Positions 1-36,706 of a DNA stretch of 36,706 bases are shown piece by piece (the first letter of the stretch is position 1; each line of letters starts with the position of its first letter). The DNA comes from Enorma burkinafasonensis (lineage in GTDB: Bacteria > Actinomycetota > Coriobacteriia > Coriobacteriales > Coriobacteriaceae). Under the pieces are notes generated by a model. That model searched no databases. It had not been told where the DNA came from and was given only the letters and a program-made list of their open reading frames with translations. The stretch is from positions 1-36,706 of the forward strand of contig NZ_LR597514.1 of NCBI RefSeq assembly GCF_902150035.1. The letters are read 5' to 3'. Position numbers and translations under genes: made by a program.

Positions 1-23
1 CATCTCCACCATTCCTTCAACTG

Positions 24-64
24 GGAAAATGCCGCCCCCGGGGCCCGGATAGGACCTCGGGGGC
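24..64 (-). terminator. GC-rich hairpin with short T run, possible minus-strand terminator
   Basis: GCCCCCG at 34-40 pairs with CGGGGGC at 58-64, with further inner pairing. On the minus strand the stem is followed shortly by ATTTT (26-30). No minus-strand gene lies directly upstream; the nearest is larE beyond the tRNA. It could end larE read-through or belong to something outside the window. The rest of 65-192 shows no gene. Confidence 0.35.
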
Positions 65-192
65 GTTCGGTTAACTGCGGGAGCGTGCCGTCAGCTCAAT
101 GTGTTCGGTTGGGATCGGAAATCAACCAAGATTCGGGGGAACGCCCGGCGCGCCCTCGTTCACGCGTTTTTCAAACCAGCCGAAAAGCCCGC

Positions 193-220
193 TTGACGCA
201 CCGCCGCAATTTGGTATAGT
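193..220 (+). promoter_or_regulatory. Promoter of the tRNA-Phe gene
   Basis: TTGACG (193-198) and TATAGT (215-220) are near-consensus -35 and -10 hexamers separated by 16 bases. They stand about 30 bases before the tRNA 5' end, a fitting distance for a tRNA promoter. Recognised by pattern only. Confidence 0.65.
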
Positions 221-248
221 AATCGAGCTGTTAGTTGCTAACGCACCC

Positions 249-324
<76 letters not shown>

Positions 325-334
325 TCGAGATGAG

Positions 335-360
335 AGCCCGCTCCCCGAGCGGGCTTTTTT
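335..360 (+). terminator. Rho-independent terminator of the tRNA gene
   Basis: AGCCCGCTC (335-343) and GAGCGGGCT (347-355) form a perfect 9-bp stem with a CCC loop, followed by a run of T to 360. It lies 10 bases after the encoded CCA. Confidence 0.92.
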
Positions 361-452
361 CATGCGTCGACGGCCTGCGCGCGGCGCAGGCGAACGCGCG
401 GCGCGGGGCAGGCGGCATGGCGCACCCGAGCGCCGCGCCCGGGGCGCCGTCG

Positions 453-1298
453 CTACCCGTTCATGTTGCCCTTGCCGTAGGGCACGGCGAGCGGCTCGAC
501 GGCACGTCCCGAACGCGCCTCCAGCTCTGCCGCGACCGTCGCGGGAAGGGGGACAGCGCCGTCCCGCCCCGGCTGGCCGAGCACCTCGAGCTCCGCGACC
601 GGGGCCTCCACCCGGATGCGGCCCGCGATCAGGCGCGCGCGCACGCCGGGCAGCCCCAGCCCGTGCAGGTAGTCCTCGCAGGCGCGCACCGCGGCGAGCT
701 TCCCCAGGTCGAGCGGCTCGCCGCACGGGATGCGCGTCGCCAGGCAGGCGCCCGCCGGCAGGTTCCATTGCGGAAGGCCCCAAGCGCGCAGCAGCTCGCG
801 CTCCTCGTCCTTATGCCAGCCGCACTCCATGAGCGGCGAGCGCACGCCCAGCTCGCGGATAGCGCGCATCCCCGGACGGTAGTCGTCCGCGTCGTCGGCG
901 TTGCTCCCGTCGACGACCTCGGCGAACCCGCGCTCGCGCGCCGCCTCGACGATGCGCGTGAATCCCATGCGCTTGCAGTGGTAGCAGCGAAGCGCGCCGT
1001 TCTCCCTGATGTCCGGCTCGGCCAAGGGGTCGACCTCGATCGTGACGAGCGGCACTCCGAGGTAGCCGCGCCTTGGCTCCCCCGCATCGCCGGCGCCGTA
1101 TGCCCGCTCGGGCGTAGTCGCGAAGGGCGTGGCCAGATGCACGAGCAGCGTCCGCTCGGGAAGCGCGCGGGCACACACCGCGGCGAGAAACGTGCTGTCG
1201 ACGCCCCCCGAGAACCCCACGGCGACCGATCCGTAGCCCCGCAGGAGCCCCTCGAGCTCAGCCAGCTTCTCGCGGTATATCTCAATGGGATCGCCCAT
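453..1298 (-). CDS. larE: LarE-type ATP-dependent sacrificial sulfur transferase
   Basis: The 281-residue product belongs to the PP-loop LarE family. Known members adenylate and then sulfurate a pyridinium dinucleotide while building the nickel-pincer (NPN) cofactor of lactate racemase and related enzymes. Visible marks are the PP-loop SGGVDST at residues 30-36, the family segment CYHCKR (Cys105, Cys108) and PAGACLATRIP, whose Cys185 aligns by eye with the sulfur-donating cysteine of single-cysteine LarE proteins. The start at 1298 is chosen because AGGAG stands 8 bases before it; the in-frame ATG at 1304 is too close to that site. No larA, larB or larC is in the window, so the pathway partners must be elsewhere. 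Cytosolic. Family assignment is firm; the cofactor role is from family knowledge. Confidence 0.87.
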   Translation of the reverse strand: MGDPIEIYREKLAELEGLLRGYGSVAVGFSGGVDSTFLAAVCARALPERTLLVHLATPFATTPERAYGAGDAGEPRRGYLGVPLVTIEVDPLAEPDIRENGALRCYHCKRMGFTRIVEAARERGFAEVVDGSNADDADDYRPGMRAIRELGVRSPLMECGWHKDEERELLRAWGLPQWNLPAGACLATRIPCGEPLDLGKLAAVRACEDYLHGLGLPGVRARLIAGRIRVEAPVAELEVLGQPGRDGAVPLPATVAAELEARSGRAVEPLAVPYGKGNMNG

Positions 1299-1490
1299 CG
1301 GCATCGCTCCTATCGGGGCCGGCGCAGACCGAGCGGGCGCCGCGCACCCGTCAAGAACCGGTAACAAAACTTCGAGCCGGCCGCCCGCGCGGCGCGGCTC
1401 TGGCACAATGGTAGCGGCAACGACGGCCCCGGGCGCGTATCTTCAGGAAATCCCTCAGCGCCCGGGCATACGACAATGGGACGGGACGAG

Positions 1491-2147
1491 ATGATCAGCA
1501 CCGTATTGTTCGACATGGACGGGACCCTCATCGACAGCGAGCCGCTCAGCGCGCGGGCGTGGCGGCACGTCGGCGACGCGCACCGGGCGCCCGTCACCGA
1601 CGAGCTGATCCGCAGCTTCGTGGGCCGCCCCCTCCACACCATCATGGGCATGCTCGCTGACCAGGTGGGCTCGCGCGAGCTCGCGGACGCCATCTACGCC
1701 GACTACCGCGTCTACAAAGCCGAGCTCTACGACCGCGAGCTCGCCCTCAAGCCGCGCGTGGCCGAGGCGCTCGCTGCGCTCGAGGACGCGGGCCTGCGCA
1801 TGGCGGTCGCGACCTCCTCGGGGCGCGAGATCACGACGCGCAACCTCGAGCGGCTGGGGATCCTCTCCTACTTCGAGGGCCTCACCACGGGCGACGAGGT
1901 CGAGAACGGCAAGCCCAGCCCCGACATCTACCTCCTGGCCTGCGAGCGCATGGGCGCCGAGCCCGCCAGCTGCGCCGTCGTCGAGGACTCCGTCAACGGC
2001 GTGCGCGCGGGCCACGCCGCCGGCTGCCCCGTCTTCATGGTCCCCGACCTCACCGAGCCCGATGACGGGCTGCGCGCGCTCTGCCGCGCCGTGATCCCCG
2101 ATATGGGCGAGCTTCTGGGCGCTATCGCCGAGGTGAACGGGCAGTAG
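1491..2147 (+). CDS. HAD-superfamily phosphatase or phosphoglucomutase-like hydrolase
   Basis: The 218-residue protein begins with the HAD nucleophile motif FDMDGTL (Asp8 nucleophile, Asp10 acid/base). It also has a helical cap, motif II within VATSS, the lysine in GKPSPDIY and the acidic motif VVEDSVNGV. This layout is that of beta-phosphoglucomutase-like and general sugar-phosphate phosphatases of HAD subfamily IA; the substrate cannot be read from sequence. The ATG at 1491 places the motif at the usual distance from the N terminus; an in-frame ATG at 1476 would add five residues and has no better ribosome binding site. It is divergent from larE across about 190 bases, with a -10-like CACAAT near 1401. 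Confidence 0.86.
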   Translation: MISTVLFDMDGTLIDSEPLSARAWRHVGDAHRAPVTDELIRSFVGRPLHTIMGMLADQVGSRELADAIYADYRVYKAELYDRELALKPRVAEALAALEDAGLRMAVATSSGREITTRNLERLGILSYFEGLTTGDEVENGKPSPDIYLLACERMGAEPASCAVVEDSVNGVRAGHAAGCPVFMVPDLTEPDDGLRALCRAVIPDMGELLGAIAEVNGQ

Positions 2148-2235
2148 TCCGCGCAAAATCCGCGACAGCGTACGCCGGCGCCCGCCGCGGCGCCCCATGG
2201 CGGCACGCCCCACAGGGCGCACCCATGCAGCGGCC

Positions 2236-3369
2236 TTACAGGTACGCGCCCGCGTCGAACTCCGGGATCCCCGCCACGGGGTCGCCGCCCGCGGGCGCCG
2301 CGGGCCAGGACACGGTGCTCGCCCGCTCCAGCAGAAACGGCCGCACCGTCTCGTGCGCGACGGGCGGCTCGTCCGCGAACGCCGAGCGGCCCAAGCCGCG
2401 CGCCGCGGCGCGCTTCGCCTCGCGGTCGCGCTCCTCGTCCCACATGATCCGCTCGATGATGAGCTGCGCACCCTTGCGCCCGAGCTCGTAGCCCGCGGGC
2501 GAGCAGGTGGTGAGCGGCACGGGGCCGCCCCAGGCGAGCGGGTTGCCGTCGCAGCCGGCGACCATGATGTCGTCCGGCACCGAGCAGCCCGCGGCCATCA
2601 CACCCGCGAGCGCGCCCATGGCGATCGCGTCCGTGAGGCCGATGATGGCATCGGGCCGCACGCGCTCGTTGCGCCCGGCGAGCATGGCGCCCAGCCGTGC
2701 CCCGTCGCCCGTGCCCTCGGTCGCGCCCTCGTTGTAGATCTCGAGCGAGACGTCGCCGTAGCCCGGGAACATGTCGCGGATGCCCTCGAGGCGCTCGGCG
2801 AGCTGCGCGCTCTCGGCACGCCCCACCACCGCGACCCGCTCGGCGCCGCGCGCCAGCACGTGCTCGGCGATCAGGCGCCCCTGGGCGCGGTAGCCGGCGG
2901 CGACCGTCGCCGTCGCCTCAGGCTCCCAGGGCATGTCCACGTAGACGGTGGGCACGGGAACCTCGGCCACCGGCCGCGGCCGCATGCTCGGCGCGGGCTG
3001 TATGAGGATGCCGGCGACCTGGATGCCCACGAAGAAGTTCACGTAGCGGTCCTCGAGCGCGGCGTCGCCGTCGGTGTTCATGACGATGAGGTCGTACCCG
3101 TGACGGATGGCCTCGTTGCGAGCGCCGTTGGCGATCTGCAGGCTGCAGCCGCTCGTGAGCCCCGGCAGGATCAAACCGATCGTGGTGTTGCGGCCGCCCG
3201 CCAGCAGGCGCGCGCTCTGGTTGGGCAGGTAGCCCAGGCGCTGGATGGTCTCGTCGATGAGCTTGCGCGTGTCGGGACGCACCTTCTCGGGGTGGTTGAG
3301 CGCGTTCGACACCGTGCCGAGCGACACGCCCGCCTCGCGGGCCACATCCACAATGCGCACCTTGCCCAT
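2236..3369 (-). CDS. LacI-family transcriptional regulator
   Basis: The 377-residue product has an N-terminal LacI helix-turn-helix and hinge (VRIVDVAREAGVSLGTVSNALN, then the NQSARLLAGGR hinge at about residues 53-63). A periplasmic-binding-protein-like effector domain follows, with the family's VPDDIMVAGCDG segment. It is a sugar-responsive DNA-binding repressor by family; the ligand is unknown. The start at 3369 follows GGGAGG at short spacing and gives the standard LacI N terminus. A tail of about 50 residues after the usual core is unusual in being Ala/Pro/Glu-rich. No sugar transport or catabolic genes adjoin it, so the likely visible target is its own promoter, which overlaps a palindromic operator upstream. 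Confidence 0.91.
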   Translation of the reverse strand: MGKVRIVDVAREAGVSLGTVSNALNHPEKVRPDTRKLIDETIQRLGYLPNQSARLLAGGRNTTIGLILPGLTSGCSLQIANGARNEAIRHGYDLIVMNTDGDAALEDRYVNFFVGIQVAGILIQPAPSMRPRPVAEVPVPTVYVDMPWEPEATATVAAGYRAQGRLIAEHVLARGAERVAVVGRAESAQLAERLEGIRDMFPGYGDVSLEIYNEGATEGTGDGARLGAMLAGRNERVRPDAIIGLTDAIAMGALAGVMAAGCSVPDDIMVAGCDGNPLAWGGPVPLTTCSPAGYELGRKGAQLIIERIMWDEERDREAKRAAARGLGRSAFADEPPVAHETVRPFLLERASTVSWPAAPAGGDPVAGIPEFDAGAYL

Positions 3370-3424
3370 GCGACCTCCCATCCGCGCGATCGGGGCACAG
3401 CGGCCCCGCGTTCCAGGTCCCCTG

Positions 3425-3452
3425 AGTATACCAAGGAGTTGAAACGCTTCAA
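3425..3452 (-). promoter_or_regulatory. Promoter and overlapping LacI-type operator of the regulator gene
   Basis: On the minus strand TTGAAG (-35) and TATACT (-10) are separated by 16 bases. The -35 lies inside the near-palindrome TTGAAACGCTTCAA (3439-3452 on the plus strand), centred on CG as in LacI-family operators. The position implies negative autoregulation. coaX starts about 85 bases away on the other strand, with a -10-like TACAAT at 3483-3488, and could be affected as well. Confidence 0.62.
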
Positions 3453-3535
3453 AGCTCCACCCTGCGGCACGGGGGCCTGAGCTACAATGGCAGGCGACCA
3501 GCGACGCTGGCGACCACCGACTCCAGGGAGGCAGC

Positions 3536-4321
3536 ATGCTACTCGCCGTCGACATGGGAAACACGCAGACCGCGCTCGGCCTCTTCGATGGCGGCGCGCT
3601 CGTGCACTCGTGGCGCATGCCCACCGACCGCACCTTCACGGCCGACGAGCTGCACGTGCGCCTGCTCGGCTACCTGCGCGTCTACGACCTGCGGCTCGAC
3701 TGCATCGACGCGATCGCCTTCGCCGGGGTCGTGCCGCAGCTCACGCGCGAGTGGCGCGCCGTCGCACGGCGCATCACGCAAAACGTCGTCGCCGTGGGCC
3801 CGCAGACCGCCGACGTCGTGCGCGTGGACGCCCCGCGCCCGGCCGAGGTCGGCGCGGACCGCATCGCCAACGCCGTCGCCGCCGAGGAGCTCTACGGCGC
3901 CCCCTCCATCGTGGTCGACTTCGGCACGGCGACCAACATCGACGTCGTGGACGGGCGCGGCTACTACATCGGCGGCGCCATCGCGCCGGGGCTGCGCATC
4001 TCGATGGACGCCCTCGTCGCCCGGGCGGCGCGCATCGCAAGCATCCCGCTCGAGACGCCGGCTCACGCTATCGGGCGCGACACCACCGAGGCCGTGCAGA
4101 GCGGCGCGGTGCTCGGCACCGCGGCCATGGTCGAGGGGCTCGTCGCCCGCATCAGGAGCGAGCTCGGCGCCCCCGGCGCGCGCGTCATCGCCACCGGCGG
4201 CCTCGCAAGCGTCGTCGCGGACTCCACCGACGTCTTCGACGTGATCGACCAGCAGCTCACGCTCAAGGGCATCGCCGAGATCGCCCGACGCGTGCGCGAC
4301 CGCGAGCCGCGGCAGGCGTAA
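3536..4321 (+). CDS. coaX: Type III pantothenate kinase
   Basis: The 261-residue protein phosphorylates pantothenate in the first step of coenzyme A synthesis and is cytosolic. Its ASKHA-fold marks are the N-terminal phosphate-binding DMGNTQTALG (from residue 5), GADRIANA, the VVDFGTATNIDVVD segment with the catalytic-site aspartate, and GGAIAPGL. Length matches the family. The ATG at 3536 follows GGGAGG at good spacing. It is convergent with the Nudix gene; the 57-base gap has only a weak inverted repeat (ACCGGC/GCCGGT) without a T run. Type III enzymes are usually insensitive to CoA feedback (family knowledge). Confidence 0.95.
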   Translation: MLLAVDMGNTQTALGLFDGGALVHSWRMPTDRTFTADELHVRLLGYLRVYDLRLDCIDAIAFAGVVPQLTREWRAVARRITQNVVAVGPQTADVVRVDAPRPAEVGADRIANAVAAEELYGAPSIVVDFGTATNIDVVDGRGYYIGGAIAPGLRISMDALVARAARIASIPLETPAHAIGRDTTEAVQSGAVLGTAAMVEGLVARIRSELGAPGARVIATGGLASVVADSTDVFDVIDQQLTLKGIAEIARRVRDREPRQA

Positions 4322-4378
4322 AGGCCCGACCGAACGAAAGCCCAACCGGCCCGCAGCCGGTACCATCCGTGCAGCGCG

Positions 4379-5122
4379 CTACGCCGCGTCCCCGTCGTCC
4401 TCGACGGCGACGGCATCGGCCGCCAGGCGGTGCGCCATGACATCGCAGGCGAGCGCCCCCACCACGGTCTTGGCGTCCTCGATCTTGCCGTCGAGCACCG
4501 CGTCCACGAGCTCCTGCACATCGACGAGGTCCACGTTCAGGAACTCGTCCTCGTCGGGCTCCGCGCCCTCGAAAGAGAGCTGCGTGGCCAGGAAGATGTG
4601 GATGAGCTCGTCGGTGAACCCGCCGGAGGTCGCGATCGTGGTGAGGTAGGCGATCTTGCCGGCGACGAATCCCGTCTCCTCCTTGAGCTCGCGCTTGGCG
4701 CTCTCGAGCGGCTCCTCGCCCGGGTCCATCTTGCCCGCCGGGATCTCGACCGTCACGCGGTCGAGCGCCGTGCGGTACTGGCGCACGACGGCGATCTTGC
4801 CGTTCTCGGTGAGCGCCACGACGGCGACGGCCCCGCAGTGGCGCACCACGTCGCGCCGCGAGCAGTGACCGTTGGGGAGCTTCACCTCGAGGGTGTCCAC
4901 ATCGAAGATCTTGCCGCGCCAGACGGTCTCCTGCGAGAGGATCTCCTCGTGCAGGCCGGCGTCGCGCTCGTCCTCGTCGCCGGGAACCAGGCGCCCCTCC
5001 TCGTCCTCGCCGCCGTCGTCCTCGAGCTCGAAGTCGCCCTCGACATCGACCGCCTCAGGCTCCATCGTCTCCGTTGCCCCCTCGAGCTCCTCGTCGAGCT
5101 GCTGCTTCTCGTCTCGCGCCAT
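4379..5122 (-). CDS. Nudix hydrolase, ADP-ribose pyrophosphatase-like
   Basis: The 247-residue protein contains a perfect Nudix box, G-x5-E-x7-REL-x-EE-x-GF, in the segment beginning GKMDPGEEPLE. This is preceded by VVRQYRTALDRVTVEIPAGK, typical of the NudF/ADP-ribose pyrophosphatase branch, which hydrolyses ADP-ribose or related nucleoside diphosphate derivatives. The N-terminal 65 residues or so are an acidic extension with many Glu and Asp that is absent from minimal family members. The start at 5122 follows GGGAGG; longer readings upstream run into the repeat element and are unlikely to be coding. The exact substrate is uncertain. Confidence 0.9.
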   Translation of the reverse strand: MARDEKQQLDEELEGATETMEPEAVDVEGDFELEDDGGEDEEGRLVPGDEDERDAGLHEEILSQETVWRGKIFDVDTLEVKLPNGHCSRRDVVRHCGAVAVVALTENGKIAVVRQYRTALDRVTVEIPAGKMDPGEEPLESAKRELKEETGFVAGKIAYLTTIATSGGFTDELIHIFLATQLSFEGAEPDEDEFLNVDLVDVQELVDAVLDGKIEDAKTVVGALACDVMAHRLAADAVAVEDDGDAA

Positions 5123-5226
5123 GCGCCCTCCCCTGCGACATCCGGCTCTCGCCGGCTCACGTGCATACAAGCGTCTTGTACCCAGTCCGGAGCTCGTCCC
5201 GGCGCTCGAGGGGCGCCCCGTAGAAG

Positions 5227-5366
5227 GTTCAGGCAAGAATACTGTGGGTCCTTTCGCACCGCCGGCCGAGAGCGCCCGTCTCGAAAGCAAAACCGCAGGA
5301 TTTTTGAGCCTGCATCCGCGGTCAAGCGCACGGCTTCCATTTGACCCACAGTATTCTTGCTTGAAC
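5227..5366 (+). repeat. Palindromic repeat element, copy A (140 bp)
   Basis: The outer 24 bases at 5227-5250 and 5343-5366 are inverted copies with one mismatch; they begin GTTC and carry AATACTGTGGGTC. The interior has CTTTCG/CGAAAG and GCAGG/CCTGC hairpins. ACCGCAGG lies at 5292-5299, the exact middle. Copies B and C share the length, arm layout and central octamer. This element fills most of the 410-base gap between the Nudix start and the nifJ stop; the remainder is the nifJ terminator and no gene is seen. Confidence 0.8.
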
Positions 5367-5453
5367 GATCGATCGGGCAATACAGCGGTCCGCATCGCGC
5401 GGGCACCGAGGGTCGTTTGGACCTTGAAGCGCCCTGAACCATCCGATCGGCAT

Positions 5454-5488
5454 AAGAAACGCCCCCGCGGGCGAACCCACGGGGGCGT
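5454..5488 (-). terminator. Rho-independent terminator of nifJ
   Basis: ACGCCCCCG (5459-5467) and CGGGGGCGT (5480-5488) form a 9-bp GC-rich stem. On the minus strand it is followed by TTTCTT. It lies 45 bases past the nifJ stop codon. Confidence 0.87.
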
Positions 5489-5532
5489 GTGCGCCTACCG
5501 TGCGCGAGCGGCTGTGCCGGCGCGCTTAAGCC

Positions 5533-9072
<3,540 letters not shown>

Positions 9073-9107
9073 ATACCCCTCTCCTCTCGTGTAGGTATAC
9101 AGTCCCC

Positions 9108-9228
9108 CCGGTGGCCCTTGCCACCGGTTAGTCAACGGCGCTTGCGTCATCCCCGCAGGTCAAATGCGACCCGGCGATACGGTCGAGTGTTTCCGGCCAC
9201 GGGAAATCCACATGCACGTCTTATTGTA
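9108..9228 (-). promoter_or_regulatory. nifJ upstream region: leader hairpin and candidate -10
   Basis: CCGGTGG (9108-9114) and CCACCGG (9121-9127) form a perfect 7-bp hairpin 36-55 bases before the nifJ start. It has no T run, so it is a leader structure rather than a terminator. A minus-strand -10-like TACAAT lies at 9223-9228, and just above it is the inverted repeat GTTC-N5-GAAC (about 9233-9245), which could be an operator. No good -35 is visible. Confidence 0.4.
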
Positions 9229-9324
9229 CCGCGTTCAAATAGAACGTATGCGCAAATCTGTATGGTCTGTGACACATCGCGGGCGGGGTGTCGGCCCAGG
9301 TCTTCGCCTTCAAGCGATGCCGTT

Positions 9325-9650
9325 ATGGGGCGCATCTATCTTTTTTATTTTTTTCTCATTTTTTATTATTTGCTCTTTTGCGTTTGAGCAGGTAAACGAC
9401 ATGGCCCGAATCACCGGAGATAGAGACTCGTTGCTTGAGGCGTCCTTACACCCCAGCCTTTCGACGCTCACGAGTCTTGGCGGTGGCCCTTCGGAAGGCG
9501 TCCGCGTAGCCGATCTTGGTGCAACGCGCCTACCTGCAACAATTAAGGTTGCCTTGTTTGGTCCGTCTACCACCCGGCAAACCGACCACCGCCAAGACGC
9601 GCGAACGGGTCGGATATAAGAAAACCGTGCGGCGGTATCCCGCGGCACGG
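9325..9650. other. Gene-free tract with an AT-rich patch and nested inverted repeats
   Basis: Between the nifJ upstream region and repeat copy B I see no credible gene; short ORFs here have no family resemblance. 9330-9390 is strikingly T-rich in a GC-rich chromosome. It is followed by GACTCGT/ACGAGTC (9425-9431 with 9470-9476, containing a bulged inner stem) and by a perfect 13-bp inverted repeat starting GTCTTGGCGG (9474-9486 with 9586-9598). The last element, CCGTGC/GCACGG at 9625-9650, is followed by TTTTCTT on the minus strand and resembles a minus-strand terminator. A structured RNA or a remnant of a mobile element is possible. Confidence 0.4.
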
Positions 9651-9718
9651 CGACATTCCACGGCGCTATGACCCCATCGCACCGCATCATGTCCTAGAAG
9701 GAAGCCGGTGTCGGTAGC

Positions 9719-9859
9719 GTTCAGACAACTTTACTGTGGCTATCTGAGAAACTGTCGGGTAGCCACCAAAGCCACAAGCCGCTCACCTGCGGTAATGCAA
9801 CACCGCAGGTACAGACTACTTCGCATCCAGTAAATTACCCACAGTAAAGCTGCTTGAAC
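9719..9859 (-). repeat. Palindromic repeat element, copy B (141 bp)
   Basis: The outer arms begin GTTCAGACAACTTTACTGTGG at the left; the inverted partner at the right carries GTTCAAGCAGCTTTACTGTGG when read on the minus strand. Interior hairpins are GGCTA/TAGCC and the 9-bp ACCTGCGGT/ACCGCAGGT. CCTGCGGT at 9786-9793 puts ACCGCAGG at the centre when the element is read on the minus strand, as in copies A and C. Copies A and B stand on the two sides of nifJ. Confidence 0.78.
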
Positions 9860-9916
9860 TGTCCCCGCTATCGAGCGGAGGAGGCAAATCGTCACCCGAA
9901 GGATACCTCGCGCCAG

Positions 9917-9952
9917 AAAAAAAGGCGCGGCCGCCACGAAGACGGCCGCGCC
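9917..9952 (-). terminator. Rho-independent terminator of the two-gene unknown operon
   Basis: GGCGCGGCCG (9924-9933) and CGGCCGCGCC (9943-9952) form a perfect 10-bp stem, followed on the minus strand by seven T (9917-9923). It lies 31 bases past the stop of the 399-residue gene. Confidence 0.95.
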
Positions 9953-9982
9953 CGCACGCCTGACGCGGTCTGAAGGGGTCGC

Positions 9983-11182
9983 CTACGCGGTGACCTCCAT
10001 GGACTCGATGCACTTAATGAGCGAGTCGTCGTCCTTGCCGAAGCCATAGGCGACAAACGAGCTGAAGCGCGCAAGGAACGCCCGCCGCATGACCTCGAAA
10101 TCATCCGCCGAGACGAATCCCGCCTGCGCCTCGAACACGGCGGCGACGCGGAGCAGGTTCGCCGCGACCTGCGCCGGCGTGCCCGTGCCCAGGCCGTAGT
10201 GCCCCTTCGAGATGACGCACCAGTCCTCGTAGGCGATGCCGTCGTTGCGCATGCCGATGAAGTTCGCGAGCATGAGGTCGCACAGGCGCTCGAACTCCTC
10301 GCAGGTAGCGGGCCTGCCGGCTAGCTCGCTGGCGAGCTCGAGCGGCGCGCTTACCGGCGCGCCTACGGAGAACGCGTGCAGCGCGAGCCTACCCGCGAAG
10401 TCGCGCTTGGCGCGCTCCATCACGCCGTACTGGTCGTACTCACCCGGCTCGTCGCCCTTGCCCAGGCAGCCGGGTGCGAGCTCGATCTTGACCGTGTCGC
10501 GACGCCTCTCGCTCCACGGGAGGTGAATCTCGAAGGTCACCACGCCGGGCTCCGACTCCGCCAGGCGCGCCAGCAGCACGGGAACGGGGGCGCTGCTGAT
10601 GCACCACACGTCCTCGAGGCCGTCGCCTGCGGACTCAATCAGCAGATGCCGGTCGAGCTGGGCGCGGGCCTCGGGCAGGAGCCCCTCGGCGAGCTGCGCG
10701 AACCGCTCGAACTCATTCGCGTCCACATCGTGGCGCTCATAGCGCACGCGGAAGTCGTACTCTCCCTGCACGACCTGCTCCAGCGTGTGCTTGCGGTCGA
10801 ACACCACGAAGTCCGCCGTCCCCTCCGGCAGCTCGACGTCATAGGCGATCTTGGTGCCGTCCGGCGCGCAGATGCCGCCCGCGCGGCCCGCGACCCGGCG
10901 CTCGTAGTGGTAGCGCCGCGGCAGGATCACGCTGTCGTCCGGCGCGAGGGGCCTCTTCTCGATCGGGTCCCAGATCTGCCCGGACCCGTCGAGGACCATC
11001 TGCTGCGTGACGCGATCCTCCGCCTGCCCCACGCTGGATAAAGGAACCTTCTTGCCCTTGCGCGCCTTCTTCTTGGACCCGGCCGCCTCGGCCTCATAGG
11101 CGTCGAGCAGCTCCTGCCGCGCCCCGCCGAATGCCTGCGTCCGCTCCTCTACAAGCTCGATCGCGCGCTTGATCGTATCCAT
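9983..11182 (-). CDS. Unrecognised 399-residue protein, second gene of a pair beside BREX
   Basis: I do not recognise the family. The protein is soluble by appearance: no signal peptide or membrane segment. Residues 1-35 look helical, followed by a lysine-rich stretch (KKKARKGKK, about 37-45) that could contact nucleic acid or be a linker. The rest mixes strand-rich and helical parts, with a tryptophan-rich patch (EDWCVISKGHYGLGTGTP) near the C-terminal third. The ATG at 11182 follows GGGGAG at 7 bases. The partner gene upstream is 60 bases away on the same strand, and a strong terminator follows, so the two form an operon. The pair is divergent from the BREX operon; it may be a BREX-associated or separate defence or stress unit, but that is only positional inference. 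Confidence 0.85.
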   Translation of the reverse strand: MDTIKRAIELVEERTQAFGGARQELLDAYEAEAAGSKKKARKGKKVPLSSVGQAEDRVTQQMVLDGSGQIWDPIEKRPLAPDDSVILPRRYHYERRVAGRAGGICAPDGTKIAYDVELPEGTADFVVFDRKHTLEQVVQGEYDFRVRYERHDVDANEFERFAQLAEGLLPEARAQLDRHLLIESAGDGLEDVWCISSAPVPVLLARLAESEPGVVTFEIHLPWSERRRDTVKIELAPGCLGKGDEPGEYDQYGVMERAKRDFAGRLALHAFSVGAPVSAPLELASELAGRPATCEEFERLCDLMLANFIGMRNDGIAYEDWCVISKGHYGLGTGTPAQVAANLLRVAAVFEAQAGFVSADDFEVMRRAFLARFSSFVAYGFGKDDDSLIKCIESMEVTA

Positions 11183-11242
11183 ATCCGCACTCCCCTTCCG
11201 GAAGAACCGTCTTAGCCGATGATGCCTAAGCCGTTGAGCGGC

Positions 11243-12046
11243 CTAGTAGCTGCGCGGGACCTCGCGCAGCTCCATCCATTCCGTCGTGGCGACCGACTCC
11301 GCCAGGCCCATGAGGTCGGCTTTCTTGAGCTGGCGCTTGTCGAGGCCGGAGAGCGCACCCCCGAAGCCCGCGACCTTCACCCGGGGCTCGTGCGGCTCGG
11401 TCGGGTCGGGCTCCGCGAGCAGCTCGGCAGGAAGCTCCGCGCCGCCACCCGTATAGGGATCGGGTGAGCTCAGCAGGTCGTAGGTGTACAGATCACCGTA
11501 GTTGGCATCGGGCAGGTCGCCGTCGCACTGCGCGGCGAGCGCATCGAAGTACTCCGGGGCGTCCTCGTAGGAGCCCATCGGCCAGCCCGCCGCGATGGCG
11601 ACGCCGTAGGACCCCTCGGGCAGGCGCTGCAGGATGCTGGCGACGCGGTCGCGCTTCGGCGCGTAGTCGCCCTTTGCGGTGTCGCTGAACCAGAGCACGA
11701 GGTTGTCGCCGTACTGCTCGAGCTTGAAGTGCAGCTCGTGCGGAGGGAGAACGCGGTTGACCTTCTTCTTGGCGGCGACAAGCGCCTCGAGGTCCTTCTT
11801 GCGGATCGTCGCGGCGGTCTTCGCGGGGTAGAGGTCGGCGACGGCGTCCACGACCTGGGCCATATCATGCGGGTTCGCCGTTATCGCGCAGGTCACGTGC
11901 CAGCGGCCGAAGTCGATCTTGATGACCGTCGAGTCTCGCACCGTCATCGTCTCGCGGTACGACACCTCGTCGTACTCGAAGCGCCGGACCTCCCTCACGG
12001 TGTTGTACTCAAGCGAGCATTCCATGCTCATGTTCAGTCTAGGCAT
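11243..12046 (-). CDS. Unrecognised 267-residue protein, first gene of a pair beside BREX
   Basis: I do not recognise the family. The protein starts MPRLNMSMECSLEY and looks beta-rich in its first third (alternating hydrophobic residues in DSTVIKIDFGRWHVTCAITA). Then come a basic helical stretch (RKKDLEALVAAKKKVNR) and an acidic/proline-rich segment before the C terminus. No membrane segment. The start at 12046 is chosen because GGAAGGAG stands 6 bases before it; the frame stays open for 94 more codons upstream, but that stretch overlaps the palindromes of the intergenic regulatory region and looks non-coding. It heads a two-gene operon divergent from brxA and probably shares regulation with it. 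Confidence 0.83.
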   Translation of the reverse strand: MPRLNMSMECSLEYNTVREVRRFEYDEVSYRETMTVRDSTVIKIDFGRWHVTCAITANPHDMAQVVDAVADLYPAKTAATIRKKDLEALVAAKKKVNRVLPPHELHFKLEQYGDNLVLWFSDTAKGDYAPKRDRVASILQRLPEGSYGVAIAAGWPMGSYEDAPEYFDALAAQCDGDLPDANYGDLYTYDLLSSPDPYTGGGAELPAELLAEPDPTEPHEPRVKVAGFGGALSGLDKRQLKKADLMGLAESVATTEWMELREVPRSY

Positions 12047-12125
12047 GCGGTTCTCCTTCCGCCCTAACGCGCGCCGCAGCACGGCGCAGGCTCCGATCAG
12101 ACCATAGCAAGCGGATGGGACGGAT

Positions 12126-12137
12126 TGTTGAGCAACA
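12126..12137. promoter_or_regulatory. Palindromic site 1 (TGTTGAGCAACA)
   Basis: The arms TGTTG and CAACA flank AG. It is one of three GTTG-NN-CAAC palindromes in the 497-base gap between the divergent unknown gene and brxA, and an operator is likely. The core GTTGAGCAAC (12127-12136) is identical, in inverse orientation, to site 3. Confidence 0.5.
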
Positions 12138-12174
12138 CGGCGAGCGGCCCACCGGTTGACGGTAGCCGCTCGTA

Positions 12175-12190
12175 TTTGTTGCACAACAAA
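12175..12190. promoter_or_regulatory. Palindromic site 2 (TTTGTTGCACAACAAA)
   Basis: Seven-base arms TTTGTTG and CAACAAA flank CA. This is the longest palindrome in the divergent BREX promoter region. A copy with two changes lies at 31407-31422 before the kinase operon. Confidence 0.55.
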
Positions 12191-12295
12191 AAACGCCAGC
12201 TCTGTGCCAGTGTTGACGCCGATGATCGGTCGGAGAAAGGCGTCCATGGCATGTTCCACAACCTCGTCGAGCGCGAGCTGGGCCGCGCGATATCC

Positions 12296-12301
12296 TATAA
12301 T
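12296..12301 (+). promoter_or_regulatory. Candidate -10 of the BREX operon
   Basis: A perfect TATAAT stands 243 bases before the brxA start. No good -35 is visible at 16-18 bases, so an activator or another promoter remains possible. The following leader contains site 3 and the hairpin CCCTGCA/TGCAGGG (12375-12393), which has no T run. The rest of 12047-12543 shows no gene. Confidence 0.4.
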
Positions 12302-12365
12302 TCGAATCGAACCGAGCGGCTGCTGCATCCACGCCGCACGGAACCTGTGTCCCGGAGGAGACGAA

Positions 12366-12375
12366 GTTGCTCAAC
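12366..12375. promoter_or_regulatory. Palindromic site 3 (GTTGCTCAAC)
   Basis: This is the exact reverse complement of the 10-base core of site 1, lying in the presumed brxA leader downstream of the -10. A repressor here would block elongation or loop with sites 1 and 2. Confidence 0.45.
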
Positions 12376-12543
12376 CCTGCATGGAGTGCAGGGGGGATGG
12401 CATTTTCTACGCCGCTCCACCCAGGCAGTATCTCATAGCTCGCTAGCTGCCCGCATGTCCACGAGCGGACGCTCGTGCGCGAGCACCACGCACAAACCGA
12501 TATATCGAGCTGCGGTCGCCGCTCCCCTCAAGGGGGTGGCGTA

Positions 12544-13167
12544 ATGGGCGCGCCCAAGACCTATCGCGGGGGTATCACGCGCGAGCAATGGCTCGAGAAC
12601 GAGACCCGCACCGTCGCCCGCCTGATGGCGGACGAGGGGATGTGCGAGCCGGACAACCTCGTCGATGCCGTCACCCAGGGCAACCTCTTCCAGTACCCCA
12701 CCGAGCGCGAGCTCAAGTCCATCACCCGCGCCTGCGCGCGCCGACTCGAGGCGCTCTCCGAAGACCCCAGCCTGCGCGGGCGCCTCATCGAACTCATCGC
12801 GCACGGCACGCCCGACCAGCTCAAGCAGACGAACCTCTACGCCATGATGCGCGACAACCGCATCGTGTGGGAGTTCATGCTCTGCGTGGTCGCCACCAAG
12901 TTCGCGACCTTCGATGCCACCCTGCGAAGGCATGAAATCGCGGACTTTCTTGAAGGCCTGCGCGCGCAGGACGAGAAGGCCGCCCGCTGGAGCGACGCGA
13001 CCCTGGACAAGATCCGTCAGGTGCTCGCCTCCTCCCTCGAGCGCTGCGGTATGTACGACCGCCGCTCCGAACAGCTGAGCCCCCTGCTCATCGACTTCGA
13101 CCTGGAAATGGCCATACGCGCGAACGGTGACGAGCAGGTGCTCGCCGCGTTCGGGCGCACGTCCTAG
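12544..13167 (+). CDS. brxA: BREX protein BrxA (DUF1819)
   Basis: The 207-residue protein matches BrxA of type 1 BREX in size, position and style. It is a small helical, DNA-binding-type protein with a NusB-like fold by family knowledge, and starts MGAPKTYRGGITREQWLENE. BREX blocks phage DNA replication while methylating host DNA; the individual role of BrxA is not settled. The start at 12544 is preferred over 12475 because it gives the normal BrxA N terminus and follows GGGGGTGG. It is the first gene of the operon, 8 bases before brxB. A palindrome-rich leader suggests transcriptional control. Confidence 0.9.
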   Translation: MGAPKTYRGGITREQWLENETRTVARLMADEGMCEPDNLVDAVTQGNLFQYPTERELKSITRACARRLEALSEDPSLRGRLIELIAHGTPDQLKQTNLYAMMRDNRIVWEFMLCVVATKFATFDATLRRHEIADFLEGLRAQDEKAARWSDATLDKIRQVLASSLERCGMYDRRSEQLSPLLIDFDLEMAIRANGDEQVLAAFGRTS

Positions 13168-13175
13168 GAGAGCCC

Positions 13176-13778
13176 ATGACCGCATCCGAATCGCCTTCGC
13201 TCGCCATCAGCTTCGACCTCATCCGCTCGCGCCTGAGCGATCCCGGCTTCCTGAATAGCCAGGGCCTGGGCAACGAAGTGCCGTTCTACGTGTTCGCTTA
13301 CGACGCGGCGCGCGAGGACGAGGTCCGCGAGCGCACCGAGCGCCTGCTGAAGGATGCTGCCGAAGGGGCCATCCCCACGCGGATCACGCGGTTCGACCTG
13401 TGGGACATCTTCTCCCAAATTTGTGAGTACTACGAGATCTTCGACGATCTCGAGCGCATGGAGGCCCAGCAGGGCGACGAGGCGGTTCTGCGCCATATCC
13501 AGGAACTCGCCATGCCCGAGGACTACGTCACCAGAATGGCCGAGCAGTTCGAGCTCGTGCATGGCGCACCAGAGCCGGGCCGCGACGTCCTGCTCATCAC
13601 CGGCGTGGGCAAGGCCTACCCCTTCGTGCGCGCCCACGACATCCTCGAGAACGCCCAGCCGGTGTTCTCACAGATTCCCGTGGTGCTGTTCTATCCCGGC
13701 GTCTACGACGGCCAGTCGCTGCGCCTGTTCGGCTCCATCCAAGACGGCAACTACTACCGGGCGTTCAGCCTGCTCTAA
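13176..13778 (+). CDS. brxB: BREX protein BrxB (DUF1788)
   Basis: The 200-residue protein is the DUF1788/BrxB component of type 1 BREX. Its ending, FSQIPVVLFYPGVYDGQSLRLFGSIQDGNYYRAFSLL, with the LLITGVGKAYPFVRAHDILEN segment before it, is characteristic. It is required for defence in characterised systems, and its biochemical role is unclear. The ATG at 13176 follows AGGAG at short spacing. It sits between brxA and brxC, 33 bases before the chosen brxC start. Soluble, no motif for catalysis visible. Confidence 0.92.
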   Translation: MTASESPSLAISFDLIRSRLSDPGFLNSQGLGNEVPFYVFAYDAAREDEVRERTERLLKDAAEGAIPTRITRFDLWDIFSQICEYYEIFDDLERMEAQQGDEAVLRHIQELAMPEDYVTRMAEQFELVHGAPEPGRDVLLITGVGKAYPFVRAHDILENAQPVFSQIPVVLFYPGVYDGQSLRLFGSIQDGNYYRAFSLL

Positions 13779-13811
13779 GCCCATCCGCCCCGCGTGAAAG
13801 GACCCTCCCCC

Positions 13812-16800
13812 ATGCGCATCAAGGACATGTTCGAGCGCGACATCGACCGCAACATCAACGGCGTCATCAAAGTCGACCAGACAAGCGAAGAGATCATCGA
13901 GCAGGAGCTTTCCGAGTATGTGGTCACGCGCGAGCTGCGCGGGCACTATGCAACCTTTTACCACGCATACTGCCAGGCGCTCGACACTCCCACCGATAAG
14001 ATAGGCGTCTGGATCTCGGGCTCATTCGGCTCAGGTAAGTCGCACTTCCTGAAGATGCTCTCCTACCTGCTTGCCAACCGCGAAGTCGCAGGCAAACGCG
14101 CCCTCGACTACATCGCCCCGCGCTTCGAGGACGAGCTGCTCGCCGCCCAGGCGCGCCGCGCGGCGAGCGCCCCCGCCGAGACCATCCTCTTCAACATAGA
14201 CAGCAAGGGCACCACCAAGGACCAGTCCGCCATCATGCGCACGTTCGCGCGGGTGTTCTACGAGAACCAGGGCTTCTACGGCGCGAGCCTCAAGCTCGCC
14301 CGCCTGGAGCAGCTCATCGAGAGCCAGGGCAAGACGCAGGCGTTCCGCGCGTTGTACGAGGAGGCGTCCGGCCACCCGTGGACCGAGTGGCGCAAGACCT
14401 ACCGTTCCAAGTCCGACCCGGTAATCGCCGCGCTCGAGGCCTCGGGCGTCATGAGCCGCGAAGAGGGCGAACGCTGGTACGATTCGGGCGACGCGGACGA
14501 CCTCTCCATCGACTCGCTCACCGACGAGATCCGCGACTACGTCGAGATGCGCGCCGAGCAGAACGGCGGGCAGTTCCGCCTGCTCTTCATGGTCGACGAG
14601 ATCGGTCAGTACATCGGCACGGACACGAGCCTCATGCTGAACCTGCAGACCCTCGTCGAGGATCTGGGGACGAAATGCGCGGGCCGCGTGTGGGTGGTCG
14701 TCACAAGCCAGCAGGCTATAGACAAGACTTCAGCTTCCTCAGGCAACGATTTCTCGAAAATCCAGGGCCGCTTCAACACGCGCCTGTCGCTTTCCAGCTC
14801 AGACGCCGACGAGGTCATCAAGCGCCGCGTGCTCGCCAAGACCACCGACGCCGAGCAGCTCCTCGAGCTGCGCTACGCCGAGGACGCGGCCGTCCTCAAC
14901 AACCTCTTCTCCTTCAAGGACTCGGTAACCGACCTCACGGGCTATCGCGGTGCGGCGGACTTCTCGGCGACGTTCCCCTTCGCCAACTACCAGTTCAAGC
15001 TCATGCAAAACGTTATGGAAAAGCTTCGCACCCAGGGGGAGAGCAACAAGCACCTCTCGAGCGGCGAGCGCTCCATGCTCTCGGGCTTCCAGGAGGCCGC
15101 GCAGGCGGTTGAGGACCTGGACGAGCACGCGCTCGTGCCGTTCTGGCGCTTCTACGACGGCGTGCAGACCTTCCTGGAAAGCTACCACCGCCGCGTGATC
15201 GACCGCGCGGGCAAGGCAGCGCAGGACGGCCAGGGTCTCGTGGAGTATGACATCCGCGTGCTCAAGCTCCTGTTCATGGTGCGCTGGGTGGATCGCGAGA
15301 TCGCCACGAACATCGATAACATCGTGACCCTCATGACCGATGACGTGCGGGTGAACCGATTGGAGCTGCGTCAGCAGGTGCAGGATTCGCTCGACCGGCT
15401 TATCCACGAGAACTACGTGACACGCAACGGTGACCGCTACCAGTTCCTGACCGATGACGAACAGGAGATCGCCAACCAGATCAAGCGCACGCAGGTCGAT
15501 GCTGCAAAGATCACCGCCAAGGCTGCCGACATCATGTTCAAGAGCGTCTTCGACGAATCCAAACTCGCCCTGGGCAAGAACCAGTTCCCCGTGAATGAGT
15601 ACCTGGACGGCACGCATGTCAGCGGCGCCGGCGGCCTCACGCTCCGGGTGCTTGCCGGCATGGACGGCAGCGAACCGCCCAGCCACGAGGAGCTCATCCT
15701 CATGTCGAGCCGCAACGAGGCCGTGGTGGTGCTGAGTCCCGAGGTCGACTACTACAACCCGCTCATGGAGGCCGCGCGCATCGAGCAGTTCACCAACACG
15801 CTGGTCCACGCCAACCTACCCAAGAACCAGCAGGATATCATCCGCTCCAAGCAGCAGGAGCGCACCCGGCTCGATCGCCAGGCGCGCGACCTCATGGAGC
15901 AGGCGGTGCGCCAGGGCCAGTTCTACGTATACGGCAGTACCGTCACACCCGCGCAGACCGGCTCGGCGAAGAAGATCATCGAGGACTGCCTTGGCCGCCT
16001 GGTGGACGTGACCTACCCCAAGCTCTCCTACATCGACAGGAACTACGACAACGATGCCGATATCAAGCAGATCCTGAACGGCACCATGGCGCTCGAGGGC
16101 CAGCAGCCCAACGCCCGCGCCATCGAGGAACTCGAGCGCAAGCTTTCAATCGATGCCTCGCGCCACACCACGGTAAGCATGGAGGATATCCAGTCGCTCT
16201 ACCAGGCGGCCCCGTACGGATGGCGCGAGCAGGACATCGCCGCCGTGACGGCGGAGCTTCTGGCCTCCAAGCGCGCCAAGCTCGTCTATGCCGGACAGAC
16301 CGTGGATATCCATGACGCCCGACTCGTGGACTACCTGCGCAAGCGCAACATGGTGGGCAAAGTGCAGGTCGAGATGCGCGTCGCCGTGTCGGACGCCATG
16401 CGCTCGCGGGCGCGGCAGGTGACCGAGCGGCTTTGCGGCGTCTACAACCTGCCGACCGACGAGGACGGTCTCGCTGCGAGCGTCCGCGAGTGCCTTGAGG
16501 AGCGTCGCGATAACCTGCAGCACTTAGTGGACGTGGAGTACCGCCGCAACAGCAAGTACCCCGGCTACAGCGAGGTGGCCGACGCCATCCGCCGCATCAA
16601 GGACGTGCTCGCCGTGGGCAGCGACCCAGCGGATCTTTTGGCGGCCGTCTCCAGCAACCGTGACGACCTGCTGGACGATGCGGAGGACCTGAGGGAGATA
16701 GACCACTTCTTCTCGGCCCAGAAGCCCGCGTTCGACGAGGCAGCCGATCTCGTGCGCGACATGGAAAGCGAGCGGGAGTACCTGGCAAGCGATAGCGAGG

Positions 16801-17378
16801 CTATGGCGGCGTTGAAAAAGATCGAAGGCATCCTCACCGAGAAGCGCCCCTACCGCGACATCGCCCAGCTGTTCGACGCAAAGAAGACAATCAAAGACGC
16901 CCACGAGCAGCTCATGAAAGACAAGCGCGAGGACCTGCTCGCCACGCTCGACGATATCTTCAACGGCATCGAAGCACACGCGGCGGAACTTAACGTGAAG
17001 CTCGCAAGCATCGCCGAGACCCGCCTCTCGCGCCGCGGCGCCGTAAACGACGCGACCTCGCTCACCGCACTCGACGCCCTGAAGACGCGCCTCGGCAACG
17101 ACGAGCGCAAGCTCTACGACGAGATCGAGGTTGAACACGAGCGCATCTCGCGCCCGCGCCCAGTGAACACGAACGTGACCGTCACCGCCGAGCCGGCCAA
17201 GGGCACAGGCCCCAAGACGCCGCCGGCCCCCGCGCCCAAGGGCACAACCGTGAGCCGCACCCGCGTCTTCAAGCCGCGCCGCCTGCACAGCGAGGTGGAG
17301 ATCGAGGCTTACCTCGCCCAGGCCCGGGCCGATCTTCTGCGGGCGCTCACCGGGAACGACTACGTCAAGCTCGACTAA
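13812..17378 (+). CDS. brxC: BREX P-loop ATPase BrxC
   Basis: The 1,188-residue protein is the large ATP-binding BREX component, in the family with PglY (DUF6079-type). It starts MRIKDMFERDIDRNINGVIKVDQ, the hallmark opening. Walker A is GSFGSGKSHFLK (about 71-82); a Walker B-like stretch RLLFMVDEIGQYIG follows at about 256-269. A long helical C-terminal part precedes a Pro/Lys-rich linker (about 1120-1150) and a final conserved domain with FKPRRLHSEVEIEAYLAQARADLLRAL. The ATG at 13812 is preferred to the GTG at 13794 because AAAGGA then serves as its ribosome binding site. Length is normal. Confidence 0.94.
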   Translation: MRIKDMFERDIDRNINGVIKVDQTSEEIIEQELSEYVVTRELRGHYATFYHAYCQALDTPTDKIGVWISGSFGSGKSHFLKMLSYLLANREVAGKRALDYIAPRFEDELLAAQARRAASAPAETILFNIDSKGTTKDQSAIMRTFARVFYENQGFYGASLKLARLEQLIESQGKTQAFRALYEEASGHPWTEWRKTYRSKSDPVIAALEASGVMSREEGERWYDSGDADDLSIDSLTDEIRDYVEMRAEQNGGQFRLLFMVDEIGQYIGTDTSLMLNLQTLVEDLGTKCAGRVWVVVTSQQAIDKTSASSGNDFSKIQGRFNTRLSLSSSDADEVIKRRVLAKTTDAEQLLELRYAEDAAVLNNLFSFKDSVTDLTGYRGAADFSATFPFANYQFKLMQNVMEKLRTQGESNKHLSSGERSMLSGFQEAAQAVEDLDEHALVPFWRFYDGVQTFLESYHRRVIDRAGKAAQDGQGLVEYDIRVLKLLFMVRWVDREIATNIDNIVTLMTDDVRVNRLELRQQVQDSLDRLIHENYVTRNGDRYQFLTDDEQEIANQIKRTQVDAAKITAKAADIMFKSVFDESKLALGKNQFPVNEYLDGTHVSGAGGLTLRVLAGMDGSEPPSHEELILMSSRNEAVVVLSPEVDYYNPLMEAARIEQFTNTLVHANLPKNQQDIIRSKQQERTRLDRQARDLMEQAVRQGQFYVYGSTVTPAQTGSAKKIIEDCLGRLVDVTYPKLSYIDRNYDNDADIKQILNGTMALEGQQPNARAIEELERKLSIDASRHTTVSMEDIQSLYQAAPYGWREQDIAAVTAELLASKRAKLVYAGQTVDIHDARLVDYLRKRNMVGKVQVEMRVAVSDAMRSRARQVTERLCGVYNLPTDEDGLAASVRECLEERRDNLQHLVDVEYRRNSKYPGYSEVADAIRRIKDVLAVGSDPADLLAAVSSNRDDLLDDAEDLREIDHFFSAQKPAFDEAADLVRDMESEREYLASDSEAMAALKKIEGILTEKRPYRDIAQLFDAKKTIKDAHEQLMKDKREDLLATLDDIFNGIEAHAAELNVKLASIAETRLSRRGAVNDATSLTALDALKTRLGNDERKLYDEIEVEHERISRPRPVNTNVTVTAEPAKGTGPKTPPAPAPKGTTVSRTRVFKPRRLHSEVEIEAYLAQARADLLRALTGNDYVKLD

Positions 17379-17393
17379 CCCAAAGGACGCACC

Positions 17394-19940
17394 ATGGACA
17401 CCAAGGTTCTCGAGAAGTTCTGCCCCTGGGCGCGCCGCGCGCTCATCGATGCCGTGCACAACCGCTTCGTGAAGTTCAGCCTGGATGACGCCGGACGCAC
17501 CGCCTATCCGGCGGGCTCGGACGTCATCGGCACGGGCGTGATCGATACCGCCACGAAGGCCCAGCGCGACGGGCTCTACGCCCGCATCGAAAAGGCAGGC
17601 TACAGTGCCTTCTGCCAGCAGATGGCCTACACCTGGTTCAACCGCTTCGCGGGCATCCGCTACATGGAGCTCCACGGATTTCTATCCAACGGCGTGCGCA
17701 TGCTCTCCGCACAGGACGGCCGCTTCGACCCGGAATGCCTGCGCGCCGTAGGCGAGCTCGAGCTCGCCGGCCTCGACCGCGAGCGCGCCCTAGACCTCGC
17801 GGCGGAGGGCAGCGATTCGGAGCTCTTCCGCCTCATCCTCATCGCCCAGTGCAACGAGCTCGCCGACGCGCTGCCCGACGTGTTCAGCCACGTGGGCGCT
17901 GCAGACGAGCTCACGCTGCCGGACGGCCTCCTCAACCGGAACGAGAACAACGTCCTCTACCATCTGGTGACGGACATCCCCGAGGAAGCCTGGCAAGACG
18001 TCGAGATCCTGGGCTGGATGTACCAGTTCTACAACGCCGAGCTCAAGGCCGACTTCTTCAAGTCCAAGCGCAAGGCCGCCGTGGAGGATATCGCCCCCGC
18101 CACGCAGCTCTTCACGCCGGAGTGGATCCTGCGCTACATGGTGGACAACTCGCTCGGCCGCCTCTGGATGCTGAACTTCCCCGAGAGCGCACTGCCCGAG
18201 CGCGCCCACGCCGAGAACCCGGCCGACCGCCTGATGGAGTACTACATCGTGCCCGACAGGGAGCACGAGGACTTCATCCGCATCGCGGGCCCGGAGGGCA
18301 TCACCTTCTGCGACCCGGCGTGCGGATCGGGCCATATCCTGGTCTACGCGTTCAAGATGCTCTTCGCCCTGTACGAGGAGCGCGGCTACCGCGAGCGCGA
18401 GATTCCCGAGCTCATCCTCACCAAGAACCTCGCCGGCCTGGAGATCGACCCGCGCGCCGCGCAGATCGCCCAGTTGGCGCTCGCCCTCTGCGCCCGCGAG
18501 CACGACCGTCGCTTCTTCACCCGCAACGTCACCGCCGACGTGCAGGTGCTCGAGAGCGTCGAGCTCGATACCGAGCAGCTCGGGGACGAGCAGCTTGCCG
18601 AGACCCTCGCGCACCTGAGCGAGGTCGGCAGCCTGTTCACGCCCTCCGATACGGATATCGCCCTGCTCGAGGCGCAGAAGGATAGCTCCTCCGCAGCCGG
18701 CCTCTTCGCCGAACCTGCCGGCCAAAGCGTCGAACGGGCCCTGACCGCCTGCAAGGCGCTCTCCCGCCGCTTCGACGTGGTAGTCGCCAACCCGCCCTAC
18801 ATGGGGTCGAGCAGCTTCAACCCCTTCGTGAGCAAGTGGGTGAAGAAGCACTACCCCGACGTTAAGAGCGACCTTTTCGCTGCCTTCATCGTGCGAATCA
18901 TGGACTTCGCGAAGGAGCACGGCGAGATTGGCATCATGTCTCCCTTCGTGTGGATGTTCATCGGCAGCTACGAAAAGCTGCGCAACCGCCTCATCGACGA
19001 GAAGACGCTCACCTCGCTGATCCAGCTCGAGTACTCGGGCTTTGCGGGTGCCACAGTCCCTATCTGCACTTTCACGTTCCATAACTCCTATATTCCGGGA
19101 TACAGGGGCGGGTACGTGCGCCTTGCCGATTTCGTCGGCCCTGCAGTCCAAGGTCCCAAAGCGCTCGAAGCCATCCAGAACCCCGACTGCGGGTGGTTCT
19201 ATCGAGCCGATGCCACGAGGTTCCATGACATGCCAGGGTCACCGATTGCGTATTGGGCTAGCAGCGCTTTGCATGACGCATTTCTGAATGGAAAGTCAGT
19301 GGCCAGTTATTCAAAACCGAAATGTGGCCTATCTGCAGGCACAAACGAACTGTTTCTCAGGAAGTGGTGGGAGGTATCCCATTGTTCAACTTGCTATTCC
19401 GCCCGTGATGCAATCGAAGCAAAATCCTCAACGAAAAGATGGTTTCCATGTAATAAAGGAGGGTCTTTCAGAAAATGGGAAGGCAATAATGATGATTTGA
19501 TTGATTGGCAGGACGACGGCCAAAGGATCAGAAACTATCGGGATGACAACGGTCGACTATTATCGCGACCGCTCAATCTTGATACCTTCTTCAATCCGTC
19601 TGTTACATGGTCTGCAATTTCGAGTGGAGATGTTTCTTTTCGCTATCGTGGACCCGGATATGTCTACGAGCACGCTGGCGCATCGTTATTCGGAACAGAA
19701 GCAGACCTCGCATACTTACAAGGCGCATGCAATAGCTCAGTAATCAGAGTGATCGCAGGGATACTATCTCCGACGCTGAATTTTCAAATCGGTCAAATTG
19801 CCTCATACCCGATTCTCGACACTGACGAGTCTGTGAAATCACAGGTCATCAGTTTCGTCTTATCCCTACGAAAGCTGTCCAAATCCGATTGGGACTCCCA
19901 AGAAACCTCCTGGGATTTCGCCAAGAATCCACTCGTGTAG
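17394..19940 (+). CDS. pglX: BREX adenine methyltransferase PglX, N-terminal and specificity part of a split gene
   Basis: This 848-residue protein contains the catalytic and specificity regions of type 1 PglX, which methylates adenine in a non-palindromic site and marks host DNA as self. Motif I is FCDPACGSGHI (about 304-314); the catalytic motif IV is NPPY (about 465). The later part holds the recognition region and ends with SPTLNFQIGQIASYPIL and DWDSQETSWDFAKNPLV. Full type 1 PglX proteins continue from such a W-D-x-x-ETSWDF-x-x-(H/N)PL sequence into a linker and a conserved C-terminal domain. Here a stop occurs, and that domain is encoded separately at 21822-22796. GC content falls after about 19230. 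The start has AAAGGA upstream. Confidence 0.92.
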   Translation: MDTKVLEKFCPWARRALIDAVHNRFVKFSLDDAGRTAYPAGSDVIGTGVIDTATKAQRDGLYARIEKAGYSAFCQQMAYTWFNRFAGIRYMELHGFLSNGVRMLSAQDGRFDPECLRAVGELELAGLDRERALDLAAEGSDSELFRLILIAQCNELADALPDVFSHVGAADELTLPDGLLNRNENNVLYHLVTDIPEEAWQDVEILGWMYQFYNAELKADFFKSKRKAAVEDIAPATQLFTPEWILRYMVDNSLGRLWMLNFPESALPERAHAENPADRLMEYYIVPDREHEDFIRIAGPEGITFCDPACGSGHILVYAFKMLFALYEERGYREREIPELILTKNLAGLEIDPRAAQIAQLALALCAREHDRRFFTRNVTADVQVLESVELDTEQLGDEQLAETLAHLSEVGSLFTPSDTDIALLEAQKDSSSAAGLFAEPAGQSVERALTACKALSRRFDVVVANPPYMGSSSFNPFVSKWVKKHYPDVKSDLFAAFIVRIMDFAKEHGEIGIMSPFVWMFIGSYEKLRNRLIDEKTLTSLIQLEYSGFAGATVPICTFTFHNSYIPGYRGGYVRLADFVGPAVQGPKALEAIQNPDCGWFYRADATRFHDMPGSPIAYWASSALHDAFLNGKSVASYSKPKCGLSAGTNELFLRKWWEVSHCSTCYSARDAIEAKSSTKRWFPCNKGGSFRKWEGNNDDLIDWQDDGQRIRNYRDDNGRLLSRPLNLDTFFNPSVTWSAISSGDVSFRYRGPGYVYEHAGASLFGTEADLAYLQGACNSSVIRVIAGILSPTLNFQIGQIASYPILDTDESVKSQVISFVLSLRKLSKSDWDSQETSWDFAKNPLV

Positions 19941-19967
19941 TCACCTGATACGAAAGGATAAATCGTT

Positions 19968-20471
19968 ATGTGCCTATTTGCCTATGACTTTGTAGTTATA
20001 GATAGCCTATCAGCTCACAACGACACCCTTGCTGATGGTTGCGCTGCTGTGACCATCAAACTTCAAGCAAGGCTAAACCAAAGTGTTACTACAACAAAAG
20101 AAGATGTAACGCCCTATGAAGAACCGACGATGCCTACCCGCTCATTTTGCAGTGTCATATTCGCACAACTCGTGAACTCCAACGGAACTGAATGGGATTG
20201 GCAGGAACTAGAATCCGGAAAGATCGAACAATCCCTAATCTGGCGAGCTTCCGATCGGCCCCTTTCGTTGCACTTCATCTCACATGAATTACAAGAGATC
20301 GATGAGGGAGCTCGCCTAACAGTCGAATTAAAATCAAGCGATCGAAAGGCGGCTCGACAGATCTGCTCATTCGTCTACGAAAACCACTCATGGAGATCGA
20401 CGGAGGAAACAGCAGGCGTTCTAAAGAAACAGTTTGAGCAACCTCGACAGCGTAGAAGCCAACATCAATGA
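19968..20471 (+). CDS. Unrecognised 167-residue protein nested between the pglX halves
   Basis: I do not recognise the family. The gene begins 27 bases after the pglX N-terminal stop, with GAAAGG ahead of its ATG, so it should be cotranscribed. The first 50 residues or so look irregular. From the inner Met (MPTRSFCSVIFAQLVNSNGTEWDWQELESG) the protein looks like a small alpha/beta domain and ends in a basic glutamine-rich tail (KKQFEQPRQRRSQHQ). An inner start at that Met is possible. It has no membrane segment. It lies in the low-GC block, unlike the rest of BREX, so transfer is likely. Roles as a BREX accessory, an inhibitor or a passenger cannot be separated from sequence. Confidence 0.68.
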   Translation: MCLFAYDFVVIDSLSAHNDTLADGCAAVTIKLQARLNQSVTTTKEDVTPYEEPTMPTRSFCSVIFAQLVNSNGTEWDWQELESGKIEQSLIWRASDRPLSLHFISHELQEIDEGARLTVELKSSDRKAARQICSFVYENHSWRSTEETAGVLKKQFEQPRQRRSQHQ

Positions 20472-20962
20472 ACCTGCGCAAAAGAGGATTCCGCTTAATT
20501 GAATATTCAATTGGGGCCAATTTTTCAGGTGACCCTAAGGTTTACTCATCCGTCGCTTGCAATCACACCACCATGAGGCCAACGGCTGCATGCGATCGGT
20601 GCCCTAGACGGCGCCTATTGGTTTGTTCAGGAGCTGCCCACCGTTTGGCTGTAGCGATTCTTCGACCTCTCACATATGCAAGCCTGGTCCTTGAACAGAA
20701 ACTTGATAGGCACGATGATGTCGCGATCAAATTGGATGAGAATCGAAACCCAGAAGCAAATCGCGGAAAAGGCGAGTTGCGCGCTTCGTCGCCTTTTCCA
20801 CTAGGGGGTTATAGCGCGTTACCCCGTACCGGGGGGATCCCCCGGCCCTTGGAAGCCCACCCTCACGGTCAGACCATGCCAACAAAAGTGCGCGCATGGC
20901 ATCTCGACCTTGCTGTCCGTCGACAGCAAGCCCTTACGTGCAGGGTATCACTACTCGCCGGC
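20472..20962. other. Multi-hairpin non-coding tract inside pglX
   Basis: There is no credible gene in these 491 bases. Three strong inverted repeats are present: GGAAAAGGCGA/TCGCCTTTTCC (20765-20799, 11 bp, loop 13, T-rich 3' arm on either strand), CCGGGGG/CCCCCGG (20829-20845) and CTTGCTGTC/GACAGCAAG (20909-20930, 9 bp, loop 4). GGGGT/ACCCC flanks a loop containing GCGCG, which could pair with the GCGCGC in the loop of the first hairpin. The arrangement suggests a structured RNA or the 3' end of an element linked to the DUF3800 gene, which ends at 20963. The first hairpin may also end transcription from either side. Confidence 0.5.
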
Positions 20963-21634
20963 TTACAGCTGCTTCCTTCGGATCTTTTTGAGATAGTTCT
21001 TCGTAAAGCAGCGCTTATCGCCGAAGAACCTATGATCGGTCGGGCTATCCATGTGCCGGTCGTATCGCAACGCCGCCAACTCAATACCGCAAACATAATC
21101 CGCAACCCGAGACATGAAATAGTCTTTCGGCATGGCATTTCGATAGATAGCGGCGTTGCTCGACAAACACGTATGAACCGCGCGATGCACGGCGCGTTTT
21201 ACTGTTTGCTGCCCGTTGTCGTAGTAGATTTTGACGCAATCATAACCAAAAAAGAATTCAACCTGTTCCCTAATGAACGATACGAGCTCCCGCTCGATAC
21301 GTTCTGCCAACGCATATTCGCTAGAGAACTCTCGCTTTCTATATCGCAGAACCATGTAACGAAAAGGCGTCTTCTCGACGAAGACCTGAAAGCGCATGAA
21401 ATAACTCTTCCGCATACTCAAATCAATTTGATCGTATTGTTCATGACCGCGAACCACCGGCGTGAAGTGAAATGTTCGCTCAATCAACCCGGCATCGGAA
21501 AGTGCCTGACGATATCGACTGATACTCGTGGAGATGTCGACCGATTGGTCGTGAAAAACAAATCCGACCAGATAGTAGTCGGAGCAGGATCCAACATCAC
21601 CGGACTCATCAATGAAGATCGAAAGCTCCCTCAT
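20963..21634 (-). CDS. DUF3800 domain protein
   Basis: The 223-residue protein opens with MRELSIFIDESGDVG, the acidic D-E-S-G start of the DUF3800 family. It has the expected later marks YYDNGQQ (about 137-143), an A-D-Y-V-C segment (VADYVCGIEL) and a basic C terminus. The conserved acidic residues suggest a nuclease-like active site, but I know of no firm function; members are frequent on mobile DNA. It lies antisense to the BREX operon between the two halves of pglX, in the low-GC block, and is preceded by a structured leader. The ATG at 21634 follows a GGCGGGGGATGG stretch, which can pair with that leader. Confidence 0.86.
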   Translation of the reverse strand: MRELSIFIDESGDVGSCSDYYLVGFVFHDQSVDISTSISRYRQALSDAGLIERTFHFTPVVRGHEQYDQIDLSMRKSYFMRFQVFVEKTPFRYMVLRYRKREFSSEYALAERIERELVSFIREQVEFFFGYDCVKIYYDNGQQTVKRAVHRAVHTCLSSNAAIYRNAMPKDYFMSRVADYVCGIELAALRYDRHMDSPTDHRFFGDKRCFTKNYLKKIRRKQL

Positions 21635-21720
21635 GTGGCCATCCCCCGCCTAATAAAAATGCCGGGGGACACCCCCCGGCGAAGAGACAGCCCTCCTTGT
21701 GTGGAGCGCTGCTCTATTTA
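21635..21720 (-). ncRNA. Structured leader of the DUF3800 gene, candidate DUF3800-type RNA motif
   Basis: Read on the minus strand, CAGCGCTCC (21711-21703) pairs with GGAGGGCTG (21696-21688) with one G-G mismatch and a 6-base loop. Then GCCGGGGG (21680-21673) pairs with CCCCCGGC (21668-21661), followed at once by ATTTTTATT as in an intrinsic terminator. The ribosome binding stretch GGCGGGGGATGG (21650-21639) can pair with TCCCCCG of the second hairpin, an alternative to the terminator-like stem. Structured RNAs upstream of DUF3800 genes are a known class from comparative genomics. The similarity here is by eye and context. Confidence 0.6.
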
Positions 21721-21745
21721 TACCACTCGCCGGTTCGTCTATTCA

Positions 21746-21751
21746 ATCATA
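21746..21751 (-). promoter_or_regulatory. Candidate -10 of the DUF3800 leader
   Basis: TATGAT on the minus strand stands about 25 bases before the start of the leader hairpins. The first LexA-like box (21760-21773) would cover its spacer and -35. No clear -35 hexamer is seen. Confidence 0.4.
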
Positions 21752-21759
21752 CCAAAATA

Positions 21760-21773
21760 CGAACACATGTTCT
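21760..21773. promoter_or_regulatory. LexA-like box 1 (CGAACACATGTTCT)
   Basis: It matches the GAAC-N4-GTTC core of Gram-positive and actinobacterial SOS boxes, with CGAAC-R-N-R-Y-GTTY preserved. It is the exact inverse of box 2 over the 12-base core. It lies between the divergent DUF3800 gene and the pglX C-terminal half. Confidence 0.6.
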
Positions 21774-21785
21774 CCACCTTGAGAA

Positions 21786-21799
21786 CGAACATGTGTTCT
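21786..21799. promoter_or_regulatory. LexA-like box 2 (CGAACATGTGTTCT)
   Basis: This is the second GAAC-N4-GTTC box, centred 26 bases from the first and ending 22 bases before the start codon of the pglX C-terminal half. A bound repressor would sit on or just before that start region. Confidence 0.6.
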
Positions 21800-21821
21800 A
21801 CATATGGAAAGGCGGCATAGT

Positions 21822-22796
21822 ATGGCTACCCTCATACGCGACAAGTACGAAGCGCACAAAGCCGAGGTCAACGAGCGCTTCGACCAGCTCAAGGCCAATG
21901 AGGAGGAGCTCAACCGCATCTTCGCGGAGATCTACAACATGGTGGGCGAAGTCCCCATCGAGGTCGAGGACAAGTACGTCTCGGTCGCGCGGATCTTCGA
22001 CACCAAGGAGGAGATTCCGGAGAGCTTCAAGGGCAGCAACTACGTGCGCACCAAGCGTGACGAGATCGTCTCGCTCATATCCTACGCCGTAGGCTGCATG
22101 TTCGGTCGCTACTCGCTCGACGTGGATGGTCTGGTACTTGCCAATCAGGGCGATACCGTAGCGGAATATCTCGCCAAGATGCCCGACCCCGAGCACGTGA
22201 CCTTCATGCCCGATGCAAACAACGTCCTCCCCATCACCGACGACGAGTACTTCCGCGACGACATCGTAGCGCGCTTCGAGCGGTTCGTCGTCGCGGCGTA
22301 CGGACAGGAGACGCTCGAGGAGAACCTGCAGTTCGTGGCCGACGCGCTCGACCCTACCGCCAAGGGCACGGCCCGCGAGGTCATCCGCCAGTACTTCCTC
22401 AAGGAGTTCTTCGCCGACCATTGCAAAACCTACAAGAAGCGACCCATCTACTGGCTTCTGGACGCTGGCAAGAGGAACAGCTTCAAAGCGCTCTTCTACA
22501 TGCACCGCTACCGCCCCGACCTCATGGCACGCGTCCGCACGGAGTACGTTCACCCGCAGCAGGAGCGCTACCGCGCGCGCCTCGCCGCCATCGAAGCGGC
22601 GCTCGAGACCGCCGACGGCCGCCAGAAGGCAGCCCTCAACAAGGAACATAAGCACGTGAGCGATCAGCTGACAGAGATCGCCAGCTTCGAGGAGAAAATC
22701 CATCGACTTGCTGACCAAATGATCGAGATCGACCTCGACGACGGCGTGAAGGCGAACTACCCCAAGTTCGAAGACGTGTTGGCGAAGATTAAGTAG
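21822..22796 (+). CDS. pglX: C-terminal domain of PglX as a separate gene
   Basis: This 324-residue protein is the conserved C-terminal part of type 1 PglX. It has ERFDQLKANEEELNRIFAEIYNM, then ISYAVGCMFGRYSLDVDGLVLANQGD, DDIVARFERFV, YFLKEFFADHCKTYKKRPIYWLLDAG, ALFYMHRYRPD, and ends with IEIDLDDGVKANYPKF. In intact PglX these follow the ETSWDF segment in one chain; 848 plus 324 residues is about a full PglX. The start at 21822 is preferred over 21804 because GGAAAGG (21806-21812) is then a ribosome binding site at 9 bases. GC content returns to the high value of the operon here. It is followed 10 bases later by pglZ. It probably works by associating with the N-terminal half. Confidence 0.9.
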   Translation: MATLIRDKYEAHKAEVNERFDQLKANEEELNRIFAEIYNMVGEVPIEVEDKYVSVARIFDTKEEIPESFKGSNYVRTKRDEIVSLISYAVGCMFGRYSLDVDGLVLANQGDTVAEYLAKMPDPEHVTFMPDANNVLPITDDEYFRDDIVARFERFVVAAYGQETLEENLQFVADALDPTAKGTAREVIRQYFLKEFFADHCKTYKKRPIYWLLDAGKRNSFKALFYMHRYRPDLMARVRTEYVHPQQERYRARLAAIEAALETADGRQKAALNKEHKHVSDQLTEIASFEEKIHRLADQMIEIDLDDGVKANYPKFEDVLAKIK

Positions 22797-22806
22797 GGCG
22801 GGACAT

Positions 22807-25419
22807 ATGAGGACCACGGACATACAGACCGAGCTGCGGCGGCGGTTCGATGAGACGGATGCCCCCACGGCGAGCGCCATCGTGATCTGGCACGACCCGG
22901 ATGGCGAGTTCGCCGACACGCTCGAAGGGCTCGAGCTCCCCGACATCGAGGTGATACGCGAGGAGCCCGGCCGTCGCTTCGCGCTCAAGCGCGAGCTCAA
23001 CGGCGACCTTACCGGCAGGCAGATTCTGCTCTACCGCCGCCGGCAGCGCAACCTCGTCGGCGACTGGCTCGCCGACGTCGAGGCACGTGCACAGGCGTTC
23101 TCGGCAGACTACCTTTCCGTGCAGATGCGCGAGCTCAACGCCGCCGACACGCCCGAGATGCGCAACGCGTTCTCGGCGCACAAGGCGTTCCTGGCCAAGA
23201 AGACCAACCTCAAGAAGCTTGCGCGCCTGATCGACGCCTACCAGGTGCCGCAGCAGCTCGAGCTCGCCATCATGGCCTGCGCCCTGGGTACGCAGGAGGC
23301 CACCGCCACGCAGGTGCTTATCGCCTACCTCGTGAAGGCCGCGGGCGAGGGTGCGCCCGCGGCGTTCGGTGCACTTGAGCAGGCGGGCGTGGCGGACGCC
23401 TTCACCCGCGCGCTCGCGAGCTGGACCGGTTTTGCCGGCGATGCGCGCGACCTCACGGCGCTCGCGCAGCACGTGCTGCTCTCGGCGCTCGCGCCCACGG
23501 TCCCCGCGGGAGCGCTCGATAGGCTCGGCAGCTGCCACTCCTCCGAGCACGCGCCCTTCTGCCACAGCCTCGTGAACGAATGGGGCCGCAGCGACCTCTC
23601 CGACGAGCTGCTCGAGCTCTGCTGCACCGTCGAAGAGGCGACGGATCTCGAGGCGGTGCTCGGTCGCTTCGACGCCCCGGAGCTCTCCCGCGCCGAGGTG
23701 TTCCCCTGCATCGACGCCCTCATCCTCCGCAGGCTCTTCCGCACCGTGGCAGCCGGCCCCGACGGGGCCGATGCCGCGATGGAGCTCGCGGCAGGGCGCC
23801 GCGGCAGCCTGTGGAGCGGGCGCTTCTCATGCTACTACGAAGGCATCATCTGCGCCGCCCGCATGCAGATCTTCTGTCGCGAGCGCGGCCCCGAGCTCGG
23901 CGCCATGACCGCGGAGGTGCTCTGGAAGCGCTACACCGCAGAGTACTGGCACATGGACCGCTGGTACCGCGAGCTCCATGTCGCCTTCGCCCAGGCGGTC
24001 CGCGCCGGCGAGTACGGGCTCGACGAGGACTTCCGCTCCTGCTGCACCGCGCTGGAAGACCTCTACAAGGGCTGGTTCCTGAAGGAGCTCTCGCGTCGCT
24101 GGGCGTCCGCTGTCGAGGGCGACCTCGCGAGGACCGGCTACGTGAACGGCATCCCGCGCCAGCTCGATTTCTACCTCGATGAGGTCGAGCCGGTCCTGCG
24201 CACCAAGAAGCGCGCCTGGGTCGTGGTGTCTGACGCGCTCCGCTTCGAGGTCGCGGCCGAGCTCGCCGAGCATCTGGAGCGCGAGACCAAGGGCAACTGC
24301 GACCTGGGCGCCGCGCAGGCGGTCTTTCCCTCGATCACCAAATGCGGCATGAGCGCGCTCTTGCCCAGCACGAGCTTCGCCTACGCCGCCACGAGCTCGG
24401 CCGAGCGCCGCCGCCTCTCCGTACTTACGGACGGCTCCGAGGCGCTCTCGACCGAGGGCCGCCAGGCGCAGATCAGAAAGCACGCGAGCGCATCCGTCGC
24501 CGTGCGCTACGACGACTTCGTGAACGAGATGGGCCGCGCCGAGCGGCGAGCGCTCGTGGGCGACGCCGAGGTGGTCTACCTCTACCACAACACCATCGAC
24601 GCCCTGGGCGACAAGGAGCCCACCGAGCGGAAGGTGTTCACCGCCTGCGGCGAGGCGATCGAGGAGCTCGCCGCCTGCATCCAGCTCATCGTGCGCGAGT
24701 TCGGTGCCTCGAGCGTGATCGCGACCGCCGACCACGGCTTCCTCTACACCGACCGCCCGCTCGCGGAATCCGAGCACGCCTCGGTCGCGGATATCGCCGG
24801 CACGGTCGTGGAGGCCGGGCGCCGCTACGCCGTGACGGAAGGAGACGCCGACGGCGGACCGCTCGTGCGCGTCGCGCTGCCCTGCGCGGCAGACGCGGAA
24901 CCCCTCACGGGCTTCGCCCCGCGCGAGTGCGTGCGCCTGCGCATGGCGGGCGGCGGCGAGAACTACGTCCACGGCGGCATCTCGCTCCAGGAGCTCTGCG
25001 TGCCGGTGCTCCGCTTCGCCAACAAGCGCGCCGGCAGCAAGGGCTACATGGAGAGCGCGCCGGCGGGCATCTCGCTCGTCACGCGCATCGACACCGTGAC
25101 CAACTCCCTCTTTACCCTTGAGTTCCTGCAGGACGAGCCCGTGGGCGGCAAGGTGCTCCCCGCCGAGTACGAGGTCTTCGTGGGCGACGCCGCGCACGAG
25201 CCCGTGACCGACATCGCCCGCGTGGTCGCCGACCGCATCGAGGCGGATGCCACGGCGCGCAAGCTCCACGTGTCGCTCTCGCTCAAGCCCGGCGCCGGGA
25301 CCTCCGAGCGCGAGCTCTACCGCCTCTACGCCCGCAACACGAAGACCCGTGAGGTGCGCGCCCTCTGCGACCTGCGCATCCACGTCGCCTTTGCCCCATC
25401 GATCGATTTTGGATGGTAA
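22807..25419 (+). CDS. pglZ: BREX protein PglZ, alkaline-phosphatase superfamily
   Basis: The 870-residue protein is the type 1 PglZ. Its central PglZ domain has the metal-binding aspartate in WVVVSDALRFEVAAEL (about 470-485), the segment VFPSITKCGMSALLPS with the Thr/Ser region, and ATADHGFLYTDR (about 638-649) with the Asp-His metal ligands of the alkaline-phosphatase fold. The N-terminal third is helical. The C-terminal beta domain ends in CDLRIHVAFAPSIDFGW. Characterised PglZ proteins are essential for BREX and have metal-dependent nuclease or phosphodiesterase activity in some systems. It starts 10 bases after the pglX C-terminal gene and ends next to brxL. Confidence 0.94.
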   Translation: MRTTDIQTELRRRFDETDAPTASAIVIWHDPDGEFADTLEGLELPDIEVIREEPGRRFALKRELNGDLTGRQILLYRRRQRNLVGDWLADVEARAQAFSADYLSVQMRELNAADTPEMRNAFSAHKAFLAKKTNLKKLARLIDAYQVPQQLELAIMACALGTQEATATQVLIAYLVKAAGEGAPAAFGALEQAGVADAFTRALASWTGFAGDARDLTALAQHVLLSALAPTVPAGALDRLGSCHSSEHAPFCHSLVNEWGRSDLSDELLELCCTVEEATDLEAVLGRFDAPELSRAEVFPCIDALILRRLFRTVAAGPDGADAAMELAAGRRGSLWSGRFSCYYEGIICAARMQIFCRERGPELGAMTAEVLWKRYTAEYWHMDRWYRELHVAFAQAVRAGEYGLDEDFRSCCTALEDLYKGWFLKELSRRWASAVEGDLARTGYVNGIPRQLDFYLDEVEPVLRTKKRAWVVVSDALRFEVAAELAEHLERETKGNCDLGAAQAVFPSITKCGMSALLPSTSFAYAATSSAERRRLSVLTDGSEALSTEGRQAQIRKHASASVAVRYDDFVNEMGRAERRALVGDAEVVYLYHNTIDALGDKEPTERKVFTACGEAIEELAACIQLIVREFGASSVIATADHGFLYTDRPLAESEHASVADIAGTVVEAGRRYAVTEGDADGGPLVRVALPCAADAEPLTGFAPRECVRLRMAGGGENYVHGGISLQELCVPVLRFANKRAGSKGYMESAPAGISLVTRIDTVTNSLFTLEFLQDEPVGGKVLPAEYEVFVGDAAHEPVTDIARVVADRIEADATARKLHVSLSLKPGAGTSERELYRLYARNTKTREVRALCDLRIHVAFAPSIDFGW

Positions 25420-25421
25420 CC

Positions 25422-27593
25422 ATGAGCGAGAACACCGCAACCCAGGTGCCCGCCTACGAGCAGGACGCCCTCGACCGCAAGATCATCGACAGCTTCCCCG
25501 GCCTCATCGTGCGCAAGGACCTCACCGCCCTCATGAAACGCGGTGCCGGGATCCCCACCTTCGTGCTGGAGTACCTGCTCGGCATGTACTGCGCCACCGA
25601 CGACCCCGAGGCACTCGATCAGGGCCTCGCGCGCATCCGCAAAATCCTCGCCGAGAACTACGTGCGCACCGAGGAGAGCGAGGTCATCAAGTCGCGCATC
25701 CGCGAACTGGGCCAGTACACCATCATCGACAAGGTGAGCGCCTACCTCGACGAGCGGCGCGACATCTACGTCGCGAGCCTCGCGAACCTCGCCATCGAGC
25801 CCTTCATCATGCCCGACGAATACGTGCGCTCCTACACCAAGATGCTCACCGGCGGCATCTGGTGCATCGCGCGCATCCAGTACCTGCGCCCCGAGGACAT
25901 GGCCGACGACCCGCTCTCCGACATCTTCGCCGACGACCCGGCCGAGAAGACCAAGATCAAGCCCGCCAACACCTCGAAGGGCGCCAAGGGGCCCGAGAAC
26001 TCGCCCTTCCACATCGTGGACCTCACGCCCATCCAGATGCCCAACCTCGACGTGGACGAGATCATCTCCAAGCGCGCCGCCTTCACCACCGACGAGTGGA
26101 TCGCGCTCCTTCTGCGCTCCGCCGGCTACGAGCCGAACGCCCTCTCGCCGCGGGAGCGCCTGCACTTCCTCACCCGCATGGTGCCGCTCATCGAGCTCAA
26201 CTACAACCTCTGCGAGCTGGGTCCGCGCGGCACGGGCAAGTCGCATATCTACACCGAGGTCTCGCCCTACTCCTACCTGCTCTCGGGCGGGCAGGCCACC
26301 ACGGCCATGCTCTTCGCCAACAACACCGCGCGTACCGGCGGCATCGGGTTGGTGGGCCATTGGGACTGCGTCGCGTTCGACGAGGTCGCGGGCATGCACT
26401 ACAAGGACGCCAACGCCATCCAGATCATGAAGGGGTACATGGCCAACGGCACCTTCGGCCGCGGGCGCGAGCTCTTCAACGCCGAGGCCTCGATGGTCTT
26501 CGAGGGCAACATCAACGACTCGGTGGCGAATATCTTGAAGACCACGCACCTCTTCGAGCCGTTCCCGCCGGAGTTCAACAACGACAGCGCGTTCTTCGAC
26601 CGCATCCACTGCTACCTGCCCGGCTGGGAGGTGCCCAAGATGCGCTCCGACCTCATCACCGGGCGCTACAGCCTCATCACCGACTGCCTGTCGGAGTTCT
26701 GCCACGAGATGCGCCGCCGCGACTTCACGCACTACCTCGACCAGTACTTCCGCTTGAACGGCGACTTCAACCGCCGCGACGAGATCGGCGTGCGCAAGAC
26801 CTTCTCGGGTCTCGCGAAGCTCGTCTTCCCCGACGGCAACATGGGCAAGGAGGACGTGCGCATGCTCCTCGAGTACGCCATCGAGGGGCGCCGCCGCGTG
26901 AAGGAGCAGCTCAAGCTCATGGCCGGCATCGAGTTCATGGACGTCAACCTGGGCTATGTCGACGCGGAGAACCCGACCGAGTCCGTCATCGTGCGCGTGC
27001 CCGAGCAGGCCGACGACACCCTGATCCCCGCCGCACCGCTCCTGCCGGGACACGTGTTCGCGATCGGCATGTCGCAGGGCGACGAGATCGCCGTCTACAA
27101 GCTCGAGAACAAGGCCATCACCGGCGAGATGAAGTTCCGCACCGAGGGCATCGGCTACAACAAGCCGGTGAGCGACTCGCTCGACGCGGCGTTCCAACAG
27201 TTCAAGCAGAACGCGCCGCGCCTCGCCGCCGGCATGCACGTCTCCGGCAAGGACTACCTGCTCTACTACAACGACATCCAGAGCAAGGGGCTCTCGGCCG
27301 AGCTCTCGCTCGCGGAGTTCATCGGGCTGTGCTCGGCCGCGGCGAACCGGCCCGTCATCGCCGGCCTCGCGATCCCGGGCATCCTGCGCATCTCGGGCAC
27401 GCTCGAGCCCGTCGCCAACCTGGAGGACGTGATGCGCGTGGCCAAGAACGCCGGCGCCAAGCGCATCTTGCTGCCCATGAGCGCGATCGCGGACCTGCAG
27501 GGCATCGCGTCGGAGCTCATCGGGTCGGTGAGCCCGGAGTTCTACCCCGACGGCGACATCGTTGCCGCCGCCAAGAAGGCGCTCGGGGTGTAG
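25422..27593 (+). CDS. brxL: BREX AAA+ Lon-like protein BrxL
   Basis: The 723-residue protein is BrxL, the last core type 1 BREX gene. It has an AAA+ module with Walker A GPRGTGKSH (about 266-275), the acidic Walker B region in CVAFDEVAGM, and a C-terminal Lon-protease-like domain ending LPMSAIADLQGIASELIGSVSPEFY and KALGV. In Lon the corresponding segment has the catalytic Lys in G-L-K-E; here it reads N-L-E-D, so proteolysis looks unlikely (inference). BrxL assembles into DNA-binding rings in known cases. The ATG at 25422 is chosen because GGATGG then precedes it at useful spacing; an ATG at 25413 would overlap pglZ by 7 bases. It is convergent with the FHA gene, 41 bases away, with no clear terminator between them. 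Confidence 0.93.
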   Translation: MSENTATQVPAYEQDALDRKIIDSFPGLIVRKDLTALMKRGAGIPTFVLEYLLGMYCATDDPEALDQGLARIRKILAENYVRTEESEVIKSRIRELGQYTIIDKVSAYLDERRDIYVASLANLAIEPFIMPDEYVRSYTKMLTGGIWCIARIQYLRPEDMADDPLSDIFADDPAEKTKIKPANTSKGAKGPENSPFHIVDLTPIQMPNLDVDEIISKRAAFTTDEWIALLLRSAGYEPNALSPRERLHFLTRMVPLIELNYNLCELGPRGTGKSHIYTEVSPYSYLLSGGQATTAMLFANNTARTGGIGLVGHWDCVAFDEVAGMHYKDANAIQIMKGYMANGTFGRGRELFNAEASMVFEGNINDSVANILKTTHLFEPFPPEFNNDSAFFDRIHCYLPGWEVPKMRSDLITGRYSLITDCLSEFCHEMRRRDFTHYLDQYFRLNGDFNRRDEIGVRKTFSGLAKLVFPDGNMGKEDVRMLLEYAIEGRRRVKEQLKLMAGIEFMDVNLGYVDAENPTESVIVRVPEQADDTLIPAAPLLPGHVFAIGMSQGDEIAVYKLENKAITGEMKFRTEGIGYNKPVSDSLDAAFQQFKQNAPRLAAGMHVSGKDYLLYYNDIQSKGLSAELSLAEFIGLCSAAANRPVIAGLAIPGILRISGTLEPVANLEDVMRVAKNAGAKRILLPMSAIADLQGIASELIGSVSPEFYPDGDIVAAAKKALGV

Positions 27594-27634
27594 GTGGCCT
27601 ACGCCGCACGCGGCCCTGCGGAGCCCCTCGCCGC

Positions 27635-28564
27635 CTAGCGCGGTTCGCCCTCGATGACGACGAAGACGGTCGCCGCACCCAGCCGCAGCTCATCGCCCGC
27701 ATGGAGCGGCACCGGCGCTCCCTCGTCGAGGTGCTGCTCGGCACCCGTCGAAGCGTCGGTGAGGACCGTGCCGTTGGTGGAGCCCAGGTCCTCGACCCGC
27801 CAGCCCTGCTCGGCGTCGCGGCAAATGCGCACGTGGCGCGCGGAGACGTCGCCCTCCACGTCGCTGACGTCCCCCGCGCCGGTCGCGAGCGCCCCCACCT
27901 CGGCACCTGCGCCTGCGGGATCGATCCAGTACGGTCCTCCCATCACGAGGCCGTCGCGCAGGCGCAAAAGGCCCAAAGGACGGGGCGCATCGTCCGCGAC
28001 GCGCACCGACTCGACATCGAGCGCCTCGGAAGGCGGCGTGCCCGGCCGCGCATCGAACATGCTCTTCGCGTAGTCGAGCGTGTAGGCGACCGCCGAGCGC
28101 ACCTGACCCGAGCAGCCCGTGGCGATGAAGAGCACCATGAGCATCTCCGCGCGCTCGCCCGGCGACTCGCCGGGAAGCTCCAGGATGCGCTCGACGGCAT
28201 GGCGGTACATGACGGCGCTCTGATGCTGGGCCTCGAGCGCCTGCTCCATGAGATGCTCCTGCCGGTCGAGAATGAGCTCGATGACCTGCTGGTTGCTGAG
28301 GTGCCGCCGGCCCGACCTCAAGCGGTCGAACACGCGCTGCGCGGCGACGCCGTAGTCACGGAAGTAGCGCTCCTGGAGCGAGCCCACCGGGGCGTGGACG
28401 ACGAAGCGCGACACCCAGGTGCGGTCGCCGATGCGGCTGACCGGGCTCTTTCCATCGGAGAGCGGGCGGCTGGAAAGCACCATGCCCGCGACCTCGCGGT
28501 TGGATAGGCCGCCCTTGCGCTTGAGCAGGGTGAACATGGCCCCGCAAGGCGTCAGGTCATTCAT
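27635..28564 (-). CDS. FHA-domain protein, last gene of a kinase operon
   Basis: The 309-residue protein has a C-terminal forkhead-associated domain (about 215-309) with the marks VSARHVRI, W-x-V-x-DLGSTNGT and a final strand-rich part. Such domains bind phosphothreonine peptides, here probably made by the kinase encoded just upstream. The N-terminal 200 residues are mostly helical, without a recognised family. The start at 28564 lies inside the last codons of the kinase gene and follows GGGAGG, so translation is coupled. It is probably cytosolic, acting as the phospho-reader of the signalling module. Confidence 0.86.
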   Translation of the reverse strand: MNDLTPCGAMFTLLKRKGGLSNREVAGMVLSSRPLSDGKSPVSRIGDRTWVSRFVVHAPVGSLQERYFRDYGVAAQRVFDRLRSGRRHLSNQQVIELILDRQEHLMEQALEAQHQSAVMYRHAVERILELPGESPGERAEMLMVLFIATGCSGQVRSAVAYTLDYAKSMFDARPGTPPSEALDVESVRVADDAPRPLGLLRLRDGLVMGGPYWIDPAGAGAEVGALATGAGDVSDVEGDVSARHVRICRDAEQGWRVEDLGSTNGTVLTDASTGAEQHLDEGAPVPLHAGDELRLGAATVFVVIEGEPR

Positions 28565-30452
28565 GGGAACCCTCCCCTTCCGCTTCATCCGCCACAAGCA
28601 GCCGCTGGCCTGCCGCCCCCACGGGCGCGGGCCGCGCGGACGCGATCGCCGCGAGGGAACTGCCGGCCAGACGGCGGCGTGCCTCGGCGATGAGCGACGG
28701 CACCACGGTCATGGCGTAATCGAGCACGATAGGACACCATGCGGCGCTCTCGGCCGCGAGCAGGGCCGCATAGAGGCCGCGCGTGCGCTCCGGCTGCTCC
28801 ATGACAAGGCACGAGATGGCCGCGGCGACCAGAAACGTGAGGCAGACGAGCACGAAGGTCGAGCTCACGAACCCGGCGCGCGTGCCCGTCCGGCCGCCGC
28901 GCACCACGTAGGCACCGGCCGCGGGAAGGACGAGGGCGCCGGCGACCGCGAGGATGCCGAGCCTGCCCTCCCAGATGACAGGTCCCATGCGCAGCACGGC
29001 CGGCGCGCCGTCGACGAGGATCGCCGTCGCCGCGACGACCACGATGAAGACCGCGGCGGCAACCGCCTTGCCGAACGTGCGCACCACTCGGCGCACGGCG
29101 AAGGGCGACGCGGCGTCGAGCCACGAGGTCGACCCCATGCACGGGATGAGCGCCTCGCCGCGCAGCGCCCGGCCGATGTTCTCGGTGTAGTGGGTGCAGA
29201 AGGAGAGCAGGCCGTCGTACATGGCCTGGGCGGACGGCCGCTTGCCCTGGCTCGGGGCCAGGCACGGGAGCAGAAGCTCCGCCAGCTGCTCGTCGACCAG
29301 CGCGAGCGCATCCGCCACGCGGGGCGATGACGGCTCGAGCTTGAGGTCGAGCGCGACCCGACCCGCCGCGACGGCGACCTCCGGCTCGCGCACGAGCACG
29401 TCGGAGAGCTCGGAGCGATCCTGCGCGCCATGCGCGGCGCAGACGGGGCGGGGTTTGAGATCCATCTTGATGCGGTAGGGCGAGCGGTTCTCCGCCGCAT
29501 GCGGCGCGCTGCCATCCGCCCCACCGTCCCCGGGTGCCTCGCTCGAGCCCAGATCGAACGGCGTGTGCCCGCATAGCAGCTCGTAGATAACGCTTGCGGC
29601 CTCGTATACATCGATTGCGGGCGACTTACGCAGCCGATCAAGGTGCGGCAGGTCCCGCGTGAGCATCTCAGGCGGGGCATAGGCCGCGGTCGCCATGCGC
29701 ACGGTCGCCTCACCCATCGTGAACGAGGTCCGTTCCTCGGGCTCGAGCAGGGCGGCGGAACCGAAGTCGACGAGGCAGAGGTCGAACGCGCCTTCCTCCG
29801 CCTGCTCTGCGACACCGAGTCGGGCGGTGCGCACCATGATGTTCGCCGGCGAGATGTCGCGGTGCACGAAGCCGCCGCCCACCTGGTCCATGTGCGCCAG
29901 AAGGCCGAACAGCGCGCAGCCGATGCGCGCAGCCGAAAGCGGCGACATCCGCCCCGCGTCGTCGACCGCGAGCTCGCGTCGGGCCGCTTCGAGCGTGACG
30001 CCCTCGACCCACTCCATCACGATAGCCGGTACGCCTTCGATGGCCCCGTAGCCGTAGAGCCTGGGGAACCCGCGAAGGCCCGCGAGAGCGCGATGGTCCT
30101 CGTACTCCTGCCGGAACGCGCGCTCGAGGCGGGCAACACGTTCCCGATAGCCCGCGTCATCCTCGTCTGCTCCCCGCTCGGGGATGATCAGGCTCTTGAG
30201 GGCGAGGGCCTCGCCCCGGGCGTTGGTCGCATGGGTCACTCGGCCGAACCCGCCGCGGCGCTCACGCCCATCCTCGATGAAAAGGGTCGTGAAGCGGCGA
30301 CGGTAGGCGTCGCGCTCGTCCTTGGCCAGGGCAACGGCCTCTTCGAAGCCCTCAAGGCGCACCAGGCGCATCGAACGGTAGCCGCTCTCGATGCCATCGG
30401 CCCCTACGGGAACGGGTGCGCGGCCCTCCCGCAGCTCGTCCGCGGCGCTCAC
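28557..30452 (-). CDS. Membrane-anchored Hanks-type Ser/Thr protein kinase
   Basis: The 631-residue protein has an N-terminal kinase domain: glycine loop GGFGRV (67-72), lysine in LALKSL (Lys86), catalytic loop HRDISPAN (His197-Asn204, Asp199), DFG at 229-231 and the YAPPEM activation-segment end. A low-complexity insert follows the kinase core. About four hydrophobic segments at residues 450-600 (for example AAAVFIVVVAATAIL and FVLVCLTFLVAAAISCLV) anchor it, so the kinase faces the cytosol. The GTG start overlaps the stop of the preceding gene (GTGA), showing coupling. It is a signalling kinase; substrates are unknown. It is unlike PglW of type 2 BREX, which is far larger and lies within those operons. 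Confidence 0.87.
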   Translation of the reverse strand: MSAADELREGRAPVPVGADGIESGYRSMRLVRLEGFEEAVALAKDERDAYRRRFTTLFIEDGRERRGGFGRVTHATNARGEALALKSLIIPERGADEDDAGYRERVARLERAFRQEYEDHRALAGLRGFPRLYGYGAIEGVPAIVMEWVEGVTLEAARRELAVDDAGRMSPLSAARIGCALFGLLAHMDQVGGGFVHRDISPANIMVRTARLGVAEQAEEGAFDLCLVDFGSAALLEPEERTSFTMGEATVRMATAAYAPPEMLTRDLPHLDRLRKSPAIDVYEAASVIYELLCGHTPFDLGSSEAPGDGGADGSAPHAAENRSPYRIKMDLKPRPVCAAHGAQDRSELSDVLVREPEVAVAAGRVALDLKLEPSSPRVADALALVDEQLAELLLPCLAPSQGKRPSAQAMYDGLLSFCTHYTENIGRALRGEALIPCMGSTSWLDAASPFAVRRVVRTFGKAVAAAVFIVVVAATAILVDGAPAVLRMGPVIWEGRLGILAVAGALVLPAAGAYVVRGGRTGTRAGFVSSTFVLVCLTFLVAAAISCLVMEQPERTRGLYAALLAAESAAWCPIVLDYAMTVVPSLIAEARRRLAGSSLAAIASARPAPVGAAGQRLLVADEAEGEGSHE

Positions 30453-31381
30453 AGCACGAACCCCTCGTAACGGCTCCTAAACTCAGTGAGGTACTTGTTC
30501 TCTCCGTTTACCTCGGCTGCGCGGATGGGAGCCATGTACTCGTCGACATGCTCGGCCACGTCGTCGCCGAAGATGACGTTTTGGGTCCATGCTGTGCTGA
30601 TCGTTCCCACGTAGCTGGCAAGCAGGCGGTACATGGCGACGAGGTTGCCGTATGCGGCGCGGTACTGGCTGTTCTGCGGCATCACGTAGCTCAGGAACGC
30701 CGTGTAATGCCCATGCAGCTCGCTGTAGAGGGCGTCGCAGACGCGCTGATGGGCGAGGCGCGTCTCGAGCGGCGCCTGGTGGTCGGTGTTGAACGCCTGG
30801 ACGCAGGCGTTCGCCTCGCCGATATAGCCCTCCAGCGCCTGGAACTCGCTGAGTAAATGCTCATAGGCCGCCTGCTCCTCGACGGGATCGGGCGTGACGA
30901 CCGGTGGCTCCGGCTCCTGCGACGGCTCCCCGCCCTCGTTCAGGTTGCCCATGTCGGTCGTGGGCGGAGGTGCGGTCTCCTCGTCCGTGGACTGCTCGGC
31001 ATCCGCATCCCCACCGTCACCCGCGCCCGGGGTACCGGAGATGTCCGCAATGCCGCCCAAGGTCGCGCCCGAGGCGTGCACCGAGGAGCGGGCACCCGTA
31101 CCCGAGCCGCCGATCACGGCCTCCCCGTTGAGCGCCGCCTCCACGCCGTTCGCGATCTGGGTGTACGCGCCCTCCTCATCCTGCTCCGCAACGGCGATAA
31201 GCGAGGGCAGCGCCGTCGTGTAGACCACCGAACCGAAGCCCAGCAGCGTGAACGAGAACACGACGAGCCCCATCAGAACCGATGGGAGCGCCAGCTTGTA
31301 CCTGAAGCGCCGTAACCACGACCCGGATCCAGCCCTGCCCACGATGCGCAACACCCTCCCCCTCGAAGCGGCATATCGCAT
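30449..31381 (-). CDS. Single-pass membrane protein with disordered linker, first gene of the kinase operon
   Basis: I do not recognise a family. About 310 residues are arranged as a short basic N terminus, one strong membrane segment (LALPSVLMGLVVFSFTLLGFGSVVY), a Gly/Ala/Asp/Pro-rich linker with DEETAPPPTT and EPEPPVVTPDP, and a helical C-terminal domain of about 130 residues that should lie outside the cell. It may sense or scaffold for the kinase that follows with a GTGA overlap. The start is uncertain: ATG at 31381 has no good ribosome binding site, whereas a GTG at 31342 lies 12 bases after GGGGGAGG. Confidence 0.75.
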   Translation of the reverse strand: MRYAASRGRVLRIVGRAGSGSWLRRFRYKLALPSVLMGLVVFSFTLLGFGSVVYTTALPSLIAVAEQDEEGAYTQIANGVEAALNGEAVIGGSGTGARSSVHASGATLGGIADISGTPGAGDGGDADAEQSTDEETAPPPTTDMGNLNEGGEPSQEPEPPVVTPDPVEEQAAYEHLLSEFQALEGYIGEANACVQAFNTDHQAPLETRLAHQRVCDALYSELHGHYTAFLSYVMPQNSQYRAAYGNLVAMYRLLASYVGTISTAWTQNVIFGDDVAEHVDEYMAPIRAAEVNGENKYLTEFRSRYEGFVL

Positions 31382-31406
31382 CAATCATATCAGGCGGGAT
31401 ACGTCA

Positions 31407-31422
31407 TTTGTTGCGCTACAAA
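31407..31422. promoter_or_regulatory. Operator-like site before the kinase operon
   Basis: TTTGTTGCGCTACAAA matches BREX-region site 2 (12175-12190) at 14 of 16 positions and has TTTGT/ACAAA arms. It lies 26-41 bases upstream of the first kinase-operon gene (minus strand), a good operator position. Confidence 0.4.
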
Positions 31423-31612
31423 ACAGCAATGTTACCCTGCGGCGTTTCGCGCCGGGCACCATCCTGGAGTTCCAAATCACCCTAAAATGACCCGCGGGTC
31501 GAAATTTCCGGCAAAATCGGAGATTATTTCGACCTCGCCGCCCGCGACGGCCCCTGCCCGCACGCTAAACCGCCGGCTGAGAGCGCGGGCGCGCCACGCG
31601 GCGGCATGCCGG

Positions 31613-31618
31613 TACAAT
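31613..31618 (+). promoter_or_regulatory. Candidate -10 of the alpha-amylase gene
   Basis: TACAAT stands 48 bases before the start codon, in the same style (GGTACAAT, GCTACAAT) as before coaX. No convincing -35 is visible. Confidence 0.4.
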
Positions 31619-31665
31619 AGGCGGGTTATCGCAGCGGAAACGACCCACCATCCGAAAGGACCCCC

Positions 31666-33186
31666 ATGAACGGAACCATGCTCCAGGGCTTCTCCTGGTA
31701 CCTCCCCGCCGACGGCTCGCACTGGCGCCGCCTCGCCGAGCAGGCCGCGGACTTCGCCTACCAGGGCATCACCGCCGTGTGGCTGCCGCCCGCCTACAAG
31801 GCCGAGAAGGGCGCCGAGGACGTGGGCTACGGCGTCTACGACACCTACGACCTGGGCGAGTTCGACCAGAAGGGCACCGTCGCCACCAAGTATGGCACGC
31901 GCGCGGAGTACGAGGCCGCCATCGGGGCCCTGCACGCGAACGGCATCCAGGCGCTCGCCGACATCGTCTTGAACCAGCGTCTCGGCGCCGACGGCGCGGA
32001 GGACGTGGTCGCGCGCGAGGTGCAGTCCAGCAACCGCGAGGCGATCCTGGGCGAGCCGCAGACCATCTCGGCCTGGACGCGCTTCACCTTCCCCGGGCGC
32101 GGCGGCGCCTACTCGGACTTCACTTGGGACTGGACGTGCTTCCACGGCGTCGACTGGGACGACCGCGCCAAGCGCAAGGCGATCTTCCTCTTCGACGGCA
32201 AGCACTGGGACAGCGCCGTGGACCGCACGGAGAACGCCAACTACGACTACCTCATGGGTGCCGACGTCGACGTGAACGACCCGCGCGTCTTCGACGAGCT
32301 CGTGCGCTGGGGCTCGTGGTACGTGGACACCTGCGGGCTCGACGGCTTCCGCCTGGACGCGCTCAAGCACATCGACCGCGGCTTCTACCTGCGCTGGCTC
32401 GACGCCATGCGCAAGCACGCCGGGCGCGAGCTCTTCACGGTGGGCGAGTACTGGGGCCGCACGGTCGAGGAACTCGACGGCTACCTGGGCGCCGAGCGCG
32501 CGCTCTCGCTCTTCGACGTGCCACTGCACTACAACCTCTACCGCGCGAGCTGCTCGAACGGCGACGTGGATCTCTCCAAGATCTTCTCCGGCACGCTCGT
32601 GGAGCGCGATCCCGCGCACGCCGTGACCTTCGCCGAGAACCACGACACCCAGCCCGGCCAGGCGCTGCAGTCCTTCGTGCAGACGTGGTTCAAGCCGGCC
32701 GCCTACGCGCTCATCCTCCTGCGCGAGGCGGGCTACCCTTGCGTCTTCTACGGCGACCTCTACGGCATGCCCAACGACGGCAACATCCCGGCCGTGCGCG
32801 AGCTGCCGCTCCTGATGGAGATCCGCCGCCGCTTCGCCTACGGCGCGCAGCACGACTTCCTCGACGCGCCGGACGTGATCGGCTGGACCCGCGAGGGCGA
32901 CGCCGAGCACCCGGGCGCGGGCGTGGCCGTGGTCCTCACCGACCGCGACGGCGGCGAGAAGCGCATGTTCGTGGGCGCGGGCCACGCAGGCGAGACCTGG
33001 GCCTGCGTCATCGGCGAGCAGGACGACGTCGCGGTGGACGCCGAGGGCTGGACGACCTTCCGCACGCTCGGCGGACGCCTTGCGGTCTACCTGCCCGAGC
33101 GGTGCGCCGACGCGCTCGATCACGACCGCGAGCTGCACGCCATCGTCCGCGAGATCGCCGAGGACACCGAGGATCTGCGCGCGTAG
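31666..33186 (+). CDS. Cytoplasmic GH13 alpha-amylase
   Basis: The 506-residue enzyme hydrolyses alpha-1,4-glucan bonds. It has no signal peptide and starts directly with MNGTMLQGFSWYLPADGSHW, the opening of the AmyS-like GH13_5 group, so it should act inside the cell on maltodextrin or glycogen. The catalytic residues are Asp231 (GFRLDALKH), Glu261 (FTVGEYW) and Asp327 (ENHDTQ). An oddity is conserved region I: D-I-V-L-N103-Q104 has Gln where nearly all family members have His. The C-terminal beta domain is present, and length is normal. The start follows GAAAGGA. It may serve glycogen or maltodextrin use. Confidence 0.93.
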   Translation: MNGTMLQGFSWYLPADGSHWRRLAEQAADFAYQGITAVWLPPAYKAEKGAEDVGYGVYDTYDLGEFDQKGTVATKYGTRAEYEAAIGALHANGIQALADIVLNQRLGADGAEDVVAREVQSSNREAILGEPQTISAWTRFTFPGRGGAYSDFTWDWTCFHGVDWDDRAKRKAIFLFDGKHWDSAVDRTENANYDYLMGADVDVNDPRVFDELVRWGSWYVDTCGLDGFRLDALKHIDRGFYLRWLDAMRKHAGRELFTVGEYWGRTVEELDGYLGAERALSLFDVPLHYNLYRASCSNGDVDLSKIFSGTLVERDPAHAVTFAENHDTQPGQALQSFVQTWFKPAAYALILLREAGYPCVFYGDLYGMPNDGNIPAVRELPLLMEIRRRFAYGAQHDFLDAPDVIGWTREGDAEHPGAGVAVVLTDRDGGEKRMFVGAGHAGETWACVIGEQDDVAVDAEGWTTFRTLGGRLAVYLPERCADALDHDRELHAIVREIAEDTEDLRA

Positions 33187-33205
33187 GGTCCTCGCCGGAG
33201 CCCCG

Positions 33206-34993
33206 TCAGTAGAGCATCGACTGGCCGCTCCCATGGAAGGGGTCCTGGACCGGCGCATCCGGCAGGGTCACGTAGCAGGTAACGAGCTGCGGCTCCGCGG
33301 CATACGAGGCCATGTCAGCGTCCGACTCGCCCAGGCACGTGTAGCTCGGCATGACGCGCACCAGCTCCTCCGGCTGGGCGACGGCGTCCCGTGCGCAGAA
33401 GTAGCGCCGGTAGCTCACGGTCCCTATGAGCTGCGTGCCGTCCGGGTAGGTCTCGACCACTTCCATCAGGTGGTACTCGTCGTCGTAGCTTACCGTCGCG
33501 GAGACCCCGATGGCCTCGCAGGCGGCGCCCGCGAGGCGCCCCTCGTCGTCGTAGGTGTACGTGATGTCGAAGTAGTACCCGGCGTGGTTCCCGTCGTCGC
33601 CGTATGCCGGCGAGGTCATGACCGGGCACGAGACGCGCACGATGCGCCCCGCGTCATCGTACTCGTACGCGAGCTCCTGGTGCGTGGTGGTGCCGGTCGT
33701 CCGCCCCTCGGAAACGTAGACGCCCTGGACGGCGATGCCGTTCTCGTACGTCCACTCCGCGCGCTCGTGGGCTGGGTTCATACCGGGCGCCTGCGTGTCG
33801 ACGCTCGCGAGCTGACCGTCCTCGGTATAGGCGTAGGCGACCGTCGTGTCGTTCATGGACGAGTCGGGGTAGCGCTCCGCCGTCTCCGCGAGCCTGCCCG
33901 CGTCGTCGTAGGAAAGCGCGAGCTCGCTGCTCAGGCTCCCATCATAGGAGGAGGTCACCCCGAGCAGGCGCCCGCCGTCCCAGGAGAGCTCGTTGCGGAT
34001 CGAGCTGCCCGAGTCGCCGTGCTGCACGGTGTAGGCGCTCACCAGGCCGCTCCCATCGTGCTCGAACGCATAGGAGGCGCGCAGGGTGTCGCCGCTCCAC
34101 TGGTCGAAGCCCTGCACGTAGCCGCGCTCGTCGCGCTCGATGACGATCGCGGAGGTCGTGTACCAGTCGTTGATCATCGCGGTGTAGAGCTCGGGGAGCC
34201 AGAGCTCCACGATGCCGGATTCCTCGGCGCCGACAAGCTCGGTCGCCGGGGGGATGTCGATCTGCGTGAGGCTCCCGCAACCCGTGACGTCCACCGTGTC
34301 GAGCGGCACCTCCTCCGGCACCGTGATCTCGGTGAGCCCCGTGCACCCGCTCGCGTCGAGCGAGGTGAGCGATGACCCTTCGGGCACCGTGAGTCCGGTG
34401 AGGCTCTCGCAGCCGCTCACGTCGAGCGAGGCGAGCGGGGCACCGGCGGGCATGCCGATCTGCGTGAGCTTCGGGCAGCCGTGCGTATCGATGCCGGTGA
34501 GCTGGGTCGCGCCCGTGAGGTCGAGCCGCTCGAGCGCCGCGAGGTCGGACGTGTCGACGGAGACCGTCGGGCCCCCGACCGTGACGTCGGCGAGGTTGGG
34601 CAGGTACGCGCCCAGGCCGGCGACCTCCTCCGCCTCGTCGATCGTGAGCTCGACGGCCCCCTCCATCTCCTCCTCGGAGAGCTTTCCGTCGCCGTCGGTA
34701 TCGAGCTGCGCGCTCACCGCCGCGCGCACCCCGGCGTCGGGGAAGGCCTCCTCGTCGATGGCCTGCAGGGGAGGCCTCGTGGCGAACCACACGCCGATGC
34801 CGGCACCGGCGAGCACAAGCACTGCTATCGCGCAGGCGACAATCGCCTTGATGTGGCTCTTGCGGCGAGGCCGGGCGGCATCGGTCGCCTCCGCCGCCGC
34901 CCGCGCCGCATCATCCGGCTGCAACCGGGCGCCGCACTCCCCGCAGAAGGACGAACCTTCCTCGACCCGTGCCCCGCACCGCGGACAAAACAT
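33206..34993 (-). CDS. Zinc-ribbon membrane protein with EF-hand-like loop, leucine-rich-like and YD-like repeats
   Basis: The 595-residue protein begins with a zinc ribbon (MFCPRCGARVEEGSSFCGECG; Cys3, Cys6, Cys17, Cys20). Then come a disordered Ala-rich stretch and one membrane segment (about 48-70, AIVACAIAVLVLAGAGIGVWF). The larger part is outside: an EF-hand-like loop DTDGDGKLSEEE (about 97-108), then several repeats of about 23 residues of the form L-D-x-S-G-C-x-x-L-T-x-I-x-V-P (leucine-rich-like), then YD-type repeats such as YDDAGRL, YDDAGRIV and YDDEGRL. The function is unknown; a cell-surface binding or adhesion role is likely. The ATG at 34993 is preferred; a GTG at 35023 would add ten residues before the zinc ribbon. 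Confidence 0.82.
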   Translation of the reverse strand: MFCPRCGARVEEGSSFCGECGARLQPDDAARAAAEATDAARPRRKSHIKAIVACAIAVLVLAGAGIGVWFATRPPLQAIDEEAFPDAGVRAAVSAQLDTDGDGKLSEEEMEGAVELTIDEAEEVAGLGAYLPNLADVTVGGPTVSVDTSDLAALERLDLTGATQLTGIDTHGCPKLTQIGMPAGAPLASLDVSGCESLTGLTVPEGSSLTSLDASGCTGLTEITVPEEVPLDTVDVTGCGSLTQIDIPPATELVGAEESGIVELWLPELYTAMINDWYTTSAIVIERDERGYVQGFDQWSGDTLRASYAFEHDGSGLVSAYTVQHGDSGSSIRNELSWDGGRLLGVTSSYDGSLSSELALSYDDAGRLAETAERYPDSSMNDTTVAYAYTEDGQLASVDTQAPGMNPAHERAEWTYENGIAVQGVYVSEGRTTGTTTHQELAYEYDDAGRIVRVSCPVMTSPAYGDDGNHAGYYFDITYTYDDEGRLAGAACEAIGVSATVSYDDEYHLMEVVETYPDGTQLIGTVSYRRYFCARDAVAQPEELVRVMPSYTCLGESDADMASYAAEPQLVTCYVTLPDAPVQDPFHGSGQSMLY

Positions 34994-35137
34994 ACCGATC
35001 ACCCACCCCGCGACCGTTTCCACTTACGCATGACGGTACCACAACGCAGGAGGGCGAGGGCATACCCTCCCCGAGCGGGGATGCACATAGGCGATCCCCA
35101 TTAGATGTATTGGTATGGAAATAGCGGTAAAGCACCC

Positions 35138-35734
35138 CTACAGCGCGCGACGGGCCTCGATGGCACGGCCGAGCGTGAGCTCGTCGGCGTACTCCAGATC
35201 ACCGCCCACGGGCAGCCCGCTCGCGAGGCGGCTGACGGCGATGCCGAGTGGCTTGATGGTGCGCGCGAGGTAGCTCGCCGTGGCCTCGCCCTCGATGTTG
35301 GGGTTGGTGGCGATGATGACCTCCTGGATGTCCTCCTCGCCGAGGCGCGCCAGAAGCTCGCGGACGTGCAGCTGCTCGGGCCCGATCTTGTCCATGGGAC
35401 TGATCACGCCGCCGAGCACGTGATAGAGACCGCGGTAGCTGCCGGTCCGCTCGATCGCCGTGACGTCGCGCGGCTCGCCGACCACGCAGATGCGGGTGCG
35501 GTCGCGCGTGCCGTCCATGCAGATGGGGCATTCGTCGGCCGTGGCGTAGTTGAAGCAGCGGCTGCAGAAGTGCACGTGCTCCTTGACGTCGACGATGGCC
35601 TGCGCGAGCCGGCGGGCCTCCTCGGCGTCGGCCTCGAGCAGGTGGTAGGCGATGCGCTGGGCGGACTTGGGGCCGATGCCCGGCAGGCGCCCCAGCTCGT
35701 CGAGAAGCCGCTGCAGATCCTGATCGCTCGCCAT
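35138..35734 (-). CDS. recR: Recombination mediator RecR
   Basis: The 198-residue protein is RecR, which with RecO and RecF loads RecA on single-stranded gaps. It has the N-terminal helix-hairpin-helix ([20 protein letters not shown]), a four-cysteine zinc finger [16 protein letters not shown] (about 57-72), a Toprim domain with [10 protein letters not shown] and the Walker B-like C terminus. Length is standard. It belongs to the dnaX-ybaB-recR cluster, but here a strong terminator and a 140-bp repeat element separate it from ybaB, so it probably has its own promoter or relies on read-through. Confidence 0.97.
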
Positions 35735-35750
35735 GGTAGCCCTGCTTTCA

Positions 35751-35897
35751 CACGTTCGTTTCGGTATTCGGTGCGAAGAATCGCACGCAACCCCGCAACC
35801 CCAACTATACGCCAGAAAAACCGCAGGTCACGGTTTCCCGTCTTTCCCGGCACAGCGCGCGTCCGCGAAACTCACACCGTATTCCGAAACGAACGTG
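35751..35897 (+). repeat. Palindromic repeat element, copy C (141 bp between GTTC and GAAC)
   Basis: The outer 23 bases at 35751-35773 and 35875-35897 are inverted copies with two mismatches, starting CACGTTCGTTTCGG. Interior hairpins are GTGCGA/TCGCAC (35771-35786) and AAACCG/CGGTTT. ACCGCAGG lies at 35820-35827, the middle. The right arm reads GTTC-N7-AATAC-GGTG when reversed, the same layout as copies A and B. It separates recR from the ybaB terminator. Confidence 0.75.
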
Positions 35898-35909
35898 CGC
35901 GCAGCGCGC

Positions 35910-35948
35910 AAAAATGCGCCGCGAAGCCCCTAGGGCGACGCGGCGCAT
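35910..35948 (-). terminator. Rho-independent terminator after ybaB
   Basis: ATGCGCCGCG (35948-35939, minus strand) pairs with CGCGGCGCAT (35923-35914) across a 15-base loop and is followed by TTTTT. It lies 24 bases past the ybaB stop and would end the dnaX-ybaB transcript before recR. Confidence 0.9.
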
Positions 35949-35971
35949 CGGCTTCCTCGAGGGGAAGGGGC

Positions 35972-36292
35972 CTAGAACGGCATGCCGGGGATGTTGAGGC
36001 CGCCGGTGATGGCGCCCATCTGGCGGTTCGCCATCTCGGCCACGCCGCGCACGGCCTCGTTGACGGCGGCGGTGATCATGTCCTCGAGCATCTCGACGTC
36101 CTCGGGGTCGAGGGCCTCGGGGTCGATCTTGAGGGAGGTGATCTGCATCTCGCCGTTGACGGTAACCTTCACCATGCCGCCGCCCGCCGACGCGTCGACG
36201 GTCGCCTGCGAGAGGCTTTCCTGCGCGGCCGCGATCTGCTCCTGCATCTTGCGGGCCTGCTTCATCATCTGCTGCATGTTGACCTGGGCCAT
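35972..36292 (-). CDS. ybaB: YbaB/EbfC family nucleoid-associated protein
   Basis: The 106-residue protein is a small DNA-binding dimer of the YbaB/EbfC family, usually encoded between dnaX and recR as here. It starts MAQVNMQQMMKQARKMQEQI, then a glycine-rich turn (ASAGGGMVKVTVNGEMQITSLKIDPE), and ends with helices and the tail GGLNIPGMPF. The start at 36292 has AAAGGAG at 5 bases; longer readings are not needed. It follows dnaX by about 105 bases and has its own terminator. Confidence 0.96.
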   Translation of the reverse strand: MAQVNMQQMMKQARKMQEQIAAAQESLSQATVDASAGGGMVKVTVNGEMQITSLKIDPEALDPEDVEMLEDMITAAVNEAVRGVAEMANRQMGAITGGLNIPGMPF

Positions 36293-36397
36293 GTGAACTC
36301 CTTTGCTCCATGCGCCGCCGCACGGCGGGGCGCCCTCGCGTTCTTCCGCGTGCATCGTACCATGAACGGGCACCTGCCCGGTACGCGGGCTGCGCGC

Positions 36398-36706
36398 CTA
36401 GCGGTTCTTGTAGATCACGCCGTCGCCGAACACGCTGTCGAGCACGGACTTCATCTCGGCCGGCGCCATGTCCACGCCCATGAGGCCACCTTTGGCAGAA
36501 GACGGTGCCGGCTTGGGCGCGGGGGCAGCGGGCTCCGGCTTGGGTGCAGCGGGAGCGCTCGCGGGTTCCAGCTCCGGGGCGGCGGAAGCCTTCGGGGCGG
36601 GTGCGGGCTCCGGAGCGGGCGCGGGCGCCGTCGGCATCGAGGGTGCCGAGGGGACTGGCACCGGGGGGGGGGGGGCGGGGGCCGGCTGCGCCTGCGGTGC
36701 CAGTCC
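36398..36706 (-). CDS. dnaX: DNA polymerase III gamma/tau subunit, C-terminal end (partial)
   Basis: The open frame continues beyond the window. Its visible part is a Pro/Ala/Glu-rich linker (many APAP and EPAP units), followed by a short conserved end, MDMAPAEMKSVLDSVFGDGVIYKNR (as SVLDSVFGDG) before the stop. Position before ybaB and recR identifies it as dnaX; the clamp-loader ATPase domains lie outside. A run of 13 C in the coding strand (36663-36675) falls in the linker; the frame is open through it as given. Identification rests mainly on gene order. Confidence 0.8.
   Translation of the reverse strand, partial: GLAPQAQPAPAPPPPVPVPSAPSMPTAPAPAPEPAPAPKASAAPELEPASAPAAPKPEPAAPAPKPAPSSAKGGLMGVDMAPAEMKSVLDSVFGDGVIYKNR
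36663..36675. repeat. 13-base G/C homopolymer in the dnaX linker
   Basis: Thirteen G on the plus strand (C in the coding strand) encode part of a poly-proline stretch. Such runs slip during replication and sequencing; one added or lost base would shift the C-terminal reading frame. Confidence 0.85.

Follow-up and report, generated by a model that had tools for sequence, protein, structure and literature searches.

In type 1 BREX systems PglX (BrxX) has been described with solved structures (8c45, 9ewz; PMC11341690, PMC11842806). Its published borders are 651-837 for the TRD and 838-1205 for the C-terminal domain, and its homology to MmeI stops about 320 residues short of the C-terminus (PMC11341690). 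The stretch of Enorma burkinafasonensis DNA analyzed here (36,706 nucleotides, hereafter the window) resembles these systems in its six core genes and in the PglX sequence, which can be followed from end to end, but its PglX is encoded as two proteins that part where the spacer begins, and 1.86 kb of other DNA, holding ORF167 on the plus strand and a DUF3800 gene on the minus strand, separates the halves. A first-pass annotation of the window had overlooked this interval, which is the point that changes the picture most. Neither the split gene nor the place of its cargo is described in the open-access papers that we found, an earlier remark on split pglX elsewhere being conceivable, and a 2026 survey of BREX (PMC12839542) applies neither ‘split’ nor ‘fission’ to BrxX. 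Three further systems invite comparison. In the phase-variable pglX of lactobacilli, an integrase separates a 1198-aa PglX from a partial copy of 743 aa (L. rhamnosus; PMC7513527), and spare methyltransferase-TRD copies with a recombinase beside pglX also occur, in split form, in two of the loci that we compared (L150 and L161). The window, in contrast, has no spare copy, no recombinase was found in the interval between its halves, and other genes stand there. PrrC, in the PrrI type Ic restriction-modification locus (PMC3506569, PMC3710099), is held inactive by its restriction-modification complex as long as no phage anti-restriction sets in (PMC3506569); in relatives of the window, genes for HEPN or PrrC/RloC-like effectors likewise lie within the methyltransferase locus and are proposed, by analogy, to be guards, but here the effector gene separates the two parts of a single enzyme gene. 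Lastly, the DUF3800 gene shares its domain and a structured leader ahead of the gene with ncRNA-linked RNase H-like proteins (PMC10910872), from which it differs in a leader that matched no family in Rfam 15, in the LexA boxes of its promoter region and in its location inside BREX; no link of DUF3800 with BREX was found in the open-access literature.

The BREX operon of the window is complete and of type 1, with all six core genes (brxA, brxB, brxC, pglX, pglZ, and brxL) in a single operon on the plus strand in the order brxA, brxB, brxC, pglX-N, the interval or slot, pglX-C, pglZ, and brxL (Table 1). The GC content of the TRD part and of the region between the halves is 0.47-0.55 vs 0.60-0.70 in the rest of the operon nearby.

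Table 1. Features of the type 1 BREX operon and of the slot between the pglX halves (positions in the window)
Feature	Position	Strand	Basis or remark
brxA	12475..13167	+	PF08849 BrxA, E 4.5e-42
brxB	13176..13778	+	PADLOC PDLC02463, E 1.7e-54
brxC	13794..17378	+	PADLOC PDLC02471 full length; Pfam BrxC domains
pglX-N	17394..19940	+	848 aa; PDLC02521 1-869 of 1174 positions; NF033452 1-899 of 1210 positions; 8c45 1-885
ORF167	19968..20471	+	First slot gene, starts 27 nt past pglX-N
DUF3800 gene	20963..21634	-	PF12686 E 2.1e-4; predicted RNase H-like nuclease; divergent from pglX-C
Intrinsic-terminator-like hairpin in DUF3800 leader	21661..21680	-	8 G-C pairs and a T run
Promoter-like TTGAAT-N18-TATAAA for DUF3800	21717..21746, approximate	-	Read from sequence
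LexA box 1, GAACACATGTTC	21761..21772	.	Exact GAACN4GTTC
LexA box 2, GAACATGTGTTC	21787..21798	.	26 bp from box 1
pglX-C	21822..22796	+	324 aa; PDLC02521 875-1170; NF033452 905-1209; 9ewz 891-1195
pglZ	22807..25419	+	PF08665 E 3.6e-45; PDLC02564 full length
brxL	25413..27593	+	PF13337, PF20442; PDLC02506

The product of pglX-N comprises an N-terminal helical domain, an N6-adenine methyltransferase (GSG, NPPY) and the TRD, and ends at ETSWDFxxNPLV directly before the stop codon, and that of pglX-C comprises the spacer and the BREX-specific C-terminal region. Because the two match adjoining stretches of the same full-length models (PADLOC PDLC02521, NCBIfam NF033452; Table 1), only about five model positions lie between them. 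Together they cover the full domain set of NF033452, which no single polypeptide carries, the model being spread over two proteins; against its cut-off of 500 bits pglX-N alone scores above (836) and pglX-C alone below (371). When the halves were aligned with the solved structures, pglX-C was found to begin at about 878-891 of 9ewz and to reach 1195, which, combined with the published borders of the TRD and the C-terminal domain, puts the cut where the spacer begins, near the end of the MmeI homology. At the level of sequence the cut is thus seen to separate an MmeI-like part (helical domain, methyltransferase, and TRD) from a BREX-specific spacer and C-terminal part. When homologues from this order that carry a fused gene are compared, their linker lines up with the beginning of the split C gene, therefore no conserved segment is missing, and the result that would have refuted the first-pass annotation was not obtained. 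Plausible ribosome binding sites precede both genes (AAAGGA for pglX-N, AAAGG for pglX-C) and neither has an internal stop. An alternative ATG at 21804 would extend pglX-C to 330 aa, but the 324-aa start is favored by the conservation of MATLIxDKYEA in relatives and by the AAAGG just upstream. The first-pass annotation had described the two ORFs correctly in length and coordinates, and its proposals of a split at a domain border, good ribosome binding sites and no decay inside either gene agree with what we observed.

We then looked at how far this split extends beyond the window, in a set of genomes that includes drafts and MAGs. A PglX-C homologue was present in 22 of the 67 family genomes, nearly always as a separate ORF of 300-370 aa, and at order level in several families (55/397 genomes); a named scan located the split in Collinsella, Ellagibacter, Adlercreutzia, Enterorhabdus, and Atopobiaceae. 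The joint is strikingly uniform, as nearly all N genes in the fetched loci stop directly past DWDSxETSWDFKRxPLV and nearly all C genes start with MATLIxDKYEAxKAEVNxRFxQLKANEEELN. When 97 C parts were placed in a tree, the split genes of Coriobacteriia formed a single clade of 35 rows (SH-aLRT 92), and five changes were counted over the whole tree, at least four of them forced by well-supported branches. Splits were also seen in Bacillota, in Ruminiclostridium (L138), in Streptococcaceae, Enterococcus, and Lactobacillus (L144, L150, L161) and in Ruminococcus (L146). These comparisons indicate that the split became fixed in about 35 Coriobacteriia loci through one early fission and arose separately in Bacillota. 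Furthermore, pairwise dN/dS against five relatives was 0.08-0.25 for pglX-C and 0.22-0.45 for residues 1-560 of pglX-N, the TRD part being saturated, which indicates that both halves have been kept intact and that PglX-C evolves under purifying selection.

In loci with the order N-C the gap between the halves ranges from 713 to about 6,900 bp and its contents, for which gene calls were ORF-based, are varied; the start of the first slot gene is often no more than a few bases away from the pglX-N stop codon. Close pairs of Collinsella loci reveal the borders of the slot. L038 and L040 are 93.7% identical in pglX-N up to the stop codon and 93.4% identical from the start of pglX-C, with unrelated DNA in the slot, and L036/L042 and L039/L043 present the same pattern (flanks 92-94% identical across the three pairs). 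Conversely, L036 and L043 have a common slot (95%, from the last approximately 20 codons of pglX-N) and different TRDs. TRD and cargo have thus been exchanged separately, and the DNA from the pglX-N stop codon to the pglX-C start, as judged by these alignments, behaves as a slot whose content is replaced independently of the TRD. In six fetched loci (L086-L091) the order is reversed, with pglX-C ahead of pglX-N; one of these, L090, is a long-branch row that lies outside the main Coriobacteriia clade of the C-part tree.

The cargo among related loci includes candidate HEPN-type RNases, SIR2, a PrrC/RloC-like ATPase, helicases, and DUF3800. The commonest first slot gene, found in 13 loci, represents a single family, whose RNxxAH motif is invariant in 12/12 aligned members. 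Its best Pfam match, in 10 of the 12, is HEPN pEK499_p136 (PF18736), a weak one (best E 1.2e-4, sub-cut-off in the members shown), its structure model has a mean pLDDT of 68 with no significant match in a fold search of the PDB, and its profile had zero matches to PDB sequences; the RNxxAH motif and the weak Pfam matches hint that it may be a HEPN protein. HEPN_RiboL-PSP-type genes occur in two loci (one scanned, above the cut-off) and SIR2-like genes in two (one scanned: SIR2_2), and further loci hold a DrmD/DpdE-like helicase or a PrrC/RloC-type AAA_13 protein. In the window, ORF167 matched no family in Pfam, PADLOC, or NCBIfam and its single-sequence structure model was poor (pLDDT 35); as no function is assigned to it, it is the DUF3800 gene and the relatives that suggest effectors in this slot. 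The DUF3800 product scores 22.5 bits against PF12686, above the gathering cut-off of 21, and homologues were found in 18 further copies of related loci. The slot is a defined place in which BREX-linked effectors may be sought, and its contents differ among close relatives.

Thus, combined together, we consider it probable that the window encodes an obligate two-subunit PglX in a complete type 1 BREX operon, with an exchangeable cargo slot. The two products would come together again in the usual PglX fold and assemble with BrxB, BrxC, and PglZ. With the constant C part split off, specificity cassettes (the 3′ part of pglX-N) could be swapped with the reading frame unbroken, and so could cargo cassettes. 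By analogy with PrrC, the cargo (HEPN, SIR2, PrrC/RloC-like, helicase, DUF3800) may form a backup layer of effectors once BREX is overcome; in the window it would consist of ORF167 and the DUF3800 nuclease. A point that counts against re-association is that the cloned C-terminal domain of Salmonella PglX could not be expressed alone (PMC11341690), a construct that included the TRD and hence had another cut. Could the halves instead be remnants of a gene into which a DUF3800 element was inserted? The insert is indeed low in GC and fused-gene relatives exist, but the joint is identical in dozens of genomes whose inserts differ or lack DUF3800, both halves are under purifying selection and each has its own start, stop, and ribosome binding site, so that we regard decay as scarcely credible; a pseudogene or an assembly break was rejected on the conservation of the joint and on selection. 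In these Collinsella-related gut bacteria PglX is permanently two proteins, with a slot for exchangeable defense and toxin-like genes between their coding sequences, and is therefore to be read as an old working design and no broken gene, as the first-pass annotation, which called for a search for the same split in other genomes, had suspected; this suspicion is now strongly supported, and split pglX loci should not be annotated as pseudogenes. A further explanation takes the split chiefly as a specificity switch, in which displacement of the constant C part freed the 3′ end of pglX-N for inversion or replacement and the cargo genes are passengers. In L150 (Enterococcus) and L161 (Lactobacillus) the slot does contain an inverted spare copy of the methyltransferase half and TRD, accompanied by a tyrosine recombinase (PF00589) and by inverted repeats. 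Such a copy also lies next to the split genes of two Atopobiaceae-type loci with C before N (L087, L088), and TRDs are exchanged among close Collinsella. On the other hand, the window genome has a single pglX-N and no spare TRD, and no long matching inverted repeats were found in the window, so that the marks of an invertible pglX (spare inverted TRD, inverted repeats, and recombinase), all seen in L150 and L161, were not found there, and a phase-variation cassette in the window was rejected as both the spare copy and the long inverted repeat are absent. Most Coriobacteriia N-C loci also have no spare copy, and fused pglX genes exchange TRDs as well, hence the split is not needed for such exchange; a switch as its chief purpose is possible, yet we think it doubtful. 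It is also conceivable that PglX-N alone is the methyltransferase, MmeI-like and complete without the C part, with PglX-C only a restriction-side adaptor. The MmeI homology, which stops some 320 residues short of the end of PglX (PMC11341690), does run out close to the split, but intact PglX uses C-terminal residues in its contacts with DNA and Ocr (PMC11842806), intact PglX without the other BREX parts does not methylate, and we hold this to be improbable. The two-subunit PglX that we favor is a natural, evolution-tested two-piece enzyme in which the generic methyltransferase and TRD stand apart from the BREX-specific C-terminal region, and since the halves are on separate genes the role of that region can be tested directly by omitting one gene.

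The region common to the DUF3800 gene and pglX-C deserves separate treatment. GAACN4GTTC is the SOS box of the Enorma burkinafasonensis genome, with two copies before lexA and one each before recA and ruvC, and the pair of boxes in the window, which end 50 and 24 nt ahead of the pglX-C start, matches the lexA/recA operator motif exactly; chance pairs within 40 bp are expected about 0.014 times genome-wide. A pair with the same spacing recurs in L026, L030, L032, and L033. If pglX-C, with pglZ and brxL, were expressed from a LexA-repressed divergent promoter, DNA damage would supply the C subunit and thereby switch BREX on or change its stoichiometry, in line with the proposal of the first-pass annotation that the N part could lack activity before the C part is made and that BREX assembly would then be conditional. 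Two exact boxes near the pglX-C start, found in the same place in L026, L032, and L033 and imperfectly in L029, make such a reading possible, and an antisense gene does stand between pglX-C and the upstream genes. However, the boxes go with DUF3800. An exact box lies within 260 nt upstream of 8/19 DUF3800 copies vs 0.4% of random 260-nt windows, and when one mismatch is allowed the figures are 15/19 vs 6.9%; boxes accompany DUF3800 outside the slot too (L037, L039, L041, L043), face another gene instead of pglX-C in L030, L075, and L076, and have decayed in L027, a locus that has lost DUF3800 but retains an intact pglX-C. In the majority of split loci no box stands ahead of pglX-C, and no good plus-strand promoter was found before this gene in the window. 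Since the boxes follow DUF3800 beyond the slot and decay where it is lost, we assign them to DUF3800 first; putative LexA control fits this gene better than pglX-C, for which it is possible and was rejected as the main reading, and conditional BREX assembly appears very unlikely. We give just as little credence to a combined version, in which the joint of a two-subunit PglX is a guard-effector slot, the C subunit and the RNase H-like nuclease share a LexA-controlled divergent promoter, and damage releases the nuclease and sets the amount of BREX complex; a joint search for BREX, LexA, and pglX returned nothing relevant in the accessible part of the open-access literature. Given a promoter region with a double LexA operator, the nuclease itself is predicted to be DNA-damage-induced. 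A consensus promoter scan of the slot called no promoter, TTGAAT-N18-TATAAA included; this element is conserved in most relatives, and the hairpin of the DUF3800 leader is kept in 16 copies.

The DUF3800 gene of the slot, the DNA between pglX-N and pglX-C, is preceded by a leader with two predicted hairpins, of which the one further on is an intrinsic terminator. Both were found to be kept across 16 aligned copies, and at 6 of the 15 predicted pairs both sides are changed in some copy. A search of Rfam 15 with this leader returned no match. The leader may represent a new DUF3800-linked RNA or an attenuator.

In three related loci the slot holds a gene for a protein of 1140-1205 aa, divergent to the DUF3800 gene with the LexA box pair in between. 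The L030 member matched nothing in Pfam or PADLOC, and its same-genome counterpart (L117) had no match in NCBIfam. On their minus strand, the slots of L028, L031, L080, L084 and L085 encode short peptides that are hydrophobic and have a basic tail, e.g. MDWLYRFLSLVALVIKLLNEAIKLVSKAQGYIRERR, and that resemble type I toxins in appearance. Elsewhere in the Enorma genome, the genes downstream of two LexA boxes resemble, by eye, HicA-type and RelE/HigB-type toxins.

Coordinates of leader, slot-protein, LexA-box and pglX-N features
Feature	Locus	Position	Strand	Remark
DUF3800 gene leader	window	21655-21745	-	two hairpins, second a predicted intrinsic terminator
Slot protein family, 1140-1205 aa	L030	6906-10523		also in L075 and L076 slots
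LexA box	L098	C16:136118		short distance upstream of toxin-like gene
LexA box	L100	C19:44862		short distance upstream of toxin-like gene
Interruption of pglX-N	L082	about 4302-6595		

Unusual forms of the methyltransferase genes were also noticed. In L082 about 2.3 kb interrupts pglX-N after residue 144. The 891-aa pglX-N of L033 extends beyond the usual stop, and among full-length split N genes in the N-C order it is the only one found to do so. L093 carries two fused pglX genes in tandem, with pglZ on one side and brxL on the other. The C-before-N split form is present in a metagenome-assembled genome labelled Actinomycetaceae (L132), which groups inside Coriobacteriia and may have been mis-binned.

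Follow-up and report, generated by a model that had tools for sequence, protein, structure and literature searches.

The two palindromic boxes found within the anti-phage BREX locus of Enorma burkinafasonensis are probably LexA operators of a minus-strand promoter leading into a DUF3800 gene. This gene would be an accessory of the BREX system, derepressed upon DNA damage and acting as a second line. The window, i.e. the whole stretch of DNA analysed, has a length of 36,706 nucleotides. The features discussed below are listed in Table 1.

Table 1. Features of the BREX locus and of the DUF3800 promoter region, in window coordinates.
Feature	Position	Strand	Basis or remark
brxA, brxB, brxC	12475..17378	+	family profile matches
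pglX N-part (pglX-N), methyltransferase and specificity region, 848 aa	17394..19940	+	profile matches
DUF3800 gene, 223 aa, RNase H-like fold	20963..21634	-	likely target of the LexA-type boxes
Intrinsic terminator in the DUF3800 leader, GCCGGGGGGTGTCCCCCGGC-ATTTTTATTA	21661..21680	-	fold and terminator scan
Hairpin 1 of the DUF3800 leader RNA	21687..21712	-	fold; matching stems in 52 distinct leaders
Putative promoter P2, TTGAAT-N18-TATAAA	21717..21746	-	similar pairs before many boxless DUF3800 genes
Putative P1 -10, TATGAT preceded by TG	21746..21751	-	conservation; box 1 over the -35 region
LexA-type box 1, CGAACACATGTTCT	21760..21773	.	proximal to DUF3800; host box type, kept in relatives
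LexA-type box 2, CGAACATGTGTTCT	21786..21799	.	26 bp from box 1
pglX C-part (pglX-C), 324 aa	21822..22796	+	own gene in the majority of the family's BREX loci
pglZ	22807..25419	+	profile matches
brxL	25425..27593	+	

As described by the first-pass annotation, both 14-mers, whose coordinates were checked, fit the GAAC-N4-GTTC core, and each 12-base core (GAACACATGTTC, GAACATGTGTTC) is the exact reverse complement of the other. Perfect matches to CGAACANNTGTTCT are restricted, in the window, to these two boxes. When up to two mismatches are allowed, six matches are counted, including two that correspond to the same sites on the opposite strand, against 1.27 expected from shuffling; none of 100 shuffles reached six. 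Inside the window, no box of the LexA type is found at the core BREX genes. On the scale of the 2.23-Mb genome, the loose core GAAC-N4-GTTC occurs at 28 sites versus 37 for the reversed control and is therefore not enriched. The core being common genome-wide, a lone occurrence of it is weak evidence.

The identity of the boxes was examined using the SOS genes of the host, a comparison already proposed from the first reading of the DNA. The genome contains one recA gene, preceded by CGAACAGCTGTTCG, and one lexA gene, preceded by GGAACAACTGTTCG and CGAACATCCGTTCT, all of the same type as the window boxes. Furthermore, AGAACAGATGTTCG precedes a ruvC-like gene, named from its own sequence (MVILGIDPGLANTGWG). 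The window boxes fit the host type as well as the lexA, recA and ruvC boxes do, and a host-type SOS box thus stands in the promoter region of DUF3800. They also agree with the consensus measured for Streptomyces LexA, tCGAAC-N4-GNNCGa (PMC9380542). Considering that the lexA and recA genes of the host carry the same box, both sites may be regarded as genuine LexA-type operators, and LexA binding is strongly supported. The match to the host SOS boxes, together with their conserved, fixed placement upstream of related genes in other genera, makes the evidence for the boxes strong. The lack of genome-wide enrichment of the core would be compatible with operators of another regulator recognizing a similar palindrome. 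Such a regulator is highly improbable in view of the same box type upstream of the lexA, recA and ruvC genes of the host, of the agreement with the experimentally defined Streptomyces motif (PMC9380542), and of a placement inside promoters that is typical of LexA. A role of the boxes as recombination or inversion sites was also considered; it was set aside given their LexA type and their fixed spacing in relatives.

Conservation of the box was followed in 90 DUF3800 genes, 79 loci coming from a scan of named genomes and 11 from the family of the host. A box is located about 140 bp upstream of 13 of the 15 BREX-linked genes versus 2 of the 75 unlinked ones (Fisher's test, p ~6e-12, kinship being ignored). 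The 13 include L103, which has a weak box with two mismatches; counting this locus as unboxed gives p = 1.4e-10, kinship again being ignored. Two BREX-linked genes, L094 and L095, have no box. With at most one mismatch and 200 bp of upstream DNA, a site is present before 12 of the 15 BREX-linked genes, where 1.0 would be expected from shuffled sequence; the corresponding numbers for the unlinked genes are 5 of 75 and 4.9, which is chance level. Collinsella massiliensis and G021 carry boxes, with no BREX locus within the DNA examined around their genes. Two boxes with the 26-bp spacing occur at seven DUF3800 loci of the host's family and in one Olsenella MAG. The boxed BREX-linked genes are spread over more than one group of the protein tree, where well-supported branches force at least five changes. 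When kinship is respected in a pair test, only three pairs are supported; their direction is nearly always the expected one, but they are too few for significance.

C. stercoris (L126) and C. intestinalis (L097) have an almost identical promoter and box region but distant DUF3800 proteins, which suggests that the coding part was swapped beneath a kept promoter. Near-identical DUF3800 copies occur in different genera. Phage records yielded no DUF3800 relative. Plasmid records yielded a single one, on an 899-kb Collinsella aerofaciens record, at coordinates that coincide with those of the G015 copy.

The first-pass annotation had envisaged LexA control of a half of PglX, of DUF3800, or of both. 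In one model, LexA would act on pglX-C, hence on pglZ and brxL, or in both directions, so that the SOS response would tune BREX methylation and restriction. In a variant of it, LexA might be a roadblock to transcription of the BREX operon from pglX-N to pglX-C. Such models find some basis in the position of box 2, only 22 bp before the pglX-C start, and in the divergent DUF3800 / boxes / pglX-C arrangement of five BREX loci (the window, G023, G046, G056 and G059). They are nevertheless unlikely. Among 17 upstream regions of pglX-C, boxes are present only where DUF3800 directly adjoins. Three genomes of the lineage (G009, G015 and G039) have DUF3800, with a box upstream, some 2 kb past brxL, and the corresponding pglX-C genes (L083, L086 and L081) have no box upstream. 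In C. massiliensis (G002, L030, L091), whose DUF3800 is 82% identical, both boxes are kept with the same spacing; pglX-C was not found in this genome, and DNA similarity to the window ends just past box 2. In G058 (a genome 81% complete), DUF3800 was not found, and a promoter remnant is recognisable upstream of pglX-C with both boxes eroded, as if they had decayed upon loss of DUF3800. In G050, DUF3800 is on the minus side of the boxes as usual, but the gene on the plus side is not pglX-C. This gene (L063 7907-11524, between the boxes and pglX-C) encodes 1205 aa without a match in Pfam or NCBIfam. Moreover, no plus-strand promoter toward pglX-C is conserved, and any -10 lying in the interval from box 2 to the start of pglX-C would give a transcript lacking the ribosome-binding site. 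The boxes most likely follow the minus-strand DUF3800 gene and not pglX-C. The DUF3800 part of the initial proposal is thereby retained and the PglX part is not. A link of the SOS response to BREX self-marking or defence had also been proposed. A tie between the BREX locus and the SOS response is indeed seen in several genera. However, because the boxes track DUF3800 even in the absence of pglX-C, the damage-linked gene would be an accessory gene and self-marking would not be concerned.

The locus itself contains brxA, brxB, brxC, pglX, pglZ and brxL, the set of BREX type 1, with pglX encoded by two adjacent ORFs instead of one gene. The N-part aligns to positions 1-869 or 1-899 of the PglX profiles and the C-part resumes at 877 or 906. 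Together the two parts cover the profiles, so that no half of PglX is missing, contrary to what had been supposed. The C-part was matched in 20 of 65 genomes of the family, mostly as an independent gene having a start of its own, and a full-length pglX frame is found only in G018 and G048. The split is a variant layout, natural in this BREX-1 lineage, and gives no ground against the assignment to BREX-1. An insertion breaking pglX was considered and rejected, because a start proper to the C-part exists in most of the family's BREX loci, whether DUF3800 is present or not. In the window, the minus-strand DUF3800 gene sits between the two pglX parts. Across the family, this gap holds varying genes (loci L071-L086). 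The small ORFs between pglX-N and DUF3800 also differ between genomes (window 19968-20471; L060 7794-8815; L062 10099-11043) and have no family match. Upstream of brxA and pointing away from it, two minus-strand ORFs of the window (9983-11182 and 11243-12328) match no Pfam or PADLOC family.

The core of box 1 is located 138 bp upstream of the DUF3800 start codon, and about 125 bases lie between this codon and the box. In the loci with a single box (G009, G015, G039 and G021), reading by eye places this box in the spacer of TTGACG-N17-TATAAT (TATACT in G015). This is a standard sigma-70 promoter, with the box at the usual site of LexA blockage. Loci with two boxes have a -10-like hexamer (TATGAT, TAGAAT or TACAAT) 8 nt from box 1, so that box 1 would cover the -35 region. 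A consensus promoter scan of the window reported neither P1 nor P2; both are therefore deduced from conservation. P1 appears weak by consensus, and P2, which has no box, could supply basal DUF3800 expression.

Downstream of these putative promoters, the leader comprises a hairpin and a GC-rich intrinsic terminator, separated in most relatives by a CCAAG-type linker, and is followed by the start codon. The 52 distinct leaders recovered fold alike, and their stem sequences change yet still match, as judged from single-sequence folds and not from a formal covariation test. Comparison with Rfam gave no family match. A leader of about 60 nt is common to DUF3800 genes of Coriobacteriia and Bifidobacterium (window 21661-21712, minus strand; L031-L049, L091-L169). 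The leader possibly represents a new class of DUF3800-associated RNA.

The protein matches Pfam PF12686 marginally (E 2e-4, 22.5 bits for a gathering score of 21). An AlphaFold2 model built with 16 relatives has a mean pLDDT of 89.5, and its best fold matches are RNase HII and H2. Scores are modest, with a Foldseek E of 6e-4 to Tk-RNase HII, which places the model in the RNase H-like superfamily, and a VIA Z of 8.3 to RNase HII over 165 residues at 4.0 A. From this RNase H-like fold, the protein is predicted to be nuclease-like; as to a possible metal-dependent nuclease activity, the acidic residues D9, E10, D132, D139, D179 and E185 are invariant. The model agrees with published work attributing to DUF3800 an RNase H fold and an association with non-coding RNAs (PMC10910872; PMC12669027). 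The DUF3800 profile matched no sequence among solved structures, and this gene has no family in PADLOC or NCBIfam.

Taken together, these data lead us to propose the following mechanism. In the undamaged cell, LexA dimers bound to the boxes would mask the -35 region of P1, so that DUF3800 stays at a low level. Upon DNA damage, caused for instance by phage replication or by cut phage or host DNA, RecA filaments would trigger self-cleavage of LexA. Once LexA is lost, DUF3800 and its leader RNA would be produced, adding a second-line response to BREX. None of the core BREX genes, the C-part of pglX among them, would be a LexA target. LexA binding and induction are inferred from the boxes, and the BREX neighbourhood and the fold of the protein suggest a possible antiviral backup role for DUF3800. 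More tentatively, it may be imagined that BREX loci of Coriobacteriia contain a LexA-controlled slot with a constant promoter, into which different DUF3800 nuclease-like genes are exchanged, each bringing an RNA leader of its own. Such an SOS-triggered second defence line would act if BREX fails and DNA damage caused by phage is sensed, possibly by cell shutdown.

Another view, which appears rather unlikely, is that DUF3800 and its RNA leader form a selfish or toxin-antitoxin-like module that lies in BREX by chance, the SOS response serving the module and not defence. The leader RNA would be the antitoxin, and the terminator would set the ratio of RNA to protein. Most unlinked relatives inspected are indeed lone genes in varied, often housekeeping, surroundings. 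The near-identical copies in different genera, as well as the hairpin and terminator preceding the gene in all the distinct leaders recovered, would also fit with such a module. However, the LexA boxes are found almost only on BREX-linked copies, which suggests a role tied to the defence locus, and inspection of the leader by eye did not reveal tandem RNA repeats of the ToxIN type. In type III toxin-antitoxin systems such as ToxIN, a promoter, a structured RNA, a terminator and a nuclease gene follow one another, and the RNA antitoxin, usually a tandem repeat, neutralises the protein. The window shares this order, with a nuclease-like gene, but its leader has a single hairpin and its protein a different fold.

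The nearest parallel in logic to the proposed control of DUF3800 is SymE/SymR of Escherichia coli. There, a LexA-repressed gene is accompanied by a small RNA in cis, and its family shows an association with restriction-modification loci (PMC1891008). A damage-induced rise is expected of both. SymE has an AbrB fold and an antisense RNA, whereas the window gene encodes an RNase H-like DUF3800 protein, has a sense leader with a terminator and belongs to a BREX locus. DUF3800 genes with structured upstream RNAs have been described (Rfam DUF3800-I and DUF3800-IX; PMC11701678), as has CRISPR-associated DUF3800 (PMC10910872, PMC12669027). The window gene resembles these by its RNase H fold, its structured upstream RNA and its association with a defence locus; it differs by a leader without Rfam match, by the association with BREX and by the LexA boxes.

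In the papers found, the control of BREX involves WYL-type regulators (PMC9122589, PMC9122601). The BREX type 1 locus controlled by BrxR (PMC9122589) has the same core genes and is also under transcriptional control, but in place of a WYL protein the window offers, as far as its own gene families go, LexA boxes upstream of an accessory gene, as well as a two-gene pglX. No link of LexA or the SOS response to BREX was found in the open-licence literature, and neither LexA nor SOS appears in the main text of a recent survey of BREX diversity (PMC12839542). The finding of LexA-type boxes at a BREX accessory gene provides a testable trigger for the DUF3800 protein, a member of a family without established function. 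It also suggests that, in several genera of gut bacteria, the cell's damage alarm is connected to a backup gene located in the BREX locus.
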